DNA of 64,000 bases from Halothermothrix sp. (lineage in GTDB: Bacteria; Bacillota; Halanaerobiia; DY22613). Each line of letters opens with the position of its first letter. Position 1 is the first letter of the stretch. The notes beneath the pieces were generated by a model. That model had not been told where the DNA came from. It worked only from the letters and a program-made list of their open reading frames with translations, and did no database searches. The position numbers and the translations under genes were made by a program. Of this stretch, positions 1-64,000 are shown piece after piece. The stretch is from NCBI GenBank assembly GCA_016841825.1, contig JAENYK010000004.1, positions 124,001 through 188,000 on the forward strand, in the 5' to 3' direction.

Positions 1-1288
1 TAACATGAACCTGCTCTGGCGCTGCCTTCAATGCCGTAAGTATCTCAGCAGTATCATGCTCTGCTTCGTTTGATAAAAATAGGCCATTCTGTTGAAACAC
101 ATGGAGCATTGTCTGCAAGATGGTTTGATCTCTTTTCTCCAAACAATGTAACAAGTATTCCTTATCCAGGGTTTCACAATAATCCTTGATTGTAATCTCC
201 TGGCGACTGTCCTCCGAAATAAATTGCTGGACTGCCTGTTTTAAGTAATATGGATTACAGGCTCGATAAATCACTTTTTTAGTTGTTTCAGTGGTATTTA
301 TCTCCTGAGCAAGCAGATTCCAATTTTTTGCACATAAAATTTCTCTCTGCGCGGATGCTGCATCCTGTCTGTTGGTAAAGATCTTTTCCCGCATTTTTGA
401 TAGTTCAGTTTTTATTGCCTCTGCCCATTCCTGAGAAATAAACTCACGAAAGTTCATCTTTTTACTGTTCCTAATAGTCGTACATGGAGAATCAAAAGAA
501 TAGCTGTATTGTTCGCTTTTTTGAAAAGGTGTGTTATCATATGGCATTATCATATATTGTTCCCAAGCAATCGTACCAGCAAGACCTGTAACAGAAAGAT
601 TTCCATTACAAGTGCCTATAGTCAGACGGTGCAGTTGCGGAAACAACAATCCAGACTCTGGAGAACATCTACTCCGTATCCTAAACAGAAAGGGAATTCC
701 ACCAAGCTCACCATTTACTATAGAGTTTTCATTTGATACAGATGTCTGAGATTTTATCGTAAACATCCTTGTCTGAGGTAAACTATCAATTAATAAATGG
801 ATAATAGAATAAACAATACCAATATCCAAATCAATATCAATATGGGTAATTTTTGTTTGTTTAGTAAGCATCGCCATGCAATTACCAAAAGCAGCCAGGG
901 AACTCAGATACACAAGGGGATTTCCCACTGCATAACAAAGATGATTTTTCCTGGCGATTTTCATCCACCTAATAATATCTTCATAATTAACAGGCTGTTC
1001 CTGCAGGACATGCAATCCATGTTCCAATAGCTTTTCGACCAATTCCGCAGACGCTTCCGGTGGTGTATTTATTACACTAGATGTTATCATTGCCAGCTGA
1101 ATATCATTTGGGAGCTCTGCTACATTTGAATACAATTTGATCTTGTAATACTGTGCACATTGTTGATTAACTTTGGTCTCCCTGGCCAATAATCCAACAA
1201 TTTCAAATTCTCCCTTTAAGCCCTGCAGTGCATCCAGGGTTATCTGGCATGAAGTATCTCCACAAACCAAAATTTTAAAGCACTCCAT
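1..1288 (-). CDS. Degenerate thiazolinyl imine reductase-like protein with C-terminal extension (partial, runs off left edge)
   Basis: An open frame runs from an ATG at 1288, preceded by AAAGGA, to the window edge without a stop (429 codons seen). The first ~340 residues resemble the Gfo/Idh/MocA-type thiazolinyl imine reductases (PchG/Irp3), which reduce a thiazoline to a thiazolidine on the assembly line. It is divergent: the N-terminal nucleotide-binding segment reads VCGDTSCQ where the intact paralogue at 8288-9373 reads VCGTTFGQ, and the QEQPIH segment of that paralogue is QEQPVN here, losing the histidine. From about residue 360 the chain continues past the normal end with a helical stretch (LLHCLEKRDQTIL, ALKAAPEQ) that resembles the N-terminal part of methyltransferase domains in NRPS proteins. 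Last visible gene of the siderophore-type operon. Reductase ancestry is fairly sure; activity and the second domain are inference. Confidence 0.72.
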   Translation of the reverse strand, partial: MECFKILVCGDTSCQITLDALQGLKGEFEIVGLLARETKVNQQCAQYYKIKLYSNVAELPNDIQLAMITSSVINTPPEASAELVEKLLEHGLHVLQEQPVNYEDIIRWMKIARKNHLCYAVGNPLVYLSSLAAFGNCMAMLTKQTKITHIDIDLDIGIVYSIIHLLIDSLPQTRMFTIKSQTSVSNENSIVNGELGGIPFLFRIRSRCSPESGLLFPQLHRLTIGTCNGNLSVTGLAGTIAWEQYMIMPYDNTPFQKSEQYSYSFDSPCTTIRNSKKMNFREFISQEWAEAIKTELSKMREKIFTNRQDAASAQREILCAKNWNLLAQEINTTETTKKVIYRACNPYYLKQAVQQFISEDSRQEITIKDYCETLDKEYLLHCLEKRDQTILQTMLHVFQQNGLFLSNEAEHDTAEILTALKAAPEQVHV

Positions 1289-1369
1289 AGTTTTATGTCA
1301 TCCTTTCCTTAAATTGTCTTAATCTGCCCCTTGCGAAAATATCCAGGTAGGCAAAGTATTTTCAGCCTG

Positions 1370-2869
1370 TTAATTTGATATGTTTATTTCAGTGTCCCAT
1401 GTCTCTGCCTTGATGATGGTCTTTAACAGCTCAATATGAGATTGGTACACTGGCTTAAGATCCTGATTTATGAATGCCTCTGCGACATAATCCCAGTTAA
1501 TAGATATATTTCCTGTAAAATCTGTAACTTGATAATCCAATGCCACCTGGGGTGTTTGACTTATCGCATATAGTTCACACATATCCTGCGGCAAATAGTC
1601 TAAATTCGCTGTTTGGCCCTGTAATACTCCCGTAAAGACGACTGGCATAATCGCCTTACCTGGCTGTTTTTTTGCCAGTTTCTTCAAAATATCAACACCT
1701 GGATAATTTCTGTATTTAACCAGATCCCACATCTGCTTCTGCGTACTTTGAACCTCCTGAAGAAATTTTTTTCCATAGCTTTCATAGGTTACAAGACCAT
1801 TATTGGTAAAATCGCCCAATATCCTCTGCACATCTTCATTCAGGGGAAGTCTATTATATAATGTTATGTTAATTGTTAAATCATGACTTCGGCTATACCC
1901 TGATAAGGTCTTCATATACGCAGTACAGATAACTGCTGCAGGTGTCAGACGATATTTTCTGGATTTTTCATACAGACATTTTGTTTCGTCTTCTGATAAA
2001 TAACTGCTTAATCTTTCAAAGCGGTTAATCCTAATCTGACTGAAGTCAGTGTACACCTTCAATTGCGGTGCTTCCGGTAATGTTAAGACACGTTTTTCCC
2101 AATATTCATCGGCCTCTTTGTATTGCTCTGCATGTTCCTGACGGTATATTTTTTCAGCTAAACAATACTCTTGAAAAGTATAATTGGGCCATTCTATCTC
2201 GCTGCACTGATAAACTTGAAACAGATTGGTGACCATCATTTTCGCGCTCCATGCATCAAGGATCAGACAATCAAAACTGATGTGTAACCGAAAGTCTTCT
2301 CCTTTTAAAGAACTCACTTGAATGTCAAACATTGGCCAAATACCATAGGGAAATATATAATGAGACAATTCTTTACGAAGTTGAGTTCTTTGATCTTCAC
2401 TATGGAAATCAGAAGTGCGGATAATATATTCCGATACCTTATCTTTGAATTTCTGACGTCCGTTGGGGAGAATCACATTTCTAAGTGCATCAAATTTTTG
2501 GATTATTATGTTTACTGCTTTTTGGAAGCGTTCCAGATTAATATCAGTGCACATAAGTTCAAGATAATAATGGGCACTTACAGAACCAAGTTCATAATCA
2601 GAGTTTCTTCCAATATAGTATGCCTTTTGAATTGGAGTTAATGGTATAGAGTTCTCATCATCGCAATACATTTCATTTTGGATCATCAGGTATTGAATCA
2701 GTTTTTCTTTTGCTGCTTTTAATTGGACCAATAAATCACCCCGTAATGCGCCATGAGGTGCTCGATATCTAAGTTTTCCAGTCTCTACCCACAGCTGAAT
2801 GTTTAATGCCTGACAGTGCTGGATGATCCTTTCACATAGTTGCACGTCAGTAATCCTAACATCACTCAT
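1370..2869 (-). CDS. Stand-alone heterocyclization (Cy) domain protein with TubC docking domain
   Basis: This 499-residue protein has a TubC-type N-terminal docking domain (residues ~5-62, with the typical LWVETGKLRYRAP stretch) followed by one condensation-fold domain (~75-490). The core motif HISFDCLILDAWS gives DxxxxDxxS, the mark of Cy domains, which condense a cysteine onto the upstream acyl chain and cyclise its thiol to a thiazoline. No adenylation or carrier domain follows, so it must act in trans; the obvious partner is the A-MT-PCP protein at 10461-13694, which lacks a Cy domain. The start overlaps the stop of the upstream NRPS gene by 8 bp, indicating translational coupling. The docking domain suggests it binds the C-terminal tail of another subunit. 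Confidence 0.9.
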   Translation of the reverse strand: MSDVRITDVQLCERIIQHCQALNIQLWVETGKLRYRAPHGALRGDLLVQLKAAKEKLIQYLMIQNEMYCDDENSIPLTPIQKAYYIGRNSDYELGSVSAHYYLELMCTDINLERFQKAVNIIIQKFDALRNVILPNGRQKFKDKVSEYIIRTSDFHSEDQRTQLRKELSHYIFPYGIWPMFDIQVSSLKGEDFRLHISFDCLILDAWSAKMMVTNLFQVYQCSEIEWPNYTFQEYCLAEKIYRQEHAEQYKEADEYWEKRVLTLPEAPQLKVYTDFSQIRINRFERLSSYLSEDETKCLYEKSRKYRLTPAAVICTAYMKTLSGYSRSHDLTINITLYNRLPLNEDVQRILGDFTNNGLVTYESYGKKFLQEVQSTQKQMWDLVKYRNYPGVDILKKLAKKQPGKAIMPVVFTGVLQGQTANLDYLPQDMCELYAISQTPQVALDYQVTDFTGNISINWDYVAEAFINQDLKPVYQSHIELLKTIIKAETWDTEINISN

Positions 2870-5800
2870 TGTTTAACACCTCACCTAGCTTAACTGCCAA
2901 CTGTACCGCATTTTCTTTTTCCTCCAGGCATGAATAATGATTTCCCTTTATCTCAATCTTAGCAAACTCACCTAAACAAATATCTTCCCAATCGTTTAAC
3001 AACATATCAAAGTATTTGAATGACCCTTCCTTTTCGATTGATGAGAAGTATCGAATATCGCCAAAATAAGGGTCCGGGATAAACCGTAGAGCTTGAAAAG
3101 ATTGCTTAAATACATAATAAAGCTTTGTGATGACCTCCGAAGAAATTTGCCTTCCTGTATTCTCTTCACTAATCTTTGCATATAGGTTAAAACGCTCTGC
3201 CTGACTCATTTTCTGCAAGGCATCAATTACATTTCGATCCTGATCCTCAGCTGCAATCTCAATGAGTTTCAAAACGTTTAATTGGATCTCTACTGCTTTG
3301 GAAAATGCACGTTCAAGTAACTTTTGATCACTTATACCTAAATTCATTAGTGATACATGAATATTATCAATAAACAGAATTTCATACATCAACTCATTCT
3401 GCAATTGGATTGGCATCGAACCACCGTCAATGACAGATACGTCATCCACCTCAATACCCTGTTCTAATAAACGTTTCGCAACTTCGATAGCAATAACGCC
3501 ACTAAAACTATATCCAATAATTTGCGCTCTGGATACGTTCATACTTAATAGAATATTGGCGTACTGGTCAGCCAAAAATTCAATTGCATCATTTGGCGCA
3601 ATGGCACAATACTGTTCAGTGTCGGCAATTTCCACAGCAATGACCCCTCCCTGATCCTGTTTGACCAATTCACCTGCTAGATGACGGTAAGGATCTGCTG
3701 AGCCCAGTACACCATGAATCAATAGACGAATCCTTTTATTTAAGTCCCCACCATAATGTTTAACATAGGCAAATTCATCTCTGGATGGCAGCTTTTCAGT
3801 AATGGTAAGTTCACTTTCAGATCTTTGTTCTTCCAGTGCAACAAATTCTGCCGTTTCCTGCACTGTAGGATGATTGAGCATCTGTCGTAAAATTGCATCA
3901 AAGGGAGTAGAAACATTCAGGATGTTTCGTATTTTTGTTGCAACCTGAGCCATAATCAACGAATCTGCCCCAAAATCATAAAAATTCTGATTCTTCCCCA
4001 GCGAATCTAGATTCAGCTGTTCCATCCACAATTTACTAATTTCCTCTTCCAGCTTACTTTCGGGCATTTCGATCAGCATATCATTTGGGTTGGCTTTTGC
4101 TATCTTCTCTACCCATACCCTTACTTGCTTACGGTCTATTTTCCCATTTGTGCTCAGAGGAATCTGGTCAACAAAGTAGATATCTGCAGGAACCATATAC
4201 TTTGGCAGTCGGGAATTTAATTGAGAAGTAATCAAATCAAGATCAATTTGTCTTCGATTTCTTTTAAACTGTTTGATAAACAGAGCTGCACCCAGTTTAG
4301 ACAAATCAAAAGAATGGTCAGGCACTATCTTAGTTACTGAGTCTTCTTCACACTGATCCAATACTTCCAACCAGGTTTCTCTGCTGCAGAACAAAGAGTC
4401 CTGACGCAAGATATCTTCAGGAGGATTCATCATCAGTGCCTGCGATGCTAACAGCCAGGGTTCTTCATTAACTGGCTCGGAAAATAACAGATAGCCCTGG
4501 GGAGCAATTAAACTTTCTATCCGTGACAAGGCTTTTCGAATGTCCACAGCATTGTTTAGCACATATGCACAGATAATAATATCAAAGGTATTGGGAGCAA
4601 ATCCCTGTTCTTCGCAGTCAATATCCAGATCAAAGGTCTTAAATATCATCTCCGTTCCGTCAAATTTCTCTTTTGCTGACGGGAAGAAGTATTTTGTGAC
4701 ATCGGTAAAGTAATACTGATATTTTGAGCCTTTTAAAGCATTGATAACATATTCTGTAGTGGCACCTGTTCCAGCTCCGATTTCCATAATCTTTAATCTT
4801 CTATCTGGTCTCTGATGTGCAATCTTTTCAACAAACATCCCAATATACTGATTTAGATAAGCAGAAAGGGGATTGTCTACGTATAGTGCTCTGGCAAACC
4901 GGGTATCACCTTCCGGATAGAGCAAGCTGATAGGATCAATATTGCCCTTCAGTAATTCCACAAGATTATCCGCATTCAGTTTGATATAATTCAAAATTTC
5001 TACAGATCCTAATCCATTACTCCAGGCAGCATAGGCGATATTCCATTTTTCCTGCAATCCCCCGGAAGAGATATCCCTTGAGAACTCCGATATTTCTTTC
5101 CCCTGTATGTAGCCTTTTTTTCTTAAATGTTTTTCCCAATAAGTCATAAGCCACTGATACTTAGAACAGATTTCTGCAGTACTATTGTTAGAGAACTCCA
5201 ACTCCTGAAGGGCCAGATAAATTGCATAAAGTGCCGCATCATTTCTACTGTGGATAGCCTTATCAATATCGGCACTGATTATTTCGTGGGTCTCTTTAGC
5301 GATTCTCTCGTCAATTTCAGCAGCAAGTGAAAGAAATTCATTGTCTGCTTTCAGATTACAATAATCTCTGATTTGTTCAACTTCTGTCAGAGCAATTATC
5401 TCATTTCTTCCCGGATCAACAATTGCCACAGCTGAAGATATAGATGCAGCCTCATTTAGTGCATTTTCAATCTCTCCCAGTTCAATTCTGTTACCCCTGA
5501 TTTTTACCTGATTATCTGTTCGTCCCAGGAACTCTATCTCTCCGCCAGGTAGATATCGTCCCATGTCTCCTGTATTGTAGATTCTTTCATTACTATCGGG
5601 ATGGTAGATAAATTTAGCCTCTGTTAATGAATCATCCCCATAATATCCTGTAGATAATCCTATTCCGGCAATGTACAGATAACCGGGTTTCCAGACTGGG
5701 CAGTCACGTAACTGCTCATCCAGAATCATAAATCTCTGATTAGCAAGGGGCTTTCCATAAGGAATGCTAATCCAATCCCGGTTTAGCAATTGGTATTCAT

Positions 5801-8273
5801 GATAAATTGACCAGATCGAAGCTTCTGTAGCTCCACCCAGCGAAACAATTCTCATCCCCGGAATAAACTTGTGCAGCTGCTCGGGCATCTCCAATGGAAT
5901 CCAGTCGCCTGAGAGCATCGCTAAGCGCAGCGGGATTTGGATATCAGCTTTAGTCTGTAAGTGAGTTAATAATATCCGCATTAATGCCGGTACGCTATTC
6001 CAGATAGTCACTTGATGCTTATTTATTACCGTTATCCAATGTGCGGGATCCATATAGTACTGTTCTTCGGGATAGATAATTGCGCCTCCCACAGAAAGAA
6101 GACCAAAAATATCAAATACCGACAGATCAAAATTAAGCTGTGAAATACCAAACACCCGGTCATGCTGATCGAATTCATATCTGTGGATAATATCCTCAAT
6201 TGTATTGCGTGCAGCAGTGTGCGTAATCACAACTCCTTTAGGTTCACCTGTTGAACCAGAAGTATAAATGATGTATGCAGGATTCTCGGGTTCGTTTGCA
6301 GCAGGTTCAAATCTATCGATGTCCTCCTTAATCATATCTACGATAATTACCCTCATCTGCTCTTTATAACTATTATCTATTTTCGAATTTGAGTCGGTCA
6401 AAATAAGAGTACAGTTAACATTTTGTAAAATTTTCCTTCTTCTTAATTCTGCCTGATTAGCATCCACCGGAACATAAACACCGCCCATATATAGAATACC
6501 TAACACTGCTGCCACCTGATAACGTCCTTTTTTCATCACAATAGCTATATTATCCCGCTTTTTGCCACCTGAGCGAACAAGCTCTCCAGCAATTTTTTTT
6601 GCCAGACAGTCCAGTTCCCGATAAGTCAGGACACCTATGCCATCATCTATAGCCAGCTGTTCCGGATACTTCTCCACCTGCTCCAAAAACTTTTCATACA
6701 ACAATCCCTCGGGGAGTTCACGCCGCGTATTGTTGACTTCTTCTCTCTCTGCTTTCTGCCATTGAGGTAGGGGAATATGAAGACTCTGCTTCCAGTTCTC
6801 CTGCGATTCGGCAAGATAGATCAATTGGTTATTGAATTTCTGAAACATATCTGCAATCATTCCATCGGGAAAAACACCTTTTCTGACGTCCCAATTAACC
6901 TGCAGTCCGAAATCACCATCCATAGCCTGACAATCAATAAACACCTGCGGAGTCTGGGTGATCCCAAACTCTGCAAACTGCCCAATTCTTTGTGTACCTG
7001 GGTCAGTTAAACCAATGGCACTGGTATAGACAACAGGCATTAGTGATGCTTCTTTTCCGTATGTTCTTGAAATCTCACGGATCAGTTCCACACCAGAAAA
7101 AAGTCTGTGATCCAAATCCGCAAACAATGTTTGATTAATACTCCTGGCTCTCTGCAGAAACGTGTTTTTAGCGCTGTTTTTTACTTCCAATAGATTAATT
7201 GAAGTGAAATCCCCAACCACATAATTAATTTCTTTAAATAACGGGAGGCGGTTCAGAACAGTCAGATTAAGGCAAAAATCACTGTTCTGACTCCAACGGT
7301 GCACAGCATCAGCATAAGCCGTTAATACAGCTACAGTTGGTGTGATTCCTGAATTTTGCGAATGATTCTTAAATGCTGCCCACTGCTGTGTACCTAAACG
7401 CAGCATATACCTTGCAAACTCAGGTTTTACGCTGACTGACTGTTTGCGCTTTGTTGGAAGTTGAGGTGCTAATGGCAGCGTAGGCAGCCGGTTTATCCAG
7501 TATTGCTTATCTTTTTGATAAGTTGAGCTATTCTTTAAACGTCGCTCCGCCAGTACGCAATCACGGAAAGCAAGATTAATCTCCGGCAGCTTTGCATTCT
7601 TCGAAAAATATAACTTTTCAAATTCTGAGAACAGCAGTAAGATACTTGTCCAATCGGCAATGAGAAATTCCATGGAAAAATGCATAATCTGCCCATTCAC
7701 CTGTTCAGACACAGCAATCCCAAACATCGGCCATTTCCCAGGCGGATAGATGCGATGCCCCATCTCTTCTCTGATATGCTGCAGACTATTGAATTCCGAA
7801 TCAAAGTTGTAATATTCTACATTAAGTTGTGGTACTTCCTGTAAAACCTGCTGAAAACCATTTTCATTGACAATCGCCCTGAGCATATCATGTCTTGTGA
7901 TGAGCGTTTGCCATACCTGTTGGACTCTCTTTCTGTCAAGAGTATCATATCTGATTTCAAGATAAACATGACAAGAAACCCCTCCATATTGAAATGCATC
8001 TTTCCTGCCCAACAGATACGCAGATTGTATATCAGTCAGAGGAAAGGGTTCGTATCTGGACTCTTCAGCAGAATATATTTCTGTTTCATGCTTCGTATTT
8101 GATAGATATTCAATAATCTCAGCTTTATTTTCTTTCAATATTTTTAATCTTTGATCAGATATCGCAGCAGATGGTGCTTTGTATCGCAGCTTCCCATTTT
8201 CACTCCAAAGTGATATATCTTGCTCTGAAAAATAATCTACAATTTCTTTCACTGTATTAAATTTCATTTTCAT
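2862..8273 (-). CDS. NRPS terminal module: TubC-Cy-A(Cys)-MT-PCP-TE (PchF-like)
   Basis: An 1803-residue NRPS. Order: TubC docking domain (~5-60), Cy domain (~75-500), adenylation domain (~535-960), methyltransferase inserted late in the A domain (~1090-1330, motif I EIGAGTGATT), end of A (PLSTNGKIDRK, ~1400), carrier domain (~1450-1520, FGADSL), thioesterase (~1540-1800, GYSFSG nucleophile elbow). The A-domain pocket reads D-L-F-N-L-S-L-I-W-K, a cysteine code. The layout matches PchF of pyochelin synthesis, whose inserted domain N-methylates the thiazolidine nitrogen. The Cy motif is MEFLIADWTS, with Glu in place of the first Asp of DxxxxDxxS. As the only module with a TE it should be the last, releasing the chain by hydrolysis or transfer. 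AAGGAG stands 3 nt from the first ATG and 9 nt from the in-frame ATG at 8267, which may be the true start. Confidence 0.93.
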   Translation of the reverse strand: MKMKFNTVKEIVDYFSEQDISLWSENGKLRYKAPSAAISDQRLKILKENKAEIIEYLSNTKHETEIYSAEESRYEPFPLTDIQSAYLLGRKDAFQYGGVSCHVYLEIRYDTLDRKRVQQVWQTLITRHDMLRAIVNENGFQQVLQEVPQLNVEYYNFDSEFNSLQHIREEMGHRIYPPGKWPMFGIAVSEQVNGQIMHFSMEFLIADWTSILLLFSEFEKLYFSKNAKLPEINLAFRDCVLAERRLKNSSTYQKDKQYWINRLPTLPLAPQLPTKRKQSVSVKPEFARYMLRLGTQQWAAFKNHSQNSGITPTVAVLTAYADAVHRWSQNSDFCLNLTVLNRLPLFKEINYVVGDFTSINLLEVKNSAKNTFLQRARSINQTLFADLDHRLFSGVELIREISRTYGKEASLMPVVYTSAIGLTDPGTQRIGQFAEFGITQTPQVFIDCQAMDGDFGLQVNWDVRKGVFPDGMIADMFQKFNNQLIYLAESQENWKQSLHIPLPQWQKAEREEVNNTRRELPEGLLYEKFLEQVEKYPEQLAIDDGIGVLTYRELDCLAKKIAGELVRSGGKKRDNIAIVMKKGRYQVAAVLGILYMGGVYVPVDANQAELRRRKILQNVNCTLILTDSNSKIDNSYKEQMRVIIVDMIKEDIDRFEPAANEPENPAYIIYTSGSTGEPKGVVITHTAARNTIEDIIHRYEFDQHDRVFGISQLNFDLSVFDIFGLLSVGGAIIYPEEQYYMDPAHWITVINKHQVTIWNSVPALMRILLTHLQTKADIQIPLRLAMLSGDWIPLEMPEQLHKFIPGMRIVSLGGATEASIWSIYHEYQLLNRDWISIPYGKPLANQRFMILDEQLRDCPVWKPGYLYIAGIGLSTGYYGDDSLTEAKFIYHPDSNERIYNTGDMGRYLPGGEIEFLGRTDNQVKIRGNRIELGEIENALNEAASISSAVAIVDPGRNEIIALTEVEQIRDYCNLKADNEFLSLAAEIDERIAKETHEIISADIDKAIHSRNDAALYAIYLALQELEFSNNSTAEICSKYQWLMTYWEKHLRKKGYIQGKEISEFSRDISSGGLQEKWNIAYAAWSNGLGSVEILNYIKLNADNLVELLKGNIDPISLLYPEGDTRFARALYVDNPLSAYLNQYIGMFVEKIAHQRPDRRLKIMEIGAGTGATTEYVINALKGSKYQYYFTDVTKYFFPSAKEKFDGTEMIFKTFDLDIDCEEQGFAPNTFDIIICAYVLNNAVDIRKALSRIESLIAPQGYLLFSEPVNEEPWLLASQALMMNPPEDILRQDSLFCSRETWLEVLDQCEEDSVTKIVPDHSFDLSKLGAALFIKQFKRNRRQIDLDLITSQLNSRLPKYMVPADIYFVDQIPLSTNGKIDRKQVRVWVEKIAKANPNDMLIEMPESKLEEEISKLWMEQLNLDSLGKNQNFYDFGADSLIMAQVATKIRNILNVSTPFDAILRQMLNHPTVQETAEFVALEEQRSESELTITEKLPSRDEFAYVKHYGGDLNKRIRLLIHGVLGSADPYRHLAGELVKQDQGGVIAVEIADTEQYCAIAPNDAIEFLADQYANILLSMNVSRAQIIGYSFSGVIAIEVAKRLLEQGIEVDDVSVIDGGSMPIQLQNELMYEILFIDNIHVSLMNLGISDQKLLERAFSKAVEIQLNVLKLIEIAAEDQDRNVIDALQKMSQAERFNLYAKISEENTGRQISSEVITKLYYVFKQSFQALRFIPDPYFGDIRYFSSIEKEGSFKYFDMLLNDWEDICLGEFAKIEIKGNHYSCLEEKENAVQLAVKLGEVLNNE

Positions 8274-8287
8274 ATACTCCTTTCTAT

Positions 8288-9373
8288 TTAGATATTATCT
8301 GCAAAAGACCTGATCGAATCAAATGAAATATGATGATGCCTAGTTTTATTTTCACTCAGAAATCGGGCATAACCGAAGATCTTCGTCATCTCAGACCATT
8401 GTTTGGAGCATAGTACTTCCTGTTGAGCTTTCCGGTTGGCATTTGCTCCATCAAGAATCAGATCCCGTACACTTAACAGATCTCGTGCTATAGCGATTGG
8501 CCATTCCTTTGTGATAACTGTATCAAAGCTTCTTTCCCGATAGTCACCCAATATTTCGATGGAATTTTCGAGTAAATGTGCAGGAGTAATATTCTGTTCA
8601 CTATTCGGATTATACAGCGAGGTTGGAATATGCATACGCGGCTTCCAGATAACTGGTCCAAAAGTATCCTCCAGAGTCAAGCGTCCACTTTCGTAAACGA
8701 TAACTAGATTGTGCAGCAAATGCATATAGTTGTCCGGATCATGCGGATTAATCTGATTATTATACTCAATTGTGACAGGTATGCCACCGAGTTTTGCAGT
8801 AAGTATGTCAAAGGGACCTATATTCTGATTTAGTGCTTCTATTTCCCAGGTCCGGATGGAAGGAAGTGCACGCATAAGTATATCCATCGCCGGATATGAT
8901 ACCTGTGGACAAAACGATGCATTAATATATACAGGAGAGTCAAGTTTATTAAGTTCACAGGCACAATTAATAAATCGCCGCACTTCCGTCATATTAGGAT
9001 ATAAATCTCCTGTCATAAAGTGTACTTTATTTTTTCGGGCTGCCCTGTAGCAAGATTCCAAATCCCGGGGGTGGATGGGCTGCTCCTGAATAACATTAAT
9101 TTTATGTTCTAACAATTCGAGTGCAATTTCTGTTCCACTTCCACCTATCGCTCCTGAGCGAATAACAACACATGCTAAATTGACGTCAGCAGGCAGCCCG
9201 GATGTAGATGTAAAGAGGGGAATATTGTATTTCTCTGCACACACTTTTGAACGTTCACTTCCATTTGCAAGCAAACCGACAATTTCAAACTCTTCTTTCA
9301 GCAGTTTAAGAGCTGCCAGATAATACTGACCAAATGTTGTTCCGCAAACAATTACTTTGAGTTTTTTATTCAT
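8288..9373 (-). CDS. Thiazolinyl imine reductase (PchG/Irp3 family)
   Basis: A 361-residue NAD(P)-dependent oxidoreductase of the Gfo/Idh/MocA fold. The N-terminal VCGTTFGQYYLAAL motif, the VIQEQPIHP segment (~residue 101) and DLYPNM (~residue 122) match the family that reduces the carrier-bound thiazoline C=N to a thiazolidine in pyochelin (PchG) and yersiniabactin (Irp3/YbtU) synthesis. Length is typical (350-370). Its start overlaps the stop of the upstream gene (TAATG), and the PchF-like NRPS begins 15 bp downstream, so reductase and terminal module are co-expressed. It likely acts on the ring made by the terminal module or its predecessor, before N-methylation. A degenerate paralogue lies at 1-1288. 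Confidence 0.9.
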   Translation of the reverse strand: MNKKLKVIVCGTTFGQYYLAALKLLKEEFEIVGLLANGSERSKVCAEKYNIPLFTSTSGLPADVNLACVVIRSGAIGGSGTEIALELLEHKINVIQEQPIHPRDLESCYRAARKNKVHFMTGDLYPNMTEVRRFINCACELNKLDSPVYINASFCPQVSYPAMDILMRALPSIRTWEIEALNQNIGPFDILTAKLGGIPVTIEYNNQINPHDPDNYMHLLHNLVIVYESGRLTLEDTFGPVIWKPRMHIPTSLYNPNSEQNITPAHLLENSIEILGDYRERSFDTVITKEWPIAIARDLLSVRDLILDGANANRKAQQEVLCSKQWSEMTKIFGYARFLSENKTRHHHISFDSIRSFADNI

Positions 9374-10464
9374 TATATTTCACCTTCTATTTCCTGATAT
9401 AGCTCACATATAGGTCCTTTATGAACCTCCAATCTGCCGGAGGTTTTAATCCTTTGCAGTATTTGCATAAAAGCCCGGGCATTTCCACACTCTCCTAACG
9501 GATAGACACCTGGTGGAATTCTTTGCTCCTTGACAGCAATTACGGTGACTGCAGCCGTTAAACCTGTTAATTCAGCCGGGCTGTCATAAAGAAAGCTTAG
9601 TGTTCTACTCAGTTCCCTTCTTTTTATTTCTCCATCAATTTGAATTACAAACCCGGCATATTCTTTATCTCCGGCACAATCTGCTTTTGTTGCATCATGA
9701 AGGCTTTGGATAGTCTGCGCCGGATTGTTTGGATAATGATATTTTGCCGTTTCCAATACCTTCAATGTACATTCACCGTCAAGGGTCATATACCATTCAC
9801 CGTTTTTAAGATCTAATTCCTTAGCCACATATAGTGATTCATTATCAAAATAGGGGAATGACTTTAACTCACGATTAAAAAGTCTAACTCTGCCAGGATT
9901 TCCGTCAGTCACATAGGGAGCCACTTGACCGTTTTTCCAGATCATCATTGATTTATTTGTTTCATGGAATAATCCATCCAGATAATCTCTGGCTGCTGTT
10001 TTTGTAAATCTACCAAGAGCTGCATAGTAAGACTTCAGATTTTTCACCTTAGCGAAGTCATTGGCAAACCAACGAGGCAGTATTCCTGACAATCCCGGCG
10101 TAGACCCTGCTCCGTAAATAACAGAACAATTATCGGGAATATCACTGGCTATTTTCGACCGGTCTATCATCCCAACATCTATATAATCAGACCCGTTATT
10201 GGCGACAACCCAGGTTAGCTCTTCCGAATCAGTGGGTACTTTTGCACAGTTGATAACGATCTTACAGTCGGTAATGAATGCTTTAATACTGGAAATATCA
10301 TCAATATCCACCGCCATCACATCTCTGATATTCAGCTGCCCCTGCGAATTATCGGATCTTGAGGTATTTCTACTACCTACACGTAAAGGCTCAGTCTGTT
10401 CCCGCTCTAAAATACTGACGACATGCCTACCCACATTCCCACTACCACCGATAATTCCGATCAT
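9373..10464 (-). CDS. Saccharopine dehydrogenase-like NAD(P)-binding protein
   Basis: A 363-residue protein with an N-terminal Rossmann motif (MIGIIGGSGNVGRHVV) and the layout of saccharopine dehydrogenase-family proteins: nucleotide-binding half, then a VIYGAGSTPGLSGILP segment near residue 135 and a substrate-binding half. It is translationally coupled on both sides (ATGA overlap with the upstream NRPS, TAATG overlap with the reductase), so it belongs to the pathway. Family members oxidise or reduce C-N bonds of opine-like or imine substrates; a role in ring reduction or oxidation, or in modifying the chain end, is inference. It could also be a redox-inactive relative. I cannot name the substrate. 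Confidence 0.75.
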   Translation of the reverse strand: MIGIIGGSGNVGRHVVSILEREQTEPLRVGSRNTSRSDNSQGQLNIRDVMAVDIDDISSIKAFITDCKIVINCAKVPTDSEELTWVVANNGSDYIDVGMIDRSKIASDIPDNCSVIYGAGSTPGLSGILPRWFANDFAKVKNLKSYYAALGRFTKTAARDYLDGLFHETNKSMMIWKNGQVAPYVTDGNPGRVRLFNRELKSFPYFDNESLYVAKELDLKNGEWYMTLDGECTLKVLETAKYHYPNNPAQTIQSLHDATKADCAGDKEYAGFVIQIDGEIKRRELSRTLSFLYDSPAELTGLTAAVTVIAVKEQRIPPGVYPLGECGNARAFMQILQRIKTSGRLEVHKGPICELYQEIEGEI

Positions 10465-13400
10465 AATTCTCCCTCCACCATGCTCTTCAGCTCATCTATT
10501 TTCTTCTGGACAAGAAACGCTACTTCAGATAACCCTGGTCGATCAAACAGTTCACGAAGCGAATAATCTACACCCATTCTTTGTTTGAGAATAGTAATAA
10601 ATCTGGTCGCTGACAGGCTGTCACCACCTATTTCAAAAAAGCTCTGCACTCCTGTTATCTGGTCACAGCCGATAAGTGTTTTCCAGATGTGGGCAATTTC
10701 CCCTTCCAACCCGACGTATTCTATTTTTCCCTTTGCTTGTCCACCAGGGCCAGTAATTAATCTTACCATTTTCTTGCGATCAACCTTCCCATTTTTATTA
10801 ATTGGAAAACTCAGAAAAAAGCAAATAGCGTCTGGAAGCATATACTCAGCCAGCCCCAATTGCAAATATTCCTTAAGCACAGCAGGCGAATTAAACTGAG
10901 CTTTTTCCAGTGCTGCATCAATTAGCATTGCAGAAGATCTGTACCGGGAAATGATTTTAAGCTTAGCAAACTGTGATTCATCAAAAACATCTTGCCATTC
11001 TTTTTTAGTAAGCAAAGGTTTATCTTCCGTCTCCCTGGTATTTGAAAAATTAATAAAACCATTTTCGATTGCGCCTGATACTACAACTGCTATGGGATCT
11101 AATTTTTCGTATTCGATTGCGAATAAATGTCCCTCTTCTTTCAACAATGTGTACGCTATGCCAATGCCTCGTCGGGCATCAATATACTGATGCAATAAAT
11201 TTATTGCAATGACATAGTCATAAGCATGTAGATGTTCCCGGGGAATGAACTCCTCTGTTAGTATTTCAAACTTAATATTTTCATTATTTTTGAAACGTGT
11301 TCTGGCCTTATTAAGCATGATGGGAGATGAATCAAACAAGGTCATTTGAATATAAGGATTTTCTACTTCCTGATAAAGTGCATACGCACCAAGACCGGTT
11401 CTCGCCCCCAGCATCGCTATCTTTAAAGAATCTTTTCCCCTTTCCTCTAGCATTCCAGTAATAATTCTTATACAGTGCTTAGTGTCATCTCCCTCCATAG
11501 ATAGTTCTTCCGGTGACAGTCCTTGCACATCCAAAATTTGAACTGCCGACTCATCACCTTGAAGAATCCTCTTAAATAAATCCTTTGCTCCCGCCAGCTT
11601 TAAAGCCAATTCATCTCGCTCTATACTGTTCCTGGACAATACAGAATCGTACCTTTCTCCAGGTCTGATTTTTGAATGATCTATATTGATGACTCTGCGC
11701 CTTTGTAACCAATGACACCAGTAATCAAAAAGTGTTTTTGTCCGTTCACAATACGCTGTATCATACGATTTTAAAGCTATATCGCTTAATTGGCATAGCT
11801 CCAGCAAAAAAGATTCAACCAATTCTGTCCGCACAGATAACATATCATCAGACCAATCACTTACATCATCTTCTGTAACTTCACATTGGAAAACGTTATT
11901 TCTGTCTTGACGGGGAATGACAGCTAAAGCAAGTTTTTTTGACCCTTTGGCCTCAATTGCTACAGCAATCGCATCCTCAACGTCAGGATGCTGTTTAGCT
12001 ATATTTTCTATTTCGCCCAGTTCAATCCTGAAACCATTTATTTTCACCTGATTATCAATTCTACCGAGGAACTCGATAGTGCCATCCGACCAATATCTTG
12101 CTAAATCACCAGTACGGTACCAGGAAATTCCGTCAATATTTTGAAAGCTGTCCTCTGTTAAATCTTCTCGATTAACATAGCCTTTTGCAACACCTTTACC
12201 GCCAATCCATAATTCTCCCGCCACATAGTCGGGACAATCAAACCCCCGGCTGTCCAAAATCCTCATTTTTTGATTGCTCAGCGGGACTCCATATGGTATC
12301 GATTTCCAGGACGTAGGAATATTCTGAACTTCAAAATAGTTAGACCAGATCGAAGCTTCTGTAGCACCTCCCAACGCAACAAATCTACAATGCTCTGTTG
12401 TCTCTTTTACTCTGTGATACAATTCTAATTTTATCCAATCACCCGATAGCATTACTAAACGCAAGGGTAATTTTTTTTCTGTCAATTCCCATATTGTCAA
12501 CAGCATCTCAAAAAACATTGGTACACTGTTCCAAATAGTTATATCATTCTTTTTAATTGCTTCTTTCCATACAGCAGGCTCCTTTTTACTCTTTTCTGAT
12601 AATACCACTATTTTGCCACCTGCTGCTAAAAGTCCAAATATATCATAAACAGAGAGATCAAAGTCAAGCTCGGATATCGCCAGCAGACAATCTTTTTCAT
12701 CGACTCCAAATCTTTTGTTAATATCGGCGATGGTATTGTAGGCCGACTCATGAGAAATCTCCACACCTTTGGGGTCGCCCGTTGATCCAGAGGTAAAGAT
12801 AATGTATGCTGTATCCCTGGGATCAGAGAATATTGGCTGTATTCCATCAGAAGCCGTTGGTTGATCATCAATACAGATCCGATTAGTCTGACTAAAATAT
12901 TGATACGTCTCTACATGCAATCTATCCGTGAGTATATATCGTATTTGAGCGGTTTCAAGAATTTTTTTAACTCTATCAAAGGGCTGTCCAATCCCAATTG
13001 GAACATAAACACCTCCAACGGAAAGGATTCCCAGTACAGCTACAATCTGCTGTGCTCCTTTCGGTAGTACCACTGCAACAGAAGTTCCTTTTTGCACACC
13101 CTGTTTTTGTAATAAAGCTGAAACCCTCAATGCACGCTCTCTCAATTGACCATACGTAATGATTTTCTGTTCATCTATTTCCGTTTCTGCAAGCGCAGGA
13201 GTATCAGGGTATCTATCAGCATTCCGAAAGAACTCTGCATGTAGGCAGTTGGAAGGTATATCCTTATCTGTACTATTTACCTGCTCTCTAACCCTTAACT
13301 GTTCTTCGGGAATTATACATGATATCTTATTCTCCCAGGAATTGTCCGCTAAATAGTCTGCCAACTGATGCATTGCTGCTTCCATGGCATCCAGTATCTG

Positions 13401-13694
13401 ATTGTCAGCAGTTGTGTTTTCAATAAGTAACCGAAAACGTCGATCCGGTGAATCTACAGAAAAAGTAAAGGCATCATCTTCAAATCTGCTTTGTGAACCA
13501 TAGGTCTGCTCTATCTGTCTGCAAAATTCCCGCCATGATTGGATTTTTTCTTCTTTTTCATCATACGGATACCAGGTTTTGTACAACTGCAGTCCGATAC
13601 ATTTAATAATTGTCCGGGGATTCAATCCATATCCATCCGATTGCTTAGCAAGCCTTTCGGAAATACTCTCTTCTAATTCAACTATTCTTATCAT
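10461..13694 (-). CDS. Free-standing NRPS A(Cys)-MT-like-PCP protein without condensation domain
   Basis: The start is set at the ATG at 13694, preceded by AAAGGAG at good distance; an upstream in-frame ATG (13751) inside the thioesterase gene lacks such a site. This gives 1077 residues. The N-terminal ~150 residues are not a Cy domain and resemble nothing I recognise with certainty. An adenylation domain follows (~170-590) with the pocket D-L-Y-N-L-S-L-I-W-K (cysteine), then a methyltransferase-like insertion (~670-920) whose motif I is degenerate (MLGARTGLGA), the A-domain end (PINKNGKVDRK) and a carrier domain (IGGDSLSA, ~1010-1060). The degenerate insertion recalls the PchE/HMWP2 epimerase-type variants. 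It probably pairs with the free Cy protein at 1370-2869 to make a split module. Stop overlaps the next gene as ATGA. Confidence 0.88.
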   Translation of the reverse strand: MIRIVELEESISERLAKQSDGYGLNPRTIIKCIGLQLYKTWYPYDEKEEKIQSWREFCRQIEQTYGSQSRFEDDAFTFSVDSPDRRFRLLIENTTADNQILDAMEAAMHQLADYLADNSWENKISCIIPEEQLRVREQVNSTDKDIPSNCLHAEFFRNADRYPDTPALAETEIDEQKIITYGQLRERALRVSALLQKQGVQKGTSVAVVLPKGAQQIVAVLGILSVGGVYVPIGIGQPFDRVKKILETAQIRYILTDRLHVETYQYFSQTNRICIDDQPTASDGIQPIFSDPRDTAYIIFTSGSTGDPKGVEISHESAYNTIADINKRFGVDEKDCLLAISELDFDLSVYDIFGLLAAGGKIVVLSEKSKKEPAVWKEAIKKNDITIWNSVPMFFEMLLTIWELTEKKLPLRLVMLSGDWIKLELYHRVKETTEHCRFVALGGATEASIWSNYFEVQNIPTSWKSIPYGVPLSNQKMRILDSRGFDCPDYVAGELWIGGKGVAKGYVNREDLTEDSFQNIDGISWYRTGDLARYWSDGTIEFLGRIDNQVKINGFRIELGEIENIAKQHPDVEDAIAVAIEAKGSKKLALAVIPRQDRNNVFQCEVTEDDVSDWSDDMLSVRTELVESFLLELCQLSDIALKSYDTAYCERTKTLFDYWCHWLQRRRVINIDHSKIRPGERYDSVLSRNSIERDELALKLAGAKDLFKRILQGDESAVQILDVQGLSPEELSMEGDDTKHCIRIITGMLEERGKDSLKIAMLGARTGLGAYALYQEVENPYIQMTLFDSSPIMLNKARTRFKNNENIKFEILTEEFIPREHLHAYDYVIAINLLHQYIDARRGIGIAYTLLKEEGHLFAIEYEKLDPIAVVVSGAIENGFINFSNTRETEDKPLLTKKEWQDVFDESQFAKLKIISRYRSSAMLIDAALEKAQFNSPAVLKEYLQLGLAEYMLPDAICFFLSFPINKNGKVDRKKMVRLITGPGGQAKGKIEYVGLEGEIAHIWKTLIGCDQITGVQSFFEIGGDSLSATRFITILKQRMGVDYSLRELFDRPGLSEVAFLVQKKIDELKSMVEGEL

Positions 13695-13728
13695 CCACTC
13701 ACTCCTTTCGTGGTTATTGGACTCTGGC

Positions 13729-14481
13729 TCATTCACGCAAAACAGCTTCAATCACTCTATCTCTGTACTCTTCCTCCAGAACAAAGAAATGTTCACCTGC
13801 AAACTCCTCTATAACAAAAGAGTTGGTCGTCATATTCGCCCATTTTGCCATGATCTCAGCAGTAGCCCCATAATCCTGTTTGGCTGCGTGGGCAATGATG
13901 GGAATGTCGATCTGTTCATCCCGATAAACAAAGCTTTCATTCAATTTATAATCTTTACGAAGCTCAGCAATAATGACTTCCAAAAATTCTCTGTTAGCAA
14001 ATACTTCCGGGGGAGTCCCTTTATGCATTTTTAATTCCCTGACTAATGCATCATCAGACATGTAGGTCTTAAACCCAATTAAGTCTTCTTCATTGGGTGC
14101 CTGCCTTCCCGATACAATCAACTTCAACGGCTTTTGCTGATACTTTTCAGCCAGACGATGAGCGGTATAAAAAGCTGCTGCTGCCCCCATGCTATGTCCG
14201 TATAAAACAAACCTTCCATCTCCGACTTTTTTCAATATAACCTCACATAAAGGATCAAACAGCAGGTTAAAATCATCAACGAACTCTTCTTTTCTTCTAA
14301 CACCCTTCCCTGGTAATTCAATACAGACAAATTTAACCGGAGCACTTTCTATTGTCCATTTTCTGTATGTAGCAGCAATACCACCGGCATGGTGAAAGCA
14401 AAACACAGTATCCAAATAATGATGCTCAGATTGTTGGCTTTCAAAGGGAAACCATTTTTTTAAATTTAAACTATCCATCAT
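13729..14481 (-). CDS. Type II thioesterase (editing)
   Basis: A 250-residue alpha/beta hydrolase of the external thioesterase family (YbtT, GrsT, SrfAD-like). Visible motifs: FCFHHAGGIA near the N terminus, the nucleophile elbow GHSMGAA (~residue 90), and a C-terminal GEHFFV carrying the catalytic histidine. Such enzymes remove stalled or wrong acyl groups from carrier domains of PKS/NRPS lines. It sits between the sulfur carrier gene and the free A-MT-PCP gene in the operon; a GGAGG lies about 14 nt before the first of two ATG codons (14481, 14478). Confidence 0.92.
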   Translation of the reverse strand: MMDSLNLKKWFPFESQQSEHHYLDTVFCFHHAGGIAATYRKWTIESAPVKFVCIELPGKGVRRKEEFVDDFNLLFDPLCEVILKKVGDGRFVLYGHSMGAAAAFYTAHRLAEKYQQKPLKLIVSGRQAPNEEDLIGFKTYMSDDALVRELKMHKGTPPEVFANREFLEVIIAELRKDYKLNESFVYRDEQIDIPIIAHAAKQDYGATAEIMAKWANMTTNSFVIEEFAGEHFFVLEEEYRDRVIEAVLRE

Positions 14482-14491
14482 AGGTAATCTC

Positions 14492-14767
14492 TTATCCTCC
14501 TGCTATTGTGGGAATAATATATACAATCTGACTTTCCACCAACTCTGTATCCAGACCATTCAGATGATTAATATCTTCATCTCCAAGATAGATCGTTACC
14601 AGAGGTTTTATTGAAAAGTCCTCATTGCAGATCGTCCGAATCAGATCAGGATATGAATTACTGAGTTTTTGCAGTAACTCAAGTACCGTATTAGCTTCAG
14701 TTAAAATAATACCTTTTCCATTTGTGTTCTTTCGCAGCGGTGAGGCAATACTAACATTTATGCTCAT
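14492..14767 (-). CDS. MoaD/ThiS-like sulfur carrier protein
   Basis: A 91-residue protein of the ubiquitin-like beta-grasp type ending in Gly-Gly (IIPTIAGG). That diglycine end is adenylated and converted to a thiocarboxylate in MoaD, ThiS and pathway-specific carriers such as those used for thioquinolobactin and pyridine dithiocarboxylate. GGAAAGGA precedes the ATG. It is separated by only 3 bp from the upstream gene and lies two genes away from a ThiF-like E1 enzyme (15684-16418), so the pair probably delivers sulfur to the product of this operon. The substrate is unknown; a product thiocarboxylate is one possibility. Confidence 0.88.
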   Translation of the reverse strand: MSINVSIASPLRKNTNGKGIILTEANTVLELLQKLSNSYPDLIRTICNEDFSIKPLVTIYLGDEDINHLNGLDTELVESQIVYIIPTIAGG

Positions 14768-14770
14768 GAT

Positions 14771-15664
14771 TTATTCCTTTCCGCCAATTGGCTTATATTC
14801 TTCAATAATGATACTGCGTAATAGTTTAGGTGCTTTTGAATATAGTTCATGCTTTATATAATCATGCCCATTATAATTTAGATAAGAGCTGATTACTTCA
14901 ATAGTATCATCATAGAAAAACGCTTTCTTGATTGAATACCACATTTTCCAATTACGATAATCCGTCTTTTTCTGAAGATATAATGGAATTTCCAGATCAT
15001 TATCCGGCGCCTGTCTGATTAGAGCATCTCTCCCCATACTCAGTACCGGAGCAGTATAGTTCATAAATGCTCCCATAAATCCATATTCACAGTAAGGATG
15101 AAGGATCCGATGGGTTACAGAAACCATTCCCCCCCATTCACCGGCAGTATTTAGTCTGTTTAAGAGTAAACCTGGGTTTTCTACTAACATCTCTTCTGTG
15201 GGGACCATCAATGATGCCAGTTCTGAATTAATTTGCGGCGATTCTTCAAAAGCTCCTAACGTCCAGTCTCTATCGTCCGAATGAACACATTCAACACCAT
15301 TCCAGATGCATTGCGCAACAGGTGCAAATAGCTCTGCCGATTTATACACACTTGTTTGAACTTGCAGCATGGCATTATCATATACCGTATTAATTTTTGT
15401 CTGAAAAAGAAGACGTCTTTCAGTCAAAAAATCAATCTGTTGATCAAAAATTCGTACATTAATTAGCGGAACTTCGAAAGTCACTTTTTTGTCTTTTACG
15501 CGGTTAAACATATCCCAATAAAAGTGAGCAAACGCTTTAATCTGCATATTGCTTGCATGTAAGAGCAGCGGACCGGGCAAAAGTGAATCTTCACAAAATT
15601 CCCAGGCTGATAGCTCAATAATATCTGAATAGACCTTTTCTTGTTGTCCAATCGAATTTTGCAC
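14771..15664 (-). CDS. Unrecognised operon protein, possibly hotdog-fold
   Basis: A 297-residue soluble protein starting at GTG, with GGAGG 9 nt upstream. I do not recognise a family with confidence. The segment around residues 70-140 (RLLFQTKINTVYDNAMLQVQ, then a variable strand and APVAQCIWNGV) has the strand pattern of a hotdog thioesterase or dehydratase, and the second half may repeat it. No signal peptide or membrane span. Placed between the ThiF-like E1 enzyme and the sulfur carrier, with gaps of 19 and 3 bp, it probably acts with them, for example as the acyl-processing partner of sulfur transfer; that is inference. Confidence 0.6.
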   Translation of the reverse strand: MQNSIGQQEKVYSDIIELSAWEFCEDSLLPGPLLLHASNMQIKAFAHFYWDMFNRVKDKKVTFEVPLINVRIFDQQIDFLTERRLLFQTKINTVYDNAMLQVQTSVYKSAELFAPVAQCIWNGVECVHSDDRDWTLGAFEESPQINSELASLMVPTEEMLVENPGLLLNRLNTAGEWGGMVSVTHRILHPYCEYGFMGAFMNYTAPVLSMGRDALIRQAPDNDLEIPLYLQKKTDYRNWKMWYSIKKAFFYDDTIEVISSYLNYNGHDYIKHELYSKAPKLLRSIIIEEYKPIGGKE

Positions 15665-15683
15665 TTATCTAGACCTCCTGTCA

Positions 15684-16418
15684 TTATTTTTTGTGTAGAT
15701 ATCCGCAAATAGGACAATCCTTTCGTGCATAAATTTTAAATTTATTAAAGGAATTATTGCTGCCATCCCAGACCAACAGCGTGTTTTTCATTAAGTCACC
15801 TGTCTGGGTCAGGAATTTAATTACTTCCAACGCCTGCAACGAACCTATCACTCCCACCGTCGCTCCAACAATCGGAAATTGTTCTTTAGGGGGTGCAGCA
15901 GGAAAAACACACTTCAAACATGGTGTCTCAGGAACATGAAACAAAGAAACCCGTCCTTCCATTCCCCAGACGCTTCCATGGACAAGGGGGATATCTCTGC
16001 GTATTGCCTCCTCCATAAGCAAATATCTTGCTGCAAAATTATCAAGGCAATCCACAATTATCTTTGCCTCAGCCGTTAGCTGATGAACATTATTCCTGGT
16101 TATTTCTTCCTGAATAATCTTAACTTGTATTTCAGGGTTGATATAATGGAGAGTTATTTTTGCGGATACAGCTTTATCAATATGAAGACGTGAATCTCCA
16201 TGCAAAATTTGTCTGTTTAAATTGCTAATATCCACTACATCCATATCACATACCACGATGTTACCTACCCCTGCTGCAGCTAAATATAGTAGGACAGGAG
16301 AACCAAGCCCCCCGGCACCTGCTACAAAAACTGTTGCCATACTGAGTTTTTCCTGACCGTCATCCGCCCACCCATCAATGGTCATTTGACGGACATACCT
16401 TTGTAATCGCTCTGACAA
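15684..16418 (-). CDS. ThiF/MoeB-type E1-like sulfur carrier adenylyltransferase
   Basis: A 244-residue member of the ThiF/MoeB/HesA family, starting at TTG after GAGGTGATAAC. Visible: the nucleotide-binding GAGGLGSPVLLYLAAAG (~residue 33), the N-x-x-x-Q-region DISNLNRQIL, a DCLDNFAAR segment typical of E1 enzymes, and two zinc-binding cysteine pairs (CLKC ~173, CPIC near the C terminus). It adenylates the C-terminal glycine of a ubiquitin-like sulfur carrier, here most likely the 91-residue protein at 14492-14767. Its presence inside an NRPS operon, away from thiamine or molybdopterin genes, points to a dedicated sulfur step in the pathway. A sulfur donor (cysteine desulfurase or rhodanese) is not seen in this window. 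Confidence 0.93.
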   Translation of the reverse strand: MSERLQRYVRQMTIDGWADDGQEKLSMATVFVAGAGGLGSPVLLYLAAAGVGNIVVCDMDVVDISNLNRQILHGDSRLHIDKAVSAKITLHYINPEIQVKIIQEEITRNNVHQLTAEAKIIVDCLDNFAARYLLMEEAIRRDIPLVHGSVWGMEGRVSLFHVPETPCLKCVFPAAPPKEQFPIVGATVGVIGSLQALEVIKFLTQTGDLMKNTLLVWDGSNNSFNKFKIYARKDCPICGYLHKK

Positions 16419-16485
16419 GTTATCACCTCATTTGATATTGAAATAAAACCTCGTGACTATTGACTATCTAAATCGCCCGGTTTCT

Positions 16486-19400
16486 TCAGTAAACAAACTC
16501 CTCGTGAAGTATTGAAGTTAGGTATTTATCCAACTTTTGAATCGTTGTATGTGCTAATAAAGTTGTTATATCTACCTCTATGCCGAATTTACGCTCAATT
16601 TTATTCTGTAAGCTCATAATATGCAGAGAATTTGCACCCAGATTAAAAAAGTCATCCGCAATACCTATATCCGGGATAGCTAATATCTCCCGGAGTAGCT
16701 CTGCAAGCTCCTGCTGTGAATCCGTTAAATCACCTTCTGGCAGCCCCAAGATCGGTTCTGCTTTCATCTCTATTCTAGCTAATTTTTTCCGATCTATCTT
16801 GCCGTTGGCTGTTAATGGCATTTGGTCAATAAAACGAATATGTGCAGGAATCATATACTTCGGCAATTTACTACTAAGCATCTCCACTATCTGTGTACTG
16901 TCGATTACTGTTTCTTTATCCCGAACAATAAAGGCGGCAAGACTCCTTTTTTCACCTTCACCCAGTGCCATAACAACTGATTGAACGACCCCCGGATAAG
17001 CATTAATTACGGCAGAAATTTCACCCAACTCGACTCTGTAGCCTCGTATTTTGATTTGACCATCTTCACGTCCTAAAATTTCTACCACTCCATCCGCCAG
17101 ATATTTTCCCAGATCTCCAGTACGATAAAATCTTTCTCCTGTCTGCGAATCCACAAAAAAACTCTTTTGAGTTTTTTCTTTATCTTTCCAGTAACCCTGA
17201 GCCAATCCTGTACCACCAATACAAATCTGTCCGATGACATGATCCGGCACATCCTCCAATTGGTCATTGAGGATTCTAATTGTTTGATTGATTAATGGAT
17301 ACCCATATGGAACGCTGCTCCATTCTTCCTTGACAGAAGTAATTGGAAAATAGATAGACCAGATTGAGGCTTCCGTAGCACCACCCAGACTGATAATCTG
17401 AATTTCAGGTGAACACAGTTTCCTGATTGCATCAGCTAACCCCAGGGGTATCCAATCTCCGCTGAGCATAATCACCCGCAAGCTTTGCGGCAGCATTTTA
17501 GCACGCTCTGTCAATACCTGCATCAGTGCGGGTACTGAATTCCAGATGGTAACATTATATTTTGCCAATAGATCCAACCAATGTGAAGGTTCTTTCTCCT
17601 TATCCGGATCAAGCATTACAACAGCACCTCCTGCAATAAGCGGCCCAAAGATATCATAGATAGACAGGTCAAAGGTTAAGTTTGAGATGGCTATAGTTCG
17701 GTCTGTCTGCTTAACCGCAAACTTGTGATTGATATCCAAAAGTGTATTGACAACACTCTTATGGTTAATCATTACTCCTTTGGGTTCACCCGTGGACCCC
17801 GACGTATAAATAACATAAGCTAAATCATCAATTCTTTGACGAGATTCAAAGACCAATTCTGGATGATCAACATCCCGCTCCTGCACTGACATGACTCTGA
17901 TTCCTTTCCCAAAAGACTCTTTTCCAGCAAGCTCAGGTTGGGTTAAAACAATCTGAACATCACCATTACTAAGAATATAGTCCATTCTTGCCTCAGGAAG
18001 ATTAGGGTCAATTGGCAGATAGGCTGCTCCGGAAAACAGGATAGCCAATACGCCAACCACCTGTTGCCATCCCCTGTTCATAACTATTGCAATTAACGTA
18101 TTAGGTTCTGCTCCTTCCAGAACTAATTCATTTGCCAACGCTGAGACATGATCGTACAACTGCCTGTAAGTTAACGATTTCCTGTCTGAATAAACAGCTA
18201 TATTGTCTGGAGTTAACATAACCTGTTTGCTGACCAGTTCATGCAGCATCATAGTTGGAACAGGATTACTCTCTTCCAGTGACATTCTAATCTTTTTCTG
18301 CTCTATCGGCAGCGGTATCTGGATTTTAGAATTCCACATTCCCGGGGATACAGCCAATTTCTCTAACAATCCACAGTAAGTTCCAAAAATAGTATCCATT
18401 AAACCTTCCGGAAATAAATCTCGAACATAATCCCAATTTAGCACAAGACACCCATTATTCTCATACACCTGATGATCAAGCCACACCTGCGGTGTCTGAG
18501 TTATATTATAAATAAGCTCTCCCATCCGGGTTATTCCTGAACCATCCTGAACATTTGCTCCCAATCCCAATGCACTGGTAAAAACAACTGGCATAACTGC
18601 ACTACCGGGAATAACACCATTTATTCGAGCATATTCGCGGATAACAGAAACTCCCCCAAAAGTAGCATGACTCAAATCCGACCACAATTGATCCTGCACC
18701 TGTTGTACTTGATATTGAAAAGTATTATCTGTACGAATATCAACCTCCAGTAATGTCAAAGAAGTGAAGTCTCCAATTATCTCAAATACTTCCGGATGCA
18801 TCTCAAGACGGTTAAACAGTGTCAGATTAATCGTAAAATGTCTGGATTTGCTCCATTTACCCAAAACCGTTGAAAAGGTAGTCAATAATAACGCTGCGGG
18901 TGTGATCGACAATGATTTTGCCTGTGCTTTCAAGCTTGCCCAATGCTCCCGTGAGATGACTGTATCGAGCCGCTCAAACCGATTGGACATATTATTTTTA
19001 GATCTCTTCAGAATGGGTAATTCAGGTGCCCCCGGAAGTGTTTCCACTCTTTTCAACCAGTATTCCCGATCTATTTTATATTGCTGGCTGTCTTCCAGGC
19101 TCTTATTAGCAATAACATAATCTCTAAACAAAAGATTAAGTGGTTTCATTTCTATTCCCGGATTGTCATATAACCTGGCCCATTCGTCAAATAAAAACAG
19201 CATAGAACTCCCATCGAAGATTAAATTATCAAAGCTGACCATTAGCCGAACTAGGTCATCACCATAAATGACTATTCTGATTTGAAACGGCGGCCACTCA
19301 TCCAGTGATAAGACCTGATGTGACATGGTTTCACGTATTTCCATAAGTTTGTTCCGGGCAGTAAGCGGATCTTCATCTCTTAAATCAATGATTAGTATCT

Positions 19401-22400
19401 TGTATTCTTCAACTTCTTCCCTGACGACTTGTTTTTGACCATTGATAACGACTCTCATCATATCATGCCTGATTATTAACCGATTCCATGCTTCTTCCAG
19501 CCTTCTTATTTCCAGACCTTTTCGCTCAATCTCAAAATAACTATGGGTCGAAACACTTCCCAGTTCAAAAGCTCCTGATCTGCCAAGCCAATATGCTTGC
19601 TGCACTTCTGTCAGCGAAAATGGCTGATATCGGTTTGCCTGGTCTGGATGAATTATCGGAAGTTTTGGTGCTGCAGAGTGTACAGAACCATCAATATACT
19701 CTGCCAATTGCGCCACTGTTGGTTGATTAAAAATATCTCGAAGCAATATTTCAACGCCCAAGCTATTCCTTATTTTTGAAATCATTGTAATTCCCAGTAA
19801 AGAATCCCCTCCCAGTTCGAAAAAGTTATCCAGAATACTAATTGGGCTGCATTTAAGAAGTTCTCCCCAGATGTTAACCAACTCAATTTCGGAGTGAGTT
19901 TTAGGTGGAACTACACTCCTGTTTTCACTTTTTTTATCAACCCCATTACTCTGTAGTAAATTTCGATCAATTTTACCATTCGGAGTAAGCGGGAAATCTC
20001 CCAGTGCAAACACTCTTTTTGGTATCATATAATCAGGCAAATGTTTTTTCGCAAACTGAATCAGCTCTGTCTCATCAGGCTGAACCAGTATGCTCTTTGC
20101 TACGATAGAGGTTGCTCCCAGTCTGCTTTCTATACTCTGATCAGAGATAAGTGAAAACGGCAAATAGCAAGTTTTCTGCAATAGCTTATTCCAGTCCTCT
20201 GCTGAAAGCAAAGCTCCATTTTTATTATTGCGCTGGTCTGTCAATCGACTGAAGCCTTCCCCGGCAACTGCTGCTGTGATTAACTGCAGACTGGTATTCT
20301 CTGTGTTCTCCATCAGAACCATTAAGCCATCCTTTTTAAGAAAACAATGAATCTGCATTAATGCATGCCGAAGATCGGAGCAGCGATGCAGCGAATTAGC
20401 CAATATTATCAGATCATATTGCATACTTAAATCCTTTTGCGGATTTAAACTGCTGTCTAAATCAATTAATTCATAAGTAACCTGATTATATCCGTTCAAT
20501 GTTAGGCGTGCCTGATCCAGAAAATACAATGACGAATCCGCAGCAGTGTACTCAACAGACACAGACGCCTCTTGAAGATGATGTAGTATTTCACTGGCAA
20601 ATACACCTGTTCTGGCACCAATTTCCAGAATTCGTGGTTTATCAACTTTTGAAACGAGTTCCTGAACACACCTGATGGTAACATCATAGATTAACCTTGT
20701 TCCAGGTAGTTGTGTTACTAAAGTTTCAGGTGTATCATTGGACTCATCATTCCCATAGAAGATTTCAAAAGGCTCTTTTTCTCCGGACAGAATAGCAGGA
20801 ATATTTTCAGACAACTGCTTAATTTTTTCCTTTAATTCAATAAATGAATCGTTTACCGTGATCTTCTCTGGTAAAATATCAGAATTTAACAGGTATTCCT
20901 GCCGCTTATTTTGGACCAGAATTCCCTTCTGGGTAAGGGTTTGCAGCCACAGCTGAATAAGCTGTTCATAACGGGGATCAATACCTGCTTGCTGCATAAT
21001 ATTCATAATTTGCTGAGATTCACCTGGCGTTTGATAGAAGCCATATTTCCGCAAAATATTCATCATTATCCTTAACGCAAAAGCATTCATTTCAGCATTA
21101 CAATCTTCAATAAGTGCCATGGGAAAATCACTAATTTGACTGTTAACTATATCTGTCAGTGAACTGATAAGTGCTGAAGTGACCTCTGTTTCCACCTGCG
21201 GCAGATTTTTCTTTTCTGGAATTATATACCCCACAATCTGCTTCTCTCCAGCACCCTTCGGGATAACTGCCACAGCATTCATAACTTCAGGATGCCTGCA
21301 GAGAACAGATTCAATCTCACCCAGTTCAATGCGATGCCCATGTATCTTGACCTGTTGATCTTTTCTTCCAAGAAATTCGATAAGCCCGTCGGTTAAATAT
21401 CTTCCATAATCACCTGTTCGGTAAAGCCTTTCCCCTGTTCTGGGATGAATGATAAAGCTTGTCGCACTTTTCTCTACATCGTTTAAATATCCCAGAGCAA
21501 CACCAGATCCCCCGATATATAGCTCTCCAGCGACCATATCTGGACAATCTTCCATATTTTCATTTAATACGTAAAATTTCTGGTTTCGCATGGGGAGACC
21601 ATAGGGAATACTATGCCAACTGTCCGCTACATACTTAATTGGATATAAAATCGACCAGATGGAGGCTTCTGTAGCACCACCCAGGCTAATAATCTCCGCA
21701 TGTGGAAGGTCTATAAGCAAGTCTTTAGCAAGGCCAAGGGGTATCCAATCACCACTCATCAGAACTAGACGAAGAGATGAGGGGAGCTTCTCTCCTTTTC
21801 CATGTAGATAAACCACCAGCATTTCCATTAAGGCAGGAACAGTATTCCATAGCGAGATGCTATGTTCTTTTATCAGCCTGTTCCATTCAATCGGATCTTT
21901 TAGGGTCTCCTCTGTCGGAAAAATGACTGTTCCTCCACCGGCCAACATACCAAATATATCGTACACAGATAAATCGAAATTAAGCTGAGAGAGTGCCAGG
22001 ATTTTATCTCCTGTTCTAACTCCAAACCGCTCGTTTATGTCAAGGATGGTATTTACCGCTCCCTGATGTGAGATCATTACTCCTTTGGGTGTCCCGGTCG
22101 AACCGGATGTATAAATAACATAGGCCAGTTCATCAGAGCTTTGCTGCACAGGAGAATGGTCACTGCTTTTTCCTTCGCTGCAGCTTTCAATCAACAACAT
22201 TTTTACGTCATCAGGTATTAATGAAACATTATTCGAATCACAGATGACACATTTAGATCCACTCGCCCTGATTATCCCTTTAACTCTGCTCTTCGGGAAA
22301 GCAACATCTAATGGCAGATAGACTGCCCCTGAGATCAAAACCCCCAGGACAGCGACCACCTGTTCGGGTCCCTTGGGAAGAAGAACGCTAATGATATCTC

Positions 22401-25400
22401 CTCTGTTTATTCCCATCTGAAGAAGCTGTTCCTTGACTCCTATAGCCAAACTTGCCAGCTGTTTATACGAGATTGTCCTCTCCTCCTGAATCAAGGCAAG
22501 ACCATCGGGGTTTTTCGCCACCTTCTGCAGAAACAATTCATGGATCAATTTATCTGAGACAGGATGTGCTGTCTGATTTAACTTTTGATGTTTTAATATT
22601 TGCCGTTCAGGAAGTCCTATCGGTTCAGCAGCCTCCCACTTATTGGTGTTCTCTGCCAACTCCAGCAGCAAATTATGATACGCAGAAAACATATCACTCA
22701 ATACTGTTTGATCAAACAAACCCTGAACTGTGTCCCAATTATAAGTAAGCATCCCGTTACTTTCAAATATTTGAAAGTCCAGCCACACCTGAGGTGTTTG
22801 TGATATACTGTAAACAATATCTGCATCCACTCCTGCCGGGAGTTCGATAGTTGACCCTGAATTACCTGATGGTGAACTATATGGAATTACGCTAGTAAAG
22901 ACTACGGGGATAACTTCACTATTTTTCCCTTCTTTTTTCGCCTTCATCCGGAGAACTTCCAGACCTGAAACAGAGCTATTCTCCATATTGTCCCAGAATT
23001 CATTTTGAATATTTTGTGCATTTTCCAGAAAACTGGCTGAACCGTCAATATCAATACTTAACACAATCAATGAAGTAAAATCGCCAACAATATCATTGAC
23101 TTGCGGGTGAAATGGTTGACGATTAAATAAAGTCATCATGATCGAGAAGCTATTCCGATTACACCATTTACGCAGTGTGTATGCAAAGACAGCCAGCAAT
23201 ATTCCGGAAGGAGTTAGACCACTGTTGGCGGCTATTTTTTTTATCTTTCTCCATTTTTCTTCAGCTATTTTTGCTTTGTTCCTGATAAATACAGGGTTTT
23301 GAATCTTTTCAGGAGAGACTGCTAAAGGAAGCTGGGGTGCTGCTGGCATTCTGCCTATTTTCTCATTCCAATATTCAAGGGCTTTCTGATATTCAGCAGT
23401 CTGCTGACGCTGAGTATCCTGCATAACATAGTCCCGGAAGGTATAGGAAAGCTCTGGCAGCTCTTTTTCACCTCCGGAATAATATGCATACAGATCTCTA
23501 AGTAAAATATTAAAACTATATCCATCGGCGATTAACATATCCAGACTAATATGCAGCTGTGTTATACACTCAGTTAGCTGAAATGCCCGAATAGCAAATA
23601 GCGGTCCTGTTTCAGAATTATGCACAATATGTGATAATTCATCTCTACTTGCCAACAGACACTGCTTAAGCGTAAATTCATCCATTTGGCGGCAATCTTT
23701 AAATCCGATCTGATGGGCATGGGCATGAGGATTAATCTTTTGTCGTCCTTCAGGCAAAACGGATGCACGGAGCATCCCATGTCGTGCAATTAGCTGATTA
23801 AGCGCAGCGTTAAGCATAGCAATATCAATATTGCCAACGTTTACTTCCAGGTATAGATGACATGATACATTTCCCAGAACCAATTGATTCTTGCGTCCAA
23901 TCCAGTACGCATGCTGCACCTCTGTTAAAGGGAAATCATCAGATTCAGTATTCACTCCCGATTCAGTTAATTCTCTATCGACAACAACAGCTATTTCCTG
24001 GTTATATCGTGTATTGCTAATATAATCTGCCAGCTTCCTAATAGTGCGGCAGTTCAAAAACTCCTTAAAAGGTATATCAATTGCGAATTCTTTTTTTAAT
24101 GAATTACGTAAATTCAGGATTACCAGAGAGTCCAATCCTAAATCTAACAGATTTTCGTCAATATCAATTTGCTGATAGTCTTCAATCCAGGCCGCCGTAC
24201 CTACATGCTTTTGAATTATAGCTACGATGTCCTGCTGGGTATTATAAGATGTTTCTGCCAACACAGGTTGTTGTTCAGTCATGTGCTTATCATAATTATG
24301 TGAACTCGCCACAGTTTTGCTATTGCTAAGATTATCACTGCTTTTTACAACCAAGTTGGCTAAATTTCTGATGGTTCGACATTCTAAAAATCCTTTATAC
24401 GGTATATCACTACCAAACTCTTTTTTTAATATGTTTCTAAGATTGAGGATAACTAATGAATCCAGACCTAAGTCCAGTAGATTTTCATCAATGTCGATAC
24501 GTTCAAATTCCGTAATCCAGATCATTTCACCCACATATTTCTGGATTTTTGAAATAATATCTGTAACTGAACCACAATCAACCACATGGCTCGCTACCTC
24601 TGATTGGTTCTTCACCCACTTTTGATCTTCACTACCGACTATGCCACTGTCTCCCCCGTAATACGACTTTAGGCGTTCATCGACCATCCTGACAAATTGC
24701 CGGGAATTGTAGGATGCATATCCCACATGAGTTACCCGCTCAAGGATAAATTTTCTTAAAGCCTGTAAGGCTTGCTCTGATTCAACCAGACCAATTCCCC
24801 TGGACAAAAGTCGAGTACGTACCTGTTCTCCCATCTGTTCTGCCATACCCTTTGCTCTCCACAGCCCCCAGCTCACAGCAACAGTAGGATATCCTGACTG
24901 CGACCTCCACTGCGCAAAGGCGTCAGATACTGCATTTGCGGCAGCATAATTGGATTGTCCAGCAGTACCGATCATTGAGGCAACTGAAGAGAACAGGACA
25001 AAATAATCCAGTGTCTGCCCTGCAAATATTTTATGTAAGTTCCATGCCCCGCAAATCTTCGGAGCATAAACGGCAAGATAATTTTCCCAGGTCTGCTTAT
25101 ATACCGGACCATCTCGCAAAACCCCCGCCAGATGAAAAATCCCTTTGACCGGAGCCAGTTGACTATCTATTTTTTTAAAGACTGTCCTCAGTTCTTGCTC
25201 ATCAGTAATGTCACAAGAATACAATTCAACGTCTGTTCCTGAAGGCAAATTAATTTGAGAGAAATTAGCCTTTGAAGCTGAACGACTGATAACCGCTATT
25301 TTTTTAGCACCCTGTTCTATCAGCCAGGATGTCAGGATACGCCCCAAACCTCCAGTTCCGCCAGTGATGACATAACAACTATCCTCACGGAAATTCAGTT

Positions 25401-28400
25401 CCCCCGCAAAATCATTTTTAAAAGCGGAAGTAATTAGCTTTTCACAATATACCTGATTGTCACGAATAGCATAAAATGGTGTACCAGGATACTGTTTCAG
25501 CAATATCCCACATAGTTGCTCGACTGCAGTTTTCCCGTCAATATCGATAATTCCCCCGAATAAATCCGGCGTTTCAGCAGCAACAACTTTTCCAAATCCC
25601 CAGATAGAGGCCTGTTCAAAATTAATTTTGACCTTATTAGAATTTACGTCATTAGCACATTCTGTGACAGACCAGATCTTGCACGAATTCCAACCCGCCT
25701 TTAATAATGCCTGAATCAAATATAAACCTGTTCCATAGCTATATTGGTGGTTATCCAAGTCAAGAGATTTACTCTCATCAATTTCTCCCATGTCGATAGG
25801 CCAGATATTCACAATCGTGTCAATTTTTTTTGCCTGCTGTGATAGAGAATTTATCATATTCTCCAAATCCTCTGCATATCCGGGACGTATATAATAAGAC
25901 GACCCTTTTTCTCTATACGTTTTTCCAGGGAAAACTAACGTACACTCATGCCCTTTTGTTCTGATTAACTGAGCAGCTGCCTCTCCTATTCCACGTTGGT
26001 CAATGAATAATAACCATTTCTGCTGTTCAAAATCTTCCTTTTCGATAAACTCCACAGGATTCCAGGTATATTTGATGATTAGATTATCCTCTACCTGTTT
26101 AGCAAGGGATAATTCCCGTCCCAGATCGATCTTCACCAGATGAATTCCTTCTGCAGCTATAGACAGGCTGCCATTTTTATCAACTAAACGGAACATCCCT
26201 GTCACATCGCGACCATCATCAGAGACATAATTGAGTTCTGATCTGCAATACATCCGTTCAGTCGAACCCTGTTTGACGAATAAACGGTCAAACCCTGCGA
26301 ATACATACGTACCCTCTTTGACCTTTTCCTCAAGCAGGAGTAACTGCGAACACGCATCCAATATACCCGGATGAACCATATATTCAGCACCGGCTTTATT
26401 ACATTCCATAAAGGCATAAATCCCCTGGGCGGTTGGATCTATCCTTTGAATCACCCGGAACAACTGACCATATTCAAGACCGTCTTTTCTTAAAGAGTTA
26501 TAAAATTCCTCTCCACCAATAATCCCATCTTTCTGCCATTCCTGTAAATCGAAATCCCAGATGTCTTCACTTATTTCTTCCCGACTATAGATTCCCTGAA
26601 CCGCGTATCCTTTCAAATGCTTTTCCCAGGTTGCAGAAGTATTCTCATTATCTGTACCCGCGATCACTCGAGAATACATTTCGTAACATATTTTCCCATT
26701 TTCATCTGATAAATAAAACTGGATAACGGCAGTTTCCCCATCCTGCACAATCAGAGGTTTTTCAATATGCATATCTTCAAGCCAAAAAGAAGCTGGTTCG
26801 CACTGTTTTGAAACACATGCCAACACCATTGTAATCATCACCGCTGCCGGGAAAACCGCCTGGCCCTTTATTTTGTGATCCTGTAAAAAAGCGGAAGAAT
26901 ATGGACAGCGAAACTCGTATACCCCCTTATCGAATGGATTATCAATCATTAACGGCTTTTCAGGAGAGAAATCCTGAACCCTTATGCTCTGTTTCTTTGT
27001 ACCCGGATACCAATACTTTTTCTTTTGAAATGGATAAGTCGGCAGCGGAACTATACTACCATTGTAAATTGGTAAATCGAAATCCCAACCATTAACAAAC
27101 AACCCAGCAATGCTTTCATGAATACAATAGTTATTGTCATCTCTTTTTTGAGATGTCAAACATACTATTGATTTATCTCTTAATATTAGCTTCACAAATG
27201 AGTTTAAAACAGGATGAGGTCCCACTTCTAAATAAAAAGTGATTCCGCTATCGTATATTGTTTGAATACTCTCCATGAATTGTACAGACTCCAAAATATG
27301 CCTGCACCAGTAATCTGAACTACAAATCTCCTCAACTGACAAGTAATCCCCAGTAACATTTGAGATAATTGGGATATCGGGTTCGGCAAACGAAACCGTT
27401 CCCAGAACTTCTCTGTATGCTTCAACAATCGGTTCCAGCAGAGATGAATGAAAAGCATGGGAAACCAGAAGAGGTTTATAGGTTCCTCCCACCTTCTCTA
27501 TGTCTTTGGAGATTAAACTTATGTTAGCCGTTTTTCCACTAAGCACAATATTTTGGGGACTATTTATAGCTGCAATCGACACAAAATTATCTTCATAGTT
27601 ATCGAGCAGATTTTTTATCCGTTTCAAAGGCATGCTAACTGCCAGCATGGAACCATCTTTGGGCAGAGAATAGATTAATCTTCCGCGCATAGCAACCAAT
27701 TTCAATGCATCAGGCAGGGTGAATACTCCACTGATGCAGGCGGCTGCATATTCACCAACACTATGCCCAGCGACAACTGTCGGTATCACTCCCCACGACT
27801 TCCACAGCAGAGCCAGCGCGTACTCAAAAGAAAAGAGTATCGGTTGAGTATATTGAGTTTGACTTAATAATTCTTCATTATTGTCATTATAAATTAGCTC
27901 AATAATAGAACAGTCAATATATTGCCTTAATATCTCATCACATCTGTTAAGGGCATTACGAAAAACAGCTTCTTCCTCATAAAGATATTTACCCATCTTA
28001 GAATATTGAGAACCTTGTCCCGTAAAAAGAAAGGCGATCTTTTTATCCTCAATAGGCTTTCTAACAGCACGAAATAACCTATTCTGTTCAACACCTTGTC
28101 TGTGTTGTACTAATATATGCTTCGCCTGATTATTATTGCTGGCTATAATTGCTAGACGGTTTGCCATTCGGGCACGCCCTACGTTAGCAGTATAACAGTT
28201 ATCGTTATAGTCCGATTCGCATGTATCAAAATACTCGATAAGGTTATCTTCTATATTGCTTAGAGCACTTGCATTTTTTGCAGATATCATAAAAACTGCC
28301 GTCTTATCACCCCTGGTCTGAGGCAATCTGTTATCTTCATAGTCTTCCAGTATAATATGTGCATTAACCCCTCCAAATCCAAATGAACTAATTCCCGCCA

Positions 28401-29895
28401 AACGCCGCTGACGGCAGCCTTTTTTCCAACTTATTGTCTCTGTCGGAATAATTGCCGGAATACTGTTAAGAGAAATGCGCGGATTAAGTTCAGAAAAGTG
28501 TAAATGCCGGGGAATTGCTTCATTTTTCATCGCTAAAGCAACCTTGATTAATCCGGCAGCTCCCGCGGCAAGCTCTGTGTGCCCGATGTTCGTCTTTACA
28601 GAGCCTATAATCAGCGGATTTGCAGCAGTACGCCCCTCACCCATCACTGTTCCCAATGCCTCAACTTCAATAGGGTCCCCTACTAAGGTTCCGGTTCCAT
28701 GTGCTTCTATATACTGTATTTCTGACGCCTTTACCCTGGCACTTTTTAATGCCTGTTTGATGAGTCGCTTTTGTGAAGTTCCACTGGGTGCTGAAATTCC
28801 ATTACTTCTCCCCACATGGTTAACACTAGAACCCTTGATTACGCAGATAATATTATTATTATCCCGCACTGCATCCTCTAATCTTTTTAATATGACCACC
28901 CCGCAGCCTTCAGACCTCACATATCCATTGGCAGATGCATCAAAGGTTTTGCATTTTCCATCCGGAGCCATCATTTTTGCTTTAGAAAGGGCAACGGTTA
29001 TTTCAGGTGATACAATTGAATTTACACCACCGGCAACCGCCAGGTTACACTCCCGGGCCACCAGACTCCGGCAGGCAAGATGAATACTTACCAATGAAGA
29101 CGAGCATCCTGTGTCCATTGAAATACTGGGCCCCTGAAGACCTAAAACATATGATATACGATTTGATACAATGCTAGTATAACTACCCGTAGCACAATAA
29201 AAATCAATATTCTCAATATCTTCAAAATAACGTCTGGTATAGTCACTTCCACCAGCGCCCATAAATACACCTGTATTACTACCAGACAAAGAAGGTCCCA
29301 ATTCTCCCGCCGCCTCCAGTGCCTCCCACGTTACTTCAAGAGCTAAACGCTGCTGCACATCCATGCTCTGTGCTTCCCGTGGAGTGATGCCAAAATGTGC
29401 TGCATCAAACATGCCAATATCCTCAATAAATCCACCAAATTTTGTTGTCATTTTCCCCGGAACACTGGGATTCGCGTCGTATAGTTCATCAACATTCCAG
29501 CGATCTTCCGGAACTATTGAGATTAAATCCTCCCCCTCAATTAGAGCTTTCCAGAAAGCTTCAGGACTATTACAGCCGCCCGGGAAACGGCAGCCAATTC
29601 CAACTATCGCTATCGGTTCGAAATCAACGATATTTTCTTGATCCGTTCCATCTTCATTGTCTTCCTGGAACAAATAAGTTACTATCGTCTCAACCGTTGG
29701 GAAATCAAAAGCTAGAGTTGCTGGCAATTTTCTGCCCAACAGTTCACCGAGTTCTAAAAGAATATGTTCCATCGTTTTTGCATATATCCCCATTTCCCGC
29801 AGAGGCTTTGTTCTATCAATCTCATCAATAGGCATACCCGTAACTCCAGAAATTTTACTAATCAGCCACTTTTCAACAAACAATGCATTTATCAT
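16486..29895 (-). CDS. Giant hybrid PKS-NRPS: (ACP)-KS-AT-DH-KR-ACP-ACP-Cy-A(Cys)-MT-like-PCP-Cy-A(Cys)-PCP
   Basis: The start is the ATG at 29895 after GAGGGGGT (an in-frame ATG at 29913 precedes that site); 4469 residues. Approximate domains: vestigial ACP 10-80, where the phosphopantetheine serine is replaced (GIYAKTM); KS 95-525 (Cys in DTGCSSSL, His in EAHGTG and NIGHTE); AT 620-920 (GHSVGEY, HAFHS, malonyl type); DH 985-1260 (HKIKGQAVFP; D in GILDA); KR 1500-1720 (GGTGGLG, Y in QSNYAAAN); two ACPs (GLDSL at ~1813 and ~1923); Cy 1985-2420 (DMLIADGYS); A with cysteine pocket D-L-Y-N-L-S-L-I-W-K, MT-like insert with motif EIGARTGVFA; PCP (LGGDSL); Cy (DNLIFDGSS); second cysteine A domain without insert; PCP (LGANSL). 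No TE, so the chain passes to another protein. The front end matches 6-methylsalicylate-type synthases. First gene of the operon. Confidence 0.94.
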   Translation of the reverse strand: MINALFVEKWLISKISGVTGMPIDEIDRTKPLREMGIYAKTMEHILLELGELLGRKLPATLAFDFPTVETIVTYLFQEDNEDGTDQENIVDFEPIAIVGIGCRFPGGCNSPEAFWKALIEGEDLISIVPEDRWNVDELYDANPSVPGKMTTKFGGFIEDIGMFDAAHFGITPREAQSMDVQQRLALEVTWEALEAAGELGPSLSGSNTGVFMGAGGSDYTRRYFEDIENIDFYCATGSYTSIVSNRISYVLGLQGPSISMDTGCSSSLVSIHLACRSLVARECNLAVAGGVNSIVSPEITVALSKAKMMAPDGKCKTFDASANGYVRSEGCGVVILKRLEDAVRDNNNIICVIKGSSVNHVGRSNGISAPSGTSQKRLIKQALKSARVKASEIQYIEAHGTGTLVGDPIEVEALGTVMGEGRTAANPLIIGSVKTNIGHTELAAGAAGLIKVALAMKNEAIPRHLHFSELNPRISLNSIPAIIPTETISWKKGCRQRRLAGISSFGFGGVNAHIILEDYEDNRLPQTRGDKTAVFMISAKNASALSNIEDNLIEYFDTCESDYNDNCYTANVGRARMANRLAIIASNNNQAKHILVQHRQGVEQNRLFRAVRKPIEDKKIAFLFTGQGSQYSKMGKYLYEEEAVFRNALNRCDEILRQYIDCSIIELIYNDNNEELLSQTQYTQPILFSFEYALALLWKSWGVIPTVVAGHSVGEYAAACISGVFTLPDALKLVAMRGRLIYSLPKDGSMLAVSMPLKRIKNLLDNYEDNFVSIAAINSPQNIVLSGKTANISLISKDIEKVGGTYKPLLVSHAFHSSLLEPIVEAYREVLGTVSFAEPDIPIISNVTGDYLSVEEICSSDYWCRHILESVQFMESIQTIYDSGITFYLEVGPHPVLNSFVKLILRDKSIVCLTSQKRDDNNYCIHESIAGLFVNGWDFDLPIYNGSIVPLPTYPFQKKKYWYPGTKKQSIRVQDFSPEKPLMIDNPFDKGVYEFRCPYSSAFLQDHKIKGQAVFPAAVMITMVLACVSKQCEPASFWLEDMHIEKPLIVQDGETAVIQFYLSDENGKICYEMYSRVIAGTDNENTSATWEKHLKGYAVQGIYSREEISEDIWDFDLQEWQKDGIIGGEEFYNSLRKDGLEYGQLFRVIQRIDPTAQGIYAFMECNKAGAEYMVHPGILDACSQLLLLEEKVKEGTYVFAGFDRLFVKQGSTERMYCRSELNYVSDDGRDVTGMFRLVDKNGSLSIAAEGIHLVKIDLGRELSLAKQVEDNLIIKYTWNPVEFIEKEDFEQQKWLLFIDQRGIGEAAAQLIRTKGHECTLVFPGKTYREKGSSYYIRPGYAEDLENMINSLSQQAKKIDTIVNIWPIDMGEIDESKSLDLDNHQYSYGTGLYLIQALLKAGWNSCKIWSVTECANDVNSNKVKINFEQASIWGFGKVVAAETPDLFGGIIDIDGKTAVEQLCGILLKQYPGTPFYAIRDNQVYCEKLITSAFKNDFAGELNFREDSCYVITGGTGGLGRILTSWLIEQGAKKIAVISRSASKANFSQINLPSGTDVELYSCDITDEQELRTVFKKIDSQLAPVKGIFHLAGVLRDGPVYKQTWENYLAVYAPKICGAWNLHKIFAGQTLDYFVLFSSVASMIGTAGQSNYAAANAVSDAFAQWRSQSGYPTVAVSWGLWRAKGMAEQMGEQVRTRLLSRGIGLVESEQALQALRKFILERVTHVGYASYNSRQFVRMVDERLKSYYGGDSGIVGSEDQKWVKNQSEVASHVVDCGSVTDIISKIQKYVGEMIWITEFERIDIDENLLDLGLDSLVILNLRNILKKEFGSDIPYKGFLECRTIRNLANLVVKSSDNLSNSKTVASSHNYDKHMTEQQPVLAETSYNTQQDIVAIIQKHVGTAAWIEDYQQIDIDENLLDLGLDSLVILNLRNSLKKEFAIDIPFKEFLNCRTIRKLADYISNTRYNQEIAVVVDRELTESGVNTESDDFPLTEVQHAYWIGRKNQLVLGNVSCHLYLEVNVGNIDIAMLNAALNQLIARHGMLRASVLPEGRQKINPHAHAHQIGFKDCRQMDEFTLKQCLLASRDELSHIVHNSETGPLFAIRAFQLTECITQLHISLDMLIADGYSFNILLRDLYAYYSGGEKELPELSYTFRDYVMQDTQRQQTAEYQKALEYWNEKIGRMPAAPQLPLAVSPEKIQNPVFIRNKAKIAEEKWRKIKKIAANSGLTPSGILLAVFAYTLRKWCNRNSFSIMMTLFNRQPFHPQVNDIVGDFTSLIVLSIDIDGSASFLENAQNIQNEFWDNMENSSVSGLEVLRMKAKKEGKNSEVIPVVFTSVIPYSSPSGNSGSTIELPAGVDADIVYSISQTPQVWLDFQIFESNGMLTYNWDTVQGLFDQTVLSDMFSAYHNLLLELAENTNKWEAAEPIGLPERQILKHQKLNQTAHPVSDKLIHELFLQKVAKNPDGLALIQEERTISYKQLASLAIGVKEQLLQMGINRGDIISVLLPKGPEQVVAVLGVLISGAVYLPLDVAFPKSRVKGIIRASGSKCVICDSNNVSLIPDDVKMLLIESCSEGKSSDHSPVQQSSDELAYVIYTSGSTGTPKGVMISHQGAVNTILDINERFGVRTGDKILALSQLNFDLSVYDIFGMLAGGGTVIFPTEETLKDPIEWNRLIKEHSISLWNTVPALMEMLVVYLHGKGEKLPSSLRLVLMSGDWIPLGLAKDLLIDLPHAEIISLGGATEASIWSILYPIKYVADSWHSIPYGLPMRNQKFYVLNENMEDCPDMVAGELYIGGSGVALGYLNDVEKSATSFIIHPRTGERLYRTGDYGRYLTDGLIEFLGRKDQQVKIHGHRIELGEIESVLCRHPEVMNAVAVIPKGAGEKQIVGYIIPEKKNLPQVETEVTSALISSLTDIVNSQISDFPMALIEDCNAEMNAFALRIMMNILRKYGFYQTPGESQQIMNIMQQAGIDPRYEQLIQLWLQTLTQKGILVQNKRQEYLLNSDILPEKITVNDSFIELKEKIKQLSENIPAILSGEKEPFEIFYGNDESNDTPETLVTQLPGTRLIYDVTIRCVQELVSKVDKPRILEIGARTGVFASEILHHLQEASVSVEYTAADSSLYFLDQARLTLNGYNQVTYELIDLDSSLNPQKDLSMQYDLIILANSLHRCSDLRHALMQIHCFLKKDGLMVLMENTENTSLQLITAAVAGEGFSRLTDQRNNKNGALLSAEDWNKLLQKTCYLPFSLISDQSIESRLGATSIVAKSILVQPDETELIQFAKKHLPDYMIPKRVFALGDFPLTPNGKIDRNLLQSNGVDKKSENRSVVPPKTHSEIELVNIWGELLKCSPISILDNFFELGGDSLLGITMISKIRNSLGVEILLRDIFNQPTVAQLAEYIDGSVHSAAPKLPIIHPDQANRYQPFSLTEVQQAYWLGRSGAFELGSVSTHSYFEIERKGLEIRRLEEAWNRLIIRHDMMRVVINGQKQVVREEVEEYKILIIDLRDEDPLTARNKLMEIRETMSHQVLSLDEWPPFQIRIVIYGDDLVRLMVSFDNLIFDGSSMLFLFDEWARLYDNPGIEMKPLNLLFRDYVIANKSLEDSQQYKIDREYWLKRVETLPGAPELPILKRSKNNMSNRFERLDTVISREHWASLKAQAKSLSITPAALLLTTFSTVLGKWSKSRHFTINLTLFNRLEMHPEVFEIIGDFTSLTLLEVDIRTDNTFQYQVQQVQDQLWSDLSHATFGGVSVIREYARINGVIPGSAVMPVVFTSALGLGANVQDGSGITRMGELIYNITQTPQVWLDHQVYENNGCLVLNWDYVRDLFPEGLMDTIFGTYCGLLEKLAVSPGMWNSKIQIPLPIEQKKIRMSLEESNPVPTMMLHELVSKQVMLTPDNIAVYSDRKSLTYRQLYDHVSALANELVLEGAEPNTLIAIVMNRGWQQVVGVLAILFSGAAYLPIDPNLPEARMDYILSNGDVQIVLTQPELAGKESFGKGIRVMSVQERDVDHPELVFESRQRIDDLAYVIYTSGSTGEPKGVMINHKSVVNTLLDINHKFAVKQTDRTIAISNLTFDLSIYDIFGPLIAGGAVVMLDPDKEKEPSHWLDLLAKYNVTIWNSVPALMQVLTERAKMLPQSLRVIMLSGDWIPLGLADAIRKLCSPEIQIISLGGATEASIWSIYFPITSVKEEWSSVPYGYPLINQTIRILNDQLEDVPDHVIGQICIGGTGLAQGYWKDKEKTQKSFFVDSQTGERFYRTGDLGKYLADGVVEILGREDGQIKIRGYRVELGEISAVINAYPGVVQSVVMALGEGEKRSLAAFIVRDKETVIDSTQIVEMLSSKLPKYMIPAHIRFIDQMPLTANGKIDRKKLARIEMKAEPILGLPEGDLTDSQQELAELLREILAIPDIGIADDFFNLGANSLHIMSLQNKIERKFGIEVDITTLLAHTTIQKLDKYLTSILHEEFVY

Positions 29896-29939
29896 TTTTT
29901 GACCCCCTCGCATAATTTAAAATCAATGTAAGTTGTCTC

Positions 29940-29957
29940 AGGCTAACATAAACCTAA
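29940..29957. promoter_or_regulatory. DtxR-box-like site in the NRPS leader
   Basis: On the minus strand this reads TTAGGTTTATGTTAGCCT, which shares the TTAGGTT...TTAGCCT halves with DtxR/IdeR-type operators. It lies about 45 bp before the giant PKS-NRPS start, inside the predicted leader. By eye only; the regulator is not in the window. Confidence 0.35.
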
Positions 29958-30018
29958 ACCAATAACACTTTACTTAAATTAAAAAGATTTATCTTTTGAA
30001 ACATTATTTATTCTCTTA

Positions 30019-30038
30019 AAGTTAGACTCTTCTAACTT
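30019..30038. promoter_or_regulatory. Palindrome in the NRPS leader
   Basis: Perfect 8-bp inverted repeat AAGTTAGA-CTCT-TCTAACTT between the predicted promoter and the first biosynthetic gene. It shares TTAG/CTAA halves with the flanking sites at 29940 and 30101, so it may be a further binding site for the same regulator, or an RNA hairpin in the leader. Confidence 0.4.
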
Positions 30039-30100
30039 AATCGTTAAAAAAAATAGCACCTCTAGTAACCCGTAAAATACCTATTCCCAACTTTGATAAC

Positions 30101-30134
30101 AATGTAAGCTAACTTATGTTACTAAATTAACATA
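30101..30134. promoter_or_regulatory. Overlapping palindromes at the NRPS promoter (candidate operator)
   Basis: Two overlapping elements: an imperfect 20-bp palindrome (30101-30120, centre GCTAAC) and a perfect 7-bp inverted repeat TATGTTA-CTAAAT-TAACATA (30115-30134). The second covers the predicted -10 hexamer, the usual place for a repressor. For a cysteine-rich metallophore pathway a metal-sensing repressor (DtxR or Fur class) is the natural expectation; the exact protein is inference. Confidence 0.45.
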
Positions 30135-30152
30135 TAAAAACATTATTGTCAA
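30124..30152 (-). promoter_or_regulatory. Predicted sigma-A promoter of the PKS-NRPS operon
   Basis: On the minus strand, TTGACA (30152-30147) is followed after 17 bp by an extended -10 TGT-TAATTT (hexamer 30129-30124). It lies ~230 bp upstream of the giant gene and is the best match in the gap. The poor -10 hexamer is partly offset by the TG element and the perfect -35. Confidence 0.5.
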
Positions 30153-30159
30153 GTTGATT

Positions 30160-30571
30160 TTCTTAACAAAATCATTTTTTACCTTTGTTGCTTATGCTAA
30201 CCATTTACCGGGAATGTCTTTAGTGATTAGTTCCTCACGGCCATCTTTAGCGTGTTGGACTTAGGAGAAACGAAAACACGGAACTCCCATGTCTCAAGCC
30301 TTTCTGGGCAAAAATAAGACCACCTGATGGTTAAACTATTTTTATCAGCAGGTATTGGATTATTAGTTTAAAATTTGCAGCATTGAGATAAATTAATTTT
30401 ATCATCAAAACTCAATTAAACCTTCCCCAACTATTAATTTCCTCAACTGGGGAGGAATTTCGGGATAAATGCAGAAAACCTATCAAAGACTAGTACTGAC
30501 AGCATAAGAATTTCTTAAACTCTTATATCCTGTCATTAAGTTCAATTTTAATCAAGTAAGGAGGTGTCATC
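30160..30571. other. Gene-free stretch between the NRPS operon and the NifU-like gene
   Basis: About 410 bases with no gene I can support. It holds a possible hairpin around 30423-30456 (TTCCCC...GGGGAGGAA) and, at about 30190-30330, less AT-rich sequence than its surroundings. On the minus strand that part contains a short open stretch ending at GKWLA-stop (~30196) with no start or ribosome site; it could be a decayed gene remnant. Confidence 0.3.
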
Positions 30572-30790
30572 ATGAAAGAGAAGGTACAGGAGGTTTTAAA
30601 TAGAATTAGACCCAGTCTGCAAGCTGATGGTGGTGACGTGGAGTTAATCAACGTTACTGACGATGGCGTGGTAAAAGTTAAACTGAAAGGTGCATGCGCA
30701 GGGTGTCCTATGTCCCAGATGACCTTAAAGAATGGAATTGAACGTCTGTTAAAGGCAGAGATTCCAGAAGTCAAAAGCGTTGAAGGATAA
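30572..30790 (+). CDS. NifU C-terminal domain-type iron-sulfur scaffold
   Basis: A 72-residue protein equal to the stand-alone NifU C-terminal (Nfu) domain. The CxxC pair (Cys42 and Cys45, GACAGCPMS) binds a bridging [4Fe-4S] cluster at a dimer interface for transfer to apo-proteins; the preceding LQADGGDVELI stretch is characteristic. AAGGAGG lies 8 nt before the ATG, and a strong terminator follows 2 bp after the stop, so it is a single-gene unit. Confidence 0.93.
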   Translation: MKEKVQEVLNRIRPSLQADGGDVELINVTDDGVVKVKLKGACAGCPMSQMTLKNGIERLLKAEIPEVKSVEG

Positions 30791-30792
30791 AA

Positions 30793-30828
30793 AAAAGCCT
30801 TTGTAAAGTTTTCTTTACAAAGGCTTTT
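30793..30828 (+). terminator. Intrinsic terminator of the NifU-like gene
   Basis: Perfect 16-bp stem (30793-30808 with 30813-30828), TTTT loop, four T residues at the end of the stem and a flanking A-run, so it can also work for minus-strand transcription. The 280 bases beyond it to 31111 show no gene. Confidence 0.85.
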
Positions 30829-31111
30829 CTGTCTCATGGGGTTAGAGAAAAATGAGAGTGTTCAGGTAAAATTCCTGATCACTCCGCACTTTTCTAAATA
30901 AGGCAAGGACGGGGATAGAATTATCTTGCCCATTCCACAGTATAGCATTATTTAGCTAGCCTGTCAAATTTTTATCTAAATTTAATTAAGTTAGTGGACA
31001 ATATTCATCATTTTTGTTTTATGTACTTATTTTTTCCATAATATACTTATTTAATTTTATTATTAGAGTTTTTTATATTAATTTCGCATTTCCCATATTT
31101 TATAAATTCAA

Positions 31112-32302
31112 TTACTCCAAAAGTTTCTCCAATTCATCACTCAAAAACTCCTCAGCAAGCAAGTTCTGCTCAGATCGTTGACTTTCAAAAACCAAATAGT
31201 GCTTGACCACGCCTTTATTATCCAGAACAACTACTCCGGGAGTCTCCATAATTCCCCATCTACTCATGGCTGATACCAGTGCAGGATATGTAGGTAGTTT
31301 GAGACCTTTCTCTTCAATGTATTGTTGGAATGGATTGTCAGCAAAGGAGTTATTATAAATTCCCGGCAATGGAAGATCGTATTTCTTATAAAACTCCGCA
31401 GCTATCTCATAAGATTCATTAGTTCGCAAACCGTTAATTAACAGGATAATATTAGCTTTATCTTTATACTTATCGTACAGACTGTTCATCAATGGATAGG
31501 CAGCTTCACTAAACCTGCTGATTTGATCACTCATAAATATCAGTGAAGGTTTACCCAAAAGTTTTGAGCTATCCAGTTCATTTTCATCATAAATGTCAAA
31601 ACCCAGGTCTATCTTTGGAACACTTTCACCCTTCTGCAGATAACCTCTATTCAGAACACCCTCTAGTAAAGTTCCTGTTCTCACAAAACTGTCTACTGTA
31701 TGATCTACCTTAGTCCACTCCAGATAATCAAAATCGAAATAATATTGCACAATACCTGAACTATCCACCAGATAATTATTAGTATATCTTAAATCAAACT
31801 TCTCCATCGCTTCAACTGCTTCCGGCACTAATCTAATTCCTGCCTTCACCAAATCAGCTTCAAAACCACCACGAATTCCGTGTTTAAAGAGCATCACAAT
31901 CTGTAAATCATTCCTGTACCGTTGAGCCCAATCTTCTAAAATAGAATAATATGCAAAACAACTCTCACAGGCTTCAACATCAAAATATAACAACAACTTC
32001 TTCCCAAAATATTTATGTAAATTAAACTTAACACCTGTATGATCTATTAATTCCATTTCAAAAACCTGTTCACCTATCGGAAAACTAACCAGGCGATAAC
32101 TAAAATCTTCTGCCATCTTTGTCGAAAATGCCACCTCCGACTGTTCTTCTTCAGGTGGTAATGGAGGAATTGGTGGTTTTTCGCTCCCGGCTACAACTGT
32201 ACTAATATCATTTTTCTGGGTCGTTAATACCCAATACCCTATCCCCAATAGGGCGACAAGTAAAACAACTATCGTTGTTGTCAGTACTGTTCTTACCTTC
32301 AT
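31112..32302 (-). CDS. Membrane-anchored tandem thioredoxin-like/redoxin protein
   Basis: The ATG at 32302 has AAGGA 9 nt upstream; 396 residues. An N-terminal membrane span (residues ~5-25) is followed by a proline-rich linker (EKPPIPPLPPEEEQ). Two redoxin-like halves follow: the first has a CxxC-type pair (DVEACESCFAYYSILEDWA, ~100) in an AhpC/TlpA-like strand-helix context; the second (~residues 230-390, GKPSLIFMSD and ETPGVVVLDNKGVV) has the fold pattern but no cysteine pair. It probably faces the outside and reduces or senses thiols; the substrate is unknown. It stands alone; a terminator of the next operon lies upstream. Confidence 0.7.
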   Translation of the reverse strand: MKVRTVLTTTIVVLLVALLGIGYWVLTTQKNDISTVVAGSEKPPIPPLPPEEEQSEVAFSTKMAEDFSYRLVSFPIGEQVFEMELIDHTGVKFNLHKYFGKKLLLYFDVEACESCFAYYSILEDWAQRYRNDLQIVMLFKHGIRGGFEADLVKAGIRLVPEAVEAMEKFDLRYTNNYLVDSSGIVQYYFDFDYLEWTKVDHTVDSFVRTGTLLEGVLNRGYLQKGESVPKIDLGFDIYDENELDSSKLLGKPSLIFMSDQISRFSEAAYPLMNSLYDKYKDKANIILLINGLRTNESYEIAAEFYKKYDLPLPGIYNNSFADNPFQQYIEEKGLKLPTYPALVSAMSRWGIMETPGVVVLDNKGVVKHYLVFESQRSEQNLLAEEFLSDELEKLLE

Positions 32303-32471
32303 TCTCCCCAATCCTTTCTGTGTGATTTTTTCTTTCTTTTAGTAATTTTAACATGTTATTTATAATTAGTCAACTCACTTTTTTCCAAATAAACACAGAT
32401 TTAATACAACTGTAAGAGATATAATAAGAAAATATGACTTATTCACAAAACTATTCTCTAATAAATTGAAA

Positions 32472-32495
32472 AAGCACCCCATATTCAGGGTGCTT
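32472..32495 (-). terminator. Terminator after the metallo-beta-lactamase-fold hydrolase gene
   Basis: Stem AAGCACCC / GGGTGCTT, 8 bp with an 8-nt loop, followed on the minus strand by a short T-run. It lies just after the stop at 32505. Confidence 0.75.
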
Positions 32496-32504
32496 ATCTT
32501 TATC

Positions 32505-33197
32505 CTAAAGTTCTACGCTCTCTCCAGAGCTCAAAATTACACATTCAGCAGAGGTCTCCTCTTCCAGGCGCAGTTTAAAGTTCTGTACATCCTGCTCAAT
32601 TGCCGGGAAAGTATTATAATGGATTGGCAGAACCTGCTCCGGCTGTAATAGCTGAGCTGCATAGATAGCATCATCAGGACCCATCACATAATTATCACCA
32701 ATTGGTAAGATAGCCAGATTCAGATTAAACTGTTCCCCAATCAATGCCATATCGCCAAAAAGTCCTGTGTCTCCGGCGTGATACACTGTTTTGTCACCAA
32801 TCTGGATAACATAACCACATGGTTCACCCAGATAGATAATCTGTTGATCTTCAGTTATTAACCCGGAACTATGCATTGCCGGCACCATTTTTACCCGACC
32901 AAAATCAAAATTATATCCTCCACCTATACTCATCCCGTGAACTCTATTCAAACCATTAAACTGAGCATAATTGACCAATTCAAAAATGCCGATCAATAGC
33001 GCATCCGAATTCTTAGCTATCTGAAAGGCATCTCCCAGATGATCTCCATGGGCATGGGTCACCAGTACAGCATCGACCTGCAAATCTTCAGGTTTAACGG
33101 TTGCCAGAGGATTCCCGGTTAACCATGGATCAATGACCAACTTCTTCCCGTCTGCTTCGATCAGACAAGCAGCATGACCTAAAAAAGTTACTCTCAA
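32505..33197 (-). CDS. UPF0173-type metal-dependent hydrolase (YtkL-like)
   Basis: A 230-residue metallo-beta-lactamase-fold protein, starting at TTG after GGGGGTAAT. The metal-binding motif is VTHAHGDHLGD (~50), with later metal-ligand segments AMHSSG and YHAGDTGLFGD; the C terminus has LPIHYNTFPAI. This pattern and length match the UPF0173 family (YtkL), cytosolic hydrolases of unknown substrate. It is the last gene of a four-gene group (phosphodiesterase, YlbF, HAD, this one). Confidence 0.9.
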   Translation of the reverse strand: MRVTFLGHAACLIEADGKKLVIDPWLTGNPLATVKPEDLQVDAVLVTHAHGDHLGDAFQIAKNSDALLIGIFELVNYAQFNGLNRVHGMSIGGGYNFDFGRVKMVPAMHSSGLITEDQQIIYLGEPCGYVIQIGDKTVYHAGDTGLFGDMALIGEQFNLNLAILPIGDNYVMGPDDAIYAAQLLQPEQVLPIHYNTFPAIEQDVQNFKLRLEEETSAECVILSSGESVEL

Positions 33198-33219
33198 TGC
33201 TATTACCCCCTTTTAAATA

Positions 33220-33945
33220 TCAAACCAATCTCCCCGCTCTAATTTGATTATACAAATCTTCTAAACTACCTCTCCCGTCTGGAGTGAATTTACCTGTTCC
33301 CCGATCAATAATAAAGTCTTCCACAATAAAAGTTTTCATTCCCAGAGTTGATGATGGTAAATCTTCTTCTAGATCATTACCCACCATCATACACTCTTCT
33401 GGACTAACTCCAATCTTAGCACAGATTTCTACAAAGTATTGGGGATTAGGTTTGCAAAAATGCATCTTCTCATAAGAGGTGATTAATTTGTATGGGAATT
33501 CATCCAGTCCTATCCATCTTAACCGCTCTTGAATAGCCAACATAGGAAAAAGAGGATTTGTAGCGATAACTACCTGATAGCCAGCATCAAAAACCGCCTC
33601 CATCAACTCCCTGGCTTTCCAGCCGTCTAATTTAAGATCAATCTCATCTTTCAACCCAGGGAATTCCCTACTATAAAAATCGTCAAATTGAAGTAAGGAC
33701 TCATCCCGATCTAAGGGCACCCGCTTAAAAAAATCTTCCACAAATACCTGTTCATTTGTCTTTGTGGGATCAGTATTTTTTATCATCTCCATAGTGGATG
33801 CATAAAGACCCCTGGCAAACTGTTCTGGGTTCATTTTCGGTGCAAAGCGTCTGGTCAGAGCTTTGAAATATCTATCCAGAAATATGTCCAAATCCATCGG
33901 CAAAAGTGTTCCATCTAAATCAAATAAAATAGTTGTAATCTTCAC
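33220..33945 (-). CDS. HAD-superfamily phosphatase
   Basis: The start is set at GTG 33945, which has GGGAG 8 nt upstream; an earlier in-frame start (33966) would include the ribosome site. About 241 residues. Motif I FDLDGTLLP near the N terminus, motif II IATNPL (~125), motif III/IV VGNDLEEDLPSS (~190), so all four catalytic HAD elements are present. The cap is helical (class I). Substrate cannot be read from sequence. Confidence 0.88.
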   Translation of the reverse strand: MKITTILFDLDGTLLPMDLDIFLDRYFKALTRRFAPKMNPEQFARGLYASTMEMIKNTDPTKTNEQVFVEDFFKRVPLDRDESLLQFDDFYSREFPGLKDEIDLKLDGWKARELMEAVFDAGYQVVIATNPLFPMLAIQERLRWIGLDEFPYKLITSYEKMHFCKPNPQYFVEICAKIGVSPEECMMVGNDLEEDLPSSTLGMKTFIVEDFIIDRGTGKFTPDGRGSLEDLYNQIRAGRLV

Positions 33946-33986
33946 TCTTAATTCTCCCTTTAGCAATATTAGTTTTCAAATTAAGA

Positions 33987-34367
33987 CTAGTTACTTAACT
34001 CTGGGTTCATCTGACCCAGTTCTTCTAACAGTTCTTTGAATCCTACCTCCAGATCTCCAGAGATAATCTTCTGTATATCATTCAACATGATAGCTAAACG
34101 TTGCTCTAATTCCAAATAACGCCCAATAGTGTGATTCATCTGAACCACTTCCACAAGTTTCTGGAATTTCTCAACCTCTTCTTCCGATAGTTTTTGACCC
34201 ATCATCTGCTTAGCCTGAAGTTGATATTGTTTACGTTGAAAATCCAGTAACATCTTTTTGGTAACTCCATCTGCTTCGACCTGTTTTTTAACTTTCAAAT
34301 ATTCCTGATATTCAGGTGAATTCTTTAACTCTTGTGCCAGGGCATGAGCCTGATCATAAACTGACAT
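33987..34367 (-). CDS. YlbF/YmcA family protein
   Basis: A 126-residue, almost entirely helical and charged protein with the Com_YlbF pattern (AHALAQELKNSPEYQEY at the start, a second long helix with MLLDFQRKQYQ). In Bacillus, YlbF and YmcA act with YaaT in a complex that affects mRNA processing by RNase Y, sporulation and competence. A good GGAGG precedes the ATG. It may not share that exact role here. Confidence 0.85.
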   Translation of the reverse strand: MSVYDQAHALAQELKNSPEYQEYLKVKKQVEADGVTKKMLLDFQRKQYQLQAKQMMGQKLSEEEVEKFQKLVEVVQMNHTIGRYLELEQRLAIMLNDIQKIISGDLEVGFKELLEELGQMNPELSN

Positions 34368-34384
34368 AATTATTCCCTCCTTGT

Positions 34385-34882
34385 TTATTTAAAATATTTT
34401 ACCTTACCAATCAGTCTAGTCTCCTGTGGAATGATTAGACCATATGAATAATAAACTTCAAAACGTTTATCAATAGGTGAACCTGGATTGAAGATCAAAA
34501 CTCCATTAATCCGATCATTATGTGGTTTATGGCTGTGACCATATACAATCGCATCAACCTGATCCTCTGCAAAAGATTCCAAAATTCTTCCTAAAGTTGT
34601 CCCGGAAGGACCATGGCCATGGATCAGGCCAATCTTAAAACCTTGATATTCAACAATTCTCCAGCCAGGTAATCTCTCTCTTAAATCTGGTGGATCGCAA
34701 TTACCATGGACAGCATACACTGGAGCAATCTCTTCTAATTCTGTCAATACCGATTCATCCATTATATCTCCTGCATGTAAGATCAAATCAACTCCCTGAA
34801 AGCCCTCAATTACCTCCCGGGGCAATTTTTTTGCCCGTCGAGGAATATGGGTATCTGACAATACTCCAATCAATCTACTCAC
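34385..34882 (-). CDS. YfcE/MJ0936-type metallophosphoesterase
   Basis: A 165-residue calcineurin-like phosphodiesterase. Metal-binding motifs in order: SDTHIPR (9), HAGDI (36), HGNCD (59), IHGHGP (89), YGHSHKPH (114), ending in FNPGSP (132). This set is complete, so the enzyme should be active. First gene of the minus-strand group, divergent from mnmM at 34997. Confidence 0.92.
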   Translation of the reverse strand: MSRLIGVLSDTHIPRRAKKLPREVIEGFQGVDLILHAGDIMDESVLTELEEIAPVYAVHGNCDPPDLRERLPGWRIVEYQGFKIGLIHGHGPSGTTLGRILESFAEDQVDAIVYGHSHKPHNDRINGVLIFNPGSPIDKRFEVYYSYGLIIPQETRLIGKVKYFK

Positions 34883-34953
34883 CTCGCCTCTAAGAAAACT
34901 TTCCCTATACTCAGTTATTTGCCATTCGATGCAAATTTCCTTTTTTAATATGT

Positions 34954-34959
34954 TATAAT
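34954..34959 (+). promoter_or_regulatory. Extended -10 promoter of mnmM
   Basis: TGTTATAAT gives a perfect TATAAT with the TG extension, 38 bp before the mnmM start. The -35 region is weak, as is usual for extended -10 promoters. Confidence 0.55.
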
Positions 34960-34996
34960 AGGGTAAGGATTATTCATTTTGAGAGGAGCCATCAAT

Positions 34997-35581
34997 ATGT
35001 ACAATGCTTTACAATATTCACATCAGTTAATCACCTCTAAAGTTCAACCTGGAGATCTGGCCATAGATGCTACCGCCGGTAAAGGGCATGATACCCTCCT
35101 GCTTGCTCAACTGGTGGGTAAGACTGGTTTAGTCATTAGTTATGACATTCAAGAATTTGCTCTTAACCTGACCCGTATAAGGCTGGAAAAAGAGGGTCTT
35201 GTTGACAGGGTACAGTTATTCCAACGTGGACATGAGACCATGGAACAGGATATTCCTGCCAGTAAAGGTATCAGAGCTGCAACTTTTAATCTGGGTTATT
35301 TACCGGGAGGAGATCATACTATCATTACCAAACCTGAAACAACCCTGAAAGCCATTCAGATTACCATGAATCATCTTCTTGATCGGGGAATTATTACTAT
35401 TGTCGCTTATCACGGACACCCGGGTGGTCAAGAAGAATTATCCTATCTGGAAGAATTTCTTTATCAGATCAATCAAAATACATTTGATGTCCTTAAATAT
35501 CAATTTATTAATCAAATTAATCAGCCGCCCATTTTGTTTGTCATTGAGAAAAAACGCACTGCTGGTCTCATCAAAGTGTAA
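34997..35581 (+). CDS. mnmM: tRNA methyltransferase MnmM (YtqB family)
   Basis: The ATG at 34997 has GAGGAG upstream; 194 residues (a TTG at 34979 would precede that site). It is a class I SAM-dependent methyltransferase with the YtqB signature: AIDATAGKGHDTLLLA (SAM loop), then AATFNLGYLPGGDH and YHGHPGG. In Bacillus and Staphylococcus this family makes the final methylation of mnm5(s2)U34 in the tRNA anticodon. Single-gene unit between an extended -10 promoter and a 25-bp inverted repeat. Confidence 0.88.
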   Translation: MYNALQYSHQLITSKVQPGDLAIDATAGKGHDTLLLAQLVGKTGLVISYDIQEFALNLTRIRLEKEGLVDRVQLFQRGHETMEQDIPASKGIRAATFNLGYLPGGDHTIITKPETTLKAIQITMNHLLDRGIITIVAYHGHPGGQEELSYLEEFLYQINQNTFDVLKYQFINQINQPPILFVIEKKRTAGLIKV

Positions 35582-35622
35582 CCAAAAAATTAATCCATCT
35601 CCCAATCTAGCCCCTCTCTCCA

Positions 35623-35684
35623 GAATATAAAACAGCTATTATTAAATGCAACCAGGGCAATTTAATAATAGCTGTTTTATATTC
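35623..35684. terminator. Bidirectional terminator with 25-bp perfect stem
   Basis: Arms 35623-35647 and 35660-35684 are exact reverse complements, with a 12-nt loop. T-rich ends on both sides allow it to end both mnmM (plus) and the MEDS gene (minus). The stem is unusually long for a terminator. Confidence 0.8.
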
Positions 35685-35708
35685 AATCCTAGTCTAGACA
35701 AATTTGAT

Positions 35709-36317
35709 TCATGTTCCCATTTTAGCCCGTATAGATTCTGTTCTTATCAACAAATTCCCATAATAAAAATATTTATGATTCTGCATAGTTCCTACAATTA
35801 TCTGATCTGTAATCTGTCTGTTGTCTGTAAATAAATCCTCCACATTATACAAACAAAGGTTGATAAAAGGTACTTCCCGCAAAAGGTTCTCCAGATCATT
35901 CTCCCAATTCTGATAATTCTTCTGATCGAGTCGCATAATTCCATACTGAGAATCTCCAACCCAGCGCATTCCTGTAAACCCTTCTTCTATAGCTTGCTGT
36001 AACATCTCAAAAACATAAGTCTTCAGGAAATCAAATCCCTCTGATCGGTATTTATAATAAATATCCTCAAAAGGTAAGGCTTCAAGATTGCCTGTAAATA
36101 CAGCTGCCTCCACGTCTAATCCTAACTGTTGTAAAACCTTATGCAACAGGATGACTTTATCAGGTTCAAGGCAATAGTAACATTTTTCCCCCAACTCTAT
36201 ACCTTGCTTAATAAAGTCAGCAAATTTTAATAAGAGATGTTCATTACAACAATAGTAAGCTACCAGATGAAGTCCAGGACTATCAGTTAAAGTAATCATG
36301 TTTCTGTCAGTACTCAT
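35709..36317 (-). CDS. MEDS domain protein
   Basis: A 202-residue protein matching the MEDS (methanogen/methylotroph DcmR sensory) domain, a RecA-like sensory fold: HLVAYYCCNEHLLLKFADFI at ~14, GEKCYYCLEP at ~45, and GMRWVGDSQYG near 120. In other bacteria the domain is often joined to a histidine kinase or anti-sigma module; here it is alone, with no output domain. AAGGTGAG precedes the ATG. Ligand unknown. Confidence 0.8.
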   Translation of the reverse strand: MSTDRNMITLTDSPGLHLVAYYCCNEHLLLKFADFIKQGIELGEKCYYCLEPDKVILLHKVLQQLGLDVEAAVFTGNLEALPFEDIYYKYRSEGFDFLKTYVFEMLQQAIEEGFTGMRWVGDSQYGIMRLDQKNYQNWENDLENLLREVPFINLCLYNVEDLFTDNRQITDQIIVGTMQNHKYFYYGNLLIRTESIRAKMGT

Positions 36318-36418
36318 ACGCTCACCTTCTTCTCGGTACCTGTGTACCTACCCTCTTTGTTATGTCAAATACCTTAATCGTTAACTGGATAACACATATC
36401 TTGATTTGCATGACTAAT

Positions 36419-37165
36419 TTATTTCAAAAAGTCAACCATCCCAAAACCTTGATGATTAAAAGAACCCAACCCCCAGTTGAAAGCCAGCTGCAATGCTTTA
36501 CCCGGTCCAGTAATTTTAAATTTGAACAGATAACATTTAATATTCTTGCCTTGATAATGAATCAGATTAGCTGATCGTTCGAGATCAAACTTCTCAGGAT
36601 TAATGATTGTAATCTGAATGTCTGCCGGGTCAATGACCTCACGATAAATCTGTTTGACTTTAAAAGCCAGATCCTGACGCAGTAAATCATAGAATTCACT
36701 CTGCAGAGGATGACAAAACACTTCACGTCCATCTTCCCGCAGAACAGAAGTTACCACAGGACCTAACATAAAGCAGTCCATCTCCTCGGTTAATTCAGGA
36801 TCTTTGATCATCTGATGTCGCTCCACAGTAAATCTGTTGTGACCTATCTTTACCTGATAACGCCCGATTAAACCATTAATAAAATTCTCAGCCAATTCAT
36901 CAACAGGTGTGGAGATTAACCATTCTCCATCCCCTTTAACCAGTAGTCCATCACGAGTAGCCCGGTAATTTTCAAATAATAACCTGGAAAAAGTGTAGGG
37001 TTTGATTGGTGTATCACCAACAATCATCCCTTCATGAAATAGAGCACTGGCAAGTTCAGGATTAGCATCCTGGGTAATCTCATAGACCAGATTATTCAGA
37101 TCAGCATTGTAATTATAGTCAATTAACTGCTCCTCCACGGTCTTTAATTTCAGGCGAATCCGCAT
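36419..37165 (-). CDS. cas6: Orphan Cas6 endoribonuclease
   Basis: The ATG at 37165 has GGAGG 8 nt upstream; 248 residues. It shows the RAMP double-ferredoxin pattern of Cas6: ALFHEG followed by KPYTFSRL in the N-terminal half and the C-terminal glycine-rich loop NWGLGSFNHQGFGMV. Cas6 cleaves CRISPR precursor RNA within its repeats. No CRISPR repeat array or other cas gene is in the window, so it must serve an array elsewhere or have another role. Not clearly part of an operon; a terminator lies upstream. Confidence 0.88.
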   Translation of the reverse strand: MRIRLKLKTVEEQLIDYNYNADLNNLVYEITQDANPELASALFHEGMIVGDTPIKPYTFSRLLFENYRATRDGLLVKGDGEWLISTPVDELAENFINGLIGRYQVKIGHNRFTVERHQMIKDPELTEEMDCFMLGPVVTSVLREDGREVFCHPLQSEFYDLLRQDLAFKVKQIYREVIDPADIQITIINPEKFDLERSANLIHYQGKNIKCYLFKFKITGPGKALQLAFNWGLGSFNHQGFGMVDFLK

Positions 37166-37337
37166 CACCTATACCTCCTCTTTCTACAACTGATTACAGA
37201 TATATGTTCAATTAATTTTAAACCCTAAAAAAACTTTACCTGCATTAAAATAAAAATAACCCCAATCTATTTACACAATATTAATAATTCGCTTTATATC
37301 CTCAATTTTCCTCTATTTATTCGGTTTAAAAGTAACA

Positions 37338-37382
37338 AAAAACCTACTAAAAGTGAGGATTGACCTATTTTAGCAGGTTTTT
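37338..37382 (-). terminator. Terminator downstream of the polyamine genes
   Basis: Arms 37338-37352 and 37368-37382 pair over 15 positions with one mismatch; on the minus strand a T-run follows. It ends the spe transcript that stops at 37420. Confidence 0.7.
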
Positions 37383-37419
37383 GTCACTGCCTAATGTTAT
37401 TTTCTGATCATATCAGAAA

Positions 37420-38286
37420 CTATTTGTTCATAATCAATAATGCTTCTCGTAAAAGTTTGCCAGCGACAAAGGCGGTTGTCTTGCCAATATCATAATCTGG
37501 TGCCACTTCGACAATATCAAAACCGACTATATTAAGATCTTTCATCATATATAGCGATTCCATCATCTCTCTGGATGAGATTCCACCAGCTTCTGGAGTT
37601 CCAGTCCCTGGAGCAAACGCCGGATCCAGAACATCAATATCAATGGTTATATAAACTGGACGATTACCTACTGCTTCAATTACCTCGGGTAGAGCCTCGA
37701 TTACTTTTGCCCGATACAGATTGGTATTCTCACGAGCCCAGGCTAATTCTTCTACAGAACCAGAGCGAATACCTAACTGGTAGATATTCTTCCCTCCCAA
37801 TAACCGGGCGGCATGTCCAATAACAGTAGCGTGTGAATTAGTCTCACCCCAATACTCTTCCCGTAAATCAGCATGGGCGTCAAAGTGAATCACTGATAGA
37901 TCTGGATATTGGCGATGCACAGCCTTAATGACTGGCCAGGAGATCAGATGCTCTCCACCGAGAAAGATCGGCTTCTTGCCAGCTTTTAAAATAATCTCAG
38001 CAGCTTCTTCAATCATATCCAAAGACCTTTGAACATTACCATAAGGTACTTCCAGATCACCTGCGTCAAAAAATCGCACATCATCTAAAGTCTTCTCCAA
38101 TTCGAAACTGAACTCCTCTAATCCATAAGAAATATTTCGAATACCTTCTGGTCCAAAACGGGATCCAGGACGATAACTTACCGTAAAATCCATAGGTGCA
38201 CCTACGATAATAATTTTTGCACCTTCCGGAGTCTCTTGACTACCTAAAAAACGCAATGTTGCTGTCATTTCAGCCAACCTGTCCAA
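37420..38286 (-). CDS. speB: Agmatinase
   Basis: A 288-residue ureohydrolase that splits agmatine into putrescine and urea. Binuclear manganese motifs are intact: GGEHLISWP (~110), HFDAHADLRE (~135) and TIDIDVLDPAFAPG (~215). It starts at TTG 38286 with AAGGAGG 9 nt before it. It follows spermidine synthase by 39 bp and pyruvoyl arginine decarboxylase further upstream, completing an arginine-to-spermidine route. Confidence 0.95.
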   Translation of the reverse strand: MDRLAEMTATLRFLGSQETPEGAKIIIVGAPMDFTVSYRPGSRFGPEGIRNISYGLEEFSFELEKTLDDVRFFDAGDLEVPYGNVQRSLDMIEEAAEIILKAGKKPIFLGGEHLISWPVIKAVHRQYPDLSVIHFDAHADLREEYWGETNSHATVIGHAARLLGGKNIYQLGIRSGSVEELAWARENTNLYRAKVIEALPEVIEAVGNRPVYITIDIDVLDPAFAPGTGTPEAGGISSREMMESLYMMKDLNIVGFDIVEVAPDYDIGKTTAFVAGKLLREALLIMNK

Positions 38287-38325
38287 TATAATACGCCTCC
38301 TTTAAGCTAGCAGGTCAACAAAAGA

Positions 38326-39165
38326 CTATTTGTTAACTGTTAATTCCCGAACAAAGTTTGGCAGCATAAAAGCAGAACGATGAACATCTTGATTATAATA
38401 TTTAGTCTGTTTACTAATAACCTCAGCCCGGGCCAGATCAGCGTCTTCTGGTCTATATTTCTTTGAGCCAATGGTAAAACTCCACAAACCACTGGGATAT
38501 GTTGGAATACTGGCCAGATATAGCCTGGTAATCGGAAATAGTTCACTGATCGCCTGATTAGTATCTTTAATCAAATCCTGATTAAAGAATGGAGACTCGG
38601 TCTGAGCCGCAAACAGACCATCTTCTTTTAAAGCATTATAAATGTCTTGATAAAAATCTTTGGAGAAAAGACCAACAGCAGGACCAACAGGCTCTGTAGA
38701 ATCCACCAGAATAACATCATATGTGTTCTTATTATCTTTAATATGCTGAATACCATCAGCCACAAAGACACTTACCTTTGGATCAGCCAACCCGGCTGCA
38801 ATCTGCGGCAGGTATCGTTTACTATACTCGATAACCTGACCATCAATCTCAATTAAGTGAGCTTCTTCTACAGAAGGATGTTTAATGATTTCTCTGATCG
38901 CTCCACCATCACCACCACCCACAACAGCAACTTTTTTCGGATTCGGATGGGTGATCATCGGGATATGACTAATCATCTCATGATAAACAAATTCATCTTT
39001 ATCAGTGGTCATAACCATACCATCCAGGACCAACATCGTCCCAAATTGAGCGGTCTCAATAACGTCCAATTGTTGAAATTCAGTCTGTTCAGTGTGTAAT
39101 GTTTCTTTAATTTTAGCAGTGATACCAAAGTTTTTCGTCTGAAATTCTGTATACCAAAGTTCCAT
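38326..39165 (-). CDS. speE: Spermidine synthase
   Basis: A 279-residue aminopropyltransferase that moves the aminopropyl group of decarboxylated SAM to putrescine. Family marks: [20 protein letters not shown] (~45-65), [12 protein letters not shown] (~85), [10 protein letters not shown] (~108) and the catalytic [10 protein letters not shown] (~160). Normal length. It lies 18 bp after the arginine decarboxylase gene and 39 bp before speB. Confidence 0.96.
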
Positions 39166-39183
39166 CTAAACAACCCCCCTCAT

Positions 39184-39642
39184 TTAATACCAAAGAGCCA
39201 CAGATGCAAAAGCACATCCACATGTTTCAACACGATGTTCGACAGCTTTAATCATAACTTTAGCTAATTTCATATTCCGGGTCTTAAAAGCTTCTTCAAC
39301 CATCTCCCGGACCGCTGCCTCTGCCTCTTTAGCTGAACATTCTCCAGAAAACTCCATAATAACACCAAAAGAGTCTTCAGAAAAACCAATACCAACACTT
39401 GCCGCAATCAATTCACCAGGCTCCTCACTGACAATATATCCATAAGCGGTTGGCGTCAGTGAACCTGGTGCAACCTCTAACTTCTCAACATACTCCGCAG
39501 CTGGTGGCAAAATACTGGATACTCTTAGTAAGTTCAAATTGCCAATACCTGCATTTAACAAAGCATTGTCAAAAGCATTTAACTCGTGAGCCCCTTCTGC
39601 CGCCCCGGCACAAATAGTAAACTTCTTCGGTGTTGGTAACAT
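39184..39642 (-). CDS. pdaD: Pyruvoyl-dependent arginine decarboxylase
   Basis: The ATG at 39642 is chosen because AAGGAGG stands 11 nt before it (an in-frame ATG at 39663 would include that site); 152 residues. It is a member of the archaeal-type PvlArgDC family, which makes agmatine from arginine without pyridoxal phosphate. Self-cleavage is expected in LLRVSSILPP between Ser42 and Ser43, leaving the pyruvoyl group on Ser43. The later IMEFSGECSAKEAE segment holds the usual catalytic glutamate. Neighbours speE and speB use its product line. Confidence 0.93.
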   Translation of the reverse strand: MLPTPKKFTICAGAAEGAHELNAFDNALLNAGIGNLNLLRVSSILPPAAEYVEKLEVAPGSLTPTAYGYIVSEEPGELIAASVGIGFSEDSFGVIMEFSGECSAKEAEAAVREMVEEAFKTRNMKLAKVMIKAVEHRVETCGCAFASVALWY

Positions 39643-39730
39643 TTTCCTTACAACCTCCTTCATGACTTATTTATATTGGGAAATTCTTCATAATAAAAAT
39701 AGCTAGTTTCAAGTAAATATTAGGCAGATT

Positions 39731-39774
39731 AAAACCCTATGATACTTATTGTTTAGTAAATATCATAGGGTTTT
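39731..39774. terminator. Terminator between speD and pdaD
   Basis: A 14-bp perfect stem (39731-39744 with 39761-39774) with T-runs on both sides. It lies after the speD stop, so speD forms its own transcript or allows partial read-through into pdaD. Confidence 0.75.
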
Positions 39775-39827
39775 ACAATCTGGTACCTGGTTTGGAACTC
39801 ATAAAAAAGATTAACCCCTTCCTTGAA

Positions 39828-40217
39828 TTATGATACCTTTACCGTCATATCTCCCTGGAAGATTCCTCTTTTTACTTCATTCGCAGTAACTGATTCGGCG
39901 CCAAACATCTCGATTAGGTAATTTACTGCATCCCATGGATTAACACTCTCTCCACAAGTAAATACATCAATCGCCGCATAACCTAATTCAGGCCAAGTGT
40001 GAATCGCCAGGTGCGATTCAGAGATCACAACAACACCACTCACGCCCTGCGGACTGAACTTGTGAAATGCAACTTCACGAATTTCTGCACCTGCTGCCAG
40101 TGCCGCATCAATCATTGTCTTTTCTACACCTTTTACACTATCCAACACTTCTGCTTTGCAGCCATAAGCCTCAAGCAGTACATGGCGCCCCAAAGCACCT
40201 CCTAATTGACCCTGCAT
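39828..40217 (-). CDS. speD: S-adenosylmethionine decarboxylase proenzyme
   Basis: The ATG at 40217 has AAAGGA 9 nt upstream; 129 residues, typical for the prokaryotic class 1b enzyme (B. subtilis SpeH). Self-cleavage at SESH (Glu67-Ser68) forms the pyruvoyl group; the processing histidine lies in IHTWPE and the catalytic cysteine in VFTCGE. It supplies decarboxylated SAM to SpeE. In-frame starts further up (40226, 40313) overlap or precede the ribosome site. Confidence 0.95.
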   Translation of the reverse strand: MQGQLGGALGRHVLLEAYGCKAEVLDSVKGVEKTMIDAALAAGAEIREVAFHKFSPQGVSGVVVISESHLAIHTWPELGYAAIDVFTCGESVNPWDAVNYLIEMFGAESVTANEVKRGIFQGDMTVKVS

Positions 40218-40281
40218 AAGCCTCATTCCTTTCTTATGGGGATAAGAGATATTGAGGTTGAATCCTCCAATTAACAAATTA

Positions 40282-40309
40282 ATTTTAGCAAATTCCAGAG
40301 AAAAGTCAA
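40282..40309 (-). promoter_or_regulatory. Predicted speD promoter
   Basis: TTGACT (40309-40304) and TAAAAT (40287-40282) on the minus strand, 16-bp spacing, 65 bp before the start. The rest of the gap to 40558 is AT-rich and holds nothing else I can support. Confidence 0.55.
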
Positions 40310-40558
40310 GCACTTTTTTAAAAAAAATCTCAAATTCCTTGAAAAAACTGATTTTTTTAGCGAAAAACTACTACTATTTAAATTTAGATATGGGTTTACT
40401 GTTGTATATTCATTTTACCAACAGTATATTGTATACCCTAAAGAAGAGTGATTTCTTTCGCAAAAGATTCATTTTATTCAAAACTTTAATTACATTAATA
40501 TATAAAAATTAATATTTTGTTTTAAAATTTCATTCTAAAATTTTACTTTCAAAAAATC

Positions 40559-40617
40559 AACAAGTTAAGCCCCAGAACTTAACTAAATTATGGTTAAGTC
40601 AAATAGCTTAACTTGTT
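40559..40617. terminator. Nested terminator hairpin after ypeB
   Basis: A 12-bp outer stem (40559-40570 with 40606-40617) encloses an inner 7-bp stem (40577-40583 with 40593-40599). It lies 16 bp after the ypeB stop. Confidence 0.65.
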
Positions 40618-40632
40618 TTTAACTTAAGTTCT

Positions 40633-41994
40633 CTATTCAGCAAAAGTTCCTTCAGGTGTATCGATAACCCTGAGAATATTTACCTCTTCTCCTGTACTCA
40701 CATCATAATAGAATAGATATGTTTCTTCTTCATAACTAACCCGTGCTTCCCAGGTAAATATTTCTTTTAAAGCAGAAGTTGGAATGACCGCCAACCTTAC
40801 TACCTCTACCTGGAATTTAGCATCAAGATAACTTTTGACTTCCTCTTCGTTAACTTCAGGCTCTTGCAGGTCTCGTTGAGTATGTGACATAAGAAAACCT
40901 AATGCATCATAACCGATGATCTGACCATTATCCATTGCAATCTTTAATTTAATTAAGTCAGGATAGATAATTACATCATCCTGTTTGTAAGCATAGGAAA
41001 CAGTCAGAACATCGTCTTCAATCCAGGAATAAGTTGGTACCATATTGGTAAGTTTACGGGATTTCAAAAATTGATCTCCTTTATTAATGGCATCAACTCT
41101 TGAGATTTTCCTTTGACCTATATTCCGTGGATTCATATACATGATTACATGTCCACCTTTTTTAGTAACCTGAATCAAAGAATGATTCTCTTCATTATCA
41201 TCCGGTTGTACACTGAAGATGTAGGCTTCGATCTTCCCTTTAATATCTTCTTCAAAATCTTTGACCACCAAATTTTGGTTCTCCGGATAATCCGGAAAAC
41301 TTGAAGCAACCTCTCTGGCTCGATCTTTATTTACCACCTCTCCAGTCAACCCTTTAGGATTTTCCGCATCAATGTGATCAGAGAATGGGCCATCATAAAT
41401 CAAAGTGGGGAAAGGTTCGTTAGGTTCAACAAGAGGTGTAAAACTCTCCGGTGTATATGTTTCATCTTCTCGTTCAATTGCTCTACTTGTTTTGGTTACT
41501 ACTTCCCACCAATTTATATCACCCTGATTGACACTTGCTGCTATATTATGTAAAGTTTCAGAAAGTTCTGCTGACTTCGCCCGAAGAGATTTAAGCCTAT
41601 CTTTTTCTTCCTCAGTTACAGTTCTTTGCTGGAGATTCTGTCTGGCTAATACCATGGAATAATCTCCAACCTGAGTCAAAAACTTGGATGTATCTACAAG
41701 AGTTGCATTAGAGATTGGCAGATTATTTAACGATTCCTGTGCTGCCATAGCCTGCCGCCAACAATCTGAAAGCAGGGTAACAAATTGTGTCTGCCCAGTA
41801 GCAACTACACCTTTTCCTAATAATGCTGTCACATCTTCTATTTGCTCAACAAGTTTGTAAAAAGACTCATTATACTGGTTCCCTAAATAGACCTGCATTT
41901 GCTGCCGTTCTTCATACTGATTATATCCCCAAAAGCCCACTGCTACCAGCAAAAAAGCAACTACCGCGACTGGTAAAACCCAGGTGTATTTCAA
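40633..41994 (-). CDS. ypeB: Spore germination protein YpeB
   Basis: A 453-residue protein with an N-terminal membrane anchor (residues ~5-24), a helical region and C-terminal PepSY-like repeats, the layout of YpeB. YpeB is needed to place and stabilise SleB in the spore cortex until germination. It follows sleB by 13 bp, the conserved sleB-ypeB order. Good evidence that the organism forms spores. Confidence 0.93.
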   Translation of the reverse strand: MKYTWVLPVAVVAFLLVAVGFWGYNQYEERQQMQVYLGNQYNESFYKLVEQIEDVTALLGKGVVATGQTQFVTLLSDCWRQAMAAQESLNNLPISNATLVDTSKFLTQVGDYSMVLARQNLQQRTVTEEEKDRLKSLRAKSAELSETLHNIAASVNQGDINWWEVVTKTSRAIEREDETYTPESFTPLVEPNEPFPTLIYDGPFSDHIDAENPKGLTGEVVNKDRAREVASSFPDYPENQNLVVKDFEEDIKGKIEAYIFSVQPDDNEENHSLIQVTKKGGHVIMYMNPRNIGQRKISRVDAINKGDQFLKSRKLTNMVPTYSWIEDDVLTVSYAYKQDDVIIYPDLIKLKIAMDNGQIIGYDALGFLMSHTQRDLQEPEVNEEEVKSYLDAKFQVEVVRLAVIPTSALKEIFTWEARVSYEEETYLFYYDVSTGEEVNILRVIDTPEGTFAE

Positions 41995-42007
41995 TTTTAA
42001 TCACCTC

Positions 42008-42712
42008 CTATTTCGCAAATACATGATCTCCATATTGGACGATAATTTGTCGAGACCAGATCCATTTACTTACCGGTTTCGATGGATTCCAGAAAAATGT
42101 GCAGCCATATGAAGGATCCCAACCATTAATGGCATCCCTTGCCGCTTTATAGTTTTCCTCCACTGGTGCAAGGTTAAACTGTCCATTGGCCACCGATTCA
42201 AAAGCCAATGGTTGATAGATTACACCAGCCAGAGTATTGGGAAACTTACTACTTCTTACCCGATTTAAGATTACTGCTCCAACAGCAACCTGTCCGATAT
42301 AAGGTTCTGCCCGGGCTTCTGCGTGAATAAGACGTGCTAACATTTGTACATCATTATTATTTGTAATACCTTTTACTCCAGCATTGGCAGTGGTTTTGGC
42401 AGAGCCAGTATTTGTCCATCCCAATCCCAAAGCTGACCAGGTATTAGCCCCACAAATCCCATCCACTCGTAACCCATTTTTTCGCTGAAATTCTTTTACT
42501 GCTACAAAGGTGGATGCACCATAAATACCGTCAACAGAACCTTTGTAATAACCCCATGACTGTAGACGCCTCTGCACCAAAGAGACATCTGAACCACGAT
42601 TTCCCCAGTACAGAGTACGTTTAACCCCTGCATCAATCTGAGCTGACTCCCAGAAAGAAATTCCCATTAAACAGATTGTGAGTAAAATAATTACCGCAAC
42701 TTTGTACTTCAT
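42008..42712 (-). CDS. sleB: Spore cortex-lytic enzyme SleB
   Basis: A 234-residue protein: signal peptide (~1-27), peptidoglycan-binding domain (~36-95, VQRRLQSWGYYKGSVDGIYG), then a cell wall hydrolase domain (~115-234, LARLIHAEARAEPYIGQVAV with the catalytic glutamate, and C-terminal FFWNPSKP). It is a lytic transglycosylase acting on muramic-lactam cortex during germination. AAGGAGG lies 15 nt before the ATG, longer than usual. Confidence 0.94.
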   Translation of the reverse strand: MKYKVAVIILLTICLMGISFWESAQIDAGVKRTLYWGNRGSDVSLVQRRLQSWGYYKGSVDGIYGASTFVAVKEFQRKNGLRVDGICGANTWSALGLGWTNTGSAKTTANAGVKGITNNNDVQMLARLIHAEARAEPYIGQVAVGAVILNRVRSSKFPNTLAGVIYQPLAFESVANGQFNLAPVEENYKAARDAINGWDPSYGCTFFWNPSKPVSKWIWSRQIIVQYGDHVFAK

Positions 42713-42748
42713 GGTATGCTAACATAACCTCCTTTAAGTTTATCTAGC

Positions 42749-42760
42749 GGCGCTAGCGCC
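42749..42760. repeat. 12-bp GC-rich palindrome upstream of sleB
   Basis: GGCGCTAGCGCC, a perfect palindrome that stands out in AT-rich DNA, 37 bp before the sleB start. It may form an RNA hairpin in the leader or bind a dimeric protein. Confidence 0.5.
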
Positions 42761-42852
42761 ATAACTTCATTTATCAATATATTGCTCATTTTCCGTTTGA
42801 TTAATCCATTAAAAATAAAATCTCTGGAAAATTAATTGTTCAAAACAAAAAA

Positions 42853-42880
42853 ATATGCCTAAAACTCTGTTTAGACATAT
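42853..42880 (-). terminator. Terminator after the YlxP-like gene
   Basis: Arms 42853-42863 and 42870-42880 pair with one mismatch and a 6-nt loop; a run of seven T follows on the minus strand. Confidence 0.75.
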
Positions 42881-42913
42881 CCTGGGTAGAACTTTGATAT
42901 CTGATTATTTGCT

Positions 42914-43195
42914 TTAGATCATCTCAATAGAGTAATCCACCAACTCGGCTGCAAAATTATTCTCAATATAACTGACTATATTTTCTAAAACACGATGGGC
43001 CTGAGCTGAGTCATTACTGACATAAGCGATTCCAATTTGGGATAGTTTATGTACATCTAAGTTCCCAACCTCTGCAATCGAGACATTGAATTTGGTCTGA
43101 GTACGGTTTATTATACTCTTAATAATACTTCTTTTCTCCTTTAGAGAATTAACATGCCCCATCCGCAATTCGAGCTCACAAACTCCAATTACCAT
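42914..43195 (-). CDS. DUF503 / YlxP-like protein
   Basis: The ATG at 43195 is preceded by GGGGGAG; 93 residues. It matches the DUF503 family (YlxP), small ferredoxin-fold proteins: IGVCELELRMGHVNSLKEKR at the start and VSIAEVGNLD in the middle. YlxP is often near rbfA and has been linked to ribosome maturation; here it stands alone. Confidence 0.88.
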   Translation of the reverse strand: MVIGVCELELRMGHVNSLKEKRSIIKSIINRTQTKFNVSIAEVGNLDVHKLSQIGIAYVSNDSAQAHRVLENIVSYIENNFAAELVDYSIEMI

Positions 43196-43323
43196 CGGTA
43201 CTCCCCCACCTTCCCTCTTACACATTTTTCTAATACTTATTATAACACTGCCAGAGTTTATCCTACAAGAGTTATAGGCAAAAAAGCCACTGATGCTCCA
43301 GATATCAGCGGCCTGGTTCTCAA

Positions 43324-43566
43324 TTATTCATCTTCTCGTCTCCAACAATGTAAGTAATATTCCTCTTCATCCCCACCTTTTGGCAAAACCTGAAAACCTC
43401 TTTTCTCCAAATAGCTAATCAACTCATCTGCCTCATTGGCATCAGCCCGATTCATTGATAGTATTAACTTCTCACCAGGCTGTACTGCAGCCAAAATATC
43501 CGTGAGGCGTTGTTCATCATTCCGATCAATGTTATCTCCTAAATCAACTATATGAGTCTCTTTAAT
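43324..43566 (-). CDS. TusA-like small protein with apparent ATT start codon
   Basis: An 80-codon frame begins at ATT (43566), with AAGGAGAG 9 nt upstream and an in-frame TGA two codons before it, so no ATG, GTG or TTG is available at the right place. The product (VDLGDNIDRNDEQ near the start; a conserved LEKRGFQVLPKGGDEEE end) has the length and strand-helix pattern of a TusA/SirA-type sulfur carrier, although the usual N-terminal CPxP cysteine is not seen. It lies near a YedF-like DsrE-domain gene on the other strand, and may be the missing TusA half of YedF. Family call is moderate; the start codon is unusual. Confidence 0.6.
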   Translation of the reverse strand: MKETHIVDLGDNIDRNDEQRLTDILAAVQPGEKLILSMNRADANEADELISYLEKRGFQVLPKGGDEEEYYLHCWRREDE

Positions 43567-43696
43567 GGTAGCTCACTCTCCTTTTTGTCTATAATTTTCA
43601 CCGACAAAAAAGAAAGCTATACACAGGAATTTTTTCCTTATAAAATTTCCAATAATAATTGTCTACCAAAACATATTAAAATACCAGATAGCAGCT

Positions 43697-44143
43697 TTAT
43701 AAATCAACCTCAGTCAAGAGTTTTAAACCATGTTTTTGCAAAAGTGCTGCTGTCACTCCTGAACCGGGTTTTGGCTGTCTCTGAAAACTTCCATCATAAA
43801 TCTGCCCATGTCCGCATGAAGGGCTCCTAGCTTTTAAAATAGCTGTATCAGCCTCAGATAATTGAGCGAATTTCAGTGACTCTTCTGCACCTTTTATGAA
43901 AGCCCGGGTTACATCTCTTCCATCTTTTGTCATCACTCTGGCTTTTCCTTCCAGAACAAGGTTTCCATCCCCAAGGTCGATCTCCGCCGGTGTCCGTGGA
44001 GTGGTTAAACCTCCCAATTGTTCTGGACAGATCGGGATCCACTGCTTTCCTTCCAAATATTTAACTACCCTGGAATTGCAATTATTTCCCCCCGAATATT
44101 TACAATCAATCCCTAACAAACAAGCACTTACTAATATAGTCAT
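43697..44143 (-). CDS. DUF523 protein
   Basis: A 148-residue protein of the DUF523 family: VSACLLGIDCKYSGGNN at the N terminus, WIPICPEQLGGL (~36), and LKARSPSCGHGQIYDGSF (~104). The conserved cysteines suggest metal or cluster binding; the function is unknown. It has its own promoter at 44204-44233. Confidence 0.92.
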   Translation of the reverse strand: MTILVSACLLGIDCKYSGGNNCNSRVVKYLEGKQWIPICPEQLGGLTTPRTPAEIDLGDGNLVLEGKARVMTKDGRDVTRAFIKGAEESLKFAQLSEADTAILKARSPSCGHGQIYDGSFQRQPKPGSGVTAALLQKHGLKLLTEVDL

Positions 44144-44203
44144 ACTAAACCTCCTCTCAGAAAATTACACTAACTTCTGATATAAATATTATTTTGTATT
44201 CAT

Positions 44204-44233
44204 ATTATACTATGTGTAATAACACCTTGTAAA
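44204..44233 (-). promoter_or_regulatory. Predicted promoter of the DUF523 gene
   Basis: TTTACA (44233-44228), 18-bp spacer and a perfect TATAAT (44209-44204) on the minus strand, 60 bp before the start. Confidence 0.6.
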
Positions 44234-44362
44234 GATTTGTCTTATAGACATTCTGTCTCCACTCAACTTCACTCAAAAAGATTAAAAATTCGAGGGAGGG
44301 TATTAAATAAAGTTATCGAATATATAATTTATATTAATAAAACATTTAGGGAGTTGGTCATA

Positions 44363-44701
44363 ATGATTCAAAAACCAGTTTATGTTTTTTCATCTGATAC
44401 TATTGGACAAGGTTCAGAAGAACTGGGAGAAGTTCTCACCCGGGGGATGTTCCGCACTTTGATTAGTGTTGAGCCTACACCGGAAGCTATTGTTTTCTTA
44501 AATTCTGGGGTTAAACTATTGGTAAAAGAAGATGTCCTGGAAAACATTCAGATTCTTAAAGAAACAGGTACCAGAATTTTAGGCTGCGGGACCTGCCTGG
44601 ACTATTATCAATTAAAGGATCAGGTTAAAAGTGAAATGGTTTCAAATATGAAAGATATTTTAACTACACTCTCCAATTCACCAAAGGTGGTTAATTTCTA
44701 A
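44363..44701 (+). CDS. yedF: YedF-like DsrE-domain sulfurtransferase/selenium protein
   Basis: The ATG at 44363 (GGGAG upstream) gives 112 residues. It corresponds to the C-terminal DsrE-type half of YedF proteins of selenium metabolism: VFSSDTIGQGSEELGEVL, IVFLNSGVKLL and the cysteine pair in GCGTCLDYY. The N-terminal TusA-like half of full YedF is missing here and may be the separate protein at 43324-43566. It overlaps the DUF3343 gene by one base (TAATG). Confidence 0.82.
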   Translation: MIQKPVYVFSSDTIGQGSEELGEVLTRGMFRTLISVEPTPEAIVFLNSGVKLLVKEDVLENIQILKETGTRILGCGTCLDYYQLKDQVKSEMVSNMKDILTTLSNSPKVVNF

Positions 44702-44973
44702 TGAGTTATACACTAATCTCCTTTGAATCTCCCCATCATACTATTAAAGCCGATAAAGTATTACAACAGGCAGCAATTAAGTGTATGGTATATCCGATAC
44801 CCCGGGAGATTTCCAGAGATTGCGGGTTGGGAATTAGAATTCTCAGTTCAGATCTGGACACAGCTTTAGAGTTATTTCAAAAAAAAGATATATTATTCAA
44901 AAATATATTCCCTATAAATGAGAACAATAGTCGCAATTTAATTGATAAGTTTTCTGAGAACCAGCATAGTTAA
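44701..44973 (+). CDS. DUF3343 putative Se/S carrier-like protein
   Basis: A 90-residue protein of the DUF3343 family, often next to YedF: FESPHHTIKADKVLQ, CMVYPIPREISRDCGLGIR. The two cysteines (one in RDCGLG) fit a sulfur or selenium relay. Coupled to the YedF-like gene by a one-base overlap and followed by a terminator. Confidence 0.85.
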   Translation: MSYTLISFESPHHTIKADKVLQQAAIKCMVYPIPREISRDCGLGIRILSSDLDTALELFQKKDILFKNIFPINENNSRNLIDKFSENQHS

Positions 44974-44987
44974 ATCTATTGCTGGTT
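44959..44987 (+). terminator. Terminator after DUF3343
   Basis: Stem AACCAGCA/TGCTGGTT with a short A/T extension and a T-run following at 44986-44992; it overlaps the stop codon region. Confidence 0.8.
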
Positions 44988-45098
44988 TTTTTATAAAAAT
45001 ACCACTTTATTTTTATTATTGAATGAGTTGAAAACCAGGTTTTTAGAAATACTACTTCCTATACAGCCACATACTTATATAAAATTAGGGAGGAAAAA

Positions 45099-45782
45099 AT
45101 GGAATTCTTTCATTCAGCTCTAGAAATCGTTATCGGTTTTATTTTATTATTCCTGGCGACTAAATTACTTGGCAAAGAGCAAATTTCCCAGATATCCTCA
45201 TTCGATTTCATCTCAGCGATGGTTCTGGGTGAGATTATCGGTAATGCACTTTACGATCCAGAAGTTGGTGTATGGTTTATGGTAATGAATATGGTGATCT
45301 GGGTATTTTTAAAATTAGCCTTTGAAAAAATTTCCCTCAAATTTCTCACCATGCGACCTATTCTTGAGAGTAAACCCAATGTTGTTATTCGGGATGGCAA
45401 GATTGATATTAATGAGTTGAAAAAAAGCCAACTTCATTTAAATCAGCTTTTGATGATGGTTAGAGAAAAAAGTAATTGTAGTCTAGCAGAAGTCGATTAT
45501 GCTATATTAGAGACTGACGGCAAACTCACAGTAATCAAAAAACCTGAATTTCGAAATCCCACTTTGAAAGATTTAAACCTGGCTCCCAAGCCAACATCAT
45601 TACCAATACCACTAATCATTGATGGTATAGTTTTAGCTGAAAATTTACATTTGGCAGGCGTAGATGATGAATGGTTACACGAACATATGCGAAAATTAGG
45701 TCATTTTAATCCCCAACAGATCATTTATGCAGAAATTACTGAAGAAAGGGAACTATTTATTGCAGAAAAAGTCTTTCTATAA
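45099..45782 (+). CDS. DUF421 / YetF-like membrane protein
   Basis: A 227-residue protein with three membrane spans near the N terminus (~7-80), then the conserved KLLGKEQISQISSFDFISAMVLGEI context, and a soluble C-terminal YetF domain (RPILESKPNVVIRDGKID; SLAEVDYAILETDGKLTVIKK). Typical of DUF421 proteins such as YetF and YkjA, of unclear function and linked to spore or envelope traits in Bacillus. GGGAGG precedes the ATG. Confidence 0.9.
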   Translation: MEFFHSALEIVIGFILLFLATKLLGKEQISQISSFDFISAMVLGEIIGNALYDPEVGVWFMVMNMVIWVFLKLAFEKISLKFLTMRPILESKPNVVIRDGKIDINELKKSQLHLNQLLMMVREKSNCSLAEVDYAILETDGKLTVIKKPEFRNPTLKDLNLAPKPTSLPIPLIIDGIVLAENLHLAGVDDEWLHEHMRKLGHFNPQQIIYAEITEERELFIAEKVFL

Positions 45783-45829
45783 AACCGCAGCCTATAAGCC
45801 AATGTAATTAATTTTACTTTATTTATCAG

Positions 45830-45859
45830 TTGTCAATGGAGTTTTTCTTATGATATAAT
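45830..45859 (+). promoter_or_regulatory. Predicted promoter of the Rrf2 regulator gene
   Basis: TTGTCA (45830-45835), 18-bp spacer, TATAAT (45854-45859), about 87 bp before the start. Rrf2 regulators of this kind often control their own promoter. Confidence 0.6.
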
Positions 45860-45945
45860 TTATATAATCCAACTTTTTACAATATGTAGATTATTCTGTT
45901 TGATTCATCCAATATGTATCTTTTTATCCCAGGAGGTTTTACCTT

Positions 45946-46353
45946 ATGCAAATATCCCGTAAAAGCGAATATGCCATTCATTCTTTGATGATTTTGGCGT
46001 TTAATAATGGTGAAGAGATGAGTGTTGAAGAATTGGCTTCCATGCAGGAAATATCCCGGACTTATCTGGCTAAAGTTATGCAAAAATTAGCCGGAGCTGA
46101 GTTAGTACAATCCAGCAAAGGATTTAAAGGTGGATATTCTCTGGCTACCTCTCCAGAAGAGATATCTTTTGCTCAGATTGTAGCACTTTTTGAAGAAGAA
46201 GATCAGTTCTATAATTGCATGGATACAAAACGAGGATGTCAATTTGGCAAGAATTGCCTCATTCATCAAGCTTTCCAAAAGGCTTATCTCAGTATGTTAG
46301 CGGAGTTACAGAAGGTTCATATTTCAGATCTATTGACCGGTTATGATAAATAA
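45946..46353 (+). CDS. Rrf2/IscR-like iron-sulfur transcription regulator
   Basis: A 135-residue winged-helix regulator of the Rrf2 family: MQISRKSEYAIHSL start, helix-turn-helix with EISRTYLAKVMQKL, and GFKGGYSLA wing. Cys91, Cys98, Cys104 and His107 sit at the places used by IscR for its [2Fe-2S] cluster (Cys92, 98, 104, His107 in E. coli), so it probably senses iron-sulfur status or redox. No isc/suf genes are beside it. CCAGGAGG precedes the ATG. Confidence 0.9.
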   Translation: MQISRKSEYAIHSLMILAFNNGEEMSVEELASMQEISRTYLAKVMQKLAGAELVQSSKGFKGGYSLATSPEEISFAQIVALFEEEDQFYNCMDTKRGCQFGKNCLIHQAFQKAYLSMLAELQKVHISDLLTGYDK

Positions 46354-46509
46354 ATCTTTTATGAAAAAAACAGCCATCCAAAAACCATCTCAACAGATAA
46401 TTAAGGATCTCCAAATGTTCTAAATTGTTATCAGTTAAGCCGATAGAATAGCTGCAATCTTTATTAATATTTTGGTAACTTTTACTTATCATACTACGGA
46501 ACACATCTA

Positions 46510-47313
46510 TTACCAGGTTTTAAGCATATTGATCTGACCTCGACCTGCTTTTTTTTGATAACCCAGGGTTTCGTATAATCTGCTCGCACGATAGTTTTCA
46601 ACATCGCAAGACAGAAAACTTTTTTGAGCCTGCATCCCCTGACCCCATTTAAGGCCAGTTATAGCCAACGCTCGACCGATACCTTTACTTTGATAATCTG
46701 GGTCTACTGCCAATTCCCTAAGCCATGCTATCGGCCCGTTAAGGCTATCAAAACCATATAGATTCATAAAACAAGCTCCTACGACTTTATCATCTACTTC
46801 AGCAATCAAAATTTGACTATTCTCAGTATTGAACCATTCCTTAACATACTCATCAGTCTCTCCATGAAATCCTCTTGAAAATTCTCTACATTTCCGGGTG
46901 ATTGCTCCTACCTGTGAATACTCATTTTCCTCCATTCTTCTAATTTTATTATCTGGTTCTGCAAAATGTATTTGTGGGAGATTTGTCAACCAATAATCAC
47001 AAAACTCACTGTCAATGACAAATCCAGCCTCCTCAAAAACTGCCGGAAATTCACAGGGTACAAATTCTATATATAGTGGTTTCGGTTTTTCTGCCTGAAT
47101 CACAGGGTGAGTTATTACTTTTGTCAAACCTTCCCCCACTGCTCTACTGGAATCTGCACCCCAGTATAGATTAAGTCTATGCTTCTCAGGTTGTACAAAC
47201 AACAGATATTCTTTTTCATCAATGATTAACAGTGGGTGCAATTCTTCCAACTCTATATATTCAAAACAATGATATGAAAAGTTTTTCGCCTGAATAACCA
47301 GATCTTTTATCAT
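46510..47313 (-). CDS. GNAT family N-acetyltransferase
   Basis: The ATG at 47313 has GGGGGAG 8 nt upstream; 267 residues. The C-terminal half is a GNAT domain with the acetyl-CoA loop DPDYQSKGIGRALA and the SRLYETLGYQK end. The N-terminal half (~1-120) is a less conserved domain, possibly a second, decayed GNAT fold. Substrate unknown. It follows pcp by 19 bp. Confidence 0.85.
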   Translation of the reverse strand: MIKDLVIQAKNFSYHCFEYIELEELHPLLIIDEKEYLLFVQPEKHRLNLYWGADSSRAVGEGLTKVITHPVIQAEKPKPLYIEFVPCEFPAVFEEAGFVIDSEFCDYWLTNLPQIHFAEPDNKIRRMEENEYSQVGAITRKCREFSRGFHGETDEYVKEWFNTENSQILIAEVDDKVVGACFMNLYGFDSLNGPIAWLRELAVDPDYQSKGIGRALAITGLKWGQGMQAQKSFLSCDVENYRASRLYETLGYQKKAGRGQINMLKTW

Positions 47314-47332
47314 TTGCATCTCCCCCATTCTG

Positions 47333-47992
47333 TTAATCCAGAGTACCTCCGACAACCTTCACATCCTCTTCACCAGTAACCGCCGCTTTAACGATCATTT
47401 TTAATCCTTTAAGCATAACCTCTAAATCCATGCTGGCATAATTTGCTTTATTCACTACCTGTTCAGGAAGAAATGGAATATGAATGAATCCACCTATTTT
47501 CTCCGTACCAGCTAAAATATCTAAAATTCCATACATCAGATGGTTACAGACATAAGTTCCTGCACTATTAGAAATAATTGTTGGAACACCTGCATCCTGA
47601 GCTGCTTTCATCATTCTTTTAATAGGTAAAGTACTAAAATAAGCTGCCGGGCCAGCAGGATTTATCGCCCTATCAATTGGCTGATCTCCCTCATTATCAG
47701 CAATTCTGGCATCATCCACGTTAATTGCAACCCGCTCTATAGACAAAGCTGTTCTACTTCCAGCCTGTCCGATACCGATCACAATATCTGGATTTAATTC
47801 GTTAATCAAAGTTTTTAACCTGGCAACAGATTTACCGAAAACAACGGGCAATTGCAGCAGGTGGAGTTCAAATTCTCTGCCTTCTTCAGCAGTACTCCAA
47901 TCATCATTTTGTAAACGTTTGATCAGTTCTAAAGAAGGGTTAATGGTCTCACCACCAAAAGGTTCAAATCCGGTTAATAATATTTTTTTCAT
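47333..47992 (-). CDS. pcp: Pyroglutamyl-peptidase I
   Basis: A 219-residue cysteine peptidase (C15) that removes N-terminal pyroglutamate. GFEPFGGETINPS lies near the start; the catalytic triad is Glu86 (SIERVAIN), Cys149 (SNSAGTYVCNHLMYG) and His171 (GGFIHIPFLPEQ). Normal length. Confidence 0.96.
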   Translation of the reverse strand: MKKILLTGFEPFGGETINPSLELIKRLQNDDWSTAEEGREFELHLLQLPVVFGKSVARLKTLINELNPDIVIGIGQAGSRTALSIERVAINVDDARIADNEGDQPIDRAINPAGPAAYFSTLPIKRMMKAAQDAGVPTIISNSAGTYVCNHLMYGILDILAGTEKIGGFIHIPFLPEQVVNKANYASMDLEVMLKGLKMIVKAAVTGEEDVKVVGGTLD

Positions 47993-48091
47993 TAGACAAC
48001 ACCTCCAGGATTTAATAAATATTTATCATAAAGTCAGTAACTTTTTGATTAGAGTGATCATTTCACTGCTCCATGATATAAAAATACTTTA

Positions 48092-49198
48092 TCAATTACT
48101 TTTTTTCGTCAAAACAGTTCTAATCACCTGCAATACCCGGGGGTCTTTCTCAAAATTTTTAACTTCCTGTAAGATATTTATCGTTTCCGGGCCAGCGATT
48201 TGTCCTAGAGCCCAGGCTGCTGTGCCACGAATAACTGGACGTTGATCCTGAAGAGCCGTTTTTAAAATTGGTAAAGAATCGGGATCTTTTAGATTTCCAA
48301 GAATTATCAGGGCATTGCGTTGTAAAGTAGTTTTCCCCCGCCACCCCATGACCGTATCTTCTACCAAATCGCGAAACTGACTATTTGAAAGATTCACAAT
48401 CTGCTCCAGATCAGGCATAAAGCCCAGACTATGGGGCTCGAACAGGCCACTCCCCGTTATCGCCTGACGATTGTATGGACAGATATCCTGACAGGTATCA
48501 CAGCCCCAGAGTCTCGTACCAAGACTTTTGCTCACACTATCCGATAAAAGACCTTTTTCCTGAGTATAATGGGCAAGACATTCTGTGGACAGAATCTCCC
48601 CCGGAGATTTTATCGCCTGTTGAGGGCAAGCCTGCAAACATAGGTCACATTCTCCACACCCTATTTTCAATGGACTATCAGGTTTTAAATAAATGTTTAG
48701 TAATATCTCCCCCAGAGAAATAAAGGAGCCATACTCCGGATTAATCAATGCTGAATTTTTCCCGAAGAAACCTAAACCTGCACGATGAGCTATCTCTCTA
48801 TCGATTAAGGGACCAGTATCGACAAAGATCTCAGCTTTAGCTTCTGGATATTCTTTCCTAATAAAACTAACTAACTTTTTCATCTTTTCTTTAAGAACCA
48901 AATGATAATCCTTCAGCTGGGCAAATCTCGCCAGCTTCCCCCGAAACTTACCATCTATATGAGCCTCAGCCTGCAAATATGAAATCCCCACAGCAATCAA
49001 AGATTGGGCATCTTCCATCAACATCTGTGGTTGACATCGTTTTTGCAAATTCTTTTCTGCCCATGGAGAAAGATAGCCTTTCCTTTCCAGCTTTATTAAT
49101 CTGCGATAAGCCTCCTCAAAAGGTTCAGCAGTAGTGATTCCAATAAGATCTACACCGATCTCCTTAGCATATGTTTTTATTCGTTCCTCAACAGTCAT
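48092..49198 (-). CDS. queG: Epoxyqueuosine reductase QueG
   Basis: The ATG at 49198 has AAAGGA at good distance; 368 residues. It reduces epoxyqueuosine to queuosine in tRNA, using cobalamin and two [4Fe-4S] clusters. Cluster motifs: CGECDLCLQACPQQA and WGCDTCQDICPYN, with CLAHYTQ between. The C-terminal HEAT-like repeat (QRPVIRGTAAWALGQI) is present. Other queuosine genes are not in the window. Confidence 0.95.
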   Translation of the reverse strand: MTVEERIKTYAKEIGVDLIGITTAEPFEEAYRRLIKLERKGYLSPWAEKNLQKRCQPQMLMEDAQSLIAVGISYLQAEAHIDGKFRGKLARFAQLKDYHLVLKEKMKKLVSFIRKEYPEAKAEIFVDTGPLIDREIAHRAGLGFFGKNSALINPEYGSFISLGEILLNIYLKPDSPLKIGCGECDLCLQACPQQAIKSPGEILSTECLAHYTQEKGLLSDSVSKSLGTRLWGCDTCQDICPYNRQAITGSGLFEPHSLGFMPDLEQIVNLSNSQFRDLVEDTVMGWRGKTTLQRNALIILGNLKDPDSLPILKTALQDQRPVIRGTAAWALGQIAGPETINILQEVKNFEKDPRVLQVIRTVLTKKSN

Positions 49199-49428
49199 TC
49201 TTCTCATTCCTTTGTAGTCTGAGATTGTCAATCCAGATTTTAGCTTGTACCAATTTCCTTTCAGTCATCCTCAAAAGAATTATATTGTCGAAATTATGTC
49301 ACTTAACAATTTCTCAATACTATATCTCTATAGCTTACAAAAAGGCTAACTTTTCTCTTACTTTCTTCTCCATTAGACAACAACTAATATTTCCCGGGAA
49401 ATTTCGACCTGAAATATCGTTAGTAAAA

Positions 49429-49456
49429 AACCCACCAATTGCTTTTCAGGCGGGTT
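49429..49456 (-). terminator. Terminator of the permease pair
   Basis: AACCCACC / GGCGGGTT stem with one mismatch and a 12-nt loop, followed on the minus strand by six T. The rest of 49199-49428 shows no gene. Confidence 0.65.
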
Positions 49457-49493
49457 CATCAACTCGATAAAACAGTCTTCTTCCGACTATTTG

Positions 49494-50018
49494 CTAAATT
49501 TGTTCTGGAAAAACGACCTTCTTTTTCTCCAAATACTTCCCTAACAGGGCAGAACTAATTACAATCAACGGCACCGAAGTCAACAACCTGATTAGAGTAA
49601 ACTTTATTCCCAAAAATGATGCTTCAAATAAAGTCATAGGTATGCGAACCAACGCAGCAGAACCAACATATGTAAGAATCGTACCAAACTTTGCTCCTTT
49701 TTTATATAATGAATAGGCAACCGGAAAAGCGACATATGCTCCACCAACTGTTGTACTGGCCAATAATATGGCCCAGATATACCCTTTAATTCCTGAACTA
49801 TGCCCAAAATTTTGCTCAACAACCTTTTGGGGAACCCATACCTCAAAAAGCCCGATTAGAATAAAAGCACAGGGCAGCACTTGAATCATACCTTTAGCAA
49901 ATTCAACAAAATTATCCCCAATACTAACCCCGGGAGTAAATTTGAAGATCCAGGAGAATACGATCAGGCAAACAAAAATCACAAATACAATTAAGCTACT
50001 ACGCTGCTTTTTCTTCAT
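49494..50018 (-). CDS. COG0701-type permease, second half
   Basis: The ATG at 50018 follows GGGGAGG; 174 residues with about five membrane spans. TVGGAYVAFPVAYSLYKKGA and ALVRIPMTLFEASFLG match the YraQ/ArsP-like (DUF318) permease family. It begins one base after the stop of the companion gene, so the two halves likely form one transporter. Substrate unknown (family members move arsenicals or other small solutes). Confidence 0.75.
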   Translation of the reverse strand: MKKKQRSSLIVFVIFVCLIVFSWIFKFTPGVSIGDNFVEFAKGMIQVLPCAFILIGLFEVWVPQKVVEQNFGHSSGIKGYIWAILLASTTVGGAYVAFPVAYSLYKKGAKFGTILTYVGSAALVRIPMTLFEASFLGIKFTLIRLLTSVPLIVISSALLGKYLEKKKVVFPEQI

Positions 50019-50019
50019 C

Positions 50020-50502
50020 CTAAAATACCTCCCCATAGAATATTCCAATTACAATGGTGACAATGACTGCGATTAAAAAACTGATTATATTTCTAAGAAT
50101 AGCAGGCATGACACCAAAATATTCCTTCTCCACCGGATATGTAAGAATACCTACATTCATCAATGTAGTAGTAAATGCCGCAATACTCATATATCCGACT
50201 CCTTTAGTAAGCAATATTCCGCCCAATGGGAAGGCAATAAATCCAGGCATTAACGTAATCGAACCAAAAATGAGTCCGAAAATCGTCCCACTCAATTTTG
50301 AGCTCTCTCCCAAATATTTGGCAATAATCTGGTCCGGAATTAGATAAAGGATAACCGAAACCATAATCAACATCTGGAGAAAACCTGGTAAAATATTTAA
50401 AAATTTTTTTACGGCGACCTTTAGGGCTTTGATACTTTTTTCTCTATCTGCAATTACGGAAAAGATACAAGCTATAAGTGTAACAATATATAAAAAGATC
50501 AT
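50020..50502 (-). CDS. COG0701-type permease, first half
   Basis: 160 residues (start taken at ATG 50502 with AAAGG 9 nt upstream; ATG 50511 also possible), about four to five membrane spans. It repeats the pattern of its partner: TLMPGFIAFPLGGILLTKGV and LMNVGILTYPVEKEYFG. In many bacteria the two halves are one ~330-residue protein; here they are adjacent separate genes. Confidence 0.75.
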   Translation of the reverse strand: MIFLYIVTLIACIFSVIADREKSIKALKVAVKKFLNILPGFLQMLIMVSVILYLIPDQIIAKYLGESSKLSGTIFGLIFGSITLMPGFIAFPLGGILLTKGVGYMSIAAFTTTLMNVGILTYPVEKEYFGVMPAILRNIISFLIAVIVTIVIGIFYGEVF

Positions 50503-50557
50503 TATCATCATCCTTTCATCTATAATCTCTAAAATTCACTCACGGAGATAATCAGAG

Positions 50558-51757
50558 TTAACTGATACTCAACCGTGAATATTGCTCTTTAATCTTTCTC
50601 CTAAGTTTGTTTTGATAAATAAAATATAATTTCGAATATTTTTCTATGCTTCTTAGATAATTTTTGCTATAAAAATTCTTATTTTGTGCTATTGAATCTA
50701 AAATAAGATAAAAACAACTTCTATCAATAATTCTGGCAAAATTATCAGCTATATCTATCTCAAAATCATATAACTGATTGATAACCTCTGTCATAAAACA
50801 AAGAAGTTGATCGGTCAAATCATCCAGATATCCCTCTGTTATTCCCTTAGAAAATATTGTCTGATGCCCATTATCCAGATCATTTTTGGCATCCTGCAGA
50901 TCATCCATCAATTGCAGGAGAACACCATATCCAAAGAAAAAATAGGCATACTTTTTTACTAAAGCTCCATTTACAAGATAGGCATCTGCCAAAACCGATG
51001 TTCCACCTTTACTTATAGAAAGCTCTAAAATATACTGTTCTGACAACATCTTCTTCTGTTGTAACAGACTATTTTCTTGTGCCTGATGGATAGCCAGCAA
51101 ACTCTGAAACACCTCCGGGAATCTATCTCTCGCATATTCCCCTTCTATCATCTTGATTAAAGCAAAAATATTCTCCTCATAGTCATTCCTTGCTTCTATA
51201 CTATCCCCGGCCAACCTACAGCCAAATCTATTATTGAACTCCTTTTTTTCACTAATTGATATCGAAGTATCATCAAGATAATTATCGCTAAAAGGATAAA
51301 GCATACTATATGCAAATACCGATGGAGTTAACTCTACCTTCCGATTCAACAAACATTGAATATTACTCATTATCCATACATTCCTCAAAGCCTGAAAGAT
51401 ATCATCTCTCGCAAAACCAGGATAGCTATCTTTAACTCTGCTGATAAAAGATTTAGTAACATTGAAATAATCTTTTGAGATAACGATATCAATCTCTTCA
51501 GCGACATAACCCAATGTCTTTTGAGCAAAATGTCTTAACAAAGCAAGAATTCTACTTTCCTGCGCCTTTGTTACCTTATTTAGATTAATAATTTCCTCTA
51601 ATTGATTATATAAATTTTTACTAAAACTAGACGTCCTTCTTTGATTAAGCAATCTTACCCAAAACCAACATTCTTTACTCGAATCTGAATAGGACTTTTT
51701 GCTCTTATTCCACAAATCCAGATAATCCTGCACAAAATCACTCACCAGACTATCCAT
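50558..51757 (-). CDS. Class I isoprenoid-synthase-fold protein
   Basis: A 399-residue, mostly helical protein. Two aspartate-rich segments are placed as in class I terpenoid/polyprenyl synthases: PFSDNYLDDTS (~155) and QLMDDLQDAKNDLDNG (~282). These usually bind magnesium-diphosphate. It is not a normal polyprenyl synthase (spacing and the surrounding sequence differ), and it is close to what is often called a class 1 isoprenoid biosynthesis enzyme of Firmicutes. No terpene tailoring genes are adjacent. GAGGGGAG precedes the ATG. Confidence 0.65.
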   Translation of the reverse strand: MDSLVSDFVQDYLDLWNKSKKSYSDSSKECWFWVRLLNQRRTSSFSKNLYNQLEEIINLNKVTKAQESRILALLRHFAQKTLGYVAEEIDIVISKDYFNVTKSFISRVKDSYPGFARDDIFQALRNVWIMSNIQCLLNRKVELTPSVFAYSMLYPFSDNYLDDTSISISEKKEFNNRFGCRLAGDSIEARNDYEENIFALIKMIEGEYARDRFPEVFQSLLAIHQAQENSLLQQKKMLSEQYILELSISKGGTSVLADAYLVNGALVKKYAYFFFGYGVLLQLMDDLQDAKNDLDNGHQTIFSKGITEGYLDDLTDQLLCFMTEVINQLYDFEIDIADNFARIIDRSCFYLILDSIAQNKNFYSKNYLRSIEKYSKLYFIYQNKLRRKIKEQYSRLSIS

Positions 51758-52116
51758 AAATCGACTCCCTCCCCAGATGCCAGCTATCTCTCATATGTAG
51801 CTGCAGCCATTCCAAAATATGTGGGAACCTGGTAAGACAACATTTCTATCCATAGTTACCTTTCCGTACCCACTCACTCAACAGTTTTTACTCCCTGATG
51901 TTTCCATGTACTATTACAATAACCGATATGATGCTGAATATGTCTGATTGTCATCACTATTTCTCTTTCATAATTTATTTATTCAGCAACTTTTCAAATC
52001 TTCCTCCCACTCCAGATCCTAAAATCCTGAATTTCTCTTCCTATCAGATTGGGCAGAAACAAAATAACTTATTTACTTCCCTTCCACAAAATGCATAATA
52101 CACTGGATATAAAAAA
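51758..52116. other. Gene-free stretch upstream of the isoprenoid-fold gene
   Basis: About 360 AT-rich bases. A 66-codon plus-strand frame (51898-52098) has no ribosome site and low-complexity composition, so I do not call it. No clear promoter found. Confidence 0.4.
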
Positions 52117-52140
52117 CGAGATGATTAAGAAATCATCTCG
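52117..52140 (-). terminator. Terminator overlapping the ABC transporter stop
   Basis: Perfect 10-bp stem CGAGATGATT / AATCATCTCG with a 4-nt loop, followed on the minus strand by six T. One arm lies in the last codons of the gene. Confidence 0.8.
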
Positions 52141-53843
52141 CAAGATTCTTCAATCGTAATATTGTTTAAACTCTCAAAACGAACAATTCGATCGGCATAC
52201 TGAAGCAAATGCGGCTTATGACTTATGTAAATAATAATCTTATCCTTTTTATTCTCTGCTAACCATTTGAAAAATGCATCTTCTGTCTCTACGTCAATTG
52301 CAGATGTTGCTTCATCCAGAAGAACTATTTGGGGATCATTGACCAACGCCCGGATAATTCCAACTTTTTGTCTCTGACCACCTGAGAAATTCTCGCCATT
52401 CTTCTCTGCCACAGTTTCGTATTTATCAGGCAATGTATCAATAAAATCTTTCAAATTCAACATATCAGCCAACTGATCAATCTTCTCTAAAGACAGATTA
52501 CGTCGACCTAATGCTATATTATCCAATATACTCATATTAAAAAGATATGTATCCTGGGGTACGATGCCGTATAATCCCTGAAGAGAACCTTTCTTTACCA
52601 TCGAAACAGGTAAACCATCAATCTCTACTGAACCTTTAAGAGGCTGATATAGACCTGTTAGCAAACCAAATAAAGTTGATTTCCCGATGCCATTGCGCCC
52701 AACAATACCTATCATCTCTCCCGGCTGTAAACTCAGGGAGAACTCATCCAACAGGAGTTCTTGTTCCGCGTCATATTTAAAGGTAATTCCCTTCATCTCA
52801 ATCTGCTTTTCAACCTTCATAAGATCAAATTTGCTTTCACCATCATCCTCCCCATCAAAAGAATGCAGTAGATCATAAAAACGCTGAAATGCTACTACAG
52901 TCTGCTGTAATTCCACATTAATATTTGCCAGACTGCGCACCGGTTGATATAATCGACCCAGATATCCATAAAATGAAACAAATGCACCTATTGTCATATG
53001 CCCCTCTATTACCATCTTACCTCCAAAAATAATCAAAGCTGCCGGTGCAATAGCATAAATATAAGATAATAATTGCGAATTGATGATTCGGACAAACACC
53101 ATCTTCATTTGAGAGTTAATCAACGCATGTAACGCCTTGGAAAATCTTAACACACCAAACCACTCTTTACGGAAATTTTTGAAAATTGCTATCCCCTGCA
53201 AATTCTCCTGTAACACCGTAGAGGATTGAGCATAGTCTTCCATAACTTTCCGATTACCTTTTCGTAAACGGGGATTAAAATACCTCATCACCAACACAAC
53301 CAGAGGAATAGCCAGAATAGCAATACTGGCCAACTTCCAATTAAGATAGAACATAATACCCATCGTACCTGCCAGAGTGATAAATTGAGTCAAAATCATC
53401 AACATTGTTGAAGAAAAAAGCGACAGTACATCCCTGATCTCATTGATTATTCGTGACATCAACTCACCTACATTTTTCTTCTGGAAGAAAAAGATATCAC
53501 GTTTGACCACTCTTTTAAAAAGAGCAATTCTCAAATCATAGGCGAGACGACTCCGGATATAGCCCATCAAATAATCTTGTAAGGCCATAAAACTAGATTC
53601 AAGAACCAATACTGTTAGAGAAATAGCCAAAATAATATAAACTAACCGCATATCTCTATTTGTCAAGGCATGGTCAATTAATAACCCCATCAACAATGGA
53701 GAAGTCAACCCTAACAGAGTCGAAATAATGATCGAAACAAAAGCACCAATCTGTTTACCCAAATATGGTCTGATAAATCCCCAATAACATGATAGATAAT
53801 CTTTAATTGGGTATTTGTTTTCAACCTTCTTTTGATTGTCCAT
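52125..53843 (-). CDS. ABC transporter, fused membrane and ATPase domains (exporter type)
   Basis: The ATG at 53843 has AAGGAGG 9 nt upstream; 572 residues. Six membrane spans (~30-310) precede an ATPase domain with Walker A GRNGIGKST, signature NFSGGQRQK and Walker B IVLLDEATS, so it is a half-transporter that works as a dimer. Exported substrate unknown. It overlaps the upstream DUF1992 gene by one base; that small pair may be one unit. Confidence 0.92.
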   Translation of the reverse strand: MDNQKKVENKYPIKDYLSCYWGFIRPYLGKQIGAFVSIIISTLLGLTSPLLMGLLIDHALTNRDMRLVYIILAISLTVLVLESSFMALQDYLMGYIRSRLAYDLRIALFKRVVKRDIFFFQKKNVGELMSRIINEIRDVLSLFSSTMLMILTQFITLAGTMGIMFYLNWKLASIAILAIPLVVLVMRYFNPRLRKGNRKVMEDYAQSSTVLQENLQGIAIFKNFRKEWFGVLRFSKALHALINSQMKMVFVRIINSQLLSYIYAIAPAALIIFGGKMVIEGHMTIGAFVSFYGYLGRLYQPVRSLANINVELQQTVVAFQRFYDLLHSFDGEDDGESKFDLMKVEKQIEMKGITFKYDAEQELLLDEFSLSLQPGEMIGIVGRNGIGKSTLFGLLTGLYQPLKGSVEIDGLPVSMVKKGSLQGLYGIVPQDTYLFNMSILDNIALGRRNLSLEKIDQLADMLNLKDFIDTLPDKYETVAEKNGENFSGGQRQKVGIIRALVNDPQIVLLDEATSAIDVETEDAFFKWLAENKKDKIIIYISHKPHLLQYADRIVRFESLNNITIEESCEMIS

Positions 53844-54442
53844 CAAGAGCAACCTCCTTTCTTAAATATTTTTGTCATCAGATGCCCAATTTTGCCCCAG
53901 ATATTCTTATAATCAGCTTCTTTCTTTTCCGTGGAGGGTTGACTTATTATCTCCAGATACAGCCTATTACATAGATCAAATTTTTCAATCCATTCAGCCT
54001 CATCAATCACATTTTTCTGAAATAACGCCATAGGAACGTTAAGATTCATTTTTCTAATCTTCGGATTTAATCCCATAACTAACTCCATATATCGTTGATA
54101 AACAGATTGATGGGTTTTTTCCAACTTCTTTAACAATACCCCTCTTTCACCGCTCTTATCTGTTAACAACAACTCCTGCTGTACTTTTAACCAGATAAGA
54201 TGGTTTTGAAGGATTACCTCCAATTCCTCCTTATGCTGACGAATCTCTTTATCTAATTCCAACCATGGTGGAAGGTAATTGGCATTTTTTAAAATTTTAT
54301 TGGCTGTCCAGTTCTCAGAAGTACTCCCCATAAAATCAGCAAAATTTAAAGGTTTACCCTTCCCGGATAAATCTTTAAAAGCTCCCTCTTTCATCGCCTG
54401 TTGGATCTTCTCTTCAACCAGATCGGTATATTTTTTAGACAT
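53843..54442 (-). CDS. DUF1992 (DnaJ C28-like) protein
   Basis: The ATG at 54442 follows GGTGAAGG; 199 residues. The DUF1992 domain is at the N terminus (IQQAMKEGAFKDLSGKGKPLN, then NKILKNANYLPPWLELDKEI). The rest is helical with a lysine-rich end. Function unknown. Confidence 0.88.
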   Translation of the reverse strand: MSKKYTDLVEEKIQQAMKEGAFKDLSGKGKPLNFADFMGSTSENWTANKILKNANYLPPWLELDKEIRQHKEELEVILQNHLIWLKVQQELLLTDKSGERGVLLKKLEKTHQSVYQRYMELVMGLNPKIRKMNLNVPMALFQKNVIDEAEWIEKFDLCNRLYLEIISQPSTEKKEADYKNIWGKIGHLMTKIFKKGGCS

Positions 54443-54455
54443 ATCCTTCACCTGC

Positions 54456-55088
54456 CTATATTCCAGTATCCTCACATACTTTAGTATCCCTGGTTCTCAG
54501 ATTGATCCAGACCATCCAGACGATAACCAATCCCGATAGAATAAATGTACCTACCCGGATCTCAGGCAAACGCTGACTATCAGGTAACCAGGGGTGAACC
54601 TTAAAATAATAATCAACAAAGTCATTTAAGACTAACCATAATGAGGTGATCCATAAAGCGTGACGACTTATCTTCATTCTGACAGCAAAAACAACTCCTT
54701 CGACCATCATTCCGATGTGACTGACAAACAACAACACATTCTCCCAATAGTGAATGCCATGCTCAATCCATAACAGACCGATCACTGATACTGTCCAAAT
54801 TCCATATTTGATCAGTGCAGTTATCGCGATTACTTTAAATATTTCATGAGGTTTCTTCCGGGCCACCAATAAAATCCAGATCACAAAAAGCAGCGCTGCA
54901 CCCGGGCAATCCGGGGTAAATATCCAAAAATATACCGGGGTCATTGATAACTGCGTTCGATACCAGAAAAAACCGTAAACTACACCAATTAAATTGATGA
55001 TAACCACCAGATAAAAAAGAAATGAGTTACTAACTACTGTTCGCTGTATCCTGTATAATATATCTCCAAAACCACTAGTTTTTTTCAT
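54456..55088 (-). CDS. DUF1405 membrane protein (YpjA-like)
   Basis: The ATG at 55088 has GGAGG 8 nt upstream; 210 residues with about six membrane spans. The [24 protein letters not shown] segment and [11 protein letters not shown] match DUF1405. Function unknown. Its start overlaps the end of the acyltransferase gene by 14 bp. Confidence 0.88.
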
Positions 55089-55635
55089 ATGAGAATTCCT
55101 CCACCTTTTGCACAATTTCTTTATTAACTACTCTGGTTTCACAAATATGGCTATTCTGCTTTTTTACTTCCAGCATCTGTGTACCTACAACAAAACTCCC
55201 CGGTGGAACATCTCTACTAACCACAGTTCCGGCTCCTATAACTGCACCATCTCCAATTACTACGCCTGCTAAAATCGTACAATTAGCCCCAATCATCACA
55301 TTGTTTCCAATCTCAACTGGCCCTGTTCTATACTCTGTGATCAAAAATTCATGACCCAGAATAACTGTATCAAAACCAATAATACAATTCTCACCGATAT
55401 TAACCATCTCAGGAAAGAAGATATCTATCATTGACATTAAGCCAAATGATGTATTTTTCCCTACCTTTGCTCCAATGAGACGATATAATAAGATTTTTAA
55501 TTGAAGCGAAGGTAAAAAGCGACATACAGTGATGATTAAAAATTGCCAGACCACAACTAATGGATTTTTTGCTCTCCACCACTGGTGTAAGGAATTCTTT
55601 TCTGCTGTTACGGGATGAGATTTTAATCTACGCAC
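55075..55635 (-). CDS. Hexapeptide-repeat acyltransferase
   Basis: 186 residues, starting at GTG after AGGGAG. Left-handed beta-helix repeats are visible ([40 protein letters not shown]), preceded by a hydrophobic N-terminal helix that may bind the membrane. It is of the LbetaH O-acyltransferase type (colanic acid or maltose acetyltransferase-like); the acceptor is unknown. Confidence 0.85.
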
Positions 55636-55805
55636 GCTTTCAACTCCCTATTTACATTTTATTTATACATTTTACATATTCTTCTCTTGACGATAATTCT
55701 CCTGCCTATGTTACCCATAAGTTTAACAACATCCAGATGGGTAAAATTCCAGATTAAAACATTTACTAGCAAAGTAGTTTGGATCCACTTTACTCAGATT
55801 AAGAC

Positions 55806-55834
55806 TTGTACTCTCTGAATATTTTAGCTATAAT
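55806..55834 (+). promoter_or_regulatory. Predicted promoter of the PAP2 phosphatase gene
   Basis: TTGTAC (55806-55811), 17-bp spacer, TATAAT (55829-55834), 33 bp before the start. Good match to the sigma-A consensus. Confidence 0.65.
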
Positions 55835-55866
55835 AGTATATATTAGTAACACAAAGGAGGGTATTA

Positions 55867-56493
55867 ATGTTTAGTAATTATCATCTAAATCTGAAGGTGT
55901 TATTAGTAGTATCATTCATCTTACTCATCTCGACATATGGTGTTAGAGCAGACAATCTCGATGAGCAGATTTTCTTTCTAATCAATCATGACCTCAACTC
56001 CCCTTATTTGGATACCCCCATGCTAGTAACCACTTACTTAGGTGACGGACTGGCTCAGGGATTAGCAATTGGAGGATTGTATCTTACAGGTGAAACAGAT
56101 ACCGCGTATCTTCTGACCTCAGCTCTAGCCAAAACCTGGTGGACAACTGCACTACTTAAATACGTAGTTGGTCGTCCAAGACCAGGTGCAACCCATGATG
56201 ATGTGAATTTTGTTGGGAATTATCAGATCAAAGATAATAGAAGCTTTCCCTCTGGACACACGACTGGAGCTTTTGCGGTAGCCACCGTTCTCAGTGACCA
56301 ATATCCCAAATATACGCCATATTTCTATACTTATGCTTCTCTCGTCGGACTCTCACGAATTTATACTGGTGTCCATTACCCAAGTGATGTACTAGTCGGC
56401 GCTGTTTTGGGGTACATAATTGGACAAAGTACCCTGAACTATAAAAATCTGATTATCAGGGGAAATGTTATTGAATACAGTATTCGATTTTAG
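55867..56493 (+). CDS. PAP2 family phosphatase, secreted or membrane
   Basis: 208 residues. N-terminal signal or anchor (~1-27). The three phosphatase motifs are intact: KYVVGRPRPG (~98), PSGHTTG (~137) and SRIYTGVHYPSDV (~178). Such enzymes dephosphorylate lipid phosphates such as undecaprenyl diphosphate or phosphatidic acid; with only weak membrane spans in the middle it could be a periplasm-side soluble form. AAAGGAGG precedes the ATG. Confidence 0.9.
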   Translation: MFSNYHLNLKVLLVVSFILLISTYGVRADNLDEQIFFLINHDLNSPYLDTPMLVTTYLGDGLAQGLAIGGLYLTGETDTAYLLTSALAKTWWTTALLKYVVGRPRPGATHDDVNFVGNYQIKDNRSFPSGHTTGAFAVATVLSDQYPKYTPYFYTYASLVGLSRIYTGVHYPSDVLVGAVLGYIIGQSTLNYKNLIIRGNVIEYSIRF

Positions 56494-56507
56494 GTTCAGT
56501 TCAATGT

Positions 56508-56536
56508 ACGGTAACTTCTCAATGGGGAGTTACCGT
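56508..56536 (+). terminator. Hairpin after the PAP2 gene
   Basis: ACGGTAACT / AGTTACCGT, 9-bp perfect stem, weak T-tract. Probable terminator. Confidence 0.55.
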
Positions 56537-56630
56537 TCTTGTAAACTATACTTTTTAAAAATTTTAGGCATATACCATCGCAAACATATCTTGCCCTCAT
56601 AAAGCGAGAATAACACATTTATTGCTAAAA

Positions 56631-56653
56631 AAACGTCACAACGGGTGACGTTT
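56631..56653 (-). terminator. Terminator of the nhaC-MFS transcript
   Basis: AAACGTCAC / GTGACGTTT, 9-bp perfect stem, 5-nt loop, then a seven-T run on the minus strand, 15 bp after the nhaC stop. Confidence 0.8.
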
Positions 56654-56667
56654 ATCAGATTTAAAAT

Positions 56668-58077
56668 CTATTCATCTCTTAGACAATCTTCTCGCTGCCT
56701 GACTTTTATCGTAAACCCTGTGAATCCATACAGTAAAGAAAAGATAGGTAGTAACATTGGTAAAAACGCATAAGGGATAAACTCTAACACCGAAACACCC
56801 AAAATCCCTGCCATCATTAAGCCATTAATATTCCACGGTATCATTGGTGAGAGAATTAACCCCGAATCTCCTAATGCCCGGGCCAGATCCTTACGCGATA
56901 CTCCCAGCTCATCAAATTTACTTGCCATCATTTTACCGGGCAAATACACCGCCAAAAGCTGATTACATCCCAACATAGCTGTTAATACACTGGAAACCAT
57001 AGTAGCAAAGATTAATTGCCCTGTAGTTCTCACAGAACTCATTAATCTGGCTAACAAAACCCGTAAAATTCCCAGCCCTTCAAAAAGTCCCCCCAGCATG
57101 CTGGTCATAATAATTAAAGCAACCAACTCCAGCATTGAAACCAGACCCCCCCGACTCAGTAACTGATCGATAACCTTTACACCAGTTTGGCTCTCAAAAC
57201 CGTAGAACATAGTATTGAGTAAAAAGGTCCATCCCTTACCCAAGAATAACATACCCAAAATCAAAGTGGAGATGATACTTACTACCAGATTGGGTATAGT
57301 CGGAAGGCGCTTAATTGCAAGAACAATAATCAATAGCGGTGGTATCAGTAACAGATATGATATTTCAAAATTCTCAGCAAAGTTAGTCAGTAAAATATTT
57401 ATCTCCCCTGTCGAACCTATCCCCTGAGAATACTTAAAACCTAAAAATGTATAGACTATACCTGAGATAATAAAAGGTGGAATCACAGTATAAATCATAT
57501 GTTTAACCATATCATACAAGTCCACATCTGCACTATGAGCTGTCATAATCGCTATTGAGGATACAGGAGACATTCTATCACCAAAGTATGCTCCAGAGAT
57601 TACAGCACCCGCTATCAATGGCAGAGGCATCTTTAAACCAATTCCAATACTAACCATAGCCAATCCAATGGTACTTACCGTTCCAATAGCAGTTCCTATC
57701 GCCAGAGAAATAAAACTACATAACAAAAAAGTTGTCAAAACAAAAAATTTAGGCGAAACAATCTGCAAACCATAATAGATCATCGAAGGTACTGTTCCTG
57801 CACCAATCCAAATTCCAATTAAGACCCCAATCAATAACAAAATAATGATAACCCGACCCACACCACCAAATCCTTCAATCATCTTTCCTTCAATTTCTTT
57901 CCAGGAAAACCCCCAGATAAGTGCAAGAACACTGGTAATTACAATTTCAAACAAGACTGCCAGATGAATGGGCACTTCCCATTTTAATAGGGCCAATAAG
58001 ATCAAAACTGTCATCGTAACGATTGGAATAATAACTTGCCAGATTTTCAGCTCATTCTGCGACTGATTCATCATCAT
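56668..58077 (-). CDS. nhaC: Na+/H+ antiporter NhaC family
   Basis: 469 residues with about 11-12 membrane spans. NhaC-type marks: GVLIGIWIGAGTVPSMIYYGL, GAVISGAYFGDRMSPVSSIA and LSPMIPWNINGLMMAG. It exchanges sodium (or an organic ion pair, as in malate-lactate antiporters of the family) for protons. It follows the MFS gene by 5 bp, so the two transporters are co-expressed. Several ATG codons follow AGGAGG; 58071 has the best spacing. Confidence 0.93.
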   Translation of the reverse strand: MMMNQSQNELKIWQVIIPIVTMTVLILLALLKWEVPIHLAVLFEIVITSVLALIWGFSWKEIEGKMIEGFGGVGRVIIILLLIGVLIGIWIGAGTVPSMIYYGLQIVSPKFFVLTTFLLCSFISLAIGTAIGTVSTIGLAMVSIGIGLKMPLPLIAGAVISGAYFGDRMSPVSSIAIMTAHSADVDLYDMVKHMIYTVIPPFIISGIVYTFLGFKYSQGIGSTGEINILLTNFAENFEISYLLLIPPLLIIVLAIKRLPTIPNLVVSIISTLILGMLFLGKGWTFLLNTMFYGFESQTGVKVIDQLLSRGGLVSMLELVALIIMTSMLGGLFEGLGILRVLLARLMSSVRTTGQLIFATMVSSVLTAMLGCNQLLAVYLPGKMMASKFDELGVSRKDLARALGDSGLILSPMIPWNINGLMMAGILGVSVLEFIPYAFLPMLLPIFSLLYGFTGFTIKVRQREDCLRDE

Positions 58078-58082
58078 TCCTC

Positions 58083-59369
58083 CTATTTTCGTTCATTGGC
58101 TAAGACTATATCTTTTTTCTCCTTCATCAAATACGCTGAAACTATGGCCATAAAACCACAGAGAATAAATAAACTAAAACCAATTTTATAAGTGCCCACA
58201 CTATAGAACCTCACTCCCTCAATCATCTCTCCCTGCCAGAATAGATCTAAAATCACCCCTGTCAGAAGATTAACTATCGCAGCTAAAGTAAACTCCCCTG
58301 CATTAATCACACTGGTAGCAATCCCGGTTAGTCTTGGATGGTTGACCTCCTTCACGTTCGTGAAAGCCAATAGATGAACAATGTTCAAAAATCCAATCGC
58401 GAAAAAAATAATCGGATATAAAATCAGGGATATATACTCTCCCCAACAGACCACAACAATCCAGATTGCCGTATAGATAACCGCACTACCCAACAGGAGA
58501 TTCCGCTTCATTCCCAACTTATCTGAAATGCGACCGATAACAGGCCCACCTATCATAATCCCTAATGCGATATTGAAAGTATAACCTGAAGCTGCCTCTT
58601 TACTTAAGTTATGAACCTGCATCAGATAACTTATACCCCAGACCCCCAAAAATGTCATCACTGGAGCTACAAAACCACCCAGAGTAAAAAAACTGGGCCA
58701 GGTATAACGATTTTTCAAAACCTTTCTCACACCCTCCCATAATGGAATATCATCATCCAACTCTAGCTCTCCATGGGGATTGACAAACCCCAACTCGGAA
58801 GGTTTATTTCTCACCAGTAAAAATATAAATACACACGCCACCAACGAAATATATCCCAGGTATCTAAAAGATTGACGCCAGCCAATCCACAATGCCAGTA
58901 AAGCCAATGGAGTAGTTGCAATAATTGAGCCCAGATTACCTACCAAAGAAGTCAATCCAGAGATGGTAGAAAACTCAGTAGGTTTAAACCATTCAGATTG
59001 AATTTTCATCAATGAGACGAAGATAACAGACACTCCAAGTCCCACAATTAATCGTCCCATAAAAGCGGCTACAATAGTTGTCGAATTGCTAAACCAGAGT
59101 GAACCAAATCCAGCCAAGAGCATTCCACCTGCAGCAGTCTTTCTTGGACCGATGTAATCAACCATCACTCCTGAAGGAATCTGCATCACAGCATAAGCAT
59201 ATAAATTCATCCCGGCAAGATTACTTAATTGAGTGCCTGTCAAGTGTAAAGCTCTAGCCAGGTCATCAGCAATTACCGCAGTCCCAAAACGGTGAATGAA
59301 GACAATTATAAAAGATGATGACAATAATGACCAGACAAACCATTTGTAATAGTTATATTTAACATGCAT
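58083..59369 (-). CDS. MFS transporter
   Basis: 428 residues, 12 membrane spans. The motif-A-like loop is DYIGPRKTAAGG (~70) and the N terminus has HRFGTAVIADDLA, typical of the organic-anion/sugar-acid MFS branch (ACS/NNP-like). Substrate unknown. Upstream of it (59370-59630) is a 7-bp inverted repeat and no clear promoter. Transcribed with nhaC. Confidence 0.88.
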   Translation of the reverse strand: MHVKYNYYKWFVWSLLSSSFIIVFIHRFGTAVIADDLARALHLTGTQLSNLAGMNLYAYAVMQIPSGVMVDYIGPRKTAAGGMLLAGFGSLWFSNSTTIVAAFMGRLIVGLGVSVIFVSLMKIQSEWFKPTEFSTISGLTSLVGNLGSIIATTPLALLALWIGWRQSFRYLGYISLVACVFIFLLVRNKPSELGFVNPHGELELDDDIPLWEGVRKVLKNRYTWPSFFTLGGFVAPVMTFLGVWGISYLMQVHNLSKEAASGYTFNIALGIMIGGPVIGRISDKLGMKRNLLLGSAVIYTAIWIVVVCWGEYISLILYPIIFFAIGFLNIVHLLAFTNVKEVNHPRLTGIATSVINAGEFTLAAIVNLLTGVILDLFWQGEMIEGVRFYSVGTYKIGFSLFILCGFMAIVSAYLMKEKKDIVLANERK

Positions 59370-59443
59370 TAGTATCTACAGACCTCCCTTAATAAAAGTC
59401 GGATTAACAATAAGCTGTTAATGCCTTAAGTTTAACAACATCA

Positions 59444-59462
59444 GAAGGAGATTTGCTCCTTC
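59444..59462. repeat. Short palindrome in the MFS upstream region
   Basis: GAAGGAG-ATTTG-CTCCTTC, a 7-bp perfect inverted repeat ~75 bp before the MFS start. It may be a leader hairpin or an operator. It is the only structure I can name in the 306-bp gap besides the terminator at 59635. Confidence 0.4.
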
Positions 59463-59634
59463 CAAAGTAAACACTCTTTAGTTATTTATACTCCTACCTA
59501 CAGAGGCTGAAAGACCTCCTTTCTGAAATCTCTTAAATATGACCATTCTATCTTCTGCGGGAAGTATGCATTTTCCTGTGACGATACAAAAAAATTTCGC
59601 AACCAGAAGAAAAATTTTTGCAGCAAAATAAAAA

Positions 59635-59655
59635 CCTGACTGTCATTCAGTCAGG
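59635..59655 (-). terminator. Terminator of the RiPP operon
   Basis: CCTGACTG / CAGTCAGG, 8-bp perfect stem, 5-nt loop, five T on the minus strand, shortly after the radical SAM stop at 59677. It separates the peptide operon from the MFS-nhaC unit. Confidence 0.8.
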
Positions 59656-59676
59656 CTTACTTAGTTCCACAGATAT

Positions 59677-60612
59677 TTATGCATGTACACACTTTATCTT
59701 GCCTACTGCCTCTTCCAACTCTTCATCAAAACTGATAATTTTTTTATCTTTAACCCTGGAAGAGAATTCTATAGCCAGTTTATCACTATTTAGCCAAACT
59801 TCCTCTCTAATTCCTTCAGGGTAATCTACAATATTACATAACTTAAAACTATTTTTATTCTCTGTTGAGTATAAACAAATATCTCCCAGTGAATCTATCC
59901 AATAAATCGGCACAAGAATGTCACTCTTAAAATAAGTCTGAATCTCTTTCTCAAGATAGATGTGAGTCATAAAGTAGGGACGATACTTATACTGTTTTGA
60001 TAGCTCCACTGCCTTTGCCTTAATCTTATACAGATCTTCAACTTCCAATTTATCACTGCATTCTTTTCCCCTACCCTGATCAAGCATCTTTACCAGACTA
60101 ACACTATGAGCACCATATTCGTGAGCAATCTTCCCAACATAATCTATAGAGTCTAAATTGGACTTCCCAATAGTCATCTGAATAGAAAAAGGAACCTGAT
60201 GCTTTTTAAACAAATGCAAAACGCCTATTGTCTGCTCATAAGCTCCCTTAATTCCACGATTATAATCATGAATCTCCGCGGGACCATCCAGGCTAATGCT
60301 AAAACTTTGGACATTTTCTCTTAACTCCAATAATTTTTCCTCATCCAGAGCCAACCCATTAGTAAACACAGCCAATTCCAATTCCAAATCTTTAGCATAT
60401 TTAATAACATCCTCAATCCCGGGATATAACAGAACTTCACCACCCGTAAGCAAGATTGACCTCCCGCCAGCCTCTTTATACTTATCCAAAAACCCCATCA
60501 CCAATTCAGGATCTACCTCTGTCCTCAAAGTTTGTTCTGCAGCATTCACATAACAATAGCGGCATTTACTATTACACCTGTTGGTAATCATAAAAGCTAT
60601 ATTGGAAATCAC
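59677..60612 (-). CDS. Radical SAM enzyme of the RiPP locus
   Basis: 311 residues, starting at GTG after GGGGTG. The radical SAM triad is ITNRCNSKCRYCYVN (CxxxCxxC, residues ~13-20), with GGEVLLYP (~57) for SAM binding and SISLDGP (~107). The C-terminal region has only scattered cysteines (GDICLYS, FKLCNIV, IKCVHA), less than a full SPASM domain, so at most a reduced auxiliary cluster site. It is the last gene of the operon and presumably modifies the precursor peptides; the reaction cannot be read from sequence. Since the peptides have no cysteine, thioether formation is excluded; epimerisation or carbon-carbon/carbon-oxygen crosslinks remain. Confidence 0.85.
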   Translation of the reverse strand: MISNIAFMITNRCNSKCRYCYVNAAEQTLRTEVDPELVMGFLDKYKEAGGRSILLTGGEVLLYPGIEDVIKYAKDLELELAVFTNGLALDEEKLLELRENVQSFSISLDGPAEIHDYNRGIKGAYEQTIGVLHLFKKHQVPFSIQMTIGKSNLDSIDYVGKIAHEYGAHSVSLVKMLDQGRGKECSDKLEVEDLYKIKAKAVELSKQYKYRPYFMTHIYLEKEIQTYFKSDILVPIYWIDSLGDICLYSTENKNSFKLCNIVDYPEGIREEVWLNSDKLAIEFSSRVKDKKIISFDEELEEAVGKIKCVHA

Positions 60613-60638
60613 AGCAAATCACCCCTTTATTATTAGAC

Positions 60639-61577
60639 CTATCCACTTATACCTACTTCAGCTAAAATTTCTTGTGCTTCTTTATAAAATAAATGACGCC
60701 AGGGAACTAGACCGAAAGGAATATCCAGAACATAATTATGATATACCCGTTCACAGGCATCTTTAAAAACCTGATGATTTGCCCCTAGCCAATAATCGCT
60801 TAACACCTGGGGCAGACTTTCCTCATAAATATTACCCACCAGGAAATTGGCAAATCTCTCATTCAAACCCTCTGGATAAATAGATCCATCACAATCAATT
60901 ACGAAAGATCTTGGAATATCTTTCTTGCCATAATGACAGTTAGAACAACTTAATATATAGGCATTACAGGGATGTGCTCGCAAAATTGAAGCCGGTAAAC
61001 TACCCCGATCAAAAAAGGCTCGAATCCTTCTTTTTGATCTAACATTCAATTGTTGTAAGTCAATAAATGCCTTAAAATCAAACTCAGTCCGATAATCTGG
61101 ATTTACAATAATATATTTGATAATTGAAAAATCCTCAAGATAATCAAGGGTTTTGTACAACTGCTGCGTACCTTCCCAGGTACTAGTATAAGTAATTCGA
61201 AGAATTGGTGCTATTCCGCAATTTTTCAATTCTTCCATCTTCTCATATTCTGTCAATTGTGCCTGTTCAATATTGACAATTACATCAGAATATCCTTTCA
61301 CCAGATCTAAACTTAATGTATTAAAACGCTTTAGCAGATTGAGATTAAACCTCAATAGACCATTCACTTTCTCAGTTAAACCAGTGGGTAAAGAGCCTAT
61401 ATATTTCTCCAGACTCTCCCCGGTCTTAACATCAAAAGCTATATTAAAAATATTCAAATTTTCCAACTCTTTGAGACAATTTTTGACTAACTCACCCAGT
61501 CTTTTTTCAGTAAATCTATCATCTACATTAAACTCAACCAGCGGGTATTCTAAATCCGTAAATCGGGTATCTATCAT
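60639..61577 (-). CDS. SPASM-like partner lacking the radical SAM cysteine triad
   Basis: The ATG at 61577 follows GAGGTG; 312 residues. It has the beta-alpha barrel rhythm of radical SAM enzymes (VIVNIEQAQLTEYEKMEELK; PILRITYTSTWEGTQQ), but the N-terminal CxxxCxxC is absent. The C-terminal part has a SPASM-like cysteine set: HPCNAYILSCSNC (~206-218), then FVIDCDGSIYPEG (~230). It therefore cannot make the usual SAM radical and probably works as a partner or peptide-binding subunit of the flanking enzymes, as in other RiPP systems with a SPASM-only protein. It starts about 10 bp after the upstream stop. Confidence 0.7.
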   Translation of the reverse strand: MIDTRFTDLEYPLVEFNVDDRFTEKRLGELVKNCLKELENLNIFNIAFDVKTGESLEKYIGSLPTGLTEKVNGLLRFNLNLLKRFNTLSLDLVKGYSDVIVNIEQAQLTEYEKMEELKNCGIAPILRITYTSTWEGTQQLYKTLDYLEDFSIIKYIIVNPDYRTEFDFKAFIDLQQLNVRSKRRIRAFFDRGSLPASILRAHPCNAYILSCSNCHYGKKDIPRSFVIDCDGSIYPEGLNERFANFLVGNIYEESLPQVLSDYWLGANHQVFKDACERVYHNYVLDIPFGLVPWRHLFYKEAQEILAEVGISG

Positions 61578-61587
61578 TTTTATCACC

Positions 61588-62853
61588 TCAATCTATACAC
61601 TTACTATCAACACCATACTGAATACAGTATGACATATCAGGCGCATTTACTGAACCTGTAACTGCAAAAGCTCTGGATCGACATCCGCCAGCACATTTCT
61701 CTTTCTCTGGACAATCATCATGAACCTCACAATCTACACCGCCAAATTTATCTATTAATTTTCCCCAAATTTCTAAAATACTAGATTCTCTAAGATTACC
61801 AACACATAATTCAGGGCTCTCCCGATAGGTTAAACTCGGGCAAAGATTAGCATTACCATTTGCGGTAACAAAAATAAAATTGTCTCCGACTCCACAATGA
61901 GTCTGTTGCGGAGCTTCAAAATCACCCATCTCTTTGACTAAACATCTTTTATTCTCACTGAAATGTAAGGAATTTACATAAGCAATCGTTTTGGCATATT
62001 TGTATTCGTCATAGTATTCTCTTCCCCGCCCAGCCGGAGTAATAACATCAGCAGTAAAATGTACACCCAGTTCATCCTGAATATAACTGACCATCTCATC
62101 TAAAGTATCAAAATTATGATCGCCGATGACCATGTTTAATTGAACAGTCAAACCTCTATCTCTCATAAGTTTTATGTTCTCTACAGTTTTCTGATGAGCA
62201 CCTTTGACACCTCTAAACTCATCCTGGATGTGTCCAATATGGGAGTCAAAACTCACATTGTACTGAGATACAGGTAAATCCCTCAATCTCTCTATCTTTT
62301 CCTCATCAAGCAGGGTAAGATTAGTAAAAATATTAACAATCATTCCTTTTTCACCCATATACTCAAGAATTTCATAAATATCATCCCGGACAAAAGGTTC
62401 ACCTCCGGTCAGGTCAAAATGCCAGATCCCCAGTTCATGTGCTTCATCAACCATTTTTTTGATCTCTTCTGTGGTCAGTTCATTCTCATCTGAGCCTTGC
62501 ATACCTGAAGAGGTATAACAATGTTTACATTTAAGGTTACATCTATGGGTCAATTCCAGAAAAATCTTCAATAGATGAGGTCTTGTCCGTAAATCTTTAA
62601 TATGATAAAGCCCACGCTTACTTTCATCTCCAACCAAAATCTGATTTTCCTGTAGATAGTTAACGAAACTTAAAAGATTAGAATTCAATCCCTGTAAATC
62701 TTCTTTTGAAAGTCCATTATCATGAATATACCTGATAATTTCAAAACTATCCCCATTCAAGTCAAATTTTTGCAAAGTCTTCCGATTCATTAAATAATAC
62801 TTTTCACCTCGATGAATACAGATATAATCCCGATTAAAAAATAGATTTTTCAT
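61588..62853 (-). CDS. Radical SAM/SPASM peptide maturase with N-terminal recognition-like domain
   Basis: The ATG at 62853 follows GGAGGGGAG; 421 residues. The first ~75 residues look like a PqqD-type winged-helix recognition domain (KYYLMNRKTLQKFDLNGDSF; SFVNYLQENQIL). The radical SAM core has LTHRCNLKCKHCYTS (~102), GGEPFVRDD (~143) and NVSFDS (~193). The SPASM region is complete: THCGVGDN, ANLCPS, LCVGN, then C-x5-C-x5-C-x3-C in VDCEVHDDCPEKEKCAGGC and a last SYC. It is the main candidate for binding the shared leader of the four peptides and modifying the cores. Product chemistry is unknown. Confidence 0.9.
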   Translation of the reverse strand: MKNLFFNRDYICIHRGEKYYLMNRKTLQKFDLNGDSFEIIRYIHDNGLSKEDLQGLNSNLLSFVNYLQENQILVGDESKRGLYHIKDLRTRPHLLKIFLELTHRCNLKCKHCYTSSGMQGSDENELTTEEIKKMVDEAHELGIWHFDLTGGEPFVRDDIYEILEYMGEKGMIVNIFTNLTLLDEEKIERLRDLPVSQYNVSFDSHIGHIQDEFRGVKGAHQKTVENIKLMRDRGLTVQLNMVIGDHNFDTLDEMVSYIQDELGVHFTADVITPAGRGREYYDEYKYAKTIAYVNSLHFSENKRCLVKEMGDFEAPQQTHCGVGDNFIFVTANGNANLCPSLTYRESPELCVGNLRESSILEIWGKLIDKFGGVDCEVHDDCPEKEKCAGGCRSRAFAVTGSVNAPDMSYCIQYGVDSKCID

Positions 62854-62927
62854 TAATACCTCTCCCCTCCTCAAAAATGGTTAAGGCAGAACAGCCAATA
62901 ATATTTCTCCTAACAATAATTATGTAA

Positions 62928-62963
62928 AAGCGGGTTAACAAGCCCAAACTCCTTAACCCGCTT
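62928..62963 (-). terminator. Intercistronic hairpin between precursor genes and enzymes (attenuator)
   Basis: AAGCGGGTTAA / TTAACCCGCTT, 11-bp perfect stem with a 14-nt loop and a short T-run on the minus strand, placed ~92 bp after the last peptide gene and 75 bp before the maturase start. It should end most transcripts and let a part read through, giving more peptide than enzyme, a usual arrangement in RiPP operons. Confidence 0.75.
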
Positions 62964-63055
62964 CTCCAATAGCCAATAACCTAACCTCAATCTGATAAAT
63001 AGTAAGTTGTCTCAGATGAGGCTTAAGCATCAAATATACATAGTTTAGGTGTTAC

Positions 63056-63157
63056 TTAATAATCAATACCCGGATATGAAATAATAGGTGCTATTATTGG
63101 CTCTTCGCTTATCTCTACAGCAGCAATAGTAGGATTTAAATCGTTAAAATTTAACAT
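63056..63157 (-). CDS. RiPP precursor peptide 4
   Basis: 33 residues, ATG at 63157 after AGAGGTGGTG. It begins MLNFNDLNPTIA like its three paralogues and ends in SYPGIDY. The centre is rich in Ile, Pro and Glu (EEPIIAPII). No cysteine, tryptophan or double-glycine cleavage site. It departs most from the others in the core, lacking the P-x-S-L element, so its product may differ. Too short for usual gene finders, but the shared leader, own ribosome site and position in the operon support it. Confidence 0.85.
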   Translation of the reverse strand: MLNFNDLNPTIAAVEISEEPIIAPIISYPGIDY

Positions 63158-63203
63158 CTAAATCACCACCTCTTGATTGTTTTAAAGCTTTCTAAACTCC
63201 CTA

Positions 63204-63311
63204 TTAGTCGAGAATGTCATAAGCTGGAAGGGATGGAGTTGGACCGATAGGCTTAATAAAACCAATCTCGATAGCTGTGATAGTAGGATTCAAATCAGTG
63301 AAATTCAACAT
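63204..63311 (-). CDS. RiPP precursor peptide 3
   Basis: 35 residues, ATG at 63311 after AAAGGAGGTGA. Leader MLNFTDLNPTI; core with KPIGPTPSL and AYDILD end. It aligns along its whole length with peptide 2 (63436-63543): IGF, PIGPT, SL and AYD are shared in place. Both have exactly 35 residues, pointing to recent duplication under selection. Confidence 0.88.
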   Translation of the reverse strand: MLNFTDLNPTITAIEIGFIKPIGPTPSLPAYDILD

Positions 63312-63435
63312 AGAGTTCACCTCCTTTGCAACTAACAACATAAATACATCTCAAATGAGAAGTTAGTCAAAGATACCAACCAACTTCATCTTATGGAGTA
63401 TATTCTACAAAATGTAAACTATAGTGTAAAAAAAA

Positions 63436-63543
63436 TTATTTCATAGTATCGTAAGCATACAGTGAAGATGTTGGGCCAATTGGTGGCTCAAAACCGATAT
63501 AACTAACAGCAATAGTAGGATTTAAATCATTAAATTTTAACAT
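63436..63543 (-). CDS. RiPP precursor peptide 2
   Basis: 35 residues, ATG at 63543 after AAAAGGAGGTGACC. Leader MLKFNDLNPTI; core EPPIGPTSSL and AYDTMK end. Two tyrosines in the last seven residues (LYAYD) are candidates for side-chain modification. No cysteine. The 124-bp gap to peptide 3 holds no further frame of this family. Confidence 0.88.
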   Translation of the reverse strand: MLKFNDLNPTIAVSYIGFEPPIGPTSSLYAYDTMK

Positions 63544-63601
63544 TCTGGTCACCTCCTTTTACAATATTGACACAGATACTTCCGAACAACAATTCCTGAA
63601 A

Positions 63602-63712
63602 TTAGTAAGGCATTGGCAGATCTGGAGCGACTAAAGAAGAAACTGGCTCGATAGGCTTAATAATAGGATCAATCACAATAGGAGCAATAATTGGATTTAA
63701 ATCGTTAAACAT
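63602..63712 (-). CDS. RiPP precursor peptide 1
   Basis: 36 residues, ATG at 63712 after GGGAGGTG (an in-frame ATG at 63727 overlaps the ribosome site and is less likely). Leader MFNDLNPII is two residues shorter at the start than its paralogues. The core alternates Ile-Pro units (APIVIDPIIKPIEP) and shares the SSL and AxD elements with peptide 2. First gene after the promoter, so probably the most strongly expressed. Confidence 0.87.
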   Translation of the reverse strand: MFNDLNPIIAPIVIDPIIKPIEPVSSLVAPDLPMPY

Positions 63713-63743
63713 AATTTCACCTCCCATCCTAATATTTGCCTCT

Positions 63744-63772
63744 ATTATAACCCATATTGTATATTTTGTCAA
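63744..63772 (-). promoter_or_regulatory. Consensus promoter of the RiPP operon
   Basis: Perfect TTGACA (63772-63767) and perfect TATAAT (63749-63744) on the minus strand with the ideal 17-bp spacer, 32 bp before the first peptide gene. This predicts strong, possibly constitutive expression. Confidence 0.85.
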
Positions 63773-64000
63773 TTTATATACATTTTAATTTTTATGCCAC
63801 ATCTAATTAAATCAATCAGAAATAATCAAAAATACTATAAAAAAACCTAAAAAGTGTGCATCATGCTAGTATAAAAAGAGCCTTTCGCCTTGCACATAAA
63901 CTTTAGCTAGCCAGACGACAAGCCATAAAAAACTTATTTTTTATAAGTAAAAATATATATTTATAATAAAAAACTATAAAATATTCTAAACTAGTATAGT
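63773..64000. other. AT-rich end of the window, no gene seen
   Basis: Very AT-rich sequence with a short inverted repeat near 63930-63950 (ACTTA...TAAGT). No frame of the peptide family and no other gene can be supported here. Confidence 0.4.

Follow-up and report, generated by a model that had tools for sequence, protein, structure and literature searches.

The question raised by this locus is what a ThiF-like E1 and a MoaD-like sulfur carrier, separated by a third protein (hereafter, X), are doing inside an NRPS operon, and where their sulfur would go. The window, i.e., the whole stretch of 64,000 nucleotides that was analyzed, contains the following cluster:

16486-29913, - strand: PKS-NRPS of 4475 aa, KS-AT-DH-KR-ACP-ACP-Cy-A(MT)-PCP-Cy-A-PCP, with an N-terminal carrier-like region without Ser (Pfam, motifs)
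15684-16418, - strand: ThiF/MoeB-like E1, 244 aa, TTG start (Pfam ThiF)
14771-15664, - strand: protein X, 297 aa, GTG start (ORFan)
14492-14767, - strand: MoaD/CysO-like sulfur carrier, 91 aa, ATG start (Pfam ThiS)
13729-14481, - strand: type II thioesterase, 250 aa, GHSMG (Pfam Thioesterase, 1.3e-35)
10461-13751, - strand: NRPS A(MT)-PCP, Cys code (Pfam, motifs; PDB relatives include PchE, the dihydroaeruginoic acid synthetase)
9373-10464, - strand: saccharopine-dehydrogenase-like NAD(P) protein (Pfam; homologue in the cluster of genome G365)
8288-9373, - strand: thiazolinyl imine reductase (TIGR01761, 252.3 bits against a cut-off of 188.8)
2862-8273, - strand: NRPS TubC_N-Cy-A(MT)-PCP-TE, Cys code (Pfam, motifs)
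1370-2869, - strand: stand-alone TubC_N-Cy, 499 aa (Pfam, motifs)
1-1288, - strand: second thiazolinyl imine reductase fused to a methyltransferase, 736 aa, continuing left past the window to C43:123078

A Sulfur-Carrier Trio Within a Thiazoline NRPS Cluster

The original prediction placed the trio between the giant synthase and the type II thioesterase, on a single strand and with short gaps, and this is borne out, the coordinates 14492-16418 being exact. The 4475-aa PKS-NRPS (stop at 16486) and the thioesterase (start at 14481) flank it on the - strand, with gaps of 67 nt from the synthase to ThiF, 19 nt from ThiF to X, 3 nt from X to the carrier and 10 nt from the carrier to the thioesterase. 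Codon bias is positive solely in the own frame of ThiF, X and the carrier, and the three look like genuine genes. The true start of the synthase is probably its second Met, at 29895.

Judged by its domains, the cluster is a thiazoline NRPS of the pyochelin/yersiniabactin type, having Cy domains, A domains for Cys and a pair of thiazolinyl imine reductases. Each of the four A domains has DL(Y/F)N(L/M)SLIW, a code for cysteine, and three of the four Cy domains have the Cy motif DxxxxDxxS. The predicted assembly logic is that of pyochelin and yersiniabactin, except that no aryl starter is visible: neither salicylate synthase nor aryl carrier loading was found among the Pfam-scanned cluster proteins, the flanking ORFs being read by eye.

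The E1 and Its Carrier

The E1 matches Pfam ThiF at 9.4e-70 (234.9 bits against a cut-off of 28.1), the domain spanning residues 8-236. R10, R69, K82 and D126 are all present, together with the zinc Cys pairs C167/C170 and C235/C238; these roles (adenylation, zinc) are the ones assigned in MoeB and ThiF, and the residues are consistent with adenylation. When aligned with E. coli ThiF, the window ThiF has no Cys in the place of the acyl-disulfide Cys184, and Pfam shows no rhodanese domain fused to it, so that the sulfur may come as sulfide or via a separate persulfide protein. The carrier matches Pfam ThiS at 1e-7 (32.8 bits against a cut-off of 22.5), and its C-terminus, ...IIPTIAGG, leaves the GG exposed, a GG-type end being required of any protein able to be thiocarboxylated. 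Its best PDB relatives are 4n6e (annotated as a ThiS/MoaD family protein) and 3dwg (annotated as 9.5 kDa culture filtrate antigen cfp10A), both CysO-like proteins.

SAMP1 and archaeal MoaD models also match the carrier, below their cut-offs, and X could be a ligase-like adaptor, as would fit a ubiquitin-like tag (SAMP or CBASS style) placed on the synthase instead of a sulfur donor. We consider this very unlikely, since the operon has no JAB or E2-like gene and the relatives found are in sulfur operons.

The closest ThiF found, at 51% identity, belongs to Omnitrophota (L045), in an operon of ThiF, PLP synthase (PALP), MoaD and NIL; a JAB gene lies a few kb off. The ThiF tree has a biased sampling, as the scan supplying some of its sequences was seeded with the window and NRPS-embedded ThiFs; in it, the window ThiF, the Omnitrophota ThiF and four NRPS-embedded ThiFs are set apart from 38 others by a 100/99 split, and without the long-branched embedded domains the window and Omnitrophota ThiFs remain paired (100/98). 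This operon, of the CysO-type cysteine/homocysteine kind, further shares with the window a carrier 34% identical and the order ThiF-acceptor enzyme-MoaD, whereas its acceptor enzyme is a PLP synthase with no NRPS, and the window has X and an NRPS. The kinship suggests another use for the carrier thiocarboxylate, namely feeding not the product but a precursor, either cysteine or an unusual thio-amino acid, to the four Cys modules, in the way that CysO works with a PLP cysteine synthase; the carrier resembles CysO, the closest ThiF accompanies a PLP synthase, and the line appears to use several Cys. We nonetheless hold this to be unlikely: Pfam finds no PLP synthase (PALP) in the cluster, X has no similarity to PLP enzymes, the JAB/Mec+ protein that CysO needs for cysteine release is missing from the cluster, and it would be unusual for ordinary cysteine to have a supply of its own.

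Genome-Wide Search for a Cofactor Role

The genome searched comprises 5.08 Mb and is 99.7% complete. The window carrier is its only PF02597 (ThiS/MoaD) match, which would by itself suit a pair serving thiamine or molybdopterin synthesis and merely parked in the NRPS operon, the very reading that would have refuted the original prediction. Nevertheless, the genome has no PF02391 (MoaE) match at E<=1, its ThiG matches are all below the cut-off, and HcyBio is absent, and the pair sits tightly within the operon. A thiamine/Moco role was consequently rejected on the MoaE and ThiG searches, and a homocysteine role via HcyBio on the absence of HcyBio; with no second ThiS/MoaD either, no cofactor job was found for the pair, and we regard such a job as extremely improbable. 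The other three ThiF domains of the genome are placed elsewhere: two of them are embedded in NRPS adenylation domains, and the third belongs to a CBASS E1-E2 protein (Cap2). Together with the sole carrier gene and the missing cofactor partners, this gives good support to the predicted dedication of the sulfur-carrier system to the NRPS.

The CBASS operon that carries the fourth ThiF domain of the genome (C8, L007:6676-10459) encodes a CD-NTase, the E1-E2 protein (Cap2), a JAB protein (Cap3) and a probable membrane effector.

Protein X

An AGGAGG ribosome-binding site lies about 8 nt before the GTG of X, and its codon usage fits that of the neighboring NRPS genes in its own frame alone; X is therefore not a chance ORF. 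The middle protein had been described as unknown, and so it proves: Pfam, PHROGs and PADLOC give no match for X, and NCBIfam and PDB none that is credible; it has no recognized fold or catalytic motif, and its single-sequence AlphaFold model (pLDDT 31) is unusable. No copy of it was found in three partly overlapping sets (151 relatives, 398 phylum genomes and 396 genomes of a Paenibacillus-like family), nor in the named-genome collection by exact 8-residue patterns, a scan that catches close relatives alone; searches of plasmids and viral contigs were also empty. X need not be unique for being missing from these sets. A match in one genome (G219) hits a solute-binding protein and was judged to be due to chance. 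Kinship to LnmK and the hot-dog fold, suggested by reading the sequence, is no more than an idea, as a TIGR04099 search of the genome was empty and Pfam and NCBIfam give no such match. Likewise, X has no similarity to the genes beside MoaD in the Paenibacillus-like genome G421 (348 aa) or in Paraburkholderia (266 aa).

X does fill the slot of the acceptor enzyme, taken by the PLP synthase in the Omnitrophota operon, and it is mainly for this reason that we consider it a candidate sulfur-transfer or docking enzyme.

Comparison With Known Thiocarboxylate Systems

The original prediction likened the pair to those of thioquinolobactin and pyridine dithiocarboxylate (PDTC), a class (4a) made up of MoaD, E1-rhodanese, JAB, CaiB transferase and AMP ligase (PMC1779556). 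The likeness holds for the core, i.e., an E1 and a MoaD-like carrier (ThiS, AGG tail) in a metallophore-type cluster, and fails for the rest: the E1 of those systems carries a rhodanese whereas that of the window does not, and in place of JAB, CaiB CoA-transferase and AMP-ligase the window has the orphan X and a large PKS-NRPS. No JAB/JAMM protease was found among the Pfam-scanned cluster genes, nor did these scans give a CaiB CoA-transferase or stand-alone AMP-acid ligase, AMP-binding appearing solely as NRPS A domains. By its gene content, the window pair is thus not a member of this class.

In thioplatensimycin biosynthesis, an acyl-CoA synthetase and a type III CoA-transferase work with carrier-derived sulfur, the proposed donor being the carrier thiocarboxylate, backed by gene inactivation; capped carriers require a JAMM protease (PMC6006322). 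The window carrier, with its GG exposed, would need none. In this cassette (PtmA3/PtmU4), as proposed for the window, an activated acyl group would receive its sulfur from a protein thiocarboxylate. On the other hand, the carrier genes of thioplatensimycin lie outside the cluster, its acceptor acyl-CoA being made by PtmA3 and handled by PtmU4, whereas the window has its carrier genes within the cluster and, by Pfam, no two-domain type III CoA-transferase beside an acyl-CoA synthetase.

The photoxenobactin/piscibactin line, pxb, is alike in being a PKS-NRPS with Cy, Cys units, thiazolinyl reductase and TEII, and it makes photoxenobactins with thiocarboxylate termini, whose proposed source is C-S cleavage of an extra Cys; unlike the window, it has no ThiF/MoaD reported in the accessible part of that study (PMC9396620). 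Photoxenobactins show that such a line can reach thiocarboxylates with no carrier gene reported (PMC9396620). A thiocarboxylate is thus a chemically natural end for lines of this kind, and finding one in the product would not alone prove carrier involvement.

Other combinations of sulfur carriers with peptide machineries were also found. In the 6.6-Mb Paenibacillus-like genome G421 (C1:5957184-5963744, L084/L085), a second NRPS and sulfur-carrier combination includes a putative JAMM-like protein (no Pfam match), an FGE-like enzyme, a MoaD ending in FAGG, a 348-aa unknown protein, a PCP, ThiF, an A domain and an MFS gene. As in the window, dedicated ThiF and MoaD stand beside NRPS domains; unlike it, there are FGE-like and putative JAMM-like genes and a minimal A-PCP, and its ThiF is not near that of the window in the tree. 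Furthermore, a Paraburkholderia megapolitana plasmid (NZ_CP041744.1, L086:4970-9080) carries YcaO, TfuA, a 266-aa unknown protein, MoaD and a ThiF with a C-terminal rhodanese-like part, which places a dedicated sulfur carrier in what is probably a thioamide RiPP cluster.

With ThiF/MoaD occurring beside YcaO/TfuA on that plasmid, the sulfur might be placed within the chain (as a thioamide, dithiocarboxylate or C-S bond) instead of at a C-terminal thiocarboxylic acid, and the window cluster, with its PKS module, free Cy and separate A-MT-PCP protein, is compatible with more than one order of assembly. Still, we give this placement a low likelihood, the cluster lacking YcaO and TfuA and a thioester being the simplest acceptor for a protein thiocarboxylate.

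The trio was also sought in homologous NRPS loci, as had been suggested. A genome of the same phylum (G365:C60:9886-23653, L041/L042) has a yersiniabactin-like cluster, beside which stand four ABC-transporter genes and whose thiazolinyl reductase is fused to two methyltransferase regions; it shares with the window cluster the dehydrogenase-like protein and the reductase-methyltransferase. None of ThiF, MoaD and X is present on this 25-kb contig, so that the trio is not standard in such loci.

Proposed Role of the Trio

Very probably, the trio adds extra sulfur to the peptide product and does not serve vitamin or cofactor synthesis. More specifically, we give even odds (a probability of about 0.5) to its being a cluster-dedicated sulfur donor, in which the carrier thiocarboxylate (carrier-COSH), brought by X, sulfurates the thiazoline chain while this is bound as a thioester, release being the likeliest step for it. 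ThiF would adenylate the MoaD-like carrier at its C-terminal Gly; AMP would then be displaced by sulfide, or by the persulfide of a housekeeping donor, to leave carrier-COSH; and X would take the charged carrier to the assembly line, where the thioester-bound chain would receive the sulfur, presumably at release, to give a thiocarboxylic acid or derivative. A thiocarboxylic acid product is plausible, and its acting as a soft-metal ligand is speculation.

What is observed is the genes and their order, the adenylation-consistent residues, the free GG tail, a four-cysteine thiazoline line and no cofactor pathways using the pair; the thiocarboxylate chemistry, the part of X and the delivery point are what we infer. 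In favor of the donor are the short gaps on one strand inside the operon, the single MoaD in a genome without MoaE, HcyBio or ThiG over cut-off, the intact adenylation and zinc residues of ThiF, the nearness of the carrier to CysO-type proteins, and the presence of the closest ThiF (51%) in a ThiF-PALP-MoaD-NIL operon with JAB nearby. Dedicated ThiF/MoaD pairs at other peptide machineries (A-PCP in G421, YcaO/TfuA on the Paraburkholderia plasmid) argue likewise, as do the carrier thiocarboxylate proposed for thioplatensimycin (PMC6006322) and the thiocarboxylate termini of a sister pathway (PMC9396620). Counting against it, the cluster is without a CaiB-type transferase or stand-alone acyl ligase, both used in known thioacid pathways; X has no recognized fold or catalytic motif; the G365 locus is without the trio; and, as marks of a metallophore, no transporter was seen in the cluster and the Fur-box scan was no better than chance.

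There are few enzymatic ways of making thiocarboxylates and related sulfur groups, and the one studied best takes a small acyl-CoA as its substrate. With a carrier system built into a multimodular thiazoline NRPS, the reach of sulfur-carrier chemistry would widen to the products of assembly lines, and an orphan protein in the place of the acceptor enzyme would point to a new transfer enzyme.

ThiF Domains Inside NRPS Adenylation Domains

The two NRPS-embedded ThiF domains of the same genome are located at C21:130255-131127 (L001:13256-14128) and C18:69978-70847 (L002:9979-10848), and the same architecture occurs in a distant phylum, on an Aminicenantes MAG contig (L048:9521-14608 and 18900-20498). 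Among the matches listed, ThiF in a giant ORF was found in this genome only, of 398 phylum genomes. The embedded ThiFs keep their adenylation and zinc residues intact, and the tree puts them together with that of the window. With the motifs read by eye from the alignment, the insertion lies between a1 and a2 in three of the four (both own-genome copies and one from Aminicenantes) and between a2 and a3 in the other Aminicenantes copy. A-domains are usually interrupted at a8-a9 and sometimes at a2-a3, the insertions listed being methylation, Ox and KR, not ThiF (review, PMC11355689). In a ten-sequence AlphaFold model of the A domain with ThiF, the two parts are each kept with useful confidence (mean pLDDT 76); a Foldseek search with this model yields NRPS adenylation structures.

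These insertions suggest that the link between E1 and NRPS is older and wider than the window operon. A bolder and rather doubtful extension is that one carrier serves three assembly lines, with the free ThiF acting for the thiazoline cluster and the two embedded ThiFs charging or using the sole MoaD on-line, and X being the first of a new sulfur-transfer family; if true, the NRPS would contain a sulfur-activation domain of its own, of the ubiquitin-E1 type.

Region Upstream of the First NRPS Gene

About 1 kb (29914-30967) separates the first NRPS gene from a strong promoter-like site on the - strand, TTGACA-17-TATACT (30967-30939). This region, which gives no Rfam match, contains a terminator-like hairpin of 18 pairs (30830-30791) and is a possible regulated leader. 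On the opposite strand within it, a 72-aa NifU C-terminal-like protein was recognized by eye (30572-30790, + strand).
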